A DNA stretch of 64,000 bases, from NCBI GenBank assembly GCA_037447655.1, contig JBBHKE010000040.1:178028-242027 (forward strand), given 5' to 3'. Position 1 is the first letter of the stretch. Each line of letters begins with the position of its first letter. Positions 1 to 64,000 of the stretch are shown piece by piece. Both the position numbers and the translations under genes were made by a program. The stretch comes from Zygnema cylindricum. Taxonomy: Eukaryota > Streptophyta > Zygnematophyceae > Zygnematales > Zygnemataceae. The notes beneath the pieces were generated by a model. It did not search any database. It was not told where the DNA came from and saw nothing but the letters and a program-made list of their open reading frames with translations.

Positions 1-200
1 AGAGGAACCTCCTCTACATCCTTTCTTAGATTTCCAAATTAGAGTGGGCAGCATCCATTTACATACATTTATTTGTTTAACACTTGTTTAAGACTATTGT
101 TAAACTTTCCCTTCCCCTTCCCTTTCCCCTTCCCCCTTCCCCTTTTCCCCTTTAGTTCCCCCTTCCCCTTTATTTCCCCCTTCCCCTTCCCCTTCCTTTT
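1..200. repeat. Dispersed repeat and pyrimidine tract
   Basis: Bases about 15-110 resemble 25950-26070 in the same orientation, including the shared words AAATTAGAGTGG and TTTACATAC. A C/T-only tract of CCTTCCCC-like units follows at about 105-200. On the minus strand this is downstream of the PsK1 exon, so it is probably intron of a gene that runs off the left edge. No coding sequence is seen. Confidence 0.6.
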
Positions 201-370
201 TTCGCTTCACAAATATGTTACGGGCAGCAAAATAAAGGGAGTCTAGATTTTTCTATACAGGAAAAATTTCCTTTTATTGACTTTTCCCAGAGCAACGATA
301 AGACAAAAGTTAGGCAACTTATCTTCTTCACAGATTTTTTATTTTTTTGAAAACCTACGACTCGTTTGCG
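200..370. repeat. Direct repeat, copy 1 (copy 2 at 2700-2875)
   Basis: About 170 bp matching 2700-2875 in the same orientation. Shared words include CACTTCACAAATAT, GCAGCAAAATAAAGGGA and AGAGCAACGATAA. The two copies flank the PsK1 exon and its surrounding introns. I recognise no gene in it, and it may be an old dispersed element or the trace of a duplication around PsK1. Confidence 0.7.
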
Positions 371-454
371 AAAAAGGAAAACAAAAAAAAAAAAAAAGGA
401 GAAGAAGACGAAGCCAATGCAAACGTTTTTTGACAACTTGCAATTGTCTTGTGT

Positions 455-727
455 CTTAACTTTAAAAGCATTCTCTTATCCTCCCTTAACTTAAGAATAT
501 TCACTTAACCTCCCTTAACTTAAAAAGCATTCTCTTATCCTCCTTTAACTTAAGAATATTCTCTTAACCTTCCTTAACTTAAAAAGCATTCTCTTATCCT
601 CCTTTAACTTTAAAAGTATTATCTTATCCTCCCTTAACTTAAGAATATTCTCTTATCCTCCCTTAACTTTAAAAGTATTCTCTTATCCTCCCTTAACTTA
701 AGAATATTCTCTTAACATCCCTTCACT
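455..727. repeat. Tandem minisatellite, about 30-bp unit, about 9 copies
   Basis: Imperfect tandem copies built on TCCTCCCTTAACTTAAGAAT plus TATTCTCTTA. Variants replace TTAAGAATATTC with TTAAAAAGCATTC or TTTAAAAGTATTC. The same unit occurs about three times at 41885-41998 and once each near 28980 and 29735, always beside the same conserved intron segment, so copy number has changed between paralogous introns. Confidence 0.85.
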
Positions 728-838
728 TTTGCAGACAGCAGCAGAGGTTCCCACGACTCATTTTCCACACAGCACAGCCACATACCCGCTATCCCCACAA
801 GACGGGAGGGGCAGAGAGATAGAGAGAGGACACAACAC
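728..838 (-). other. Conserved intron segment following a PsK exon
   Basis: Words such as CAGAGGTTCCCACGACTCAT, CCACACAGCACAGCCA and ACAAGACGGGAGGGG recur at 42000-42141, 29755-29868 and 28985-29107. On the minus strand each stretch follows a PsK exon donor site, or the place where one was. It is therefore the 5' part of a homologous intron retained in four paralogues. Confidence 0.75.
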
Positions 839-1245
839 CTGCTTTTTTGCTACTTCACTGTGTTTATTTTTTCCGTTTGTTTGTTTATGTTTTTTTTTTT
901 TGTTGTTTTAATTTCTTTGTTTGCTTTGTTTTCTTCTTTCTTTATTTTTTGTGTTATTTATTGTTATTTATGTTTATTTTATTTTTGTCATTTTGTTTAA
1001 GTTTTTGTTTTTTAATTTACTTTTTATTTTCTGCTTTTAAATTTCTGATTTTGTTTTTTAATTTACTTTGTTTTTTTTGAAAAATAAAAAGGTGGAGCTT
1101 CTTGAGCGTCATAAAACTGTGTTTGTGTCTTGGAGCTCAAAAAGCTCTTTTTCTTCCTATAGAAGAGAAAAGTGAGAAAGATTAATGGATTGACAATTTT
1201 TTTTTTTTTGTTTTGTTTTTTTTTTTTTTTGTTTTTTTATTTTTT

Positions 1246-1315
<70 letters not shown>

Positions 1316-2113
1316 ATTAGTTCTAACATATCTAAACATTCATACCGGTTGTTTCCGTCGTTTCCAGACGTTGTCAAGAGCGTCAAACTTTTGTGTACCC
1401 GTTATGTGGTCCATCTTTTGTACCACTTCCTCTGTGGACATTGTGATGTGACGTTCCAAACATTCTGCAGCGAGTTGAGTGAGTTCTTCAATCACATCCT
1501 TCGGCCATTCTTTCACACGAGGGTCGAGATTCGCTTTCAGATCATCTTGTGACGTGACATGTTCATCCAACAATGGTCCCTTCAGCATTTCTCTCAGCAT
1601 CCTGCCAAAATATAAAATCGAATTCCTGTATCTAGGGGTCCAAACTAGCTTGCAACTGTCTTCGGGATTCAGAAATATTATTTCAGTGTCTATCATCAAC
1701 TGTCTTCTAAGGTCCCGCTGTGCATGTGCTACTTGGTTTGCTATCCGACAACAATCCCACCAACCCAAACCTTGCTTTATCCTATCCTTCAAGCTCCCTC
1801 CCTCTCCCCCTTCCACCACAATGCTTCCGCTGTCGCGACACCAGCCTATGATCTTCAACACGCAGGCAGTTCTGAGTCCCTGTATCCCACATGCTCTGTA
1901 TGCGGCCATGAATCTGTCTGCCTCTTGGATAAATTTCAAAACAAGGACCACCACGGGTGCTCCCTTCAACGTCCCCCTATAGGCAGACAAGTCAGGATAT
2001 TGAGGCAGTAAATCGTGACTGCCCTGTCGCGCATCCTCCACTTGCTTCCGAGAGAGTGTACGGATGCCTCTGAGGTCATCTTCCATCTGCACAGTGGTGG
2101 GCCCCACATGCAT
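839..2113 (-). CDS. PsK1: catalytically empty kinase-like exon, interrupted near its 3' end
   Basis: Exon of the PsK family, minus strand. It opens right after a splice-acceptor-like CTGACAG and reads 240 residues open before leaving the family pattern near 1404. Kinase landmarks in order are: end of the N-lobe YRGTLKGAPVVVLVL, where the usual VAIK lysine is missing; a degenerate match to HPHVAKVIGW read as ACVLKIIGWCRD; hinge SIVVEGGEGGSLKDRI; helix E CRIANQVAHA; helix F FGRMLREML; and C-lobe end DPRVKEWPKDVIEELTQLA. There is no HRD and no DFG. The last codons (SEVAKKQ then GT) resume at 861-839 after an A/T-rich insertion. The downstream kinase exon would lie beyond the left edge. PsK identity is firm; whether this copy makes protein is doubtful. 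Confidence 0.75.
862..1403. other. A/T-rich insertion inside the PsK1 exon
   Basis: About 540 bp separate MDHI (ending near 1405) from SEVAKKQ (starting near 861), residues that are adjacent in PsK5 and PsK7. On the plus strand the insert is T-rich and holds a T run of about 70 bases at 1241-1314. No coding domain, LTR or terminal inverted repeat is visible. It could be a degraded poly(A) retroposon or an intron acquired inside the exon. I see no convincing target duplication beyond CACA. Confidence 0.55.
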
Positions 2114-2283
2114 CTGTCAGCTGGGGGGGAGGGTGGAGGAGGGGAGAAAGGGAGGGGGGGAAAGGGAGGGAGAGGGGGGAGAAGCGGGAGGGGGGGCGGG
2201 TGGAAGCGGGGGAGGAGAGGGAGGGAGGGATGGGGGAGAGAGAGGGAGGGAGGGAAGGAGGGAGGAGGAGGGAGGAGGAGGGA

Positions 2284-2374
<91 letters not shown>

Positions 2375-2459
2375 GGAGGGAGGAGAGGAGCTTAAGGGAT
2401 AGGATAGGACAAAATTTTCTGTTCCTTTCAAAATCCTTTTCTAAACTTCTTTAAACGCC
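2114..2459. repeat. Purine tract with about 85-base G homopolymer
   Basis: Plus strand is G/A only from about 2120 to 2390 with an almost unbroken G run at 2287-2373. Read on the coding (minus) strand it is a C-rich pyrimidine tract ending in CCCCCCAGCTGACAG directly before the PsK1 exon, which is where a 3' splice-site pyrimidine tract belongs. It is an over-expanded intron element rather than coding DNA. Confidence 0.85.
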
Positions 2460-2710
2460 TTTTTCCCTCCCCAAAGCAGACAGAGGCCTTGCTATCTCTG
2501 AGAGAGCTGCTGGAGGGGGAGGGGAGCAGGGAGGGGGAAAGACCAGCAGAAGAGAGGGAGAGGAGCAGGTTGACAATTGGAGGGAATAATGGGAGAGAGT
2601 TCAAGTTCCCCCTCCCTGCACTCCTCTCCGGGAAGGGCACCGTCATCTAAAAAGCGGTTGAAGTCGGAAATAAATATACAAAAGAAAATAAAAAAAGATA
2701 ACTTTTTTCA
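2460..2710. repeat. Direct repeat, copy 1 (copy 2 at 25390-25670)
   Basis: Shared words with 25390-25670 include GAGAGAGCTGCTGGAGGG, GGGAAGGGC and GGAAATAAAT followed by ACACAAAAGAAAA-type sequence. It lies upstream of the PsK1 exon on the minus strand. The second copy lies upstream of a locus that has lost its PsK and kinase exons, so it probably marks duplicated 5' intron or flank. Confidence 0.7.
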
Positions 2711-2875
2711 CTTCACAAATATTTTACGTGCAGCAAAATAAAGGGAATCTGGATTTTTCTATGCAAGAAAAATCTGCATTTTATCGACTTTTTCCAGAGC
2801 AACGATAACACAAAAGTTAGGCAACTTATTTACTTTACAGTTTTTTTTTTTTTAAGCCTACGGCTTGAGTAGGGA
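2700..2875. repeat. Direct repeat, copy 2 of 200-370
   Basis: Second copy of the 170-bp repeat described at 200-370, ending at a T run and the words AAGCCTACGGCTT. It lies immediately before the long purine tract. Confidence 0.7.
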
Positions 2876-3339
2876 GGGAGAGAGAGGGGGAGAGAGAGGG
2901 AGAGGGAGAGGAAGAGGAAGAAGGTGAAGGATAGGGAGAGGGAGAGGGTGATTTAGAGGGAGATGGAGAGGGGGGGGAGGGGAAGAGGTGAATAGGGGTA
3001 GAGGGGAACAGGGGAAGAGGGTGAGCAAGAGGGCGGGGGAGAGGGGGAACCAAGGGGAGATGGGAACAGTGAGGGAGTCAGGGAGTGTGAGATGAGTGAG
3101 GAGGGATAAGGGGAGAGGTGGTGAGGGAGAGAGGGGGAGAGAGGGAGAGGGATAGAGGGGGATAGGGTGAGCGAGTAAGGGGGGGGAGAGGGGAAACGCG
3201 GCGGAGTAGGGAAAGTGGATAGCTGGTGAGGGAGTGAGGGAGAGTAGACAGAGAGGGAAAGGGAGGGAGAGGGGGAGGGAGGGAGAGGGAAAGGGATGGA
3301 AAAATGTCGTGTTACAAAGAGGAAACAAAGGCATTAATC
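2876..3339. repeat. Purine (GA/GGGA) microsatellite
   Basis: About 420 bp of nearly pure plus-strand purine made of GGGAGAGGGAGAG-type units. Proline/serine/leucine-rich frames on the minus strand are translations of this repeat and not genes. Polypurine tracts of this length can adopt triplex or G-quadruplex structures in general; nothing here shows that they do. Confidence 0.8.
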
Positions 3340-4435
3340 AGACTAACTATGATTAATGGGCTTTGAGAAACAAGATTTTCTTGGGATATTGGAAGGGAAG
3401 AAACATCAGAGGACCAATCAGATAGCTTTTCAACTTTTTTTTTCAGAAATGTGTGACAGTTGGGTATCCTGAGAATTTGCTTGTAGGATTCTTTTTGTCT
3501 GATTTCTACCATTAATTATAATATTTTCTCTTAATCAGAAAGAAGGGGAAAGTGCATATTCAGTTCAGAAAAATAATACATAGAGATTCAAAAATGGAAA
3601 TTAGACAAAAAAGATGTTGTATAACCCTAAATGCAATCCGCCTTTATTGATAATGCGTATCTCCTTTGTTTTTCTTTTGTGTTGTGCGTGTGTGTGTATG
3701 TGTGTGTGTGTGTTACTCACAAAGAATCCACCTATTGCTTTTGGTTCCTATACAGTTCTTTTCGCTTGGGGGGGGAGAGGAGGTGTTTGCAAAACAATCA
3801 AGGGTTTCGAGCATTGGTGATCATCGTCGAATCATAAAACAGAATTACAGAGACTTCAGTCATTAAAAAACATAAAAAATACTCTGCTTGTTCACACCGA
3901 AAACAGCCTTTTCCACAGAATACCAGGAAAAAGGTTATTAATCAAAAATGAGCTGCAGGTTAAAGGACAAAGTCTGTATCTCGAAGATGACATGATGTCA
4001 GAACATGCATCATTTTCATGAACATATTTCTGATGATCACCTTATGAAAAATAATGATTGGAAAGGAAACATAACAATGAATGAATAACAATAACAGAAA
4101 CGTACAAAACTTGCAGGGACAAAAAAAATGGATTACAATTTTGAAAATTTGTCATGTGATCATATGTGCGTTGGCAAATTACACAAGTTTTAAAAATAGT
4201 CTTATAATACCACAACTTGTACCTACTTATATACATGTATATACACATGCAGAATACTATCTACAGTGAAGTTTGTGCTAGTTTTTTAGACACCAATACT
4301 ACATCGCTGCTACAATGTCTAATTTCTCTTTAATTAAACTTTGTAGAAACATGCAGTTAACTTGCCCTCAATTTTTTTCATAAAAAGTTTGATAATTCAA
4401 ACTATTGAAGGTTAAAAACCTACATGTTTTTGAGT
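3340..4435 (-). other. 3' flank of gypsy-derived unit A, possible LTR
   Basis: About 1.1 kb with a counterpart at 9770-10949. Shared stretches include GACCAATCAGAT, CAGTTGGGTATCC and the block around 4060-4270. It lies just downstream of the GPY/F reading frame on the minus strand, where a 3' LTR would be expected. I cannot find a matching 5' copy or a convincing TG...CA boundary, so the LTR call is inference. A (TG)n run is at 3688-3711. Confidence 0.45.
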
Positions 4436-5146
4436 TTATTGTCGGCATAGCACTTTTCGTCTTCTGGTTTTATCTGTTTCTAAGTTTAGGGTTTCTAGAG
4501 ATTCATCTGCCTCTAGGTTAAGGATTTCTAGACGAAATGCAGATTTCCGGCCATAAAAAGGAAGCTTCGGCGAAGTGTACGGTCGTAAAAAGGAGACATG
4601 GAACACATTATCCCGACAGATGTCGTCAGGCACGTTTAGTTTGTACGAATATTCGCCCATTTTTTGAAGAATACGATACGGTCCGATAAAACGATGGGAC
4701 GCCGTTTTCAATAATGAATCACAATCTTGTAGGAAAGCCGTAGTAGGAAGGTTCGAGGAAACAAACACAGAATCCCCAACAGAATATTCGAGAGGTCTTT
4801 GCAAAACCATTTCTTTTCGATTTTTTTGAGTTGGTTGTCGTCTTCGTTGTTCTGCTTCTCGAATCTTTCGTTTCTGCAGGAATATCGCCCAATGGTCTTG
4901 CAGCTTCGGAAGTCGAGAGTTGGTGGGGGGAAAGGAAGAAGCACGAGAAGCATGCGACTTGTGTCCAGATTCAGTTTCAGTTTCAGTTTCAGTTGAAGAG
5001 GAGCTTGTATTACAGGAAAGAAATCCTGTGACGTCAGTTTCTGAAAATATCTCCTCCTGATGATGTGGAAGCTCGTGAAAATAGAGATAAATATTTCCTT
5101 CAAACGACATACTTTCTCCATCAGCAAAACCTTTTCCTGCCGCCAT
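4436..5146 (-). CDS. Ty3/gypsy integrase C-terminal (GPY/F) protein, copy A
   Basis: Open frame of 236 residues from ATG at 5146. The N-terminal 75 residues are acidic and Ser/Thr-rich (including a TETETETES run at about 52-60) and match nothing I know. Residues about 80-190 are a textbook gypsy integrase C-terminus: a basic helix (QKRKIREAEQRRR), YSVGDSVFVSS, the GPY/F signature HRFIGPYRIL at 151-160, and NVFHVSFLRPY ending at 190. The catalytic DDE core, reverse transcriptase and Gag are absent. A second copy at 10950-11765 begins at the matching place (both read FADGES shortly after the ATG), so the start looks real. It is either a remnant of a non-autonomous element or a captured integrase tail. 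Function is unknown. Confidence 0.75.
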   Translation of the reverse strand: MAAGKGFADGESMSFEGNIYLYFHELPHHQEEIFSETDVTGFLSCNTSSSSTETETETESGHKSHASRASSFPPTNSRLPKLQDHWAIFLQKRKIREAEQRRRQPTQKNRKEMVLQRPLEYSVGDSVFVSSNLPTTAFLQDCDSLLKTASHRFIGPYRILQKMGEYSYKLNVPDDICRDNVFHVSFLRPYTSPKLPFYGRKSAFRLEILNLEADESLETLNLETDKTRRRKVLCRQ

Positions 5147-6540
5147 TAAAACCTTTCCTGCTGACAAAATTTCTCCACCAAATAGGTGACTAATCAAAGA
5201 ATCTAATTTTGAATTAATATTAATTAATAATTAATTAATCGGTGACTGACTAAAGAAACGTAATTGGTTGCTGAGATGGCTGCAATGCCAGAAAAAAAGC
5301 AAAAAGTAAACAAAATGTCTCAAAAATGTAGTATTTCCTTAGTAAACTATTTGAAAAACTGTTGCAGAATTTGAGCAGAGATTAAGAAGCTTGTAAAAGG
5401 TTAACTGCTAAAAGTAGAAATTTCTATCTTCTGGAAAATAAATCCAGAAATCCTCTGCAATTGTATATTCCACTCTGAAATGGTAGAATCCGATCGGAAA
5501 CTGCTATCGAGCTCTATTACAGGAGGTTGTCTTCTTAATTTTTATATTTTACAAAGATTTGTCTGCACTCTGCAGCCGTTTCTCACAGGAAACGCGTGAG
5601 GTTATAATTTCGAGGTTTGTTACATTGAACAGCTTTGACTCTGGATTAACCAATCAGAATCAGCTGCCGGCAATGTCGTTTACTGAACTTTTTTTGACTG
5701 ACAAAAAAGTTTGAAACGGCAAACTGAACTCTGTAACGGTGCAATTTTCTGTCAGACTACACGTGTAGTAATATAAATGGCGCACACTATTTCCCACTGC
5801 TGTCACAGAAGATTTCAAAAGAATCTGTTTCTGACATTTTTGGGTAATCCCATCGCCCAAAACGACCTTTGATTGGATCATAGCTTAAGCGTGCGAAAAG
5901 GTAAAAAATATGTGGTCGTTATGGTCATTCCGTACTTTATGCACATCATATTCGATTTTCCGTAAAATACACGTATAGTATGTTTTTCCAGGATATAGCG
6001 TTTCCACCAGTTTTCGCACTTTTACCACCGTACCTAAATGGGCTGGGCCTAATGGGAGCTCAGGACCCTAATAAAGGATGATTAATTGATTATCCATGTA
6101 AAGCCCCTTTAAAAAGGTAAATAAGTGTCCCAGTCGACTTATTTCCAGTTACCCGTATTTCCTGACTGAAACCGTTGAACTGTCACGTCTTAGACCAGAA
6201 CTTTTGTCCGTGTCTGCGGGGAGAGTCATCAGACATGCTCAATAATTCCGTTGACTTTTTTTTGTCATTTTTTTAGAACTCCGGCGACCTGTCTTTTCTT
6301 GTTCCAATTACGTACGGAATAATTGTCGTAACTTGCATTGGAAACAACCGTCACATTTATGTACGGACAAACTGTCGTGACATGCGTCGGGTACAGCTGG
6401 ACAAAGGTTGCAGGAGCAGAAACGAATCTGATTGGCGAAAAGAAAATGCTAAGGACAAAAAAAAAAATCTGCACACGAAATATTCCTCCGGAAGTACGTT
6501 TTATCGAATTAAATTGACCTTTTCTAACGAACATTTTTTG
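5147..6540 (-). other. 5' flank of gypsy-derived unit A
   Basis: Conserved with 11766-13090. Shared words include ACGAATCTGATTGGCGAAAA (near 6420 and 12969), and GTGCGAAA and CCGTAA motifs. It holds ATTGG/CCAAT words, and 5211-5240 is a TTAAT-repeat stretch close to the ATG. It may be promoter and leader of the GPY/F frame. Open frames here, including 6265-6642 on the minus strand with a hydrophobic centre, match no family I know. Confidence 0.4.
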
Positions 6541-6559
6541 TCGTATGTGGAAAACAGCA

Positions 6560-6842
6560 GGAAAGCTCTGGACTTTCCTCCCTTCCCCTCTCCATAAGAC
6601 CTTCCCTTGTCTCCATCCCTCCCTATTCTCCTTTATTCTCATATTTTATCTTTTATTCCTCCTCCCTCTTCCTCCGTTTCCTACGCCTCCTCCTCTCCCT
6701 CCTGGATTCTCTTTTCCTTTTCCTCTCTCTCCCCTTCCCTCTCTCCTTCCTCCCCCTCCCCCCTCCCTCCCCCCCCCTCCCTCTGTGAGAAGGGAGGGTG
6801 AGTGGCAGCGGCAGAGTAGGGGATCTCTATATGCCTGAGAGA

Positions 6843-6913
<71 letters not shown>

Positions 6914-7265
6914 GGAGGAGGGGGAGGGGGGAGGGGGAGGGGGGAGAGGAGGGGGAGGTAACTGGTGAGAGAGGCATCCGTTATATCATGAAGAGGAGGA
7001 AGTGTAGAAAGAGAAGGAGGAGGAGGAGGAAGGGGAAGAGGGGGAGGAGGAGAGGAAATCTGGAGAGGGATGGAGGAGGATATATAGTGTAGTAGTCCAA
7101 GAATAGGCTGTTTTGTCGGGAGGAGAGTGAGGAGAAGGGGGAAGGGTAGGAGGGGAGGCGAGAGGAGGGGGGGAAGGAAGTAGGCGAGGGGAGGGGAGGG
7201 GAGGATAAGGGGCGGAGGGGAGGGGAATGTGTGGGAGAAGGAGGGGGGGGGGGGGGGGGGGGGGC
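6560..7265. repeat. Pyrimidine-to-purine switch with about 70-base G run
   Basis: C/T-rich from about 6570 to 6785 changes abruptly to G/A-rich from about 6787 to 7265. G runs lie at 6845-6912 and 7242-7264. Reading frames here translate to Pro/Ser or Gly/Glu/Arg repeats only. No gene. Confidence 0.85.
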
Positions 7266-8939
7266 GGGGGCGAGAGTTTTTTACGACTTCTTACGACCGC
7301 TTTTATCGTTTGATCATTTCTTCATGTTTTTTTTTTTTTTTTTTTTTTGTTCTTAGCCGCAGAAGTTTATATCTTATTAAATTTGTGTGCATTGACTTTG
7401 CCTTCTTCTGCATCGCTTTTTTTTTTTTTGTCGTTTTCTTGCTTTACTGACAAGCCACAGGTTTTGCAAGAAAAATGGAAGCAGAAGAAAAAAAATAAAA
7501 AAAATGTGAGATGCCTTCTGACATTGGTCCTCACCTTTATTGTGAAACAAATTGCATTAAAATCTAAATCTTTCAGTTAAATTTTTAGAAATTTTATCTA
7601 TAATTTTATCTACCTTCTATAGAAGATTATGGGAGAGGAGGAGGGAGGGGAAGGGGAAGGAGGATAAGGATAGAGGAAAGAGAGGTGGAGCTGGAAGGAG
7701 GGGTAGGGTTAGAGGGGGGGGGGGGTGGGGGGGGAAGGGGGAGGGGGGGGGGGGGAAGAGAGGGTGGGGGAGGGGTAGCGATGATTCCACCATTGCAGTT
7801 CTGGGGTTCGGATGAAATTAAAAAAAAAAAGAGGGATAAAAAATAGAAAAGTAGAATGAACTAAATTAACTGGAAATAAAAATTAAAAAGCAAGAACTGA
7901 AAAAAATGGAAGAGAATAAAATAAAATAGAAGAAAATAAAAGAGAACCCCTTGTCCCCCCATTTCCCTGCCTCCCTTCTTCCCTCCCCATTTCCTCCCTG
8001 CCCGCCCTCTTCCCTGCCCCCCCACTTCCCTGCCCCCTCTCTTCCCTGCCCCCCCCCCCCCCCCCCCCTCCTTTCTGCTGATCTCATGATCTCAAGGCTT
8101 GATAAGGGTGGGGACGGGAAAGTGATAGAGGAGGGGGGGGGAAGAGGGAGAGAGGAGGGGGGTGGGGGGAAGAGAGGGGAGGCCTGGGGGGGGGATCTGG
8201 AGAGTGAGAAGAGGAAAAATAGTATAGTAGCTCAAGAATATACTTTTTTGTCGTTTTCTCCCTCTCTCAGCCTTTGGTGGGGGGAGGGGGCAAGGGAAGG
8301 AAGTGAGGGGTGGGAAGGGAGTGAAGAGGAGGGAGGAGGAGGGAGAGGCGGGAAGCGAGTAGGGAAGGGGGGAGAAGGGAGACAGGGGGTGAAGGGGGAA
8401 AGGGGGGAAGGGGGGACTGAGAGAATGGCGGGAGGGAAGGAGGGAAGGGGGAGTGGGGTGGGGAGGGGAGGGGGAAGTGTGGGAGGGGGAGAGGGGGGGA
8501 GGTCGGGGCGAAGGAGGAGAGGGAGAGGAGGGAGATAGGGAGGAAGAAGTAGTTTTGAGATGGGGAGGTTTCAGGGGAAGTTTGGGAAAACTGATTCCGC
8601 ATTTTGAGTGAGAGGAGGGAGGAGAGAGGTAAATGGAGGGAAGGCGCGGGAGAAGGACACCGAGGTGGAGGGGGGGGGGGGGGGTGTAGAGGGTTGGGAG
8701 GGGAGGGGGGAGATGGGAGGGAAAAAATAGAGGGGGGAGCTTCAAAAGGGGGGGAGGAGGATCTTTGGGAATGGGGGAGTTTTAAGGCAAAAATGGTCGG
8801 GTGGGGGAGGGGGGGAGAGGGGGAAGGGGAAAGGCGAAGAGGACAGGGGCTAGGGGGTAGGGGTGGGGTGTAGGGGGTAAGGGGTAAGGAGTAGGGGGCA
8901 GGGGGGTGTTGAGATGGAGAAGGACGAAATTAAGCCTTT
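7266..8939. repeat. AT-rich spacer, pyrimidine block and 0.8-kb purine block
   Basis: 7266-7610 is AT-rich with T runs and no gene. 7615-7785 is G/A-rich with G runs. 7945-8080 is almost pure C/T ending in a C run, and 8107-8935 is almost pure G/A, a second strand-composition switch. The long Gly/Arg/Glu (plus) and Pro/Ser/Leu (minus) frames are repeat translations. Confidence 0.8.
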
Positions 8940-9769
8940 GGAGACGCTCTGAGGAAGACTTCAGGGGCTTTTTCTGAACCCCATTAGGAAAGTTTGGGGG
9001 GGGTGAAGAGAGAGAGATGGGAGATTTGTTCTTTAAGAGCAGGGCGTTAAACCTGGTGAACAGAGTAAACCTCTCTCTCTTTCTCCCACTCCCCCTCTCT
9101 CCCTATCCCCCTCCCTCTCCCTCTCTCCCTGTATGAATCGGCCATTACCAGAATATCGGATTTGAGGAAGTCTAATGGCACCAATGTACCCCATTTTCTG
9201 AACCAATCTATCCCCAATTTAATATTTTTTTACTCATAATTTGGCGTTAAAATTTGTTATTCAAATTGTTATTTTGTCGTTTTCTGAGTTTATTTTCTAA
9301 AACAGACCCTTATTTTAGAACAAATTATTTCGAAGTATTCCGAATTATTTCCATATTTGTCGCAATTTCCTAAATAATTTTCTTTCCCTGTCTGCCTATA
9401 TACTCTATATACCATTAAAAAAATATACAAAGAAGTGGTTTAACAACAATTCAACAATAATTGCGGTTATAAGCTTTGAAAACCTTAAAAATTTTAAAAA
9501 CCCTAATTTTTCTGCAAGCAACGAATTTTGTAACCCTTCAAAATTTATATCATTAACTAGCAGTTATACCTCTTGATAGTCTCTCTTTTTTACTAAATTT
9601 TTGTACCTTTTCAATTCTACGATCCTTACATATTTAGTTCTTATAAAGAAGATGAAAGAAAAACAGTAAAGCCCTTCGTGCAGGCAATGGCAATTTCTCT
9701 GAATGTGGATAAATGTCTTTTTAGAAAGAGGAGAAAAAAACAATAATTAGGCTATATATGGTGAAAGGA
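8940..9769. repeat. Dispersed repeat (with 46310-46560) and AT-rich spacer
   Basis: 8940-9180 shares a pyrimidine block and the words AGTCTAATGGCA and AGTCCAATGGCA with 46440-46560. 9181-9769 is AT-rich, and I see no gene or element there. Confidence 0.5.
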
Positions 9770-10949
9770 CTGTAGTTAACTGGATTTTTTTATGAAATTG
9801 GAAGGAAAGGAACAACAAAAGACCAATCAGATGGCTTTTTAAAAATTAAAAAATTGTATACTTAAGGCAGTTGGGTATCCCGAGTCTTCGCTTTTAGGCT
9901 TTCTACAGCCTCATTTCTATGATGAATTTTACTTTTTTCACTTGATCAAAAGAAAAGAACAATTTTATGTTCGGTTCCAGAAAACAACGTATGAAGATAA
10001 ACAAGAAGTTGAGTCACACAAATCTGTAATGTCAACTATTATTCATGGTGCATAACTAGTTCTATTGCCTCCCTATTTTCTTTTCTTTTTGTGTATTTGT
10101 TTGTGTATTCCTCGCAAAGAATTTCCCTATTTCTGGATGATTTTTTTTTCAGGTGAGTGGATAAAAATGAGCTACTGCTGTTTTATTATTATTGGTGATA
10201 ATAATAAAAAAGAATTGAAGAGAGGTCAGGTGTTAATAAAACACTGCTTGCTTAAAACAAAAAGAGCCTTCCCCTTTCTCGAAAAATGTGTGGTTAATCA
10301 CAAAACTGTAAAATTAATAAAATAAAGTATAGCGTGTTAATGTTCCTAACATTGAAGAATAGGCGGTAATGGGAATTTGTTAATCATCTATGCATAAGTA
10401 CTTCGTTAAAGCTGGGAACAGATTAATTAAAATTCAAGACACACGTTTTCATAATGATAATTATGATGATTATCAGAAGAATTATAATTATTGAGAAGGA
10501 AACGTAACAATGAACAAACAATTATGACGAAATATAAAAACTTTCCGGGCCACTAAAAGTGGACTACAATTATGAAAACTGTCATATAAATATATGCTTA
10601 TTGACAAATTCACATAAGTGATAGAAGTATTCGTATAATACTATACCATGTGACTAATTGTATACACATATACACACATGCACACGTACTATCTTTAGTG
10701 TGGCATATGCCCAGTATTTCCGACATTGGTACAAAATTACTGCTTCACTATAAACTTTATGGGAACATGTCATAAACTCACCCTTCGACTTTTTTTTCCT
10801 AAGAAGTCTAATTATGCAAACTATTGACGATTGGCTGTCTAGTCAATTTCTAATACGGAAATGTTGGTCAGTAGAAAGGGGAAGAACATTCATAGTCGTG
10901 CTGTCATCTACAATTCTTAGACTTTCTTTGTCTGGATAACATTTTCTGT
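9770..10949 (-). other. 3' flank of gypsy-derived unit B
   Basis: Counterpart of 3340-4435, at roughly three-quarters identity by eye. Just past the GPY/F frame, reading the minus strand, is GTCGAAGGGTGAGTTTATGA, which resembles a polypurine tract followed by a TG... LTR start near 10790. This is inference. Confidence 0.45.
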
Positions 10950-11765
10950 TCATGGCTTATCTGATTCTAGGCTTAGGGTTTCTAGTGGTTCTTCTGTTTC
11001 TAGGTTTAGGTTTTTTAGACGAAATGCCTTTTGTCGGCCATAAAAGGGAAGTTTCGGCGAAGAGTACGGCCGTAAAAAGGAGGCATGGAACACATTATAC
11101 TGACAAATATCACCAGAAAGGCTTAGTTTGTACGAATTTTCACCCATTCTTTGAAGAATACGATACGGTCCGATGAAACGATGGGACGCCGTATTTTAAA
11201 AGAAATCATTATTTTGAAGGAAGGCTGTCGCAGGAAGGTTTGTGGAAACATACACAAGATCCCCAACGGAAAACTCACGAGGTCCTTGGAAAACCTTTTC
11301 TTGACTATATTCTTGAGATGTTTCTTGTGTTTGTTCCCCTGTTTGTCTGTTCTGCTGTTCTGTTGGTCGTTTCTGCTGTAAAAGCTCCCAACTTTTTTGC
11401 AGCTTCAAACGTTGAGGATTGGAGGGGAGAACGGAAGAATCACAAAAAGCATGTGACTCATTTCCAGGCTCAGTTTCAGGTTCCGTTCGAGAGTCAGTAG
11501 ATGAGAAACATGAATTAGGGGAAAGAAGTTCTGTGGCCACAATTTGTGAAAATATTTCCTTCTTGGGGTCTTCTTTCAACTGAATAGGTTCGCCGGTGTC
11601 GCTTTGAGTGGCATCGTCAATTTTTCTTTTTAGGAAATCTAATTTGCTCTTTGGTCGGAGGTTTTCTCTGGCAAGTTCCTGATTTGCAAGCTCATGAAAA
11701 TGGTCATTTATTTTTCCTCCAGGCGACAGACTTTCTCCATCAGCAAATACTTTTGCTAGAGGCAT
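10950..11765 (-). pseudogene. Ty3/gypsy integrase C-terminal (GPY/F) protein, copy B, one in-frame stop
   Basis: Frame of 271 codons from ATG at 11765 with one TAA at 11196-11198. The stop falls between AFLQNNDFF and NTASHRFIGPYRIL, where copy A reads a sense codon. The downstream part keeps RFIGPYRIL and NVFHASFLRPY in the same frame, so only one point change breaks it. The N-terminal part is about 35 residues longer than in copy A, with extra Lys/Asp/Glu-rich sequence. No integrase core is present. It is called a pseudogene because of the stop; the two copies diverge elsewhere without frameshift, which suggests the frame was under constraint for some time. Confidence 0.75.
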
Positions 11766-13090
11766 TTAAGTTTTTCTGCAGCTAATTCTTTATACAGCGA
11801 AGTGGTTACTTATTAAAGAGACCGAATTAATCGCTAAGAAAGGCTACAGTTTCAGAAAAAAAATAAAAAACAGTCAGAAGGTTTCAAAAATGTAGTAATG
11901 CCTCAGGAAACTCTTCGGAAAATTGTTGCAAAATTTGAGAAAGGACTATGTAACTTGTATGAGGTTGATTGTCGCAGATAAGACAAAAAATAGAATACGA
12001 GTAATATTACTGTTTGTGAAAAATAAGCTCCGGAATTCACTGAAATAGTATGATCCAATTTGAAATGGTAGAATTCAGTATGAAACTAACTCGCGAGCTC
12101 TAATTTTAGAGTTCTGTCTGCTAATAATACTTTATAGAACTTTCCTTCCTACATGAAACACGTGGAGAAATTTTTACATCCTTGGACTTTTGGAAGTCAA
12201 CGAGCCACGTGGCCTTGCAATACTTTCCAGAATCCAGATTGGTTACATGCATAGCGCTTACGTTGGATTGCTCAATGACAAGAACGCACCGACAATACCG
12301 TCGTCTGACTTAATTTGACTTGATCAAGAAACCCAGCCTGGAAAATGACAAACTGTCATTGAACTAGCCACTCATAATCAAGCACCGACATTACCGTTTT
12401 TAACGCTGGCTTTTAGGCGAAATAAAATATGATCCGCAGCGTTTCCCGCGGCTACCGGTATTGGCTATCGCAACGACTGACGTTTCGCAGATCTAATTTT
12501 TTATTTTTTTTCGGAGCATCGCATCGCGCAAAACGACCTTTGCTGTGCAGTGTGGCCTTTGTTTTAAAGTGCGAAATAGTATGCGTACGCTATATGTGGT
12601 TTTCCCGTAATTTTAGAGACGTATAACGCTCGTTAGAGTACGTGGTGACTGAATATAGTGTTTCGCGCACTTTTGACTTTTCGCACTTTTAAACTGTGGG
12701 CCTAATGGAGCCCCGGCTTTCAGGGTGATAACTGAATACCCATGGCGAAGTCCCAGTAGAAGCTTTTGGTATCTTATAACTGTAATCAATACAATGCGAA
12801 GTCACGGAACTATAATGTTTTGGGAAGAGTCGTGCCCAATAAGTTCGTTGACTTTTAGCGTACCTTGTCTTCAAAACTCTGACGACCTATCCTTTACGGT
12901 ACAAATTATGTACGGATGTACAATTAAGGCGTGCTTCGGGACATCTGTCCAAGGGCTGTTGAGAGCAGCAACGAATCTGATTGGCGAAAAGAATAACCGC
13001 GGACAAATAAACATTGGGGAGAAGCAACAGGATGACCTTGTTCCTCGGGAAGGAGATTTTAGGGGGACTAAATTGACTGGTCGGACGTGA
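11766..13090 (-). other. 5' flank of gypsy-derived unit B
   Basis: Counterpart of 5147-6540. Together, 3340-6540 and 9770-13090 form a direct duplication of about 3.2-3.3 kb. No separate gene is recognised. Confidence 0.5.
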
Positions 13091-14834
13091 ATGACAAAGG
13101 GATCTGCATAAGGAATCAATACCCCATTTTGACCTTATTTAATCGTTATTTATCGTAAATTCAGGCATAGAGTGTGTGACTTGCAACAAGCCCTTTGATC
13201 ATTGCTTTGTTTTGCGTTGTTATGGTTCCTAATGACATATATGAGTTCTACTTTATTCTCTTAATGTTTTTGTTAGCTATATAATTTTCATGGGAAGACA
13301 CGCTGCTATTAACTATTGCTTCCCATCTGTTTCTTCTTCTACAAAATTTTGTACGTTTTGTAACCTCCTAGAGCATATTTTCCTTCGGTAAATAACCAGT
13401 TCAAAATTACTTTGTGGGCTGATAACTATATCACGCCGTTTTCACTCGGCTCAGGTGAGATATCAAATTGATACAATGGTCGTCGAATGGAGGCCACACT
13501 CGCCTCGCTTAAAACTCCATAGAGCACGCCCGCTCCAATATCAAACGAAGGATCAGATATACAAAAAAACTAATGCACTATCACACAAGCCGAAGCATGT
13601 CTTTCACCACCACAAAGAGAAAAAAGCAGTCAGGCGAAAGTCCATTTGTTTCATTAAGACGTTTTTCGAAGCAATAATAATTCATACTTTGTCTCTCACT
13701 CAATGTAACTCTAACACAAACAAATTAACAAAATACAAAGAATTCAAATTCGTATCCGGTAGGTAGAACTAGCACCAATTAAACACTCCCAACAACACTC
13801 CGAAAGTACAGAGACTAACTTGTACTACGATACAAAAATTGATGGAAATAAAATAAAAAAAATCGCACGCAAACGACAAAACAAACGCGAAGCGAAACAA
13901 ATAACAAACACCACATCGGAATCGATAGTATTTTACAAATTTGATAAAGCCCCAATTTGTCAGGCACACTATTCCGCGATGTAAACGAACAAAAAAGTTT
14001 GTGAAAAAAAAAAAATGTATTTACTGGAAATTGTGAAAGTAAAACCATATGTGTATAAAAGGGGTAAAACGAAAGAAACACTTAAAGACAGAGTCACAAG
14101 GTTGTAAGCTATGTCTAAAAGATAAAAAAAAAAACAAATATCCAAAACAATAATAACAAAGTTGACCTCCAATAAAAAAGAGAAAACCTAAATGACTCTA
14201 CCAAAAAAAAGGCATGGTCCACACCATAGAGATCATGGATGTATTCTAGGTCCATTAGTGGAAGAGTTAGAAAACCTAGTTTGTCATCTTCATTGAAGGA
14301 TAGCCAGAACATTATGCTTTAGCCACAACAGGTGGTAATGTTTTGACAACATGAACTTTCTCGAGTGCGAACGCTTCGTACGGGCGAAGAACGCACCGTT
14401 TTAGCTCGAAAACATATATTTTCGTCGAAATCTGGCCCCCCTCCTCAAATAACATTGAGGAACATTGAAAAAAAATACTTATTACCATTGAAACGGGGTT
14501 GTAATAGAATTGTACCTTCTAAACATTCCCATTTACCTTTAAGAATAAGTTCAGTAACGTACACTTGAACTACATTGCCCATTGTTATTAGCATTGGGGA
14601 TATATTAACGTTATTGTGAAATTGGAAGTTGTAACAGTACTTTAGTGTAAAGAGTCGTCGTGGATTGTAATCCACTTCCTGAAATGGTGTTATCTAAACT
14701 ATGTTCCATAGTTCAAAAGTAGGTGAAAGTAGGCCCATACAATATGCCTATTGTACGCAAAACATACAATATGACCTTAAGACCCATATTGTATTGGTCG
14801 CAAAATGAAAAAAAATAGTATTTGCCAAATTCTG
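13091..14834. other. AT-rich region without recognised gene
   Basis: No domain, LTR, tRNA or splice-linked exon was recognised. A basic 103-codon frame lies at 13455-13766 (plus) without family resemblance. 14365-14400 holds GAACGCTTCGTACG-like words. Reported as empty on present evidence. Confidence 0.6.
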
Positions 14835-15014
14835 TACAAATACCTTATTTACAGTAGAGGATATTAGCGTGCCAAATTAGAGTACTTAAATAAATTAGAG
14901 TAAACTTCATAGTTGAAAAAGCTCTATCACATAAATTAGCGTTAATTACTATAATTATTTTTTTAGTTTTTGTACTCTAATTTTTTCATTACTCTAATTA
15001 CGATTCGCGGTGTA
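14835..15014 (+). mobile_element. Short TA-flanked element, family c, copy 1
   Basis: About 180 bp running from TACAAATACCTTATTTACA to GATTCGCGGTGTA. An inverted-orientation copy is at 63660-63843. It holds several ACTCTAAT/ATTAGAGT words that allow internal pairing. There is no coding capacity. TA at both ends fits a TA target duplication, as in Tc1/mariner-related MITEs. The family assignment is inference. Confidence 0.7.
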
Positions 15015-15017
15015 CTG

Positions 15018-15218
15018 TACACCGCCAATCGCTATTAGAGTATATAACGTTAATTCGGTGCCCCTAAATGTTGACCCCAAAACCTGAAATAGAATTAATA
15101 ACTCTATTTAAGGACGTGGACCATAATCTGCCACGTCTCAGGCACTAAATTAGAATCAATAACGTAATTGTTTTTTGACGCTATTTAATCCTTGACTCTA
15201 ATAGCGATTGGCGGTATA
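15018..15218 (+). mobile_element. MITE, family b, with about 24-bp terminal inverted repeats
   Basis: Begins TACACCGCCAATCGCTATTA and ends with its near-perfect reverse complement (TAATAGCGATTGGCGGTATA). It is 201 bp, non-coding and TA-flanked. It abuts the family c element with only CTG between them and sits about 310 bp before the PsK2 start codon. A worn relative lies at 28330-28449. Confidence 0.8.
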
Positions 15219-15528
15219 CTGTATTCCGGCGTCGCGTTGTGCATGGTCGGTGTGTCGGTTCTCACGTCGTGGTAACAGCGTCGAATGGGCGCGCTACTGT
15301 AGCATATTTGTACGAATAGATATCGCCTATTCCGGTTGACGCCGAAATCCAGGATTTGTACACCGGGAAAACAACAAGCGTATTGTACTTGACGTGGCTG
15401 CGCGATGCCGCACGAAAATGCGAAAGTCAAAGTAGCAAAGAGCGACAGCAAAGTTGGAGTTTCCTTGCTATGTTGCTGCTGTCGCTCTGCTGCTTGAGCA
15501 TGCGCATCCACTTCCCGCCTCGCTTTCC
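15219..15528 (+). promoter_or_regulatory. 5' flank of the PsK2-K2 gene
   Basis: The 310 bp between the MITE and the PsK2 ATG. It is rich in CGT/GTAC words and holds CTTGACGTGGC near 15388. No clear TATA box was identified. The pyrimidine-rich CTTCCCGCCTCGCTTTCC directly precedes the ATG but has no AG, so the ATG is more likely a true start than an internal exon edge. Confidence 0.3.
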
Positions 15529-16230
15529 ATGGAGACGACAGAAAGCGGCCGGCTGTATGAGCCTATCAGCGCCCTCCGCACTCTCTCTGCCGAACAAGTG
15601 GACGTGACCCTCGGGAACAGGCAATGGGGATTAGCCATCTACCATGGGTCGTTTGAGGGGAAATTTGCGTTTGTCCATGTTTTGGGACCTGAAGACAATG
15701 TAGTCGACATCGCACGTGCGATGCACCGCGTCAGCCAATCTGGTGTGGCGAATTTCATAGGCTGGTGTGAAAAAAGTAGAAGCATTGTGGTGGAGGGAGA
15801 ATATTGTGATTCGGTAAAGCAACGTATTAGTGGCAATTGTTGGTCGTGGCAGGATTTATGTCAGATAGCGAATGGAGTAGCAGCTACCGCTCTGTATATG
15901 GAAAGACGAGGTATTGATGTGTTTATAGATTTTGAGGTAATATTTCGTGACGACGGTGGTCACAGCAAGCTCATTTACCTTCCTTTCCATCCAGAAGCTG
16001 GGAGGACACGTGCTCAATTTGGATTGATGCTAAGGCAAATGATTTTGGGACCATATGTGGAACGCTTTACAGTACAAACTGACTTGAAAGAGGAGCTTCT
16101 TCCTCGTCTCACCGGATTGCCGAAGGAGGTGATGGGAAAACTCATTCAACTTATTGTTGCATGTTTGAAAAAAAAAGACATCACCATGGAGAAAATTGCA
16201 GAAGATTTTGACCACATTAGTAAAATGGCA
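15529..16230 (+). CDS. PsK2: catalytically empty kinase-like exon
   Basis: 234 codons from ATG at 15529 to a donor at 16230 (ATGGCA then GTGAGC), phase 0. It is the most divergent PsK copy and the only one with a plausible start codon instead of the CTGACAG acceptor. Landmarks: SALRTLSAEQ near residue 20; IYHGSFEG with no following lysine; VANFIGWCEKSRSIVVEGEY (subdomain IV to hinge); LCQIANGVAATALYMERRGI (helix E); FRDDGGHSKLIYLP where HRD/DFG should be; FGLMLRQMILGP (helix F); and VACLKKKDITMEKIAEDFDHI at the end. It cannot bind ATP or transfer phosphate in the canonical way. It is probably spliced to the kinase exon at 17151. Confidence 0.8.
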
Positions 16231-17150
16231 GTGAGCATCTTCTCCCTCCACCCCCTTGCCCCACTCCTTTTTCAATTCTTTTCCGTGCTAAGATTATAGT
16301 CGCTGAATAGTTACCATTTATCTGGTGTAACGTTGTTGTGGGTAGAGGAGGGCAAGTAGAGGAGGATAGACTATGGTCTTTTCAAGAGTTTTGAGGGGTG
16401 TGTAGAGGGCTTTTAAGAATTTGGGAAGGCATTTTTTCTCGCAAGGGAGGACGATGGATAGAAAGGAGAGTTTTTGATGTCTAAGAATCGGTAAGGAAGC
16501 AGCAGGCCCTCTCCCCATCCCCCAGCAAAAATCAATGTAAAAAAATAAAAATTAACCAGGAAAAACACAATGTAGAAAACTCTTTTGAGAAAGTGATACA
16601 CCGGGTACAACAATGTGCTCCGCCCTTCTCGAAAAAAAAATGATTCCTCTTCTCTCATTACTATGGCATGCTTTTTGTGCCCTATCTGTTTCCCCTTCTC
16701 TCACTACCTTGAAATTCTTTTTGCGCACTTTCTCTTTCCCCTTCCCCCTCATCCGTACACCAGCATGCCCACATCTTCATGCACTGTCCCCTGCATTCAC
16801 TGCTAAAACATCTCCTCTCCCCCCCCCAAATTCAAGCAAAACTTTCCCGAACGCCTCTTGAAAGCTCCATGAGAAATCCTCGAAATCCCTAAAACTCGTC
16901 CTTCCCCAATATAGCACCTCCTCCCCCTCTCCCCTCCCCCCTGTACAATGCATGATTGGACGGTCTTACGCAAATGATAAAATCAAATATTGTTGAGGGT
17001 TTTTCCGCGTTGTTGTCTATGCTCGTATGATCATTGTATACCGAATCTATGGTTGTCAACTTTGTGATGTGTCAACAAATATTTAAGCCAGTGTTCTTAT
17101 CCGTATTTGCTCCTAGTCTCTATTCTTATCGGTTGGCCATTGTTGCGCAG
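16231..17150 (+). other. Intron between PsK2 and K2
   Basis: Donor GCA/GTGAGC and acceptor TTGCGCAG/GTT, both phase 0, 920 nt. It holds a pyrimidine-rich stretch at 16720-16950. The last 80 bases resemble the region before the kinase exons of loci A and B (TTAAGCC...TCCG...), with indels that show it is non-coding. Confidence 0.65.
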
Positions 17151-18110
17151 GTTTATGGGATAGTCCTCCATTATCGCCTTTGGTACATTTCGTCAGAGGA
17201 GATCGCAGTTGCAACAAATAATTTCTCTCCTTCTAACATTATTGGGAAGGGAAATTCGGCCGAGGTTTACAAGGGTCGCCTTGGTAATTTGGAGGTGGCC
17301 GTCAAAAAGTTCAGTCCTGATAAATCCAGTTTTTCTTTTCATCGAGAGGTTCAACTGCTAAATAATCTACACGGTCTTAATATCCTGGTGGTTTTCGGTT
17401 TTGATCTCCATGGACTGTGTCTAGTTACTGAGTACGCGTCAAATGGCAGCCTGCAAGATTATCTCTATGGGACAGAAAATGATGGACAGCCAGTACTTCC
17501 ATGGGAAGATAAAGTGCGAATTTGTAGAGATATAACTTTAGCTGTGAGTGACATCCATAATCTAGGAGTGGTGCATCATGGCCTGAAACCGGAGAATGTG
17601 CTCTTCGACAAACGTGGAGGAATCAAAATATGTGGTATTGGTTCAGCAATACAAATGTATTGGAAAGATAGGTTTGCTCCTGAACTGGGAATGTTCCCTG
17701 AAGGATCAGAAATCTTAAAATGACGCCAACTTGCTTACATTACTTCCCATGTAAGCAGGCATTCAGATATGTATGCTCTTGGGCTCATTATTTTGGGGGT
17801 CCTAACAGGTCAGGACGCTTATGAATTATTGTGTAAACTCAAAAACCGTGAGGTGGAGGCGCAAGAGACTAACGACGAGGAAAAAATCTGTCCATGTTTG
17901 GATGTTGCTCGGTTTGAAGAACATGTTAAAAGTTTCTGTTCTCACCTAACAAGTGTCCGAATGTCTGTGGCGTTTGACTGATTAGTTCGGCTTGTCCTCC
18001 ATTGCTTGGAATGTGAATGTCCTCCTGGGAGTTTAAATGACATGCCACTCCAATTGGATTGTTGGGTTTATTTGGGACCTTTGTATAATTTATTGGCGCA
18101 AAGTAGATAG
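17151..18110 (+). pseudogene. K2: decayed kinase exon of the PsK2 gene
   Basis: Homologous to the kinase exons of loci A and B, read in one frame with two TGA stops (17721-17723 and 17979-17981). Retained: EEIAVATNNFSPSN, a glycine loop GKGNSAEV, the VAVKK lysine, and GSLQDYL. Lost: HRD reads HHG in VVHHGLKPEN, DFG reads GIG in KICGIGSA, and the activation segment to APE is unrecognisable. YALGLIILGVLTG (helix F) follows the first stop in frame, and a VRLVLHCLE remnant of helix I follows the second. The frame ends TAG at 18108-18110 with no coiled-coil exon found. Catalysis looks impossible. It is a pseudogene, or a transcript giving a truncated PsK plus N-lobe protein. Confidence 0.8.
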
Positions 18111-18699
18111 TGCAGCATGCAGACAAGTTATTTTTCAAAACCTTAGAAGCTTGAGAGTAAAATACTAGAATTAAATTTAAGTTAAGTGTCCTCGTCAAAA
18201 GAAGGGATCTGTACATTACCATGACATATTTTTGGAGGCTACACTTAATGTGTGCGTCGTCTAGGAAGGCAATTGAAGACAAAGGAGCATAGGTACATTT
18301 GTACAGGATAAATTTTTGTTAGGACAACAGTTGAAGAAGCAAGCTAATTGTAGAAGGGATGAAGCTTTTTCAGGAAACCATTTGTGAACATCGGAACAAA
18401 AACCGAAAGGTTAAATGAAAGAGCGTAGGAGCGTAGGCTGGAAGAAAGTTGAATGTCATCTTATGATTTTTCATGTGGCATATAATTTGTTTCTGTTTTA
18501 CTTCAATCTTTGTTGAATAATCTGTGATGATATTTTCTCACTATTTTTCCTTGAGAGTTTGCCTTTCTCACCACCCTCACAGGGGTGGCTGCCATCACCA
18601 GAGGGGGAGGCATTACCCACTATCAGGGGAGGGGAAAGGGGAGGGAAAGGAAGAAGGAGAGGGAAAGGGGACTTTGTTGGTAATGCAATATAGTTTACA
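18111..18699. other. Spacer between the K2 pseudogene and the copia element
   Basis: No gene or element recognised. 18605-18675 is G/A-rich and lies just before the truncated copia Gag. A direct copia 5' LTR is not visible here. Confidence 0.6.
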
Positions 18700-18703
18700 A
18701 GTT

Positions 18704-19576
18704 ATTTTGGATGCGGATAAACTAAGCGTTTTTCTTAACGCTTTGCCGGAGAAGCTTTCGCATCTTAAAGCTATTTTACGAGCGAAGGCGGATAATACTT
18801 TCGGATTCACCGTTAATTTTATCAAAATGTCGGAGGGAACTCCATCGGCTTCTTCAAGTGGAGGAGGAGTTCTCAACTCTACTACTCCCGAAACCCCGGA
18901 TCTTAACTATGCCGGTGGTAGAGGAGGTGGTAGAGGAGGTGGCCCGAGAGGTGGTGGTGGCGGCCGAGGCAACAAGAGGGAGCAAGGTCGTCCACCGAAA
19001 GTCCCTTCGGATCTTTCCAATGTGACATGCTACCGGTGTAACCGGTTTGGACATTTGTCTTCATCTTGTCCGGATAAGGATAAGCAATGTCATTTTTGCG
19101 GTAAGTGGGGGCATACGATCCCTCAATGTTATGCAAAGAGTGGAGATCCCGGAAGTGGAAGAGGAGGTAGAGGAGGTGATAGAGGCGATCGAGGTGGCGG
19201 CCGAGGAGGACGCCGCGGTGGTGGTCGTGGTTATGGTAATGCAAATTACTTTGACTATGGTAATGAAACCGGTGATGATTTTCCGGTTCTTAACCTTACC
19301 CTTGATTCGGTAAGTAGTGGAGGAAACTTGGAGAAAGAGTGGATCATTGATACGGGGGCATCTCACCATGTTTGCACGGATGCCACCTTGTTTGATGACA
19401 TGAGGGAACTTACGGTTCCAAAGTTTATTACGGTTGCAAGCGGCCATGTCATTTCGGTTGGTACGGTTGGCACGGTTCGGCTTGATCTTCTTTCATGGGA
19501 TAATGAAGGGAAAGAGAGATCGACGGAGTATATCAAAATACTCTTTACATTCCGGACGGTTCGGTCAATTTGTTAA
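18704..19576 (+). CDS. Copia Gag (C-terminal part) and protease
   Basis: Frame beginning in Gag at ADKLSVFLNALPEKLSHL. Two adjacent CCHC zinc knuckles follow (CYRCNRFGHLSSSC and CHFCGKWGHTIPQC), flanked on both sides by Gly/Arg-rich (GGR)n segments that resemble RGG boxes. The aspartic protease motif WIIDTGASHHVC follows. The frame ends early at 19576 because of a one-base shift near 19530; the reading continues at 19570 as IPDGSVNLLSV. Gag is cut at its N-terminus by the element's truncation. Confidence 0.9.
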   Translation: MLDADKLSVFLNALPEKLSHLKAILRAKADNTFGFTVNFIKMSEGTPSASSSGGGVLNSTTPETPDLNYAGGRGGGRGGGPRGGGGGRGNKREQGRPPKVPSDLSNVTCYRCNRFGHLSSSCPDKDKQCHFCGKWGHTIPQCYAKSGDPGSGRGGRGGDRGDRGGGRGGRRGGGRGYGNANYFDYGNETGDDFPVLNLTLDSVSSGGNLEKEWIIDTGASHHVCTDATLFDDMRELTVPKFITVASGHVISVGTVGTVRLDLLSWDNEGKERSTEYIKILFTFRTVRSIC

Positions 19577-21087
19577 GCGTTCAACAAATCCAAAAGAGTG
19601 GTGGAAGCTTACTTGCGAGAGGTGATCAATCTATTGAGATTTGGAATGAGAAGGGGAATGTAATTGGAGAAGGAGTTGTAACGGATGCGAATCATAGTCG
19701 GCTCTTATGGAGGAGGCCGAAATCTAAAGTTCCCACCGAGGGAATTTCACATCAAATTTCGGAGTTGAAAGGTGGTCTTACCTTATGGCATCATCGGATG
19801 TGTCACACATCCGAGGTAAGTTTGAAGAAGATGATTCGTCATTCTTCGGTGAGGGGTTTGGACCTCGCATCTGGTGAGAAGGTGAACGGATGCAGAGGAT
19901 GTAGCAAAGGACGTCAAATTCGGAAATCCCATCCGAAAAAAGACATCAAGCATCGAGCTCAAAGTCCTTTGGAGGTTGTTCACATCGATCTTTGTGGACA
20001 TATTAAACCCGAGACAATTGGAGGTAACAAGTATACTTTGGTGATTGTTGATGACTTCTCTCGGAAGTCATGGGTGTATTTATTGAAAAAGAAATCGGAT
20101 GCATTTGAAAAATTTAAAGAATGGCATGTGATGGCCGAAAGGCAAATTGATAAGAAGCTTAAGTCCATTCGTTCGGACAATGGAGGGGAGTTTGTTTTTT
20201 TTGAGGGGTATTGCAAGGAGTGGGGGATAAGGCATCAATTCACGGCGCCTTATTCTCCGGAGTCAAACGGAGTGGCCGAGAGGAAGAATCGTACCTTACA
20301 AGAAATGGTCTGTGCGATGGTTCATAGCTCCGGACGAGAGATATTTTTGTGGGGAGATGCGATTCTTACGGCGAATTATATTTGTAACCGAAGACTCACT
20401 TCGGTTTCAGGAAGTAAAACAACGGAGGAGTTATGGAGTGGGAGAAAGCCCATGGTTCATCATTTGAGAATTTGGGGATGTCATGCTACGGTTTATGTAG
20501 AATCAATTAAGAGGAAGGGGAAATTTGCACCAAGGTGTTGGCCGGGAATTTTTGTTGGTTATAGTGTGAAGGGGAATTTGTACCGAGTGTATGATCCGCC
20601 TCGTCACACCGTGGAGGAATCTCGGAATGTGAATTTTCATGAGGATCTCAAATCCGCCATGAATTCCGTTGGGAAATTTAAAGAGAATTTGGATTTTTAT
20701 GAGGAGAGTGAAATTGAGAACTTTCCGTTCACTGGGGATTCGGAATCCGATGTGGAACCGAATGAGAACACTAAGAAAAAGAACTTAAAGAAATCGGTTG
20801 AAATTGAATTTGAAAGAAAGAGTAATGGATCTTTGGATTCCCGAGTGCCTTCGAACATTCGGAAATCTCAAAGCTCTAAATCGAGTTCTAAATCGAGTGA
20901 GAAGGAAATTGAAATTGAATCTGAGGAAGAGAAAGAGGAAAAGGAGGAGGAGCAAGTTATTAGGAGGAGCTCTCGGATTACAAAGGGGAAGAAACCGGAG
21001 AAACTCACTTACGATCGAAAAGGGGAAAATGCATCAAATTCGCATTATTTTCTTTCCGATGCTAAGGAGACGGAGTTTCTTTGGTAG
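19570..21087 (+). CDS. Copia integrase
   Basis: The frame continues from the shifted protease. The GAG-pre-integrase zinc region is LWHHRMCHTSE...CRGC. The catalytic triad is visible: Asp in HIDLCG, Asp in SDNGGEF and Glu in SNGVAERKN. A Lys/Glu/Ser-rich linker follows at about residues 400-480. The frame stops at TAG 21085-21087 in the context TTTCTTTGGTAGCAATCACT; the RT frame continues in phase immediately after. Confidence 0.9.
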   Translation: MLSVQQIQKSGGSLLARGDQSIEIWNEKGNVIGEGVVTDANHSRLLWRRPKSKVPTEGISHQISELKGGLTLWHHRMCHTSEVSLKKMIRHSSVRGLDLASGEKVNGCRGCSKGRQIRKSHPKKDIKHRAQSPLEVVHIDLCGHIKPETIGGNKYTLVIVDDFSRKSWVYLLKKKSDAFEKFKEWHVMAERQIDKKLKSIRSDNGGEFVFFEGYCKEWGIRHQFTAPYSPESNGVAERKNRTLQEMVCAMVHSSGREIFLWGDAILTANYICNRRLTSVSGSKTTEELWSGRKPMVHHLRIWGCHATVYVESIKRKGKFAPRCWPGIFVGYSVKGNLYRVYDPPRHTVEESRNVNFHEDLKSAMNSVGKFKENLDFYEESEIENFPFTGDSESDVEPNENTKKKNLKKSVEIEFERKSNGSLDSRVPSNIRKSQSSKSSSKSSEKEIEIESEEEKEEKEEEQVIRRSSRITKGKKPEKLTYDRKGENASNSHYFLSDAKETEFLW

Positions 21088-21093
21088 CAATCA
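21085..21093 (+). promoter_or_regulatory. Candidate readthrough stop UAG-CAA-UCA
   Basis: The integrase and RT are in the same frame with only this TAG between them. UAG followed by CAA UCA fits the UAG-CAR-YYA context known to allow tobamovirus-type readthrough. The related element at 57.8-62.9 kb has TAG-CAA at the homologous position (60850-60855). Sharing of the stop at the same site argues for a designed element feature rather than chance decay. Readthrough itself is not shown. Confidence 0.55.
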
Positions 21094-22646
21094 CTTACAG
21101 AGAATATGACCGGCGACCCTCAATCTTATGTCGAGGCAAGGAGGTCGACCGATTGGGAGAGTAAGTGGAAACCGGCGTGGGAGAAAGAATTTAAGTCGGT
21201 GGTTGATAATCGAACTTTTGAGGAAGTGAAATTACCGGAGGGGAAAAAGGCGATTGATGCAAAGTGGGTCTTTAAAACCAAAACTGGAGCGTCGGGTGAA
21301 ATAATTAAGTACAAGGCGAGGCTTGTGTGTAAGGGGTTCCAACAACGTGAGGGAATCGATTTTAAGGAGACTTATGCTCCCGTGGTGAAGTTCGACTCAC
21401 TACGGATTATTATTGCAATTGCAGCGATGGGGAAGAAGCACGTCCATCAAATGGACGTTGAGACCGCGTTTTTAAATGGTGAGTTGGAGGAAGAGGTATA
21501 TATGAAGGTACCGGAAGGTGTCTCTCCTTTGAAGGAAGGAAATGTATGGCGTTTGAGAAAATCATTATATGGTTTGAAACAAGCACCACGCACTTGGTAT
21601 TTGAGACTTCATCAAGTGCTTTTGAAGTTTGGATTTGTACGGACTACGTCCGATTGTGGAGTTTACGTGAAAGGTGAAGGAGTTGATCAAATCATCTTTT
21701 CCGTTTATGTGGATGATTTCTTGATAGCATGCGACAAGTTGGAGCGCATTGATGAGTTGAAACGTTACCTTGGTTTACATTTCAAAGTAACGGATCTTGG
21801 AGAGGTACGATATATTTTGGGGATTGAAGTGATACGTGACAAGGAGGGGAACATTAAATTGAGTCAAGCTCAATATTGTAAGGAGATTTTGGAGAGATTC
21901 TGTATGACTGACGCGAAACCGCTTTCTACACCGTTGGATGCAAACCTACACATTCGTAAGTTTGAAGAGGAGGATTCTATCGACGTACCTTATCGAGAGA
22001 CGGTTAGTTCACTTATGTACCTTAGCGTTGGTACTCGTCCAGATATTTCGGCCGCGGTTTCTATCGTTAGCCGTTATTGTCACGAGCCAAAGAAGGCGCA
22101 TTGGGAGGCCGTACGACGTATCTTTCGATACTTGGTTGGTACGATTGATCTTGGACTTTTATTCACTTCTAACAAAAATTCTTTGGAGTGTGTTGGGTAT
22201 TGTGATGCGGATTGGGGCGGCGATTTTGATTCAAGTAAGTCTACGTCAGGATATGCATTTATTTTTGGAGGAGCTGCGATCTCGTGGAGTTCTAGGCTAC
22301 AACCTACGGTTGCGTTAAGTTCCACAGAATCTGAGTATATGGCTGCGTGTCATGCAGCTAAGGCTTCGATTTGGATTAAGGAGATGTTACGTGAGTTAAG
22401 CATTTCTATTGGTTGTATGACGATTTATTCTGACAGCATGAATTCTATGGCGTTGGCGAAAAATCTGTGTTTCACAAGAGGACGAAACACATCAGGATCC
22501 AATGGCATTTTGTAAGAGATTTGGTTACGACGAACGAGATTATATTTTCGTACGTTCCAACAAAAGAGGAGGCGGCTGATTTGTTGACAAAGCCTGCCAC
22601 ACATGATGTGTTTGAGAGGGGGCGACCAAAACTTGGATTATTTTGA
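21088..22646 (+). CDS. Copia reverse transcriptase and RNase H
   Basis: In frame with integrase after the TAG; first Met at 21106. RT core: KARLVCKGFQQREGIDFKET, QMDVETAFLNGELEEEVYM, SLYGLKQAPRTWY and the catalytic YVDD in SVYVDDFLIACD. RNase H: GYCDADWGGDFDSSKSTSGY, LSSTESEYMAA and the Ser-Asp-Ser of IYSDSMNS. A one-base shift near 22465 moves the end into another frame, where HIRIQWHFVRDLV and ADLLTKPATHDVFERGRPK complete the usual copia C-terminus with TGA at 22644-22646. Confidence 0.92.
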
Positions 22647-22669
22647 AGAGTTTGGCGAATCCGACAATA

Positions 22670-23358
22670 AGAGGGGGATTTTTGGGATATTGTCGTTTTC
22701 GCGACATTTCGCGAAGCGTCATTCCAACTTGAATTTGTTTGACGCGGATTGTCGCGTCATCATACAAAAGTTCGACGTCGTTTCGCGACGGTACTTTTGA
22801 TGTCCGCGAACGAAACATACTATTTCGTTTCGTGTCACTTGTTTATTTCGTGCGCAGGTGTTACATTTTGCGTGCAGGTGTGTTCGTGTAGCGACACGTG
22901 TTTAAGTCAACATTTTGGAGTTTGTCGTTTTGAAGGAAGAAGCGTGTGCGCCTTCCTTCGTGGAACTTTCATTTGAAGAGTGCACAGTCAGCTAGGGACA
23001 GACTTCGTCGCTACGCTATGTTCTGCTTGTCTTATCTTGTTGTCTCTTAGTGCAGAGTAGCGAGTATATATAGGCAGCAGTGTACATGTGCAGAGTATCG
23101 ATAGAATTAATCGTAATCTATCAATTGTATCTTACATGATTGAATCATAGAGGATTTGATATTGGAGTGAGAGATTATTTAAAGAGGATAGAGAAGAGAG
23201 AGAAGAGAGAAGAGAGATGATGTAAAGAGGCTTCGGCCAAGAACACTTATAATTCTTTTTGGCTGAATATTCCTCTTGTCTTTTATGAGCTTCCGCTGTG
23301 TAATGATTTATGTTTTGTGAATTATTTTAAGTGAAACTCTTTTGCTCAAGATCCTACA
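22670..23358 (+). mobile_element. Polypurine tract and 3' LTR of the copia element
   Basis: AAGAGGGGGA at 22670-22679 is the plus-strand primer. The LTR follows and ends AGATCCTACA at 23358, matching the AGATCCTATCA end of the LTR at 53397. It is about 678 bp and holds TATATATAGG near 23065 as a possible TATA box. Its 5' edge is uncertain by a few bases because no second LTR is present to compare. Confidence 0.75.
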
Positions 23359-23985
23359 GGGGAGAGAATTTTCTTCTTTTTTGGTTCGCAACGAAAGGGA
23401 AGAAGCAGAAAGAGGGATAAGACAGGGCGGGTTCGAACAAAAACTGCTTTTGTTTTTTTTGTCGGTTGTGAAGCGAAGTGAGCTTTAAGCATTTTGGAGA
23501 ACATTGCCAATTCGTAATTGTAAGAAAAAAAAAAAAAAGTCAAGCCCAACTAAGGCCAAAAAACTTATGTCAATCGTTTAAAACGGTTAAATGTTTGTTT
23601 CCTTAAAATCAATCGATCTCATCAATTTCGCTCCCTTCTCATTGATGTTTGGCTCACTTTTATCCAAATAATAAAACAAAAAAAGGAGAAAAAAAAAGAT
23701 AGTAAAATAAATAAGGGAAAAGAAAAGTGAGGAGGAGGAAGGTTAAAGGACATAAATAGAGGAGAGAGTCCGCTATCTTTCCTTGCACGCTTCTAGGGGG
23801 AGCGCGATAGATATAACAGAATATAAGGAAAGAATAAGAACTGTAACTTTTTTAGTTTTTCATTTTTTTACTAATTTTGATTTTATCACACTTCCCCCAC
23901 CCCTACTTTGTGTGCCGCCCTCCACCCCCTTCCTCTTGGGGTGGACGAAGCAAGTATTCAGACGTTTTTTTTTTTTTTTTCTTTT
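23359..23985. other. Flank of the copia element with a dispersed inverted repeat
   Basis: 23430-23525 (CTTTTGTTTTTTTTGTCGGT onward) has a reverse-complement copy at about 27785-27870. 23640-23770 is AT-rich. No gene is recognised. Confidence 0.5.
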
Positions 23986-23989
23986 TTTT

Positions 23990-25110
23990 CTTTGGTTTGT
24001 TTTCCTATGTGGAAGATACTTAGGAGAGGGTGTACTCCCGATTGAATGTGACAGGCATAGAAACTATTTTCTACAAACCTTTTCAAAGAATAAAACTACC
24101 AAAAAATCTCAACTGATTGATTCGGTGAAATCTTTTGCAATTCTCCTTTTTGATGGATTAAAATTGCATAAAGTTTCATATTTTTTTTAATAAAAAAAAT
24201 ACGAGGTTCTCTGCCCTCAACTTTTCTGTTTCCCTTCTCTCTTTTCTTCCCTTCTCCCCTTTTTCTTTAATCAGATAACTACAAGGTGTTCTCTGCCCTC
24301 ACCTTTTCTGTTTCCCTTCTCTCTTGTCTTTCCCTTCTCCCCTTCTCCCATTTGTTTGAAACACAACTTAGATAAAACACTATTTGCCTGTCTCCCCTAA
24401 CCTCTGTAAAATAAATTTGGTTGAGATTTGAACAAAATACAGACACTGACGGCTCTGCATCACTAATGTTCTAGAATGTTGCATGGAAATGGTGTAGATA
24501 AACTTTGCTAACTACATGACAGGAGAACTACAAAAAATAAGATAATCCTAGTCTCAATCTATGTAAACCTCTTGAATCAAGGAGTTTATTTGCATCCTTT
24601 GCTTATTGGGACGTATGTAACAATTGTACTTCTACCAAACTACCAATTTATTCGTACCTTTTGCCTAAAGAGACGTTTATCACAATTGTACTCTTGCCTT
24701 TAGGAACTTAAGTTATTAACCATTTTAGATAAGTGTTCAAGGGAAAGCAGAAATTGTACTAAACTTGATTGTTGTCCACACCGCGAATCGTTATTAGCGT
24801 CAAGGTTTTTTTCGCCACTTAAAACATCTTTTCTCCGTACACACTTGTCGGATTTTCTATTTAAGACCGCCAATCGGAAGCTGAGAACGTTACCTTTCAA
24901 TCGCAACCATCAGATCCACAATCCAACAAGTGTGTACGGAAAAAAGATGTTTTAAGTGGCGAAAAAATCTTGACGCTGATAACGATTCGATGTGTAGACA
25001 CCAGCCAAAAGGCTCCTAGTCGGGCAAACAAGTATTTTGAACGAGCACTGGCAAAAAACTATTTTCAACAATTATTACATCGAAAACTAATAATAAAAAC
25101 CATCGATACA
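23990..25110 (-). pseudogene. Relic of the 3' region of a kinase locus (locus C)
   Basis: Stretch-by-stretch similarity to 47750-48665, the region downstream of the locus B coiled coil: CTATGTGGAAGAT, GGATTAAAATTGCATA, TCTAGAATGTTGC, CAATTGTACTTCTACCA, AAGTGTTCAAGGGAA and TCCTAGTCGGG all recur in order. A third, shorter copy is at 39330-39440. The coiled-coil and kinase exons that should lie upstream (higher coordinates) are gone; the purine tract at 25120 takes their place. A MITE has inserted at 24777-24996. Confidence 0.7.
24777..24996 (-). mobile_element. MITE, family a, copy 1
   Basis: About 220 bp with terminal inverted repeats of about 75 bp. The left arm contains GCCACTTAAAACATCTTTTC and CCGTACACACTTGT; the right arm is its reverse complement. 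The outer end is ACACCGCGAATCG. Other copies are at 45902-46122 and 31885-32091. It interrupts the locus C 3' relic, since flanking DNA matches locus B continuously without it. Non-coding. Confidence 0.85.
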
Positions 25111-25949
25111 TCGCTAATCCCGGGGGGGTGGGGGGGGGGAGGGGGGGGGGGGGGGAGGGAGGGGTGAGGGGGGGGGGGGAGGAGGGGGATGGGGCTTCGG
25201 GGGGGGGGTGGGGAGGGGGAAGAACCCGGGGGAAGCCGGGGCAGACCGGTGGCATGCATGAGGCGGGGGGGAGGGAGAGGGAGGTGGGGAGCGACGGGGG
25301 AGAGGGGGAGGAGAGGGACGAGGGCAGGGGAGGGATGGGAGGGAGTGGACGTGCAGGGGCGGGAGGGAGGGAGTCCAAACCCCCTTCCACTTTTTTTCTT
25401 CCCAAAACCAGACAGAGGTCCACCCTTCACTGAGAGAGCTGCTGGAGGGAGAGGGAGAAAGGGAGGGGGACAAGGAGAAGAAAGAGAAAAAGAAAGAAGG
25501 GGGAGAGGGGAAGTGGAAGGAGGGGTTGCAGGAATTTAAGGGAGGAGAGAGTCCCAACTCCCTCTCTCTGCATCCCTCTCAGGGAAGGGCGTTCTCATAG
25601 AAAAAGAGATTGTAAAAGGAAATAAATACACAAAAGAAAACAAAAAAAGAGTGGACAAATTTTTTTTTTTTTTATATATTTGTTTTTTATTATCATCCCT
25701 TTCCTCCCACTTTGTGTCTTGCCGTCCCCTGTCCCTCTCTCCCTCCTGCCCCTTCTTTCTTTGCCTACCCCAACTTTTTTGGAGTGAGAGGGAATTTTAG
25801 ATTTTTTTTTTTTTTTTTTTATTTTTTCCTCCATGTTAAAGACAGTACTGAAGCAGTGAGAGGACAGGAGGGAGGGAGAGCCAGAGGAAAGTGGGAGGGG
25901 CTGGAGTAGGGGGGGAGGGGAGAGGAGAGTGGGAGGAGGGAGAAGAGGA
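25111..25949. repeat. G/A microsatellite and dispersed repeat (copy of 2460-2710)
   Basis: 25120-25380 is G-rich with G runs. 25390-25670 repeats 2460-2710 (GAGAGAGCTGCTGGAGGG, GGAAATAAATACACAAAAGA). 25670-25830 holds two T runs of about 16-20 bases. 25855-25945 is again G/A. The order matches the region before PsK1, so it is probably the surviving 5' intron of a locus whose PsK exon was lost. Confidence 0.65.
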
Positions 25950-26836
25950 CCTCCATTGTAAATCCCTTCTTAGATTTTCGCCAAAATTAGAGTGGAGAGT
26001 TTCCCGTTTACATACCTTTTCATTATTATCTTAAGCTTAACACTTCTTCAACACTTTTTGTAAAATTCCTCTTTTGTTTTTTTGTGCTTGTTGTTCCTAT
26101 TTTTGTCTTTTGTTGACTCGTCCTTATCTATGTGTCAGTTTATTTTGCACCGATTTTCCTTTTCAATTTTGTCATTGCCGATTATTTTTTCTTAATATTT
26201 TTTTTGAAATAGTAACTATAATTTTTAATAATAGTTGGATGTAATTATGGCAGTTTGTTTTCAAAATTTTACAAAAAGAGCATATTTTTATAACAAACAG
26301 ATATGTTGAGATAAACTGTTTTCAGTTTAGAAATAAATACGTTTTTTCAATAAACCATTTAGAATATCAGCTGGGAACATATCGTTTGTTGGATTTAAAC
26401 TCTTCATTTCTAAATCCAAAAAGAAAATGAATTTGGATTCTCTCTCGATTAAAATCAAACCAAAAATTCGAATGACTTCCAAAGACCCTTTTTTTGTTGT
26501 GAAAATGTTACTTTTTACGTATGACAATTTATATTTCCGGTTTTTACCACACTGTTTTTTCTGCAAAACTGTTTTATTTTTTTTCTTTCTAACTCCAGAT
26601 TTGTAATCCGTAATCTTTCGTGTCTAATTTTTGTTCTCTTCTTTCTTCTTCTTGTAAATTTCTTTGTTATTGTAATTGTTCTTGTTTTTGTCATTGCTAA
26701 TGTTTTTTAAAGACAAAAAGCAGTTTCTTTACGGGAATTAAACCAGAATTCTGTTGTTTGTAATGTAAGCTGTTTATCTATTTATTTAGTTAAATTCTAA
26801 TTTTTTGGAACAATGTCAATTTAAACGACATTATCC
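25950..26836. other. Dispersed repeat (copy of 15-110) and AT-rich spacer
   Basis: 25950-26070 resembles 15-110. 26071-26836 is AT-rich, with no gene or element recognised. Confidence 0.55.
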
Positions 26837-27084
26837 ATGGATACGTCCTTCTTAGAAGAAAACGTAATTTCATGGGAAGGTCGTATCTGGGAGGTTCGAG
26901 CGTTTTTGTTGTTTTTTTGGCTATTTCTGCTGCTCAGTTTGTCTTTTGTGGTGGAGTTCCCTACCTTCTTGCAGCTTCAACGGTTGAGAATTGGTGGAGA
27001 GAAAGGAAGAAACACAAGAAACATGCAACATGTTTGCAGTTTCAGTTTCACTCACAGTTTCTGTTCAAGTGTCAGTTGAAGTAA
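26837..27084 (-). pseudogene. Fragment of the gypsy GPY/F unit, copy C
   Basis: Minus-strand similarity to the Ser/Thr-rich and basic-helix part of copies A and B: the counterparts of HATxFxxPPTNSxxLKLQ and the Gln/Lys-rich helix are recognisable, then it decays with stops before the GPY/F signature. Plus-strand shared words are TTGCAGCTTCAA and AGTTTCAGTTTCA. It shows the unit is a dispersed family rather than just a two-copy duplication. Confidence 0.55.
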
Positions 27085-28329
27085 AAAACCCAAAAAAATG
27101 AAGTCATTAAAATATGATCAGCGAAAGATAGATAGAGAGAGAGAGAGAGAAGCAGTCAGAATCAGATCAAGGAGAGATAGAAGCAATCAACAGAAAAATT
27201 AGAAAAAGAAACAAAATCAAACCCGGAAGGGGAAAAATTAGAGACAGAGAAACTGAGGTCACAAAAAAAATGAGAGATAAGAGGCATTTTTTTAGATATA
27301 TTTTTTCATTGTCTTTTAAACATTTCATCGAACTGCTGATTATAAAAGGGTCGGGTTTCTGAGGTTCTTTCAAGACTTTGTGCAAAATTTTCAATAACAA
27401 ATTTAAAAGGTTTTTGATTTATAAAATGTTTTATATCACCCATATTGCCCAGGGCCTTTGAGAAGGGGGATGGTTTCCATATTTATTTAATACAGTATAA
27501 TAATTCTAGACAGAGGTGATTTTTGAGTACATTTTTCATGATTTCCTATACAAACCAAACAGAATAAAATAAAATAAAAACTATACTGCGAAATGGCATT
27601 TCCGTTCTGTTGTTGACTTTTTTTTATCTCTTTTTTCCTTTCCCGATGAAGATAAGAACTGGCTAAATATTGATGAAAAGAGATGGGAATTGATGGGATC
27701 TACTGATTTTCAAAGAAACATACATTTAACTTTAAAATGAGATGTTTTTTTTTTTTTTTTATGTTAGCGTGTTTTTTTTTGTTTCTAAACAATTCGGAAT
27801 TGCCAATGTTCTCCAAAATGACTAAAACTCACTTTGCTTCACAACCGACAAAAAAAACAAAGGCATTCTTTTTAGTTTCACACCAACAAAGGAGAATAAA
27901 TGGCGATTAGCTCAATGAAGACATTTTAAAGTTTTTAGGATTTTTTACAGCTATCCCAAATGCATCTATTTTGGTGCACCGCTATCCCCAAAGTCCAAAA
28001 AGCCACAAAATCCACACTGTTACTTTAAATAAAATTTTAAAAAATGTCCTCATCCAGACAGTTGCTGGAACAGTGGGTGGGAGGGAAGGGGGAGGAGAAT
28101 CCCTCCCCCCACCCCCTACCTGAAAAAAAAGAGGAAAACATCTCAAAAGATTCCCTTACCTGCCTGAAGGCTCCTCTCAGAAGCTCATCCTCCATCCCTC
28201 CTTTCCCCTCTCCTCCTACCTCCCCCTCCCGCCTGCCTCCTCGAGCCTTCAAAATCTAAACATTGTGACCCTCCACTCTGCCGCCACCAGCCCTTCTTAC
28301 GAGGGGGTACAAAGTGGAGAGAGTTTCTA
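27085..28329. other. Non-coding spacer with repeat fragments
   Basis: 27135-27154 is a GA run. 27785-27870 is the reverse complement of 23430-23525. 28100-28215 (AAGATTCCCTTACCTGCCTG and CTCCTCTCAGA) resembles 36815-36925. No gene is recognised. Confidence 0.55.
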
Positions 28330-28449
28330 ACGCTAATTCATTCAGCGGTTCAGAATCAGCCACGTCATTCAGACCTGAATCATATTTAATAACACTGACA
28401 ACAACTCCACGCTAATGATTTCTTTACTCTAATAACAGTATGCGGTGTA
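28330..28449. mobile_element. Worn MITE, family b
   Basis: The right part resembles 15075-15218, with CACGTC...TTAATAAC...ACTCTAATAACAGTATGCGG and a terminal GTGTA. The left end is not clear. Confidence 0.4.
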
Positions 28450-28831
28450 CCACTCCTGCGAGAGGAGAGGGAGAGGGAGAGGGGGGGGGGGACAGGAGGG
28501 GTAGGCGGAGAGGAAGAGGGAGATAAAGAGGGAGAAGAAAATGAGAGAGATACGATGAATCCAACTTATATGCACGCTTCTCTACCCCTCCGCCTGCCCA
28601 TCTTAGTCTCCCTCCCCGCCCCCTTTTCTTTTTATTTTAAATGTTTCCTCGTCTGACCCCTTCGTTTCTTCTTAGCAAAGGGCGGGGGGTCAGAGAGCTT
28701 TGTTTGATATACTTGTTTTTTTTTTGTTGTTATTCCTTTGGTGAAGGTAGGGGTAGGAGGTTGCCTGCTGCTTGCTTGCTGGAGCTCAGACTTCAAAAAC
28801 TCTCACCTTTGCTATCTTACCACACCCACGC

Positions 28832-28864
<33 letters not shown>

Positions 28865-28904
28865 ACCCCCCACAACATCCCCCCTCACCTCTCCCAAATT
28901 TTCC
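28450..28904. other. Microsatellite region with C homopolymer
   Basis: 28455-28560 is G/A-rich. 28832-28864 is a C run followed by C/T-rich sequence to about 28905. It lies between the worn MITE and the repeated intron segment. No gene. Confidence 0.6.
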
Positions 28905-29110
28905 TCACCAACTTCTCTATTGTTGACACAATTAGAATGTGGATAGAGTTCATCATTTCTCTGTTTCGCTTTCCTTTCTTCTCTTTAACTTGGAGAATAT
29001 TCTCTTGCAGACAGCACAACAGGTTGCCACAGATAATTTTCCACACAAGTGAAACAGCCACAAACCCACTAGACGAGAGGAGGAGGGCAAGATAGAAAAC
29101 GAGAGAGGAT
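28905..29110 (-). repeat. Duplicated PsK-intron segment, copy 2
   Basis: About 205 bp nearly identical to 29655-29865 (shared TCTATTGTTGACACAATTAG, ATAGAGTTCATCATTTCT, GGAGAATATTCTCTTGCAGA). It is the conserved intron that follows a PsK exon, here without a PsK exon beside it. A solo LTR separates the two copies. Confidence 0.8.
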
Positions 29111-29114
29111 GACT

Positions 29115-29657
29115 TGAAAGGATCGAATAATAAAACACTGAGTGCAAATGCAAGCGGAAGCATAAAAAAAACACACATTCGAGAAAGATAACCCCACGGA
29201 AGCCAATATATTCCAAAGGGAAACTTTTCTTACATAATTCCTCACACCCTCAAAACGCACTCACTTCTAACTCCTCTTAATCATATAAAAGTTAATCTTC
29301 ACTAACCTCCTCTAACTCCTCAAGAATCACCACAAAGCTATCAAACTCCCTTAACTCCTTGAACTCCTTCATAGTCTACAAGGAGGATCAACTCTCGCCC
29401 AATTGATAAAAACCTCTCTCTCACTACGCCTCAATATACTTCTTCAAACGTCACGTAACAATACCACGGTACACGATTAGAAACGCGTAAGAGTCAACGT
29501 GGTGAAAACATCCGACCAACAACTGCGAACCGACTTGAACTACACGGTACGACTAGACAAGTCAACCACGGAACAACTTGAACCACACGGTACGACTAGA
29601 ACTTACGTGAACCGAAACGACCAAACAATTTCCACGTCACTTCTATAGTACGAATCA
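29115..29657 (-). mobile_element. Solo LTR, copia type, minus orientation
   Basis: On the minus strand it runs from TGATTCGTACTATAG to GATCCTTTCA, with TG...CA ends, 543 bp. Its 3' half aligns with the copia LTR at 52891-53397: AATATATTGGCTT, TGTGT then a T run, ATGCTTCCGCT, AGTGTTTTATTATTCGATCC. No primer-binding site or internal region adjoins it. No 5-bp target duplication is seen; instead the 205-bp intron copies flank it. Confidence 0.65.
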
Positions 29658-29868
29658 CCAACTTCTCTATTGTTGACACAATTAGAGTGCGGATAGAGTT
29701 CATCATTTCTTTGTTTCGTTTTTTTTTCTTCTCTTTAACTTGGAGAATATTCTCTTGCAGAGAGCAGAACAGGTTCCCACAGATAATTTTCCACACAGGT
29801 GGAACAGCCAGAAACCCACAAGACGAGGGGAGGGGGAGGAAGGGGAAGATAGAAAGCGAGAGACTTAC
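29655..29868 (-). other. Conserved intron start after PsK3
   Basis: Starts at donor CAG/GTAAGTCT (GT at 29868-29867). It holds the conserved block also present at 728-838 and 42000-42141, and one unit of the TTAACTT...GAATATTCTCTT minisatellite. Confidence 0.75.
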
Positions 29869-30615
29869 CTGCTCCAAAGCCACTGCCAGTTTACTGATGC
29901 GGTCCATCTCTTCTGCCACTTTCTCCATAGACAGCTCCATTTGGTTATTTTTCAGACACGCAACAGTGAGTCGGGTGAGTCCTTCAATCACATCATTCGG
30001 CCATTCTTTCACACGAGGGTCGAGAAACGCTTTCAGACTATCTTGTGACGTGAAACTTAAAAGCCATTGCTTTGTCAGGATTTGTTTAAGCATCCGGCCA
30101 AAGTCAGAACACGCTAAACTAGACTCGAAGGAGCACGGAAGGTAAACAAACTTGTTGTTGCCATTGTCATCAAAGGCTATTAGGTTAGCTGCTACTGGCA
30201 GACAAAGACCTAGTCTACTAAAGTACAGCGCTGCATCCGCTACTTCGTTTGCTATCCGACAAAAATCCGGCCATCCCAAACCTTGCTCTATCCTATCCGT
30301 TAAGCTACCTCCCTCCCTCCACTCCACCACAATGCTTCTACTGCCTTCACGCCAGCCTATGACCTTCGCCACATGGGGATGCCTAACACTGTGCATCTGC
30401 CATGCCATGGCTGCCACATTGTGGGAAGGATTCAGAGTAAAGACCACCACAGGTGTGCCCTCCAACGTTCCCCTGTAGATAGACGAGAAGTAGAAAGTGG
30501 GTGTGCTTATATCGCAATCGCCATTTTTCGGGGTGGAGTCGACTTGTTCCTGAGAGAGTGTACGGATGCCTCTGAGGCCATCTTCCATCTGCACAGTGGT
30601 GGGGCCCACATGCAC
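29869..30615 (-). CDS. PsK3: catalytically empty kinase-like exon (locus C)
   Basis: Intact phase 0-0 exon of 249 codons between acceptor CTGACAG (before 30615) and donor CAG/GTAAGT. Here the first codon is GTG where PsK1, 5 and 7 have ATG, which supports an internal exon rather than a start. Landmarks: MEDGLRGIRTLSQEQ; YRGTLEGTPVVVFTL with Phe where VAIK has Lys; HPHVAKVIGW; SIVVEWREGGSLTDRI; CRIANEVADAALYFSRLG; LCLPVAANLIAFDD where HRDLKPxNxLL would be; NKFVYLP in place of DFG; FGRMLKQILT; DPRVKEWPNDVIEGLTRLTV then MEKVAEEMDRI. It probably acts, if at all, as a binding or regulatory fold. No kinase exon remains downstream. Confidence 0.85.
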
Positions 30616-30987
30616 CTGTCAGCTGGGTGGGTGGGCGGGGGGGAAGGGAGGGGGAAGGACGGGGGGTGGAGAAGAGATGGAAGGGGCATAATAAATCTAT
30701 TAAGTGTTTATGCAAAGGTACGCAAACTCAAAAAACTGATTTTATCATATCTTATCGTAATACGTTTTGAATTATAATTTGAACTCATATTTTGAAATCA
30801 ATTCATTTGTTTCAAGACCGATCTGAGCTTCCATTTACGAATGTTTTTTGTACGGCAATCACATCTTGTACACAATATTCACACACTAAAGGTACTCGCC
30901 ACGACAACAGCGCAAAGACATCAGACTACTCGGGGTGGGGGTGGGTGGGTTGAGGAGAGGAGCTGGAGGAGAGTGGGCACGCCTGAC
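30616..30987 (-). other. Intron between PsK4 and PsK3
   Basis: Donor GAG AAG/GTCAGG at 30987, acceptor CTGACAG at 30616, both phase 0. The last 45 bases on the coding strand are a C/T tract (30617-30665), the normal-length version of what is hugely expanded at PsK1 and PsK5. Confidence 0.7.
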
Positions 30988-31680
30988 CTTCTCATTGGCT
31001 TTTTGGATAATGTGGGCAATTTTCGCTGGAATTTCCTCCATAGATGGAGGATAAATGCTTCCGCACATGTCAGCCACTTGATCGAGTTCTATCAAAACAG
31101 ATAACACCGTCTTGCGATAGTCGTTGAGATCATCTGCAGAGATAGCATTGAAACGTTTCAAAGGTCCCTTCACCATTTTTTTTTAAAAGCTTCCAAAACT
31201 GCGAGTCGCACTGTCGATTCCACCAGGAACATAGACAAGCTTGAAGGTATTGTGGTCTCTAAACACAAGACTAGACTCTATTTTCACACCGCCACTTTGA
31301 TTGGCCAAATACGCAGCAGCACATGCCACGTCTTGCGCTATCCGACAAACATTCGGCCATAAAAATTCAGTATCCTTCAATAGGAAACTTATTGCTGATC
31401 CTCCCACCACCATAATGTGTCTATATTTTTCACAGCAGCCTATGACCTTTGCCACGTGGGGATGGGTGGCATTGTACATCTGCCATGCCACGTCAGCCAC
31501 ATTGTCATCAGGTCCCAAAGCGTGGACAAACACATGGTTCTTCTCAAAATACCCCCTGTAGACTTCCCATGGCTCCTCACAGAGCTTGTCAGAGCAGCAG
31601 GCGTGTGCCATCTGGTTGAAAGAGAGAGCAGGCAGGCCCCTGAGCACGTCATTTCGGATCCCCTCCCCTCCCCTCCCCTC
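30988..31680 (-). pseudogene. PsK4: kinase-like exon with one in-frame stop (locus C)
   Basis: PsK family frame from about IRNDVLRGLPALS (near 31675) to donor AATGAGAAG/GTCAGG at 30988. Landmarks: VYRGYFEKNHVFVHAL (no VAIK lysine), HPHVAKVIGCCEKYRHIMVV, CRIAQDVACAAAYLANQS, FKLVYVP (no DFG), then FGSF, TAA at 31183-31185, KKMVKGPLKRF, and PPSMEEIPAKIAHII. The TAA is the only break, and the reading frame is kept on both sides. The 5' edge is unclear because it grades into a GGGGA repeat. It is divergent from PsK3 and closest in style to PsK2 (both read VHALGPDDNV or VHVLGPEDNV). Confidence 0.75.
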
Positions 31681-31855
31681 CCTTCCCTCCCTTCCCTCTC
31701 CTCTCTTCCCCTCCCCTCTTCATGTCCAGCCAATTCCATAGCGGGCAAGACGAGCAGAAAGCTGGAAAACCCTAACTGCCATTTTATGCTTTTGCAGTTT
31801 TGCTAGATAGAACGAAAGTGTCGTACTAAACCACAGGTCGTATTATACGCACGAC
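31681..31855 (-). promoter_or_regulatory. 5' end of locus C with conserved proximal box
   Basis: On the coding strand GCGTATAATACGACC (about 31836-31850) and TTAGTACGACACTTTCGTTC...TATCT match the region just before the locus A start. TATAATA could serve as a TATA box. Possible start codons are at 31792 and 31739; neither is proven. The GGGGA-rich stretch 31670-31725 may be a short intron. Confidence 0.45.
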
Positions 31856-31884
31856 AGGAATAAAATAGGAGTAGTGCGAAAATT

Positions 31885-32091
31885 GCACTGCGATTTAATA
31901 CATCTTTTTTCCGTACACACTTGTCTGGTTTTCAATTGACAATTTGATGAGACCGCCATTCGGAAGCTGAGAATCTTTACCTTTCAATCGCATCCGTCAG
32001 ATCCACAATCCGACATGTGTGTACGGAGAAAATATGTTTTAACTTTTAAGAGACGAAAATAACATTAACACTAAAAGCGATTCACGGTGTA
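31885..32091. mobile_element. MITE, family a, copy 3 (left end worn)
   Basis: Contains CATCTTTTTTCCGTACACAC, GACCGCCATTCGGAAGCTGA and the right arm GTGTGTACGGAGAAAATATG, ending GCGATTCACGGTGTA. It matches 24777-24996 and 45902-46122. The left terminal 15 bases are degraded. Confidence 0.8.
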
Positions 32092-32760
32092 CTGTACTGT
32101 ACTGTACGGTCGTAGACGCCTAAGCTGTAGAATATCGAGAAATGTCGAACGTTTTGCGATACGATATGAAAACTATTTTGTTTCCGATTTTGCGCACGTC
32201 TCCGTACAGAGTACAGACGTTCACCGTATAGATGCTTGTCGTTTGTGAAGTGTCAACGGGGACAGGCGTTACGTGACTTACATGGTTGTGCCGTACAGTA
32301 CGGTATCAGGTCGTATCGCTCACTACAGTACAGTATTTCTCCCCGTCCAACCTACCACCTTCCCTTCCAAACCCCTCCCCTCCCTCCCCTGCCCCTTCCC
32401 CTCCTCTCCCCTCCCTCTCTCCCACTCCCTCGCTCCCTTTCCCACTAAAAAAAAAAATCATCGGAGGGACGGAGAGGGATGGAGAGAGGGGGAGGGAGCG
32501 TGTGTGTTTAGTGTGGGGAAGAGAGGGGGAGAGGAAGAGAATGGGAAAGGGTGGGGGAAGGAGGGGTGAGGTGAGCGGGAAGAATTGCAAGATTTCTTTT
32601 TGAAGAGAAAGAGGGGGAGAGCTTTGGGGGGTGGGGGGATGGGATTAGGATGGTGTTGAGATGGGGAAGGAGTTTGGGATTTTTCCCCTTACCCCTTCCC
32701 CATTTTCCTACCCTCCCAATATTCTCCCCTCAAACGCCGTCCCTCTGTCTTTAATTCTTG
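32092..32760. other. GTAC-rich DNA and pyrimidine/purine switch
   Basis: 32090-32340 is rich in GTAC/CGTA words, including CTGTACTGTACTGTACGG. 32340-32445 is C/T-rich and switches to G/A-rich at 32460-32680, then C/T again at 32690-32755. No gene. Confidence 0.6.
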
Positions 32761-33010
32761 TACTGACATAAACCAACATGTTTGTGACGTCATCTTATAT
32801 TTGATAACGTCATTGTGACATCACCCTCTCTTTGCACCAAACCCTATATTCTGTAACCCTTGTCCTCCCTCTTCCCACCTCCTCACCCGCCTCTTTCTTA
32901 TCCCCTATCTAAACTTCTCATTTAATAATAAGTATATTATTTCAAATTTGATTTTTTTTACAATTTGGTGTCAAGAATTTGGTGTGCACGGTGTACTCTG
33001 TATGATACGC
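32761..33010 (-). promoter_or_regulatory. Conserved upstream block with TGACGTCA, locus C
   Basis: Matches 45440-45720 upstream of locus A. Shared: ATAAACC..CATGTTT.TGAC, TATATTTGATAACGTCAT, ACATCACC and CTCTGTAT.ATACGC. It includes palindromic TGACGTCA at 32785-32792 plus two related half-sites within 35 bp. TGACG pairs bind plant TGA-type bZIP factors. The distance to the gene start is about 1 kb, so an enhancer role is inference. Confidence 0.5.
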
Positions 33011-33109
33011 TTATTTTTTGAGGTTAATGAAAATAGTGAAAATTTTGACCAATAAGAGGAAAGAAAATTTTGCGAAGTTGGAGGCAAATGTACAATCAGA
33101 AGTTTCTAG

Positions 33110-33770
33110 TCCAGTTAAGAAATAAGGTAAAAATTATCTTCAGTATTGCTTTAAATCCGTGGCAGAAAAAAACGTAGTTCTTGTAAAAAACATTTTTAAC
33201 ATGAAATCTCGTTTTACTATAACTCAACAGATACAACTGAATGGAGCTTCTTTTTTTTTTGTTTTTTTTGAGAAAACTGACATTGTGCGGGCTTTGTAAA
33301 CTCAATTAATTTTCGCGGAACATTCTGCGGGCTTTGTAAACTCAATTAATTTTCGCCGAACATTTTTAGGAAAGATTAACTCAAGATACAAAAAAAATTA
33401 TACGATATCTTTATTGCAGAAAATGTTCGATTTAAGGTGTTTCCTTTTCAAATTTTTATGAAATCCAAAAACATTTTGTAAAACGCCGACGACTCTTATG
33501 AATTTCCTCGCGATACTGTGGTTTTTAATAATAATGTCAACTAGTAAAATTGCTCTACAAATAATTAAACATCAATTTGTAGAAGTACCCTTTGCCGTAT
33601 ATAAAACCAACAAACTTTAAAAGAAAAGTAATTAATAAGTTTTTTTGTCATTGGCAATTGTTGAATTGTTCCCCTTCGACTTCTACGGTAAGGTGAATAA
33701 ATGCTTCTCGATGGAGCATTAGTTTCAATGTTTTCACAAAACTGAGGGAAAGGAAAAGAGAGAGAATTTG
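33110..33770. repeat. Left arm of a 6-kb inverted repeat
   Basis: About 660 bp whose reverse complement recurs at 38530-39185. Landmarks are TTTAAATCCGTGGCAG (outer), CCAAAAACATTTTGTAAA (middle) and ATTGTTGAATTGTTCCCCTT (inner). It contains a 39-bp tandem duplication at 33286-33363 and is followed by a second partial copy of the inner end at 33815-33920. It could be a terminal arm of a large transposon or one of two oppositely oriented repeats. Confidence 0.7.
33286..33363 (+). repeat. 39-bp perfect-type tandem duplication
   Basis: Two head-to-tail copies beginning TGCGGGCTTTGTAAACTCAA and differing by about one base. It lies within the left arm and is absent from the right arm, so it arose after the arms separated. 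Confidence 0.8.
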
Positions 33771-33814
33771 TCTTGTACGGAATCGGCAACTATTAAGAAA
33801 TTAGTCAACGGTAT

Positions 33815-33920
33815 TTTGTGAATGGCAATTGTTGAATTGTTCCCCTTTGGCTTCTACTGTAAGGTGAATAAATGCTTCTAAATGGATTACTAATTTCAAT
33901 CTTCCTTCAAAATTGAGAGG
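33815..33920 (+). repeat. Extra copy of the arm's inner end
   Basis: Repeats 33650-33740 (GGCAATTGTTGAATTGTTCC and AAGGTGAATAAATGCTTCT). This makes the left arm longer than the right one. Confidence 0.75.
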
Positions 33921-36900
33921 CTGGCGATGTGGGTACACTTAAGCAAAGTTTATCCGAACTTCTAATGGGGGTGGATTTTCACCTGGACAAACTGCAAACT
34001 GAAGACAAAATTGACTCTTTTTTTGTTCTTGTAAACTTGCGTGTCAACGTAAAGTACGAAAATGTTGTTAACAACATTCCAAAAACCCCTTTCTTTTGCA
34101 TTTCCAGAAAATCAAAATAGAAAGTTAAGGTGATAAGTAGTAATAAAGAAAAAAAAAAAAAAATTAAGGAAAGGGAAGGAATGTAACGAAATCCATACCA
34201 AATTATTATTGTGCCATAATCAGAAAAGTAGAAAACTTTTCTTGACAGGGGATCTATGGAGAGGTACATTTCTAACTTACGAGAGTGTGACACGTGGTAT
34301 TCTGTTAAATGAAATACTGATTTCAGGTGGAGAAATGTAAAATGATTGATGCATAATAACAGATAAGCTGTGATTGAAACAATAGTTTGAATTATGTTTC
34401 GTGGTTTTAAGGTTTTTTTTATAAGTGTACTCGGTTATACAATTTAGGCGTTTCTTTGGAAAAGTAACTACTTGTCTTAATTCAAATCGAGGTCAATCTG
34501 CAAATTATTATTTTTCGATTTGTTCACCAATCATAAATTTATTGATCAGAATGATGATCGATAATAGTACAACGCACTTATTTTCTGATTTTCATCCCAA
34601 ACATTAATTTGTTCGATCTCCCAGTAAGTGTTTCGTATTAAAAAAAAAGTCAGGAGAGCAATATGTGAGATGAGAAGTCAAAAAAAATAAAAAATCTATC
34701 AACAAAAAAAAAACTACTAACAAAAAAAAATAATCCGAGTTTAAAATCCTAAAATCAAAAGAAAGAGAATGAAACGACAGGATAGTCCTTAATATCTTTC
34801 CTCCACATTTTACCACCCTGTTTCTCCCCACTCTTCCTTCCTCTCCCCCCCCATTTTCGCACCTCGTTTCCCCTACTCAGGCATGGCAATAAGAACTGCC
34901 TCCTTCCCTCGCCCCCCCTCTTCCACCTTTCAACCCCCAGAAACTCCCTTCTCTTTGCAAGACAAAATCTTGCCGCTCTTCTCCTTCCCCCTCCCTCCTT
35001 CCCCCTCCCCCCTCCCCCCTCCCCCTCCCCCTTCCCTCCTCTCCCTCCCCCGAAAATATCCCAAAAAGCTTCCAAAATCCGCCTGAAGAGAATCGTCCGT
35101 ACATCCAGGTGGCCTAAGGCGGTATGGAAGGTACAGTGATGAGGGGAGAGGAAGGGCGGGGAGAGGAGGGGGGGGGAAGGGTCCGTGCTCTTGATGGCAG
35201 GCGAGATCAGAAAGTGGGGGGGAGGAATCCGGAGGGGAGGGGGGGAGGCGGAAGGTGGGAGGAAAAGAAACATCAATCAGATAACGTCAAAAATCGCTGA
35301 GCAAATCGGTATAAAAAAGTCCTAGGATTCAGGAGGGGTTTCGTTCAAAGTTTGACGGGGAGTGGGAGGTGAGGAAAGATTTGTTTTTGGAGAGGGAGAG
35401 GAGTTTTTGGGTTTGAGAGGTGAGGCGTGACGCAGCTTCAGAGAGATCTTCATATAGGTTTGGAGAGGCTGAGAAGGGAGAGAGGAGGAGGAAAATGTGC
35501 TTAAGAGGGGGGATGTTTAGAGAACCAAATGCCAGTTTTTTTTTCTTTTTCGTCCTAACAAATTTTGTTCATTTTCATCATAATTGTTCATTCATTCTCA
35601 TGTTCCTTTTTTCCAATCGTCATATGTATGTAAATATAATTTTCATTTAAACATAATATCATGTACGTCCCCAAGTACCAGAGTACGGTCACATAGACAT
35701 GGGATTTTTACAAATTTCAAGAACAAAACAGGCACCGTTTGACAAAAAAACAAAAAAAAAAATGATTGTTAATAGAATGGTACAATCTTCTCTGTAAATA
35801 GAAAATGTAATCTTTACGCTAGGACACCTAAAATTTTAAACAAAAAATTTACTAGTTACAGAAAGATTGGAAGAGGTGTCTATTCTATTCTGGACACATT
35901 AATCATTTTGTAAAGGTATTATATGAAGTGTTAACTTCACAAACCATTATAAATGTTTATGATTAAATGATGTTAGAAGCAAATCAGGTGTTGCCTCGTG
36001 GCAACGCAGCAGATTTTGATTCCCCTATTCGGATTCAAGCCCTTCCACCCAAACTTATTATAATATTTTTTACTTCGTATTTATTGAAGGATTATAATTT
36101 TAACAGGGAGCACTTGATACATAAAATTGCTTAATGCTAAAACATCTGCGCAACCCTATCGTCCAGACTATTATACATAGGAGAATTCAAAATCAGGAAG
36201 TATGATAGTTGCTAGATAATCTTACGCTGAAGATATAATTTTAAATAAGATTGACAAATTTTTACCTACATTAATAGAATACTGGACAAGAAAATGGAAC
36301 CTATCATTGCCACAGATTTCAAATAAAAACAAAACAAACATGTGCGCAATCTGCTAACTGATTCTAGACTAGGGTTACATGAGCGAAAGAAAATAACATT
36401 AAATTTTAAAAGGAGCAAGGTTTATTTCTATGCTTATTATAAATTCAGTATTGCGAGTTTATGTGCACACCCCCCCTGGTGTCGGTGATTCTGTGAGAAG
36501 GCCGCCAGCTTCGCAGAAAGGGGGGGGGGGGGTGTAGTGGGGAGGAAGGGAGAGGGAGGGGGAAAGGTGTGGGGGAAGGAGGTGTAGGTAGAGAGGGAAG
36601 GATTGCAAGACGTCTATTTGGAGAGAGAGGGGAGGACAGCTTTGGGTTGGGGGGGGGGGGGGGGGGGAGGGGTTGGGTTGGGTTAGGGGGGTTTGTTTGG
36701 GGATTTTGGAAAGTTGTGAGGGGAATTTTCAGGTGGATTTTGGAAGCCTTTTGGAAAAGTTTGGAAAAACAAAGGCACCTCTCCCCCTCCCTCCCCCCCC
36801 CCCCCCCCCCCCCCCTCCAAAAAAAAAACATATCAAAAGCTTCTCTTACTTGGCGGAGACTCCTCTCAGACGCCCATTCTTCTTTCCCTCCTTTCCTTCC

Positions 36901-38529
36901 TCCTCCTCTGCTTCCCCCCTCCTCCTTCTCCTCTCCTCTCCCTCCTCCTCTCCTCTCCTATTCAAATTCTCCTCCCTCCTCCCCCCCCAGGGAGCAAGCT
37001 TTGTTTTATAAATGTAAAAGGGGGGGAGGGGGAGGAGAACATTGCGGAGAGGGGAAAGGGAGGAGAACCATGGATTGGTGGTCGACAAGTCTGGAGTACG
37101 GGTGAGGAGGGGGAGGGAGAGGATGGGGAGGGAGAGGAGGGGGAAGGGGGGGAGGCGGGGGGGAAGAGAACAGGGAAGAACCAAAACGTGAAGGAAAAAA
37201 AAAAAATAGAGAAAGGAAAAATAGTAAATTAGAAACATCCTTTGCTGTCAGAGCTGGTGTTATCCTTCCGCTGGCATTTTTTTTTTTTCTTTTTTTTTTT
37301 TTCGTCACGACATGGTTTTAGCGAAAGATATTTTGAAAACGACTTTGTTACTAATTATGTTACTAAATTTGAAGATTTTGATTTCTTGTTACTTTGCTTT
37401 TTTACAATTTTTTTCTATATTTAATTTTTAATGTTTTCCGATTAATTGTTCTTCTCCTACATTTTATTTTTCAGTTTTGAATTCTTAGCTCCCTTCCCTC
37501 CCCTTCCCATTTTATTTTTTTCATTTGCGATTTTTCTACTTCCTGGTTTTTGTTTCACCTATATTAAAAATTTTAAGGAGAGACTTTTCCTCAGAGTCCA
37601 ATATTCCCCCCCACCCGCTCTACCCCTCCATCAAAAACCAGAAATCTAATTCATATTTAATATCCAATTCCCGTGCAGAATCCTCTCCCCACCCCTCCAC
37701 CCTCTCCCTCCCCCTCCCCTCCCCCCTCCCCCTCCCCCTCGCTCCCTGCTCCCGCCTCATAACACTGTAGTCTCTACTAGTCCTCCGTTCTCCACCTGTG
37801 TCACCCGTGACGTCCCCTCTCGCTACCCCCCCAGTCCTCCCCCGGTTTTCCAACCAGATGCTGTCCTCACCCTTCGCGCAGGGCAGTGAGGCGCTTGAGC
37901 CCACACTGCCCTCCCCCCCTCTCCCCCCTCTGCTCCCCTCTCTCCCCCTCTCCCCCGTCTCCTCCCCATTCCGCCACTCCCCCTCTCTCCCCCATCTGCC
38001 CCCCACTCCGCCACTCCCCCGCTCTCCCCCCCTCTCGCTCCTTCTTCCCCTCTTCTCCTCTACCCCAACCCCTATCCCTATCCCTACCCCTACCCCTACC
38101 CCTTCCACTACTCCCCGGTTGCATTCCTTTCCTTTCCTTAACCTTGTTTATTATTTCTACAAATTATTATTTTTCCCCTTGTCCCTTTTGATTTGAGATT
38201 AATGCAACGCAATCTCTCGATAACAAACAAAAAAAAAATGTCCGTTTTGGCTTCAGTTTGCAGTTCCTCCATGGGAAATCCATCCATCACTTGTGTTACA
38301 AACATGGTTCGGAGTTTATTTTACCTCTTTTTGTGAGCACGAACAATAAACGTTGTTCGTTACAAGAAATTATTGTTAGCGCAAACACAAATCTGAATTA
38401 TAAACATGGTTGAGAGTTTATTTTAACTATTTTTGTGAGGGCTAACAATATAAAGTGTTTGTTACTCTTCAGTTTGAAAAAATCCCATTAGAAAATTTTG
38501 TGGGAAAATTTAGAAGTTGGGATACATTT
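33921..38529. other. Interior of the inverted repeat, no recognised gene
   Basis: AT-rich at 33921-34790, 35520-36450 and 37240-37460, and 38150-38529. C/T or G/A tracts lie at 34790-35270, 36530-36670 (with a G run at 36646-36667), 36780-36990 (C run 36791-36813), 37020-37170 and 37590-38120, the last including CCCCTA repeats near 38080. 36815-36925 repeats 28100-28215. No transposase motif was found in any frame. Long Pro/Gly-rich frames are repeat translations. Confidence 0.6.
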
Positions 38530-39185
38530 TCTCTCACATGTACTCACATCTCTCACTCTCTGTCGCTCTTTTTCTACCCCTCAGTTTTTAAAAAAGACTG
38601 AAACTAATGATCCATTGAGAAGCGTTTATTCACCTTACAGTAGAAGTCAAAGGGGAACAATTCAACAACTGCCAATGACAAAAAACCCATTTACTAATTT
38701 CTCAATCGTTTTCGATTATATATAAGTAAAAAGGTATCCAAAAGAACGATGTATCCTGGAGAACGATGTCCAAAATTTGTAGAGAAATTCTACAATTCGA
38801 CAGTAGAATAGAAAACATATTATTTGAGGAAAACTGTAAGAAATGTCGGGGTGTTTACAAAACATTTTTGGACTTCATAAGGATTTAAAAAGAACTAGCT
38901 TGAATAGAAGGAAATCTGCGATAAGGATGCTGTAAAAAGATTCTTGTATGTTAAGATTTATTCTTCCTAAGAATGTACAGCCAAAATCGATTGACTTCAT
39001 ATAGCTTGCAAAAAGCTATGTTGAGAAGTTATATTTAAAAAAAAAAAAAAAATCTAGAGTTGTACCTTTGGAATATTTGTGAATCAGATTTGTATGTTCA
39101 AACAGTCCTCTATAAGAACCGGTTTTTTTTTTCTGCCACGGCTTTAAAGTGATCCAAAAGCTATTTTTTACCCCGTTTCTTTTTG
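38530..39185. repeat. Right arm of the 6-kb inverted repeat
   Basis: Reverse complement of 33110-33770, with CTGCCACGGCTTTAAAG at the outer end and AAGGGGAACAATTCAACAAC toward the inner end. The outer edge is within about 300 bp of the 3' end of kinase locus A. Confidence 0.7.
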
Positions 39186-39501
39186 TCTTCACCTTCGCAA
39201 CCACTCATCAATTGTTCGATATTTCATTAAACGCGAAAACATGCGCATCATATGATAACACAGAACACATCAAATTTTTGACATCGAATTCATACATAAT
39301 ATTTCTGTCCCCAATCAACTTTGAATGGTAAAGTTGAGCGCCCTTTGAATACAAATCTACAAATACAGGCAGAGACGGCTATACATCATTAGAGTTCTAA
39401 AATGTTGCGTGGAAACACGGTAAAAAAATGTTCATAACTACATCCAGGTTCCTTCCATTCACTGCGGTCTCTATTTCTTGTTGTTTTTCCAAAGCCTGCG
39501 C
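39186..39501 (-). other. 3' flank of locus A
   Basis: 39330-39440 matches 24430-24510 and 48245-48345 (ATACATC...TTCTAAAATGTTGCGTGGAA). Just past the early stop of the coiled-coil exon, 39440-39501 still aligns in frame with the last residues of the locus B coiled coil (AQALEKQQEIETA). Confidence 0.6.
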
Positions 39502-39825
39502 TCACAGACTTTCATAGCGAGCCATAACGGGTTCCCTCACTTCCTCCAACTCTTTGTCCACATCAACAGCCATTGTTTCGTTTTCGGTTATTGTCATTTC
39601 CACTACATTCAGCCCCATCTGTAGTTCTGCCTGCTTCTCTTTCTTTTCTTTCATAGTCTGCCCCAAAAGATTAAGATCAACGATAAGGTGTGTGACATCT
39701 TCAAATTTTTGTAAGCTCGCTGATGTCGAAATTTCTTGCTGCAGTTTTGACAGCTTTATTTTTGAAGCACGCTCCTGAATATCCGCCAAATCCTGTCGAA
39801 GCTTCTCTTGTGTGGCAAACAATAT
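39502..39825 (-). CDS. Locus A coiled-coil exon, slightly truncated
   Basis: Third module of the locus A protein: acceptor CTCTCCAG before 39825, phase 0, 107 residues starting ILFATQEKLRQDLADIQE. It is rich in Leu/Glu/Lys heptads (KLSKLQQEISTS, KEKKEKQAELQMGLNVVEM, VDKELEEVREPV) and predicts a long amphipathic helix. TGA at 39502-39504 replaces a codon that is CAA in locus B, removing about 40 residues. The frame downstream is partly conserved, so the stop is recent or tolerated. It probably mediates oligomerisation or partner binding and extends the helix begun at the kinase exon's C-terminus (QLEYLSEESSRLKAELE). The 258-nt intron to the kinase exon has GT-AG ends. Confidence 0.85.
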   Translation of the reverse strand: MLFATQEKLRQDLADIQERASKIKLSKLQQEISTSASLQKFEDVTHLIVDLNLLGQTMKEKKEKQAELQMGLNVVEMTITENETMAVDVDKELEEVREPVMARYESL

Positions 39826-40083
39826 CTGGAGAGCGAAAAGGATAAGATTAGCTTAGACTTCCAGATGAGGAAAACTATTTTGCACCCTATAAATGTTCTT
39901 CCATGTCCGAAAATATTGCCTCCATAGAGGGAAAGAAAATGAATGCTGAACAAAGCAATGCTGATGAGATCCTGCGAAGAGATTATGGTTTTTATGGCTT
40001 ACAACGCAATAAATTCCGTCAGAACACGTAATACTGCTTCCATACTCTTTGACAACCCTCCAGATCTAGAAAAAAGATCTTAC

Positions 40084-41241
40084 CTCGAGCTCGGCCTTCA
40101 ATCTGGAAGATTCCTCAGACAGATATTCTAATTGTTCATCAGTTTCCCTTTCCTTTTCTGCCAGCTGAGAACATTTGCCAAGTTCACCATACTCCAGTGG
40201 GTCAAATTCTCCATGGGTTGAGACGTCTGACTTCTCAAGGTCTTTCTTGCTGGCCAAACGTTCCAGTTCCTCTAAAACAAACAGGAAATCATCAAGCTTT
40301 GGCCGATACTCCCGCTGGCGCTCCAAACATCGAAGCAGAAACCTCACAGTCCCCTGTAGAGCCACTTTGGGCATCGCAGAGCTCCTTGGATCCAATCGTA
40401 AACAGAAAATTTGAACAATATTATTAAAAGCATCAGGATCCTCCTCCCATCGGCCGTCCGGTTGAGCAAGAGACTCTCCACTACTTTGTTTCGTCAAAAT
40501 CTCGACAGTGGTACTATTGTCCACCGAAGATTCCGTTCTCCATTTAAGATTTGCGCTTATTTTCTTTTCATGTTTAGCTAAAAAGTTGTGAACATCTCGG
40601 ATTTGCTTCATCCCTGTCAGCAGTTGCAGAATAATGAGTCCAAGTGCATAGGTGTCCGAATAAGGACCCACAAGTCCAGTTTTTACTGTGTAGGGATCCA
40701 TATAGCCGCAAGTGCCATGCATACCGGACATATTCATCTGGTTGCCCTTGCACAATTTGGCCAAACCCATATCACATATTTTGCTTCTTTTGCCATCATC
40801 GAGAAGAACATTCACCGGTTTTAAGTCTCGATGCACGACTCCTCGACTGTGCATGTATGCGACAGCAGACGCCATTTCTCGACAGATTCGCACTTTGTCC
40901 AACCAAGTCAAGGCACCTCCCGTTTCTTGAAGGTAGTCTTGGAGGCTGCCTCCTGACATGTACTCACTCACTAGACAGGGTCCACTGGGTTCAAAACCAA
41001 TCAAAGACAAGATATGCGGGTGTCGGAGCTTGTGGAGTAGCAAGATTTCTTGTATGAAGTTCTTACTTGCTTTTCCAAGGAGGAGCTTTTTCACGGCTAC
41101 AGCCAATCCCTTGTGATGCCCCTTAAAAACTTCACCAAAACCTCCTTTGCCAATCCTGTTTGAAGGAGAGAAGTTAGCGGTTGCGACTGCAATTTCATCC
41201 AGATTGATGGGCCAAATGTCGTCAGAGAGGGGGCCACCAGC
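40084..41241 (-). CDS. Locus A kinase exon (receptor-like-cytoplasmic/U-box-kinase type), catalytically complete
   Basis: 386 codons, acceptor TTTTGCAG before 41241 and donor GAG/GTAAGA at 40083, both phase 0. The lead-in LDEIAVATANFSPSN is typical of plant RLK/Pelle kinases. Exon residues: glycine loop GKGGFGEV 31-38; lysine of VAVKK 51; helix C Glu 65; hinge SEYMSGGSLQDYL from 92; HRDLKPVN 137-144; metal site DMG 157-159 in place of DFG; GYMDPYT in place of the APE region; YALGLIILQLLTG helix F. A long Ser/Asp-rich insert (about 235-275) precedes helix I (RCLERQREYRPKLDDFL). It is closest in feel to the RLCK IX/plant U-box kinase group. All residues needed for Ser/Thr kinase activity are present. 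A second upstream ATG-containing stretch to 41325 looks intronic because it aligns with indels among loci. Confidence 0.92.
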
Positions 41242-42141
41242 CTGCAAAACGGAGAGCAGAGCAGGCTTTAAGTTTTGACGCCCATACGTCATTTGAACGC
41301 ATGTGGATGGTGGCATTGTATCCAAAGATGATTAAAACTAATGACAAGAAAAAATGAAAACCAGGCAGTGATGGCCGGTAAGCATCGAAAAAATTGATAG
41401 TTTTAAAGGATGCCTAAAGTTTACATATCCTCATCAACCATATAAATCAAATTTTTTTAAAATATAAGGAGCGGAGAGCCAGGGGGAGCGAGGGGAGGAT
41501 ATGCGCAGAGAGAGAAACAAAGAGAGAAAGAGAGAAAAATGGAGGATGATCGAAGTTTGGAACTCAAATTTTGATCAAAAGGAAATATTGAAGAAATTTT
41601 AGACATTAGTAGATGGAGAGAATTGGATAAAATGTGGGGAGTTTGGGAAAATTATGGAAAGAGGGGAGGGAAGGGGGAGGGGGCGGAGGATGGGGAGGAG
41701 GGGGAGGGGGGTGATGAAAATGGATGATAAAGAGGAGGAGGAGGAGGGGAGAGGGAGGAGGGAGGGGAAGGAATGGAAGGGGGTGGCATAGGGATGGATG
41801 AGGGGGGAAGAGGGGAAGGGGGGAAGGGGAAGAAAAGAAGGATGTAATAAGGTAATGGGTTGGACTGCTTTTGTTGGGGAGACAATAAAATGGATTATTC
41901 TCCCTTAAATTTAAGAATATTCCTTTATCCTCCCTCAACTTAAGAATATTCCCTTATCCTCCCTTAACTTAATAGTATTCTCTTAACCTCCTGTAAATTT
42001 CGCAGCACAGGTTCCCACAACTCATTTACCACACAGCACAGCCAGATGCCCGCTATGCCGGCTATGCCCACTAGACTGCAGGAGGGACAGGGAGGGCAGA
42101 GACAGAGAGGGAGACACAGAGAGATATAGAGGATTCAACAC
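41242..42141 (-). other. Intron between PsK5 and the locus A kinase
   Basis: Donor GACAAGCAG/GTGTTG (GT at 42141-42140), acceptor TTTTGCAG. On the plus strand it holds a G/A tract (41640-41840), three minisatellite units (41885-41998) and the conserved post-PsK block (42000-42141). Its sequence relationship to 455-838 shows that the loci share this intron by descent. Confidence 0.75.
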
Positions 42142-42867
42142 CTGCTTGTCTGCTATTTCACTGATGTGGACCATTTCCTGTACCACCTCCTCTATGAACT
42201 TTTTGATGTCACGTACATCACGTTGGAAACATTCTGCAGCGAGTCGAGTGAATCTTTCCATCACATCCTTCGGCCATTCTTTCACTCGAGGGTCGAGACT
42301 CGCTTTCAAGTCAGCTTGTGACGTGACATGCTCGTCCAACAATGGTTCCATCAGCATTTCTCTCAGGATCTTGCCAAAATATAAAATAAAACCATTGTTT
42401 GGTCCATCGGCCAAAACAACAAACTTGCAGTTGTCTTCATGATCCAAAAATATTACTTCACTTCCCATCATCACCGGTCCAAGGCCCCGTCCTATATGTG
42501 CTACTTGGTTTGCTATCAGACAGCAATCCAGCCAATCCAAACCTTGCTTTATCCTATCCTTCCCCTCCATCACAATGCTTCCACTGTCTTCACGCCAGCC
42601 TATGATCTTCGCCATGTGGGGATGGTTGAAATTGTGAATCTGCCATGCTATGGGTTTATAAAATATAAATTGAAAATGGTTTAAAGATGTCAGACCAAGG
42701 ACCACCACGGGTGCTCCCTCGAACGTCCCTCTATAGGCAGAGATGTACGGATTGTACGGCAATAAATCGGGACTGCCTCGTCGCGCCTCGTGTATTTCTT
42801 TCTGCGAGAGTGTACGGATGCCTCTGAGGCCATCTTTCATCTGCACAGTGGTGGGCCCCACATGCAT
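42142..42867 (-). CDS. PsK5: catalytically empty kinase-like exon (locus A)
   Basis: Intact phase 0-0 exon of 242 codons, acceptor CTGACAG to donor CAG/GTGTTG. Landmarks: MKDGLRGIRTLSQKE; YRGTFEGAPVVVLGL (Leu where the ATP lysine belongs); HPHMAKIIGWREDSGSIVME; CLIANQVAHI; FGKILREMLMEPLLDEHVTS; DPRVKEWPKDVMERFTRLAA; EEVVQEMVHISEIADKQ. Compared with PsK3 it lacks the GGSLTD segment after the hinge (EGKDRIKQGL) and has about ten extra residues near SLNHFQFIFYKP. No HRD or DFG. Joined in frame to the kinase exon at 41241 it would give an N-terminal pseudokinase plus kinase plus coiled-coil protein of about 740 residues, not counting any upstream exon. Confidence 0.85.
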
Positions 42868-43235
42868 CTGTCAGCTGGGTGGGAGGGTTGGGGAGGGGGG
42901 AAATGGAGAGGGGGAAAGGGGGGGGGGGAAGGGGGAGAAGGGGGGGGGGGGGGGGGGGGGGGGGAGAGGGGGGGGAGAAGGGAGGAAACGCGGGGGGAGG
43001 AGGGAAAGGTGATAGCGGGTGAGGGAGGGAGGGAGAGTGAGACAGTGAGGGAGAGGAAGGGAGAGGAAGGGAGAGGGAGATGACGAGAGAGAGGGAGAGA
43101 TAGAATCAAGCAGAAGGTTCCAAGGGAGTCAAATTTTGATTCTCTTATATCGCAGAATTCTTTCAGAAATTTGAAAATCAGTTTTGACAAATGGCGTCAT
43201 ATTTTCACAACTTTTTGTGACAACCTTAACTGGAT
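42868..43235. repeat. G-rich tract before PsK5
   Basis: Plus-strand G/A to about 43100 with a G run near 42935-42963. On the coding strand it is the C/T tract leading into CCCAGCTGACAG at the PsK5 acceptor. 43100-43235 is AT-rich spacer between PsK6 and the tract. Confidence 0.8.
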
Positions 43236-43454
43236 TTAAAATAGGTTTAAATCTATTCTGACGTCATCAATTTGGGTGGCCAAATCCGCAGCAGCAGATG
43301 CCACCGCCCTCGCTATCCGACAAAAATGTTGCCATAGCAGTGACCAATGTGTCATTAGGATCTGTCGGTTTCCTCCCTTCCCCCCCTCCACCACAATGCT
43401 TCCCCTGTCTTCCCACCAGCCTATGACCTTCGCCACGTGGCGATGGCTGACACT
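43236..43454 (-). pseudogene. PsK6: fragment of a kinase-like exon (locus A)
   Basis: Retains SVSHRHVAKVIGWWEDRGSI through CRIARAVASAAADLATQ to VRIDLNLF, then stops at 43236. The N-lobe strands and the whole C-lobe after helix E are missing. The 5' edge can be read as a splice acceptor ACACATGCAG, phase 0, joining in frame to the small exon at 43519-43614 across a 64-nt G-rich stretch. It could be a broken tandem copy of PsK5, skipped in splicing. Confidence 0.65.
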
Positions 43455-43518
43455 CTGCATGTGTGCATGTGATCCTCTCCCCCTCCCTCCCTCCCCCCCT
43501 CCCCTCCACACCCCTCAC

Positions 43519-43614
43519 CTGCCCTCCGCTCTTCTCCGTGCGCCACTTCCACTCCATGAGGGCCACGGCGACTGAATCCCTTATCACGACTTTGGACACC
43601 GTATTCGTTTCCAT
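43519..43614 (-). CDS. Possible first exon of locus A
   Basis: ATG at 43614 opens 32 codons (beginning METNTVSKVVIRDSVA) ending at donor GGGCAG/GTGAGGGG, phase 0 like the rest of the gene. About 30 nt upstream is TATAATAC, a plausible TATA box, in a box shared with locus C. There is no recognised domain; VVIRDSVAVALMEW may be a worn N-lobe strand. It could be the real start of the locus A protein, with PsK6 or PsK5 as the next exon. Confidence 0.4.
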
Positions 43615-43660
43615 GAGATAGAAGAAAAGTGCGTACTAAATGTCGTATTATACGCCCAGG
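43615..43660 (-). promoter_or_regulatory. Locus A proximal promoter box
   Basis: Coding-strand GCGTATAATACGACATTTAG then TACGCACTTTTCTTCTATCT, shared with 31805-31850 of locus C. It includes a TATAATA word 30-36 nt before the ATG. Confidence 0.45.
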
Positions 43661-44035
43661 CTTAGTGTAACAGGCGCAGTGGGGAAAATTGCACCACGGT
43701 TTCCACGGTCTGTTAGATAGGGACGACGGAAACGACAAGATCGGGGCATTTGTGGAATTCGAGGAAGATTTAAGGGAATTTTTGTCCAAATTCGGCCGTA
43801 CAGAATGTTCCTCGGACGAGACAGGTTTGACCAGACAGGCCGGCAGAAAGGTCAAACCCCATGCAAAGTTTGTCCTTTTGCAGGTGCATATCTTGCACCT
43901 GATAGGCGACGACAACTTGGCAGTAAATTTGTTGAAGTTTGACTTCGGAACTGACGCGCAGAAAGTAAGCGTGTTGTACTTTATCGCGCGACAAAAGCGT
44001 GTTGGCGCACCTACACTATTTTAAGCATGTTAACG
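43661..44035 (+). other. Unassigned region with an acidic open frame
   Basis: A 111-codon plus-strand frame (43689-44024) without an ATG start contains FVEFEEDLREFLSKFG and matches no family I know. It may be chance. The opposite strand would be upstream DNA of locus A. Confidence 0.25.
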
Positions 44036-45439
44036 TGACTGTGGGCTGGTAAAACTACAGATACGACAATTATCCGATCTACACGTGTATCGTTCACATA
44101 CGCAACTGGTGCAATGCAATAAAAAATCTCAAAAGTTTGTCCATTAAATTAATGGTATTTTTCTGTCGTTTTAATACAAAATGGGACTTGCAACGATAAA
44201 ATCTCACGCCGTTCGTAAAATGCTGGTTTATTTGCATGACATTGAATTGTTGAAAGTACGACAATTTGGCGTTATTATCTTTTCAACCCTAGTTGTCCTA
44301 TTCGTACGAATTTGGACTTTTTTACGAAAACTACGTAGTATTCGCGACTTTTATATTTTTCGTAAAATTCGTTTAGTTTTCGCTGTACGGTGTACAAAAA
44401 CGTACGAAAACCGTCCCTTTAACCCTAAAAAATCCTTAAAAGCCCATAAAGGTACGACAAACGTACGAAAATGTACGGCACTGTACAAAAGGTGCACCAT
44501 AAAAAACTGAAGAGTATGGATAATGTAAGGCAGTTGTGCTGTAATTTCCCGGAATGTACGAAATTGCCGGAATGTACGAAATGCACGGGAAGTACCCTAA
44601 ACACCCTGAATTTCCCCCTTCGATAACCCTAAAAGTACATAAATATACGGACGCTGTACGTAAACGTACGAAAGATGAAAGTCCGTATAATTTAAATATA
44701 CGGAAACGTGCGAAAATGTACCTTAAAATATCAAATCATTGGGCACCGACAATATCTCGCCAATATCTCTGTGTTCGAACTTTGTACTGCAGAACAGCTT
44801 TACAGGATCAAAGGCATCTTCAACGTACAGAAAACACGTGTAAATCCAGAACCTCATCCGCCACCGACCATTAAGCAGGAACGTTTTCGATGTTACTGTA
44901 CCTTTGGCTTGTCGCACAGAACACATACAGGTACCTCTATCCGAAGCACCGACAAAATTGTAGACGCACCGACAACGATCAGAGGAGTACAGAGATTCTT
45001 ATAGGGCAGGAAGCTGTCCAATCACAAGCAAAATTCGTCTTTCCGCATGCGTAACCTACAAAACCCTAAAAATTAAACCAAAACCTCTTCTTGTGTGTTC
45101 GGCAAAGTAACAGTAAAAAAAAAAAAAAAACAAAAAAACCAGTAATAGTGAAAAATCTCAACGTTTGGACTTTGAAGTTTGAACTGCTGCACAGAATAAG
45201 ACCGTACGATACAGAGCTGTTTTTAACTTTTTACCTTCTTTGCCGTACTAAGCCACCCAGATGTACGGACGATACTCTAAGGTCTAAACCCATCCTCCCT
45301 AATTTCGTGTCATTATCCGCTATCAACTCTGAACTCTCTCATTCCCTTCTCTCTCTCTCCTTCCCCTCTCCCCTCCCCTTGTTTCCTAAATCTCCCAATA
45401 TCCTCCTGCCGACCAGTGTCCCTCTGCCTCCGTTTCTCC
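44036..45439. other. GTACG-rich intergenic region
   Basis: Unusually dense CGTACGAAA/TGTACGG words from about 44230 to 44950, with several AACCCTAAA (telo-box-like) words at 44417, 44623 and 45062. 45240-45440 is C/T-rich. Open frames at 44181-44510 and 44554-44874 show no known domain. It may be the distal upstream region of locus A. Confidence 0.5.
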
Positions 45440-45720
45440 CATTTACATAAACCTTCATGTTTCTGACATCATCCTATATTTGATGACGTCATGCGACATC
45501 ACCTTCACTTTGCACAGAAACTCAATATTCCGTAAATCCTTTTCCTCCCTTTGTCCGCCTCCACTCCTCCTGGCCTCCTCACCTTCCTCTTTCCTTCCTT
45601 CTACCTATACATCCGTTCTTTATTAAAAAAACAAAAAAAAACCCAAAAAGGCATCAGTTTGTCGTCGAGAATTTAGTGCGCTCGGTGCACTCTGTATTAT
45701 ACGCGTTTAATCAAACAGGT
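45440..45720 (-). promoter_or_regulatory. Conserved upstream block with TGACGTCA, locus A
   Basis: Counterpart of 32761-33010. TGACGTCA at 45484-45491 with neighbouring TGACATCA and CGACATCAC words. GTATTATACGCG near 45691 repeats the proximal-box word. It lies about 1.9 kb from the locus A start. Confidence 0.5.
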
Positions 45721-45901
45721 ATTTTATCATTATTTAATTTTATTATTATTACCGCTTGATAAAGTGACCGTTTCAGAAGGATGCAAAATAACTAATATGG
45801 AATCGCATTCGAGTTCAAGATGGTAAACGTGAAAGCAGCCCAAAGCGGCAGAAAAATTAGTGTTTCCTGTAGCGGATGCGCAGCTGCTCTCGTCGATGCA
45901 C

Positions 45902-46122
45902 TACACCGTGTATCGCTATTAGTGTTAATGTTTTTTTTGCCACTCAAAACATCTTTTCTCCGTACAAGCTTGTCCGATTGTAGATCCAACGGTTGCCATT
46001 GAAAGACAAGATTCCCACCTTCCGATTGGCGGTCTCCATGTGAAAATCCGACAAGTGTGTACGGAGAAAAGATGTTTTAAGTGGCGAAAAAATTGTTAAC
46101 ACTAATAGCGATTCACGGTGTA
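45902..46122 (+). mobile_element. MITE, family a, copy 2 (best preserved)
   Basis: 221 bp, TACACCGTGTATCGCTATTA at the left and its near-exact reverse complement ending CACGGTGTA at the right. Terminal repeats are about 75 bp including AAAACATCTTTTCTCCGTAC. TA at both ends fits TA target duplication. Non-coding. It lies upstream of locus A, as copy 3 lies upstream of locus C. Confidence 0.88.
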
Positions 46123-46639
46123 CTTGCCTCCACTGCCGAGGACTGGCAGCAGGTATGGGGATTCATAACTCCATAAGCTGCCCTCGAGATTTATGGGTCA
46201 GGGCATGGGGGACTGGATGACAACAAAAAGTGCCCATCAGGATGACCCTCTCAACGCTCTCCCCACTTTCTCTTTTTGATCAAGTTCAAGACGCCCTTTT
46301 CAGAAGTTCTGGGAGTGTTTATACAGAGATTTTGAGAAGTTTTCTGGGAATTTTTTTGACAATAGGAGTAGGAGTGTGGGGGATTGAATTCTTCCAGGGC
46401 AACGAAAGCACACAGCACTAAACTAGGCGAACAAGCTAAACCTCCCTCTCCTTCTCCCCCTCTCTCCCTCTCCCTCTCCCTTTCCCTCTCCCTCTGCTTG
46501 TAAGACTGGACATATCCAATTTTTAATCGTCTACTAGGAAGTCCAATGGCATGGATGCAATCGATGTGATAAATCCAACATTTCTCAAACTTGTAAAATA
46601 TACAAATGCAGTATGACTGATTACTATCCATGAAATGCA
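46123..46639. repeat. Spacer and dispersed repeat (with 8940-9180)
   Basis: 46310-46560 shares a C/T block and GGAAGTCCAATGGCA with 8940-9180. 46123-46310 is unassigned. Confidence 0.5.
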
Positions 46640-46888
46640 AAATAAACTGCAGCACTTCCGCTTCAATATTTGGAACGAGAGTCGAAATATCGGCCTCATC
46701 TCGAAGTCTTCTTGTTTGCCTTAGAGCCCCAAGGTTTGGTTCAAAAGTCAAACATGTGCCTTCATGGAAACCCTAACCCTCTGCAGTCCATGGAATATGA
46801 AGACAAAAAATGCCGTCCAGTTGACAGCACAGGAAAGAAAAAGATGGCAAAAGACAAAAGTATTTTTGGAGAAATATGCCAGACATAA
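46640..46888 (+). pseudogene. Relic of a kinase C-terminus on the plus strand
   Basis: ERESKYRPHLEVFLFALEPQ aligns with LERQWEYRPNLNVLLFALEE of locus B and the equivalent in locus A, followed by a worn linker (GLVQKSN...) matching GLASKEDLEQSN. Nothing upstream of helix I is recognisable. It is opposite in orientation to loci A and B and points toward locus B's 3' end. Confidence 0.65.
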
Positions 46889-47749
46889 GGTTGAGTTAGA
46901 GGTACATTGTTTTTTTCTTGCAGCTGGAGACTGACTGTAAGAAACAAGACAAAGTGGGAAATGGTGTTTTCTTTTTGTTTTCTAGTTCGTATATTTGGCA
47001 ATAATTACCACATTTGGCTTTTACTTGTGGAATCTCAAGCGAATACTTAAATGAATTTGTTTGCCGCATCACATACGTAGAATCGTTTGTTACGTGAATC
47101 CCAACACAGGCATATGTAGAAAACTTGTTCAATCCTCTAGTTTCGTTAGTTGATTATTTGCTCTTATTTTATTTGCTATTATTTATGTATCTATCTTTTG
47201 CTCGAAGTACAAGTTTGCAGCTTTATAGCCATCGATGTTGTCCCTCGAGGTTCAAAGAGGAAAGACTGACCAGAATTATGTAACCATCTGTTCTATCCGT
47301 CCACTTTTAACTTTTGTTTCATTCCTAATAACTGATCTATAGCAATTGTACATGCTCTTTAAATCTTAGATGAATAACCTTTTTCTTAGTGTTTTTGTTC
47401 ATCTTCACATTTTACTGCTGTTATTTGACAGAGATGCCTTTCTCGACACTTTAATAACGACATGTTTCCAATCACTGAATATGTATCGATAATTATACTT
47501 CTACATCGACACAAACTGGTTCCACTAATTCATTCTTACAACGAGGATAGTATGTTGTCGAGTCCTCGATTGGAATTCGAATTGTGTTGTCTTTTTAAAT
47601 TGGACTGTATTATGAAACTGATGGGGTTGACATATACATTGGATAGATATTATATAATATAATAATATAACATTGGATAGTCTGACTCCACTCATCTCTG
47701 TGAATACTGAAATCGGTCTGCAGGAAATTGATGAATTGACCCATCTTAT
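46889..47749. other. AT-rich region without recognised gene
   Basis: 46905-46921 holds TTTTTTTCTTGCAG, acceptor-like, directly after the kinase relic. No coiled-coil exon could be recognised after it. The rest shows nothing identifiable. Confidence 0.5.
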
Positions 47750-48703
47750 TTTCAGAAAAACTTGCTTTTTCCTATGTGGAAGATGTTATACTCCAAGTTG
47801 AACGTGACAAGGATAGAGACTATGTTTTACAAACTTTGTCAAAGAATCAAAAGTAAAAAAAAAGACAACTCGTCGATTTGATTTAGGCATCACAACAAAA
47901 TCTTGCCCATTTCTCCTTTTCAGTGGATTAAAATTGCATAGAGCTACAAGTTTTCTCAAAGAATATGGAATCACCTCGATTTTGTACAACATAAACTGAT
48001 GACTACTTTAGGATTTTGAGTGCTGCGCATATCAATATGTTGAAATTAGGTCTACTCCCACAAAAGTATCTCGATCCCATACTCAAACCCACCCCATATA
48101 AAACAAAAAAAAGACAAGGTTCTCTCTCCTCATCTTTAATACTTCCTTTCTCTCTTGTACTTCCCTTCTACCCTTTTCCCCTTTTGTTTGGAACACAATT
48201 TAGGTACATATTTGTCTGTTCCCACTAACCCTTTGTATGGTAACTTTGGTTGAGCTTTGAATGGAAATCTAATAATAAAGACATGCGGCTATACATCCCT
48301 ACAGGTCTAGAATGTTGCCTGGAAAAGCGTTGAATAAATGTTGTTAACTACATCACAAGAGAACTACAAACTAATACTGAGGTCCCAACTTATGTGAACC
48401 TATGGAATCAAGGCGTTTATTTACACCTTTTATCTGTAAGGGCGTATATAACAATTGTACTTCTACCAATAAAGCAATTAAGTTATTAGCCATTTTAGAA
48501 AAGTGTTCAAGGGAAGGCAGCAACGATATTAGACTGTCTTCTTGCTCAAATAGGAGCTGGAAGGATCCTAGTCGGGTCAAAGTCTTCCAAACTAGCACAG
48601 GCAAAAAATTGATTTCAACAATTAATTCATTGAAAACTAATGACAAGAACGACCGAGATTACAAACTGTCAAAGAATCTGGTTATTTAAAACCCATACTT
48701 CTT
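47750..48703 (-). other. 3' region of locus B
   Basis: Downstream of the coiled-coil stop. Similar to the relic at 23990-25110 and in part to 39330-39440. No further exon is visible. It is probably 3' UTR and flank. Confidence 0.6.
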
Positions 48704-49144
48704 CTAGAACTTATTTGCTTTCTCATTTGCTGCTGTGGCCTCCTTCGCTAAGGACAACACCTTCTCCAGGTCACTTCCCTTCAATGCGGTCTCAATTTCT
48801 TGTTGTTTTTCCAAAGCCTGTGCTTGCAGACTCTCATAGAGGGGTTCCTTCACTTTCTCTAAAGCTTTGTCCACATCTACAGCCATCGTTTTGTTTTCTA
48901 CTATTTTCATTTCCAGTGCATTCAGCTTCACTTGTAGTTCTGCCTCCATCTCTTTCTCTTCCTTAATAGCCTGCCCCAAAAGCTTCCAATCATCGCAAAG
49001 GCGCGTGAGGTCTTCAAATTTTCCTAAGCTCGCTGCTGTCGACATTTCTTGCTGCAGTTCTGACAGCTTTATTTTTGAAGTTTCCGCATTTTCCTGAACA
49101 TCCGCCAAATCCTGACGAAGCTTATCCTGTGCGACAACCAGTAT
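48704..49144 (-). CDS. Locus B coiled-coil exon, full length
   Basis: Acceptor GCTTTCCAG before 49144, phase 0, 146 residues to TAA. Begins ILVVAQDKLRQDLADVQE; Leu/Glu/Lys/Gln-rich throughout (LSELQQEMSTAAS, KEEKEMEAELQVKLNALEM, LEKQQEIETALKG). It ends ATAANEKANKF and is a long predicted coiled coil. It represents the intact form of the exon that is truncated in locus A. The 258-nt intron before it matches that of locus A in length and ends. Confidence 0.88.
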   Translation of the reverse strand: MLVVAQDKLRQDLADVQENAETSKIKLSELQQEMSTAASLGKFEDLTRLCDDWKLLGQAIKEEKEMEAELQVKLNALEMKIVENKTMAVDVDKALEKVKEPLYESLQAQALEKQQEIETALKGSDLEKVLSLAKEATAANEKANKF

Positions 49145-49402
49145 CTGGAAAGCCAAAAATAATAAGATTAGCGTCAACTTCCAGGTGAGGACAAATTTTG
49201 CACGCAATAAATGCCCTTGAATGTCCAAAAATTTTGCCTGCAAAAATAGAAGGAAAATGCATGCTCCACAAAGCAATGCTAATAAGATACTGCAGAGAGA
49301 TTATGGTTTTTTTATGCTTACAATGCAACTACCTTCCGTTAAAACACTTGATACTGCTTCCATACTCTTTGACAACCCTTAGATCTAGAAATAAGATCGT
49401 AC

Positions 49403-50575
49403 CTCGAGCTCGGCCATCAATCTGGAAAATTCCTCGGACAAACATTTTAATCGTTCATCAGTTTCCTTTTCCTCTTCTGGCAACTGAAAAGATTTTCCAT
49501 ATGTACCAGACTGGAGGCTGCCAAATGTTTTATGGGTTGAGAAGTTTGACTGCTCAAGGTCTTCTTTGCTGGCCAAACCTTCCAGCTCCTCTAAGGCAAA
49601 CAGTAAGACATTGAGATTGGGCCGATATTCCCACTGGCGCTCCAAACATCGAAGCAGAAACCCCACAATCTTGTGTAAAGGCGCTTTGGCCATCCCAGAG
49701 CTCCTTGGATCCAATTTTAAACAGAAATGTTCAACAATATTACTGAAAGCGTCAGGATCCTCCTCCCATCGGCTCCTCGATGGAGTGACAAATGACTCTC
49801 CACTTCCTGTGCTGCTGCTACTTTGTTTCGTCAAAATCATAGTGGTACTATCTTCCATGACAGATTGAACGCTCAATTTAAAATAATTGTATGTTTGCTT
49901 TTCATGTTTACCTAAAAAGTTGTGAACATCTCGGATATGCTTCGTCCCTGTCAGCAGTTGCAGAATAATGAGTCCAAGTGCATAGGTGTCCGAATAAGGA
50001 CCCACAAGTCCAGTTTTTACTGTGTAGGGATCCATATAGCCGTGAGTTCCCTGGATACCACAAATATTCACCTGGTTCCCCTCACACAATTTGGCCAAAC
50101 CCATGTCACATATTTTGCTTCTTTTAACATCATCGAGAAGAACATTCACCGGTTTCAAGTCTTGATGCACCACTCCTCGACTGTGCAAGTATGTGACAGC
50201 AGACGCCATTTCTCGACAGATTCGCACTTTGTCCTCCCAAGTCAAGGCACCTCCTGTTTCTTGAAGGTAGTCTTGGAGGCTGCCTCTTGACATGTACTCA
50301 CTCACTAGACAGGGTCCACTGGGTTCAAAACCAATCAAAGACAGGATATGCGGGTGCCTTAGCCTGTTGAGAAACAGGATTTCTTGTTCGAAGTTGTTAC
50401 TTGCTTTTCCAAGGAGGAGCTTTTTCACGGCTATAGCCATTCCCTGGTGACGCCCCTTAAAAACTTCACCAAAGCCTCCTTTCCCTATCCTGTTGGAAGA
50501 AGAGAAGTTGGCAGTTGCGACTGCAATTTCTTTTGCAGAGATGAGCCAAATGTCGTCAGAGAAGGCGCCACAAAT
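49403..50575 (-). CDS. Locus B kinase exon (receptor-like-cytoplasmic type), HRD changed to HQD
   Basis: 391 codons, acceptor CTGTTGCAG before 50575 and donor GAG/GTACGA, phase 0 at both ends. Glycine loop GKGGFGEV, lysine in IAVKK, helix C Glu in FEQEIL, GSLQDYL, catalytic loop VVHQDLKPVN, DMG, GYMDPYT, YALGLIILQLLTG. The HRD arginine is Gln, so this is a non-RD kinase; the catalytic Asp and Lys are kept. A Ser/Thr-rich linker (KQSSSSTGSGES) lies before helix I. The C-terminus RLKCLSEEFSRLMAELE leads into the coiled-coil exon. Non-RD kinases are common among plant immune receptors, a suggestive but weak hint. Very similar to the locus A exon. Confidence 0.92.
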
Positions 50576-51555
50576 CTGCAACAGCGGTGATTCAAGATTT
50601 GAAATGTTACGCTCATACATCAATTGAAATAATGTGGATGACGACATTACATCCATTTATACCTATTACAATAAAACGATGCAAAGCAAGCAGTAAGCCA
50701 GTAAGCAGTGAAAATTAGGAAGTTCCAAAAGGATGCGAAAAGTTGACATATCTTCATCAACCATCAGGAAATTGAAAAGTCATATGTTATTTTATGAGTG
50801 CAGACTAAGTTGTCTTAAAACTAAACCTTTTCCAATCCACAAAATTTCCTCGCACAAACAGTTCCCTTGTACCGATAGAACGGAAACAGAAACGTTAAGA
50901 AAAGTGTAAAAAAATCAGAAAATAGGTGGTAATTTTTTAAAACAATCCATCCTCTAAATGCATTAAGTCTTCAAATGAATATAAAGGAGATAATACGATA
51001 TGATGCAATAAGACAAACTAAAGAACAAATACAAAAATGTGACTAAATGTGGCATTCCATAAAACATGACAAAATGTGGCAAGACAGTGAGCTTAGACAA
51101 AGAAGTCGAAAGAAAATTTGACGAAAGACGATTCCGTCATAACGAAAACAAACGCTCCATGAGAGAAAGGATGACACATGTTAACCGCTGTACCAATTCA
51201 CATTTTTAAACTCATTTGAATCTAAAAATTCGTATTCGAATTAAAACTGAATCTGAAAACGATATCTGTCAACTTTGGTGACTGTCGTTTAACATGAAAC
51301 TGAGTATTCATCAGAAAATTCAAAAATCGAGGAGCATTGAAAAGACTCCAACACCGACACAAATTTCGCCCCTAAAGGTTTGCAGTTGACCAATTTTTGA
51401 TTTTTGAGAATTAAAGAATTCATGACAAAAAAACGCGTGTTGTTTTCACGCAAGAGAGACTTTTTTTGATGCTCTTGTGGGTCTTACTTTACGCATTCTT
51501 TTAGCACAATGAAATACCCAGTATACCCACTAGACGGGAGGGGCAAGGAGGGAGG

Positions 51556-51613
<58 letters not shown>

Positions 51614-51620
51614 ACCTCAC
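50576..51620 (-). other. Intron between PsK7 and the locus B kinase
   Basis: 1045 nt, donor AAGCAG/GTGAGG and acceptor TTGCAG, phase 0. 51555-51610 is a (GA)n microsatellite on the plus strand. 50660-51480 is AT-rich without a recognised gene. Confidence 0.7.
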
Positions 51621-52343
51621 CTGCTTCGCTGCCATTTTACTGATGGAATCCAAATCTTCAACCACTTTCTCCATGGGTGTGACATCATTTTCCAAACACG
51701 CAGCTGTTAGTCGAGTGAGTTCTTCAATCACATCCTTCGGCCATTCTCTCACACGAGGGTCGAGATTCAATTTTAAAACAACTTGTGACGTGACATTTTT
51801 ATCCAACAATGGTCCCATCAGCATTTCTCTCAGTAGTGTGCCAAATAGATAACACCCAAATCAGAATCCTAAAGAAGATGGAAGGTAAACAAGCTTGATG
51901 TTGTCGTATTTATCAAAATCTATTATTTCAGATTCTATTCGTACACCGATACCTCGTGTTCTGAGATAAGTCACTGCGTGCGCCACTTGGTTTGCTATCC
52001 GACAGCAATCCTTCCAACCCAATCCTTGCCTTATCCTATCCTTTAAGCTCCCTCCCTCTACTCCCTCCACCACAATGCTTCTACTGTCTTCGCACCAGCC
52101 TATGAACTTCGCCACGTGGGGATGGTCGACGCTTTGCATCTGCCACACCATGCCTGTCAAATTGTGGCACGGTTGCAAAACAAGGACAAGCACGGGTGTT
52201 CCCTGTAATGTCCCCTTGTAGGCAGACCACTGAGAAGGATAACAAGTTAACATTTCGCGATTGTTTGATACTTGGCTCAAAGAGATTCTACGAAGGCTTC
52301 TGAGGCTATCTTCCATCTGCACAGTGTTGAACCCCACATGCAT
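51621..52343 (-). pseudogene. PsK7: kinase-like exon with one in-frame stop (locus B)
   Basis: 241-codon phase 0-0 exon, acceptor CTGACAG to donor CAG/GTGAGG, broken only by TGA at 51861-51863. Landmarks: MEDSLRSLRRISLSQ; YKGTLQGTPVLVLVL (no lysine); HPHVAKFIGWCEDSRSIVVE; GGSLKDRI; CRIANQVAHAVTYLRTRGI; VRIESEIIDFDK for the HRD region; IKLVYLPSSLGF, stop, FGCYLFGTLLREMLMGPLLD; DPRVREWPKDVIEELTRLTA; MEKVVEDLDSISKMAAKQ. The stop lies just before helix F. If translated, the locus B product would end inside the pseudokinase unless the exon is skipped, the stop is read through or the base is wrong. Confidence 0.85.
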
Positions 52344-52461
52344 CTGTCAGGTGGACAAAGGGGAGAGAGATGGTGAAAGCTACGCCCTCTCAAACATCTA
52401 TTTCGTCTCGTCTTATCATCATAAATTAATAGAGAATATGATGCCAAACAATTAGCTTTAC

Positions 52462-52547
<86 letters not shown>

Positions 52548-52549
52548 GA

Positions 52550-52593
<44 letters not shown>

Positions 52594-52629
52594 CGAGAGA
52601 GCAAGGGAGAGAGAGAGAGGATACCTTAC
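52344..52629 (-). repeat. Intron between PsK8 and PsK7 with (GA)n microsatellite
   Basis: Plus-strand (GA)n from about 52460 to 52620; on the coding strand this is (CT)n directly after donor CAG/GTAAGG. The acceptor before PsK7 is CCACCTGACAG. 286 nt, phase 0 at both sides. Confidence 0.75.
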
Positions 52630-52890
52630 CTGCTTTGCTTCCATGTTACTGACGCGGTCCAAATCTTTTACCACTTTCTCCACGGCTGTGGTGTCAAGAA
52701 TCAAACAGGCGACAGTTAGTTGAGTGAGTTCTTCAATCACATCCTTCGGCCATTCTTTCACACGAGGGTCGAGATTCGCTTTCAGATCAGCTTGTGACGT
52801 GACATATTCATCCAACACTTGTCCCGACAACATTTCTGTTAGCATCCTGCCAAAAAAGAACCACTCGAGCCTGAATCCTGAAGAAGTTGA
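52630..52890 (-). pseudogene. PsK8: C-lobe remnant of a kinase-like exon, cut by a copia LTR
   Basis: 87 codons from STSSGFRLEWFFFGRMLTEM to NMEAKQ then GTAAGG. The C-lobe signature DPRVKEWPKDVIEELTQLTV and the final helix are intact. The N-terminal two-thirds are replaced at 52891 by the copia 5' LTR and are not found beyond 62889. It shows that locus B once had two complete PsK exons in tandem. Confidence 0.85.
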
Positions 52891-53397
52891 TGTTAGAGTC
52901 AAAATGGTAATCGGTCGTCGCGGCCTATCGCGCGACCAAATAGTTTTAGTTTGTCTTTTGTTGTCAAGCGTGCGGTCTTGTTCTTGTCTTTTATGTCTCG
53001 TAGTTTGTTTTGAAGATTCCCGGTCTCGCGTAGATTCTGTTTCGCGACGACCAGGTACAGATATTATTTGGTATGTAAGGTTTGTCGTTATATGGTTTTG
53101 TGTGTACCTTTGGGTAGTACGTTAGTACTACGTAGTTTTGTGTTGATTTGTTTGTTTGGTCTTATTTAGTGCGCACTATAATTTAGTCTTAGTTTATAGT
53201 TTGAAGTTGTGACATGACGCCTAATGTATTCTATATACTGCAGATTAATGGGAGGTAAAAGATACACTGATTATAGGGGAAAAACGTTCATGAAATATAT
53301 TGGCTTTTATGGACTGTCCTCTCTTGTGTGAATTTTTTTATTTATTCTTGATGCTTCTGCTGTTGTTTTAAGCACTGTGAGTTATTAGATCCTATCA
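52891..53397 (+). mobile_element. Copia 5' LTR
   Basis: Begins TGTTAGAGTCAAAATGGTAA and ends AGATCCTATCA, 507 bp. It aligns throughout with the LTR at 62433-62889 with visible substitutions and indels. Flanking bases GTTGA are not repeated after 62889 (GCTCT), so the two LTRs are not the ends of one simple insertion. Confidence 0.88.
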
Positions 53398-53399
53398 AG

Positions 53400-53411
53400 T
53401 GGTATCGGAGC
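53400..53411 (+). other. Primer-binding site, initiator tRNA-Met
   Basis: TGGTATCGGAGC two bases after the LTR. It differs at one base from the plant copia consensus TGGTATCAGAGC complementary to the 3' end of initiator tRNA-Met. Confidence 0.88.
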
Positions 53412-53456
53412 TTGTGTGCTCCCTTGAGGTGTAGAAGTGTGGCTAGTTTGGTCGAT

Positions 53457-55926
53457 ATGGGGAGAAAAAAGAAAAATACCCCTACTCAAATGATGCCTTC
53501 TTCTTCTACGATGATTCCTCGACCTCCGGATCCGGATCCTCCTGATCCAACCGAATCCGAATCATCGTCGGATCCGGAAGTAGAAACTCCATTTGCCTTC
53601 ACCGGCAAAACTTTTGAGGAAGCCGTTCCGATTGATCCGTTCGGACAAAAAAATGAGAATGAGGAGAAAAAGAAGGAGGAAGATGACGCGATGGGAGATC
53701 GTCTACAACAAATGATAGATGGTCTTTTCCGTTATGTTGATCAACGGATCTCGGATTCGAACCGTGTCACTAAACCTCTATTTTTCGGAAATCCCATTCC
53801 GACACATAGCGTCGCCGATACGGAAGGAGATGAAGTAGATGAAAAAGAGAGGAGGGAATTAATTCGAAAAGGAAAACTTCCCATTGATGATGATTCTGAT
53901 CTTGATGATTGGAGTGAAGGAGATGAGCATGTTGAATCTATGTCCGGAAAGATCGTCATCTTCAATGGAACGAACTATCAATCATGGAAGGAATATATCA
54001 AAGGTCAATTTAAATTGAAGCGACTTTGGAAGGTGGTAAAAGGGGTGGACAAGATGCCTACGTCGGATCGGAGAGCTTATCGCGTATGGACAAAGAAAAA
54101 TCTTTCCGCCGTCGGCGGTTTATTTCAATCATGTAGCACTTCCATACATGATTTATTTCTCACTCGAAGATTCGCCCATGATTGTTGGGTAGCCCTTGAA
54201 AATCATTTTGAGAAGAGTCTTCAAAATAAAGGACAACACATTTATACCGACTATACATCCTTCAAGGTGAAACCGAACGAATCTATCGATGAGGCCGCAA
54301 AAAGATTTAATATCATTATTGAGCAACTCGCAAATATGGGAAAATTTATTGAGGAGAATGATAAGGCATCGGTCTTCACCCATGCTCTACCAGAGAAAAT
54401 GATGCACTTAAGGGATATTCTCTTATCGAGGGATTCGAATACCTTGGATTCAATTATTACATTCCTCAAATCTACTGAAGCAAATCGTCCTAGCTCATCG
54501 AGGGGAACTCAACCGACCGGTTCCCTCAACGCGACGACACCGGAAACGCCCGATCTAAATTATTTTCGGGGAAGAGGAGGTAGAAGAGAAGGAAATCCGA
54601 GAGGAAGAGGTGGAAGAGGACACGAAAGGGCCGGGAGATCACCCTCTCAGCCCGGATATTCAGATCTGACCAATATTGTCTGCTTTCAGTGTGGCAAACT
54701 TGGTCATATGGCGGCCTCTTGTCCGGACAAGGAGCGCCAATGCCATTTTTGCGGGAAATGGGGCCATATAAGCCCCCAATGTTATTCAAAGCCTGAAAAT
54801 GGAAGCGCCGGCGGTAGAGGAGGCGGCGGCGGTAGAGGAGGCGGCGGCGGTAGAGGAGGCGGCGGCGGCCGATACACTCGTCGCGGCGGCGGTCGTCTCG
54901 GCGGCCGCGGTGGTCGCGAAGGCCGCCATGGAAGGGGAGGAGGACATTACCTTGGTGACGAGCATTTTGAAGGGGAAGGAGAAGGACCGCAAATATTTTC
55001 GGTCCTTAACCTGTCGCGCAATTTTTTAGCAGGCGCTACAGGACAAGAAAAGGACTGGATAATCGATTCGGGAGCGTCGCATCACGTATGTACGGACGCG
55101 TCACTTTTCTATGACCTACGGCAACTCACGGTACCGAAAAAAATTACTGTCGCAAGTGGACAGATAATTTCAATCGGTACAGTGGGTACTGTACGGATTG
55201 ACTTACCTATTTTGGACTCACGCGAAGTGGAAAAACTGACGCAGGTTGAACTAACAAATGTTTTATTTTTACCCGAAGGTTCAGTGAACCTTCTTAGCGT
55301 ACCTCAAATTCAACGAACAGGTTGCAGCGTACTTTCGTACGGAGATTCAACAATTAAAATTGTACGACCGGATGGTGTCCAAATCGGCGAAGGGGAGGTC
55401 ACGGAGTTTATGCACAGTCGTTTATTTTGGCGTCGGCCTAAATCCTTCCCAATTTCCGCTAGTATTATTTCACAAATATTTGATTTAAAAAGCGACTTGA
55501 CATTATGGCACCATCGGATGTGTCACACATCCGAGGCGAGTTTGCGACGAATGATAAAAAATGGGAGCGTAAGGGGACTGGATTTGGCGTCGAGAGAGAA
55601 AATTAACGTGTGCGAGGGATGTAGTAAGGGAAGACAAATTCGAAAGCCACATCCGGCTAAGGATCTGATGCATCGATCTAAGCATCCGCTTGATCTTGTG
55701 CATATTGATTTATGTGGGGACGTTAAACCGGAGACGATTGGAGGAAACAAATATATTATGGTGGTGGTGGACGATTTTTCTCGATTCACATGGGTAATAT
55801 TACTCAAACACAAATCCGAAGCATTTATACGCTTTCAAGAGTGGCATGTTATGGTCGAAAGACAATGTGAGAGAAAATTAAAATCCATAAGATCGGATAA
55901 TGGAGGGGAGTTTCTTGCTTTTGATC
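53457..55926 (+). CDS. Copia Gag-protease-integrase, intact up to an assembly gap
   Basis: ATG at 53457 (MGRKKKNTPTQ) opens a single frame of 823 codons up to the gap at 55927. Gag: Pro/Glu/Asp-rich N-terminus, then the UBN2-type core (FNGTNYQSWKEYIKGQFKLK, HIYTDYTSFKVKPNESIDE), an RGG-rich segment, two CCHC knuckles (CFQCGKLGHMAASC, CHFCGKWGHISPQC) and a (RGGGGG)n stretch. Protease WIIDSGASHHVC. Integrase begins LWHHRMCHTSEASL with Asp in HIDLCG and Asp in SDNGGEF just before the Ns. No lesion is present in what is visible, so this is the youngest copia copy here. The residues after the gap belong to other DNA. Confidence 0.92.
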
Positions 55927-55936
55927 NNNNNNNNNN
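55927..55936. other. Assembly gap (10 N)
   Basis: Ten N bases in the middle of the integrase. Sequence on the right does not continue the element, so the true gap is larger than ten bases or the join is wrong. Confidence 0.97.
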
Positions 55937-57591
55937 TCCTGAGAGAGAGGGTGTCTGCCAGAAACTGGTAGGTATTGAATGACGAGTCCCCTCGTTTAAG
56001 TTTCTAAGAAAAACGATAGCTCAGTCCCCTCAGAACGGAAATATCCCCACTTCCACCAATTTCAAAAACAGACGGTTCCACCGTCAATAATAACGACATT
56101 GTGTTTCCCCAGTCCCAATAGGATCTCCGAAGAACCTTCGACATGAAAGATTCCTGAATATCTCCAGAGTCTCAAAGTCCAATACCCGGGTGGGAGACTT
56201 AATGGACGCCCCATTCGTCTACTCACTATCCCCCAAAACCTTTTCTGGCATAGAGCTCCTATCATCATACTTTACCAGTATATGAAGCTCGTTCCATTAA
56301 AGATGGGTATCCTAGAGGGTGGGCCCATAACCTGAAACTCTGAGACCTCTATAAGTCCTTAGAAAGTACAGCTTCCAAGAAGCCTCTAGGATAACCCTGA
56401 CCCCTTTGTGTTACAGCAATAATAACTGCCACCTTGGCAGACAAAAACTTTAACCACCTTCACCCCTATAAAGGCAAGACTCCCCTGACTCGATAGCAAA
56501 AAGAATCTTTGAATTTGCTCCCCTGAGCAGTAAGTTATGGATGGTCAAAGACCGTCTGTGGGAGAGAGAGTCCTATCTACCAATTTTTTCTAAGTCATAT
56601 CTCTCTCACAAACTCTATCTACTAACGTACGGACCAATCATATTACTCTTCCGTACACAAAAGTACAGTTGTCGGTGTACTTTCTGTACGGATAATGCAC
56701 CACATGCCTAAATAATGGCTCGTGGTATATCCGGATTTGCTCCGTTAATCCTTGGAGATGCCGCGATCCAACATTATTCTGCCACGTGTCATCCGATGTG
56801 GCATTGACCATAAACCGCCGAAATCCTCTTCCGCGATCTCGACATTCATTCCGGCCGTCCGATTAAATGCACATTTAATCGTAGCCGTAATAAATACCTG
56901 CGCGGTATTCGATTTGTTATCGAAACAAATGCGCGGTACTTGTTTCATATCCGTATCGTAATCCGTACTTCTTCGTAACTGAACCTATGTATTCCGTAAG
57001 CAGTTTCCGTTAAATGAAATATCCTACATGGTAACGTTTTAAGAATTATAAAACCCCGTAGCATATATCGATAGTTCTAGACCTAACGGATAACGCTACC
57101 GTCTACCAGTTGTCTGCCGGCCGGCAGGTACCAGGATCAAATCCTGGTTGCATCAATATTTCTTTTAGTAAATAAACTACCATTCAATAAATCAACTAAT
57201 TCATTTCCCGTAAACCTCTGGATAGCCTAGGTAGCCATGGCTCTAACTTCCTCTCCAATTTCTCAGTGACTGCGACAAGTGTGGGAGTTGGAGAGAGAAG
57301 TTAGAGATAGACTGCCTCGACTTCTTTCTATTAAGACCTAGAAAATACTTAAAAGAGAACCTTCAATTTCTACAACTTCCTCTCGTGGTGCTAACGGATT
57401 GTCAGTGGGTGCAATTGGCTAACAGAAGTTCTCTATCCATTACTCATCGTACTCTGAGGTTACACGTCAGAATTGGGAAGTTCCACTGGTTTGACACTCT
57501 TCATGTATTTCTGCTTGGAGACCATGAAGTAATCTAGGGGAAACCTTGGCTGCAAAAGTGGAACCCGAGGATCGATTGGAGAAGTGGCGAC
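55937..57591. other. Unassigned DNA between two copia copies
   Basis: No similarity to the copia element. 56630-57060 has GTACGG and ATCCGTA words and could be an LTR of another element. A minus-strand frame at 56062-56268 is unrecognised. 57071-57154 is tRNA-like. It may belong to a Ty3/gypsy copy whose protein remnant lies at 57592. Confidence 0.4.
57071..57154 (+). tRNA. tRNA-like sequence, degenerate (pseudo-tRNA or SINE head)
   Basis: A-box-like TAGACCTAACGGATAACGC, similar to the D-arm of plant tRNA-Arg genes, and a T-arm CCAGG-ATCAAAT-CCTGG with perfect 5-bp stem and 7-base loop 53 bases later. The acceptor arms do not pair and no clean anticodon arm is visible; a perfect palindrome CTGCCGGCCGGCAG lies between. 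Not a working tRNA. Confidence 0.35.
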
Positions 57592-57797
57592 ATGAGAGTT
57601 AGGAAAGGTGAAAAAGAGTTTGAGGTAAAGGTGGGAGCTGCTGGTACGGGATCGGAAGAGGGACGGCTGCTTTCGGCCTTACAGCTTAAGAGGGCACTGA
57701 GGAAGGGGGAGACAATTGGTATGGCGGTCGTCCAACCTATGGAGGAAGGGAAGGAGGGGATTTTGAAAGAATGGAGTAAGAAGGACCCCAAAAATTA
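57592..57797 (+). pseudogene. Probable Ty3/gypsy polyprotein fragment
   Basis: Open 68-codon frame. LLSALQLKRALRKGETIGMA resembles the segment between protease and reverse transcriptase of gypsy polyproteins, where a Ser-Ala-x-Gln-x-x-Arg pattern is followed by a basic helix. It ends exactly where the second copia copy starts. Weak call; no catalytic motif is present. Confidence 0.35.
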
Positions 57798-60700
57798 ATG
57801 GATGGTCTTTTCCATTATGTCGATCAACGGATCTCAAAGTCGAACCGTGTCACAAGACCTCCATTTTTCAGAGATCCCATTCCGACACAAAGCGTCGTTG
57901 ATACGGAAGGAGATAAAGTAGATGAAGAGGAGAGGAGGGAATTAATTCGAATGGGGAAACTTCCCATTGATGATGATTCTGATCTTGATGATTGGAGTGA
58001 AGGAGATGAGCATGTTGAATCTATGTCCAGAAAGATCGTCATCTTCAATGGAACGAATTATCAATCATGGAAGAAATATATCAAAGGTCAATTTAAATTG
58101 AAGCGACATTGGAAGGTGGTAAAAGGGGTGGACAAGATGCCTACCTCGGATCAAAGAGCTTATCGGGTATGGACGAAGAAAAATCTTTCCGCCGTCGGCG
58201 GTTTATTTCAATCGTGTAGCACTTCGATTCACGATTTATTTCTTACCCGAAGATTCGCCCATGATTGTTGGGTAGCCCTTGAAAATCATTTTGAGAAGAG
58301 TCTTCAAAATAAGGGACAACACATTTATACCGACTATACATCCTTCAAGGTGAAACCGAACGAATCTATCGATGAGGCTGCAAAAAGAGTTAATATCATT
58401 ATCGTGCAACTCGCAAATATGGGAAAATTAATTGAGGAAAATGATAAGGCATCGGTCTTTACCCATGCTCTACCGGAGAAAATGATACATTTAAGGGATA
58501 TTCTCTTATCAAGGGATTCGAATACTTTGGATTCAATTATTACATTCCTCAAATCTACCGAAGCAAATCGTCCTAGCTCGTCGAGGGGAACTCAACCGAC
58601 CGGTTCCCTCAATGCGATGACATCGGAAACGCCCGATCTAAATTATCTTCGGGGAAGAGGAGGTAGGAGAGGAGGAAATCCAAGAGGAAGAGGTGGAAGA
58701 GGACACGAAAGGGTCAAGAGATCGCCCTCTCAGCCCGGATAGTCAGATCTGACCAATAATGTCTGATTTCAGTGCGACAAACTTGGTCATATGGCGGCCT
58801 CTTGTCCGGACAAGGAGTGTCAATGCCATTTTTGCGGGAAATGGGGCCCTATAAGCCCCCAATGTTATTCGAAGCCAGAAAATAGAAGAGTCGGCGGTAG
58901 AAGCGGCGGCGGCGGCGGTAGAGGAGATGGCGGCGGCAGGTACAGTGGTCGCGGCGGCGGTCGTTTCGGCGGCCGCGGCGGTCGCGGAGGTCGCCATGGA
59001 AGGGGTGGAGGACATTTCTTTGGAGACGAACATTTTGAAAGGGATAATGAAATACCGCAAATATTTTCGGTCCTTAACCTGTCGTGCGATTTGTTGGCAA
59101 GTACTACAGGACAAGAAAAGGACTGGATAATTGATTCGGGAGCGTCGCATCACGTATGTACAGACGCGTCCCTCTTCTATGACCTACGGCAACTCACGGT
59201 ACCGGAAAAAATTATTGTCGCAAGTGGACAGATAATTTCAATCAATACAGTGGGCAGTGTACGAATTGACTTACCTATGTTGGACTCATGCGACGTGGAA
59301 AAACTGGCGCAAGTCGAACTAACAAATGTTTTACAATTACCCGAAGGTTGAGTGAACCTTCTTAGCGTACCTCAAATTCAACGGACAGGTTGTAGCGTAC
59401 TTTCGTACAAAGATTCAACAATTAAAATTGTACGACCAAATGGTGTACAAATTGGCGAAGGGGATGTCACGAAATTTATGCACAGTCGGTTATTTTGGCG
59501 TCGGCCTAAATCCTCCCCAAATTCCGCCGGTATTATTTCACAAATATCCGATTTAAAGGGCGATTTGACATTGTGGCACTATCGGATGTGTCACACATCC
59601 GATGCGAGTTAACGACGAATGATAAAAAATGGGAGCGTAAGGGGATTAGACTTGGCGTCGGGAGAGAAAATTAACGGGTGTGAGGGATGTAGTAAGGGGA
59701 GACAAATTCGCAAGCCACATCCGGCTAAAGATCCAATGCATCGATCTAGGCATCCGCTTGATCTTGTGCATATTGATTTATGTGGGACGTTAAACCCGAG
59801 ACGATTGGAGGAAACAATTATATTATGGTGGTGGTGGACAATTTCTCTCGATTCACATGGGTAATATTGCTTAAACACAAATCCGAAGCATTTTTACGCT
59901 TTCAAGAGTGGCATGTGATAGCCGAAAGGCAATGTGAGAGAAAATTAAAATCTATAAGATCGGATAATGGAGGGGAATTTCTTGCTTTTGATCCTTATTG
60001 TAAAGAGTGCGGAATCTCTCATCAATATACCGTATCTTACTCACCTGAATCTAATGGCATTGCCGAGAGGAAAAATCGTACGCTTCAAGAAATGGTACGA
60101 TCCATGGTACACGGATCCGAGAGGATCATTCATTTATGGGGCGATGCAATTTTAACGGCGAATTATATTTGCAATCGGAGGGTTACATCGGTTTCGGGTG
60201 ATAAAACTCCGTATGAGTTGTGGTATGGGCGAAAGCCTACCTTACACCACATTCGGATTTGGGGATGTCGTGCGTCGGTTCGCAAAAGAGAAAGGGTAAG
60301 TTTGCATCAAGGAGTTGGAGTGGTTATTTCGTTGGATATAGCGAGAAAAGAAGCCTTTATCCTGTTTATGATCCGATTCGAAATATCATTGAGGAATCGA
60401 GGAATGTGGATTTTCACGAGGACTTATTATCCACAATCTCTCGATCGGCTAAGCGACATTCGAACCTTAAATTCCATGAAGAATTTGATATTGGTGACCT
60501 TAATGACATTGAAGGTTCGGATTCAGAAATTGAGCCGGAATCCACCTCCAATGTTAAGAGGGGGAAAGGTATATTTGTGGAGAATGAAAGTTTTGGTAAC
60601 ATTGGTGGGGATTCGCGAAGCGAAAATTCCCGAATGTCTTTGGACACGAGGAAATCTTTGTCTTCTAAATCAAGTGAACCATATTCTATTGAAGAGGAAC

Positions 60701-62403
60701 CGGCAAGAGAGGAGAAAGAATTTGAGCAGAGGAGGAGTATGCGTGAAAATAAAGGTAAGAAACCGGCTCGTCTTTCTTTTGATGGTAAGGGGAATGTGGA
60801 GAATTCATATTATTTTATTTCGGGGGAGAGGGAGGATGATTTCCTTTTATAGCAAACATAATGCGATAATCTGTCGGGCGATCAGCAATCATACAAGGAA
60901 GCACGAAAATCATGCGATTGGGAAAAGCATTGGAAATCGGCTAGAAGCGAGAACTTCAATGTATTATCGACAACCGAACATTTGATGAGGTAAGCCTACC
61001 GGAGGGCAAAAATGCTATTGATGCTAAGTGGATTTATAAAACCAAAACTCGTGCATCGGGGGAAGTAGTAAATCATATGGCTCGGCTAGTTTGCAAGGGC
61101 TTTCAACAAAGGGAGGGGATAGATTATACGGAGACATACGCACCGGTTGTTAAGTTTGATTCATTGAGGATGATTATTGCTGTTGCCGCTGCCGGTAAGA
61201 AGCACATTCACCGAATGGACGTAGAGACGGCGTTCTTGAATGGTGACTTGGAGGAGGAGGTTTATATGAAGGTTCCGGAAGGAATAGTGTCGAAGGAGGG
61301 GAAGGTATGGCGGCTGCGGAAGTCCTTGTACGGACTAAAGCAAGCACACAGGACTTGGTATTTAAGATTACACAAGGTCCTTACCGAATTTTGATTCGTC
61401 CGAACAGTTTCGGATTTTGGAGTTTACGTAAAAGGTGAGGGGGAGAGTCAAATCATATTTTCTGTGTATGTGGATGATTAATTGATGATATGTGACAAGT
61501 TGACGCGAATCGCGGAATTGAAAGAGTACCTACGTTTACATTTTAAAGTCACAGATTTGGGGGAACAATGATATATTCGTGGAGTGGAAGTTTTAAGGTA
61601 CGATAATGGAGATATTAAATTGTCGCAAGCGCAATATTGTAAAGAAGTACTAACGAAATTTGCTTTGTTGGATTCTAAGCCGGTTTTGACACCACTAGAT
61701 TCCAAACTTCAATATCGCAAATTTGAGGAGGACAAAACTATCCATGTGCCCTATCGTGAAGCCGTTGGAAGTTTAATGTTTTTAAGTGTGGCCATGCGAC
61801 CGGATATTTCAGCCGCAGTATCTGTCGTGATCCGTTTTTGTCAGGCTCCTAAGAAGATTCATTGGGAAGCTGTGAAAAGAATCTTTCGTTACCTTCCAGG
61901 TACAACTGAGATTGGATTATTATTTCAATTTGGACAAGTGTCTTTGGATTGCGTGGGATATTGTCATGCGGACTGGGGCGGAGATTTTGATACAGGAAAG
62001 TCAACGTCTGGTTATACTTTTAATATTGGTGGCGCGGCAATTTCTTGGAGTTCACGACTTCAGCCGACCGTTGCACTGAGTTCAACCGAAGCACAATATA
62101 TGGCCGCGTGCCATACTTCTAAGGTGTCAATTTGGATCAAAGAGTTACTTGGAGAATTAAAAATTTCTATTGGATGTATGAAAATCTATTCTGACAGTAT
62201 GAGCTAGATGGCGTTGTTCAAGAAACATGTATTCCACAAAAGGACAAAGCATATTAGGATTCAGTGGCATTTTTTACGCAATTTGGTCGCTGCGAAGGAG
62301 ATTGAATTTTTATACGTGTCGACGTTGGAAGGAGCCGCGGATATGTTGACGTAAGCTGCGGCTCATGAAGTAATTTTGAGAGGAAGACCTAAATTAGGTT
62401 TGG
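57798..62403 (+). pseudogene. Copia polyprotein, second copy, 5'-truncated and decayed
   Basis: Starts inside Gag (MDGLFHYVDQRISKSNR, matching 53719 onward), so the 5' LTR and first Gag part are missing. Stops or shifts: TAG near 58741, TGA near 58771, TGA 59349, a TAA near 59610, a frameshift near 59790, another near 60285, TGA near 61394, TAA right after YVDD near 61480, TGA near 61569, TAG near 62205 and TAA near 62353. The second zinc knuckle has His to Pro (CHFCGKWGPISPQC). Domains run Gag, protease (WIIDSGASHHVC), integrase (SDNGGEF, SNGIAERKN), RT (QREGIDYTET, MDVETAFLNG, SVYVDD) and RNase H (GYCHADWGGDF). TAG-CAA at 60850-60855 sits between integrase and RT as in the 18.7-kb element. 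Confidence 0.9.
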
Positions 62404-62432
62404 TGTAATGATTAAGTTTTGAGAGGGGGGAT

Positions 62433-62889
62433 TGTTTGAAACAAAAATGTAATCGGTCGTCGCGGTCTGTCGCGCGACCAAGTAGTTCGTCGTTTAGTCA
62501 CACCTGTGGTCCTGATTCTGTTTGATTGTTTCGCATGGTCTCGCGTAGATTCGGTTTCGCGACGACAAGGTACAGATATTGTTTGGTGTGTAAGGTTTGT
62601 CGCTATTTGGTTTCGTGTGTACTTTTCGGTAGTACATTAGTACTACGTAGTTTTGTGTTGATTTGTTTGTTTGGTTTTGTTTTGTGCGCACTATAATGTT
62701 GTCTTAGTTTATTGTTTGAAGTAGTGACATAACGCTTGATGTATACTATATACTGCAGAGTAGTGGGAGGGAAAAAAAACACACTGTATGGGAGAAAAAC
62801 GTTCTTCAAATATATTGGCTTTTATGGACTGTCCTCTCTTGTGTGAAAATATTGGTTAATGCTTCCGCTGAATTGTTAAGATCCTATTA
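62433..62889 (+). mobile_element. Copia 3' LTR
   Basis: Follows the polypurine tract GAGAGGGGGGAT. Begins TGTTTGAAACAAAAATGTAA and ends AGATCCTATTA, so its last dinucleotide is worn from CA to TA. It is 457 bp, about 50 bp shorter than the LTR at 52891 through internal deletions. Confidence 0.85.
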
Positions 62890-63659
62890 GCTCTCAAACT
62901 GTAGAACTCTTGTGCCTTTCTAAATGTGGAATAATAAATAAGAATGTAATAGAAGGAAGCGAATTGTAAAGGAAACAACAAACTTAATGATGCGAATTGT
63001 AAAGGAAACAACAAACTTAATAAAGCAAATTGTTAAAGAAATGACAAACTAAATGATTGATAAATAGCTTTAAAGCTGCTGCAGCAGCTTTATCAACTTG
63101 GCAAGCGTCTGCTGCAGTTGCCAAAGAGTCGGCTGAATACAAAATATAATCTTGGAAAGAGCCCTACTTATAAAATCTCCCATTTGGTCAACTTGGTGAA
63201 GTGTTCAACCTTCCAAAGCTTGGTACAACAGTACAGAAAGGTACAAGAGGACATTGTGAATCTTTATTAGTGTTGATACATAATGAAATATAGCTTGGTG
63301 TTTAACCAAAATTTAAAGTTTCCCTGTTTAATCTTTTGATATAATCCTAATTTAAATACGAGAGACGTGCACTTTTTCCAGCCACCTGCCATGTTACTAG
63401 AAGTCTGTGAGTCTTTAGCGAACTTAACAAACTTATGAATTTGAATTATGCCGTACACATTATAACAATTTTGTAATAATATAGCGAGGAAAGTGTACAG
63501 GTACTGCCAATTTGTTATTAATAAGTGTAATTATGAACCTGCTTGTGATATCGGTTACATACTTCCAAATTTACCGTAAAAATAAAATAGTTTGGAGGGT
63601 TTCGACTTTCGACTCAAGTGTATGAGCAAACGTTACAGTACAGCCTAGGCTCAGTCCAA
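62890..63659. other. AT-rich flank with minisatellite and palindrome
   Basis: 62959-63057 holds three copies of a 33-bp unit starting GCGAATTGTAAAGGAAACAA. 63071-63092 is a perfect 22-bp palindrome centred on CTGCAG. No PsK8 N-terminus is found here and no gene is recognised. Confidence 0.6.
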
Positions 63660-63843
63660 TACACCGCGAATCATATTTAGAGTAAAGTAAAAAATAGAGT
63701 AAAAAAAGAGAAAAAAAGAATTATAGTTAAGAACTCTAATTTGTGTGATATAACTTTTTCATAAAAGATTTTTATGAACTCTAGTTTATTTCAGTACTCT
63801 AATTTGGCACGCTTATATCTCTATTGTAAATAAGGAATTTGTA
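63660..63843 (-). mobile_element. Short TA-flanked element, family c, copy 2
   Basis: Reverse-orientation copy of 14835-15014, 184 bp, from TACACCGCGAATCATATTTA to GGAATTTGTA. The matched ends in two unrelated settings define the element. Non-coding. Confidence 0.75.
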
Positions 63844-64000
63844 TATAATCTCAAAAAACGTACAGTTTATCGTCACTATGACGTTTGCACTAAGCGGTTT
63901 GTTAAAACGCAATTACATGATAACGGCCTGTATCAAATCATTATTTGTACCTTTTTACTAATAAAAGTACAATTTTGCAAGGTTGGACGTTGTCCGTACT
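63844..64000. other. Right edge, nothing recognised
   Basis: AT-rich with GTAC words; no feature identified. Confidence 0.5.

Follow-up and report, generated by a model that had tools for sequence, protein, structure and literature searches.

Does locus A (Table 1) encode a single protein in which a degenerate kinase domain, a kinase and a coiled coil follow one another, and does such a protein belong to a wider family? The first-pass annotation of the window, that is, of the whole 64,000-nucleotide stretch analysed, read a catalytically empty pseudokinase (PsK), a complete kinase (K) and a coiled coil (CC), all sharing strand and phase, at this locus. It also saw the arrangement repeated at locus B and, on the other strand, at locus 2, and took the order to be unfamiliar.

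Table 1 Pseudokinase, kinase and coiled-coil features of the window (all exon ends are predicted from splice-like sites)
Feature	Position	Strand	Remarks
B-type pseudokinase module	1397..2086	-	end without phase-0 donor-like site
Locus 2 pseudokinase (PsK2)	15529..16230	+	possible ATG start 15529; donor GCA|GTGAGC; branches at the base of the B clade
Locus 2 kinase relic (K2)	17145..18011	+	HHG, GIG, stop at 17721-17723
PsK4, B-type pseudokinase exon, stop-free	29869..30588	-	served for structure model
A-type pseudokinase module, in-frame stop	30991..31653	-	no K downstream within the window
Locus A coiled-coil exon (C-terminal)	39502..39825	-	TGA ends it sooner than in locus B
Locus A RLK/Pelle-type kinase exon	40084..41241	-	386 codons; acceptor TTTTGCAG|, donor GAG|GTAAGA
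Locus A B-type pseudokinase exon (PsK5)	42142..42840	-	donor CAG|GTGTTG, phase 0
Partial A-type pseudokinase module, 5' of locus A	43242..43463	-	HMM positions 57-130 of 224
Kinase C-lobe remnant	46661..46804	+	21 bits
Locus B coiled-coil exon (C-terminal)	48704..49144	-	AlphaFold2: long helices
Locus B kinase exon	49403..50575	-	HQD where HRD expected; DMG
Locus B B-type pseudokinase exon	51621..52316	-	in-frame TGA at 51861-51863
B-type pseudokinase module, C-terminal half, 5' of locus B	52642..52884	-	

At locus A the three predicted exons do share a strand and a phase, and the PsK-K and K-CC junctions both appear to be phase 0. Locus B repeats the order as proposed, but its PsK is interrupted by a stop and its kinase has lost the canonical HRD; its CC reads through the place at which a TGA stops that of locus A. 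At locus 2, PsK is likewise followed by a kinase-derived segment on the other strand, but K2 is degenerate and no CC was found for this pair at 15.5-18.1 kb. Elsewhere in the window, an A-B pseudokinase pair lacks a K (31.65-29.87 kb), and one PsK stands by itself (2.1-1.4 kb). The MHVGPTTVQ stretch ahead of MEDGLRGIRTLS was rejected as coding: the AG|ATGGAAGAT acceptor, which lies about 27 bases further in, is a better fit than the nearer CAG, and the putative exon starts were set on that basis; in the C1080 B1 modules CAA stands in place of this nearer CAG. Rfam gave no match anywhere in the window.

The kinship of PsK5 was established through its relatives, because PsK5 by itself (42025-42870) gave nothing in Pfam even at E<=1. 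The N-terminal part of the locus B PsK matched PF07714 at 2.8e-8, 17 of 24 aligned PsK modules matched the same family at E<=0.01, and PsK and K matched each other, profile against profile, with an E of 3.8e-17 across 231 columns. Among PDB chains, the PsK profile matched the plant pseudokinases DRIK1 (1.7e-11), NFR5 (1.4e-10), BSK8 (8e-9) and RKS1 (2.8e-6), with active kinases scoring similarly and TYK2 among the weaker matches. Structure prediction, which had been named at the outset as a check that could go against a kinase fold, gave a kinase-like fold, and fold comparison also matched BSK8 and DRIK1. Chance similarity is ruled out by the PDB profile matches, the PsK-K profile comparison and the predicted-fold comparisons. 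The catalytic Lys, HRD Asp and DFG Asp were each found in 0 of 36 PsK modules, whose stop-free state is partly due to selection from open frames, and the proposed catalytic emptiness thus holds. NCBIfam, which is prokaryote-oriented, gave no match for PsK and only general kinase matches below the cut-off for K. Pattern searches for relatives hit 66 stretches in prokaryote genomes and 33 in viral contigs, and tblastn confirmed none of them.

Judging from its residues, K is apparently a working kinase. The VAIK Lys and the HRD Asp are each kept in 22 of 23 K rows and the DFG Asp in 20 of 23, and locus A itself has GKGGFG, VAVK, HRD and DMG. The initial description of K as complete stands for these motifs but not throughout, with the APE-equivalent Glu missing from all 23 rows and HQD at locus B. 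The best PDB matches of K are plant RLKs and IRAK4, as are those of PsK. CC could not be assigned to a known domain, with no Pfam match above the cut-off and no PDB match at E<=0.001. Hydropathy exceeded 1.6 over 19 residues in 3 of 36 PsK, 1 of 23 K and 0 of 14 CC, a count that covers the domain exons only, upstream exons being partly mapped.

The same order recurs across the genome, which supports PsK-K-CC as a real, recurring family at the level of gene sequence. The assembly searched comprised 352.8 Mb in 2689 contigs; candidates were scored for 150 of 202 PsK and 107 of 482 K, so that the family is at least as large as counted, and the K rows missing from the scored set leave some PsK and CC seemingly unlinked. 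Order and strand were counted with all 121 K matches, all 40 CC matches and 117 of 151 PsK matches (E<1e-10), with coordinates entered by hand, and in 1000 trials with random PsK strands the observed count was never reached. For 112 PsK hits, the nearest K or CC lay upstream on the same strand in 10 cases and on the other strand in 5. A smaller run with 73 of the 121 K matches yielded 115 PsK hits on 29 contigs.

As read from these genes, members of the family carry a varying number of inactive kinase domains, from one up to four or more, ahead of one K and a coiled helical tail; these domains fall into two main types, A and B. The commonest long form is A-B-A-B, and five genes read A-B-A-B-K; L014 and a few other loci have one PsK and one K. 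Alternation is broken by B-B in L012, A-B-B in L027 and A-A within C1480, and no CC match follows K in L016 and L023. Regions L009-L028 (n=20) were hand-picked from 146 matches by K-like exon size and are therefore a non-random sample; of the later additions, L034 has a PsK, L033 has none in about 5.6 kb and L035 runs to the contig end. Of the 22 K regions for which upstream sequence sufficed, 5 have no same-strand PsK upstream (L019, L020, L022, L024 and L033), so K-CC may also function alone; L009 has just a PsK fragment about 7 kb off.

PsKs, K and CC might instead be separate neighbouring genes or fragments that spread jointly by local duplication. Such a history would suit the clustering of copies, the retroelements interspersed among PsK, K and CC, the ATG often close to the start of B-type exons and the window's pseudokinases that lack a K (29.9-31.7 kb and 1.4-2.1 kb), as well as the 19 of 112 PsK hits genome-wide without a listed K or CC nearby (11 with none within 10 kb and a further 8 with none on the contig). 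We nevertheless regard it as very improbable. Two PsKs share a single stop-free frame in L013 and L023, phase-0 acceptors and donors are conserved, 7 of 23 K exons have no usable ATG, and dS is alike over all five domains of a duplicated gene. Internal A modules (both C1080 genes and C1098) have pyrimidine-rich acceptors (15-17 of 20), unlike the A modules that come first in the five genes, whose acceptor candidates, among those listed, have at most 4-13 pyrimidines of 20 and which have an in-frame ATG 15-26 residues upstream.

PsK was also proposed to diverge fast, and this was borne out: the median omega is 0.68 for PsK (548 pairs) against 0.44 for K (142 pairs), the pairs being mutually dependent. 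The strongest constraint in PsK falls on residues 71-110 (end of alpha-C, beta4, beta5, hinge and start of alpha-D; pN/pS 0.40-0.54). Many older PsK pairs have an omega near 1, the interval of B1 extends to 1.01, and in one recent whole-gene duplicate the PsKs are under purifying selection. In a tree that also included eight further kinases from this genome, the PsKs and those eight each formed one side of a branch and K did not, which weakly suggests, given the long branches, that PsK arose from a K-like domain.

A mostly decaying family, with few working genes, many relics including the window copies, and PsK divergence that reflects lost constraint, would explain the interrupted or truncated reading frames of locus A, locus B and K2, the older pairs near omega 1, the stop inside 15 of 117 PsK hits with E<1e-10 (counted by eye) and the single stop in K of C1098 and of C815, two of the five A-B-A-B genes. 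We find this account unlikely in view of the stop-free arrays L013, L016 and L017, the purifying selection in the recent duplicate and the catalytic residues retained by K.

We therefore favour, with a probability of about 60%, the reading that loci A and B are worn members of a single-gene family of PsK array, K and CC with a sensing role, immunity being the likeliest setting. Sensing is favoured because clustered, fast-changing modules adjoin a better conserved kinase. The exons would be joined into one RNA encoding a cytosolic-looking protein that starts with a short N-terminus and the PsK array, continues with one kinase of RLK/Pelle type and ends in a helical coiled coil. The PsKs might offer binding surfaces for something variable (an effector from a pathogen, say, or a partner kinase) or might hold K inactive; binding would then free K to signal, and the coiled coil could gather proteins such that K acts in trans. 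As the modules are mostly separate phase-0 exons, PsK copies could be gained or lost without breaking the frame.

The array could alternatively be a fixed internal regulator that folds onto K, keeps it off and tunes the response to a host partner, array length setting the strength. Janus kinases carry a pseudokinase directly ahead of the kinase, as here, and RKS1, BSK8, DRIK1 and NFR5, which the PsK profile resembles about as closely as it does active kinases, act as regulators or adaptors. Rpg1 has the same order (PMC8956640, PMC12835825). The constrained residues 71-110 could be a shared contact, or merely the fold core. Two types, variable copy number and paralogue divergence are not obviously needed by such a regulator, and we consider it doubtful. 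Unlike Janus kinases, which are themselves cited as a parallel to tandem kinase proteins (TKPs) in PMC6170490, the family has a K closer to plant RLKs and IRAK4 than to tyrosine kinases, and several pseudokinases. The modules scanned, with upstream exons mapped in part, gave no match to FERM or SH2, which precede the pseudokinase in Janus kinases.

Comparison with published systems, drawn from parts of the papers cited, narrows what is new. TKPs are described as RLK-related in 175 of 184 domains, with a pseudokinase whose catalytic residues are gone, neither an extracellular nor a transmembrane part, additional conserved domains in 0 of 92, and several origins by duplication or fusion (PMC6170490). 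The family here resembles WTK1/Yr15, Sr62 and Pm24 in its tandem RLK-related folds including a pseudokinase; K and PsK differ in catalytic residues as such proteins do, except at locus 2, where K has decayed, and one frame over two PsKs together with phase-0 junctions suggests several kinase folds in one protein. Yr15 and Pm24 are kinase-pseudokinase, the reverse of the order here. Six cloned TKP genes have two kinase domains, the methods mentioning a split into two or three (PMC8956640).

The claim that the PsK-K order was unfamiliar does not survive: in the excerpts of PMC8956640 and PMC12835825, barley Rpg1 has its pseudokinase N-terminal to the kinase in one protein, tabulated as HMA-pseudokinase-kinase in the latter. 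Here the order is read at the DNA level only. Rpg1, a cereal protein that confers stem rust resistance, has one pseudokinase and one kinase, as L014-like loci do, whereas the family here has up to four pseudokinases of two types, with A-B-A-B-K in five genes; the excerpts on Rpg1 do not mention a C-terminal coiled coil. Nor is a C-terminal extra domain new, since Pm57 and Lr9 have tandem kinase folds followed by a non-kinase part (PMC11153570); theirs, however, is a vWA domain rather than a helical part, the kinase precedes the pseudokinase, and the kinase folds number two. RKS1, BSK8, DRIK1 and NFR5 are single domains as deposited, not fused arrays, and PsK, as seen in the DRIK1 alignment only, lacks residues that DRIK1 carries from the former DFG to helix F. 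The PsK-K order is thus already known from Rpg1, and multi-PsK arrays of two types with a coiled coil differ from the systems named; these arrays are a stronger finding than the order first proposed.

More tentatively, and with the odds somewhat against it, the family could be a poly-pseudokinase receptor repertoire: a stackable phase-0 sensor array of typically alternating A and B, varying in length and surfaces over dozens of clustered genes with one K type and CC, in which each A-B pair could bait a different effector. It would then parallel the tandem-kinase immunity of cereals while having evolved independently, perhaps in a streptophyte alga. Among plant immune receptors, tandem kinase proteins form an important class whose mechanism is open; they have been characterised chiefly in cereals and usually have two kinase folds. 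A family in which two types of pseudokinase, up to four or more in number, precede one kinase would show lengthening by exon duplication, and the natural series of one, two and four modules lets the effect of a pseudokinase module on the kinase be tested. Should the host prove to be a streptophyte alga, the family would bear on the age, or the repeated invention, of the pseudokinase-kinase design.

The order of pseudokinase (PsK), RLK/Pelle-type kinase exon (K) and C-terminal coiled-coil exon (CC), which the first-pass annotation had described on one strand and in one phase at locus A of the window (G000:C30:178028-242027, from an assembly whose 2689 contigs total 352.8 Mb), was recovered, with splice sites of ordinary type and phase 0 at the PsK/K and K/CC junctions. 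Its proposed repeat at locus B was also found. Introns and retroelements identify the window as eukaryotic. A TGA at 51861-51863 interrupts the PsK of locus B, the CC of locus A has an early stop, and K2 (the kinase relic of locus 2) is dead both in motif and in frame. The window copies may be relics, with working genes better sought elsewhere in the genome. The A-B pair may represent a gene made only of PsKs or one whose kinase was lost. The Copia-type regions are split into several frames and sited between and beside the kinase loci; PF24626 would point to the integrase end of a Ty3-type element. The frame in which locus B's incomplete upstream PsK lies starts (about 52900-53118, -) like a stretch beside the retroelement (62442-62633, -; 53%, 73 columns); the edge of a retroelement may therefore have truncated the PsK module.

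Features of the window and array forms that depart from A-B-A-B-K
Feature	Location	Strand	Content
Copia-type LTR retroelement coding region	18521-22512	+	gag, integrase or RVT_2 domains
Copia-type LTR retroelement coding region	53352-62204	+	gag, integrase or RVT_2 domains
Two related frames	4439-5230, 10956-11819	-	one with Tf2-1-like SH3 domain (PF24626)
Locus A	43.5-39.5 kb	-	partial A-type PsK, B-type PsK exon, K exon, CC exon
Locus B	52.9-48.7 kb	-	order of locus A repeated
K2	17145-18011	+	kinase relic
A-B PsK pair	29869-31653	-	downstream kinase exon not found within window
Shorter form	L018, L026		A-B-K-CC
Shorter form	L011		A-K-CC
Shorter form	L014		B-K-CC
Deviating form	L012		B-B-K-CC
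Deviating form	L027		A-B-B-K
Seven module segments	C1480 (L031 + L010)		includes internal A-A

Genome-wide, the PsK, K and CC queries returned at least 151, at least 121 and 40 matches, respectively (CC candidates scored, 51/51). At E<1e-10 there were 117 PsK matches; discarding 5 that overlapped K matches left 112 on 28 contigs, and 93 of these lay ≤10 kb from a listed K or CC (11 were farther away; 8 had no K or CC on the contig). K or CC was downstream on the same strand in 78 of the 93, upstream on the same strand in 10 and on the other strand in 5; random strands matched the 78 in 0 of 1000 trials. Chaining at gaps <5 kb gave 32 chains containing PsK plus K or CC; in 28 of these, all PsKs lie ahead of any K or CC, and the other 4 (C1080, C1808, C2131, C271) look like two consecutive genes. 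Furthermore, 46/48 PsK segments outside the window lie upstream of the nearest K on its strand, the exceptions being two fragments in L022. No PsK was found upstream on the K strand in 5/22 regions (L019, L020, L022, L024, L033), and in L009 it is a distant fragment only. L022 (C1098:34514-37608) and L024 carry two related kinase exons one after the other on a single strand, uninterrupted by a PsK, a possible kinase-kinase tandem within the same family.

Modules were mapped in 20 kinase regions hand-picked among 146 matches. The tree separated the PsKs from K as a single group (100/100). Most PsK rows fell into clade A (13 rows, 100/100) or clade B (21 rows, 99/95), leaving two basal modules (L025, L014). 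VAVH at the catalytic-lysine position of the L025 module suggests loss of this lysine before A and B diverged. Five genes have the order A-B-A-B-K (L016, L017, L013, L021, L023), and a CC match was obtained for three, L017, L013 and L021; K has one stop each in L021 (C1098) and L023 (C815). A1, A2 and B2 of L013 pair respectively with those of L023 (100/99), B1 does not, and the four-module gene probably predates their split.

Separate genes are a rival explanation. A single frame spans two nearly abutting PsKs in L013:5096-6655 and L023:2618-4096, and each of the adjoining rows C2131:14140-14859 and 13606-14136 has a listed open frame of 492 residues. AG occurs at the homologous place in 24/24 K exons, GT in 14/14 K ends reaching HMM position 424, and CAG in 14/14 CC exons. 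A B-profile scan found a phase-0 donor-like site at 32/38 module ends; the six others are the two fused frames, the window module at 1.4 kb, L014, L025 and one of C1480. In seven of 23 K exons the open frame contains no ATG upstream of the glycine loop. Similarity among copies continues past CC, where none of the three frames is free of stops in any of the four printed downstream stretches, a pattern like that of a 3' untranslated region. Together, these sequence features favour one gene.

K has RLK/Pelle-type features (Pfam Pkinase, 1.7e-43), and in the PDB its sequence is closest to a plant lectin-type kinase, to LysM receptor kinases and to IRAK4. DMG replaces DFG (Met in 21/23 exons) and the APE-equivalent Glu is present in 0/23, which is unusual in an otherwise active-looking kinase. 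CC seems to be the last exon; AlphaFold2 (two sequences) gave helices at 2-40, 43-122 and 126-144 (mean pLDDT 90.3), no PDB match was found at E≤0.001, and CC may serve in oligomerisation or docking.

The rival explanation of a largely decaying family, with which the window copies would agree, has to be weighed against selection. Across 548 PsK, 142 K and 76 CC pairs, which are not independent of each other, median omega was 0.68, 0.44 and 0.53, respectively. The duplicated C1080 gene (dS 0.10-0.14 across five domains) gave omega values of 0.35 for A1, 0.55 for B1 (interval to 1.01), 0.36 for A2, 0.33 for B2 and 0.35 for K, and 0.40 (0.29-0.55) for the four PsKs combined. Constraint along PsK is strongest from the end of helix C to the start of helix D (pN/pS 0.40-0.54) and weakest at the former catalytic loop (1.09). 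Judged from these substitution patterns, PsKs seem to be used, though not as enzymes, and to diversify more than K. A JAK-like internal regulator is a further rival explanation.

The PsK-K part of an order that, with its C-terminal coiled coil, was unfamiliar to the first-pass annotation already occurs in Rpg1, whose pseudokinase precedes its kinase as here, according to PMC8956640 and a table in PMC12835825. PMC8956640 also mentions two or three kinase domains, and PMC11153570 describes C-terminal extra domains in tandem kinases; a literature search that left out the main survey (Nat Genet 2025) showed no comparable pseudokinase array among the papers listed. We consider it most likely (roughly 0.6 overall, with more confidence in the architecture and less in immunity) that the PsK array would sense or regulate, K would signal and CC would assemble.
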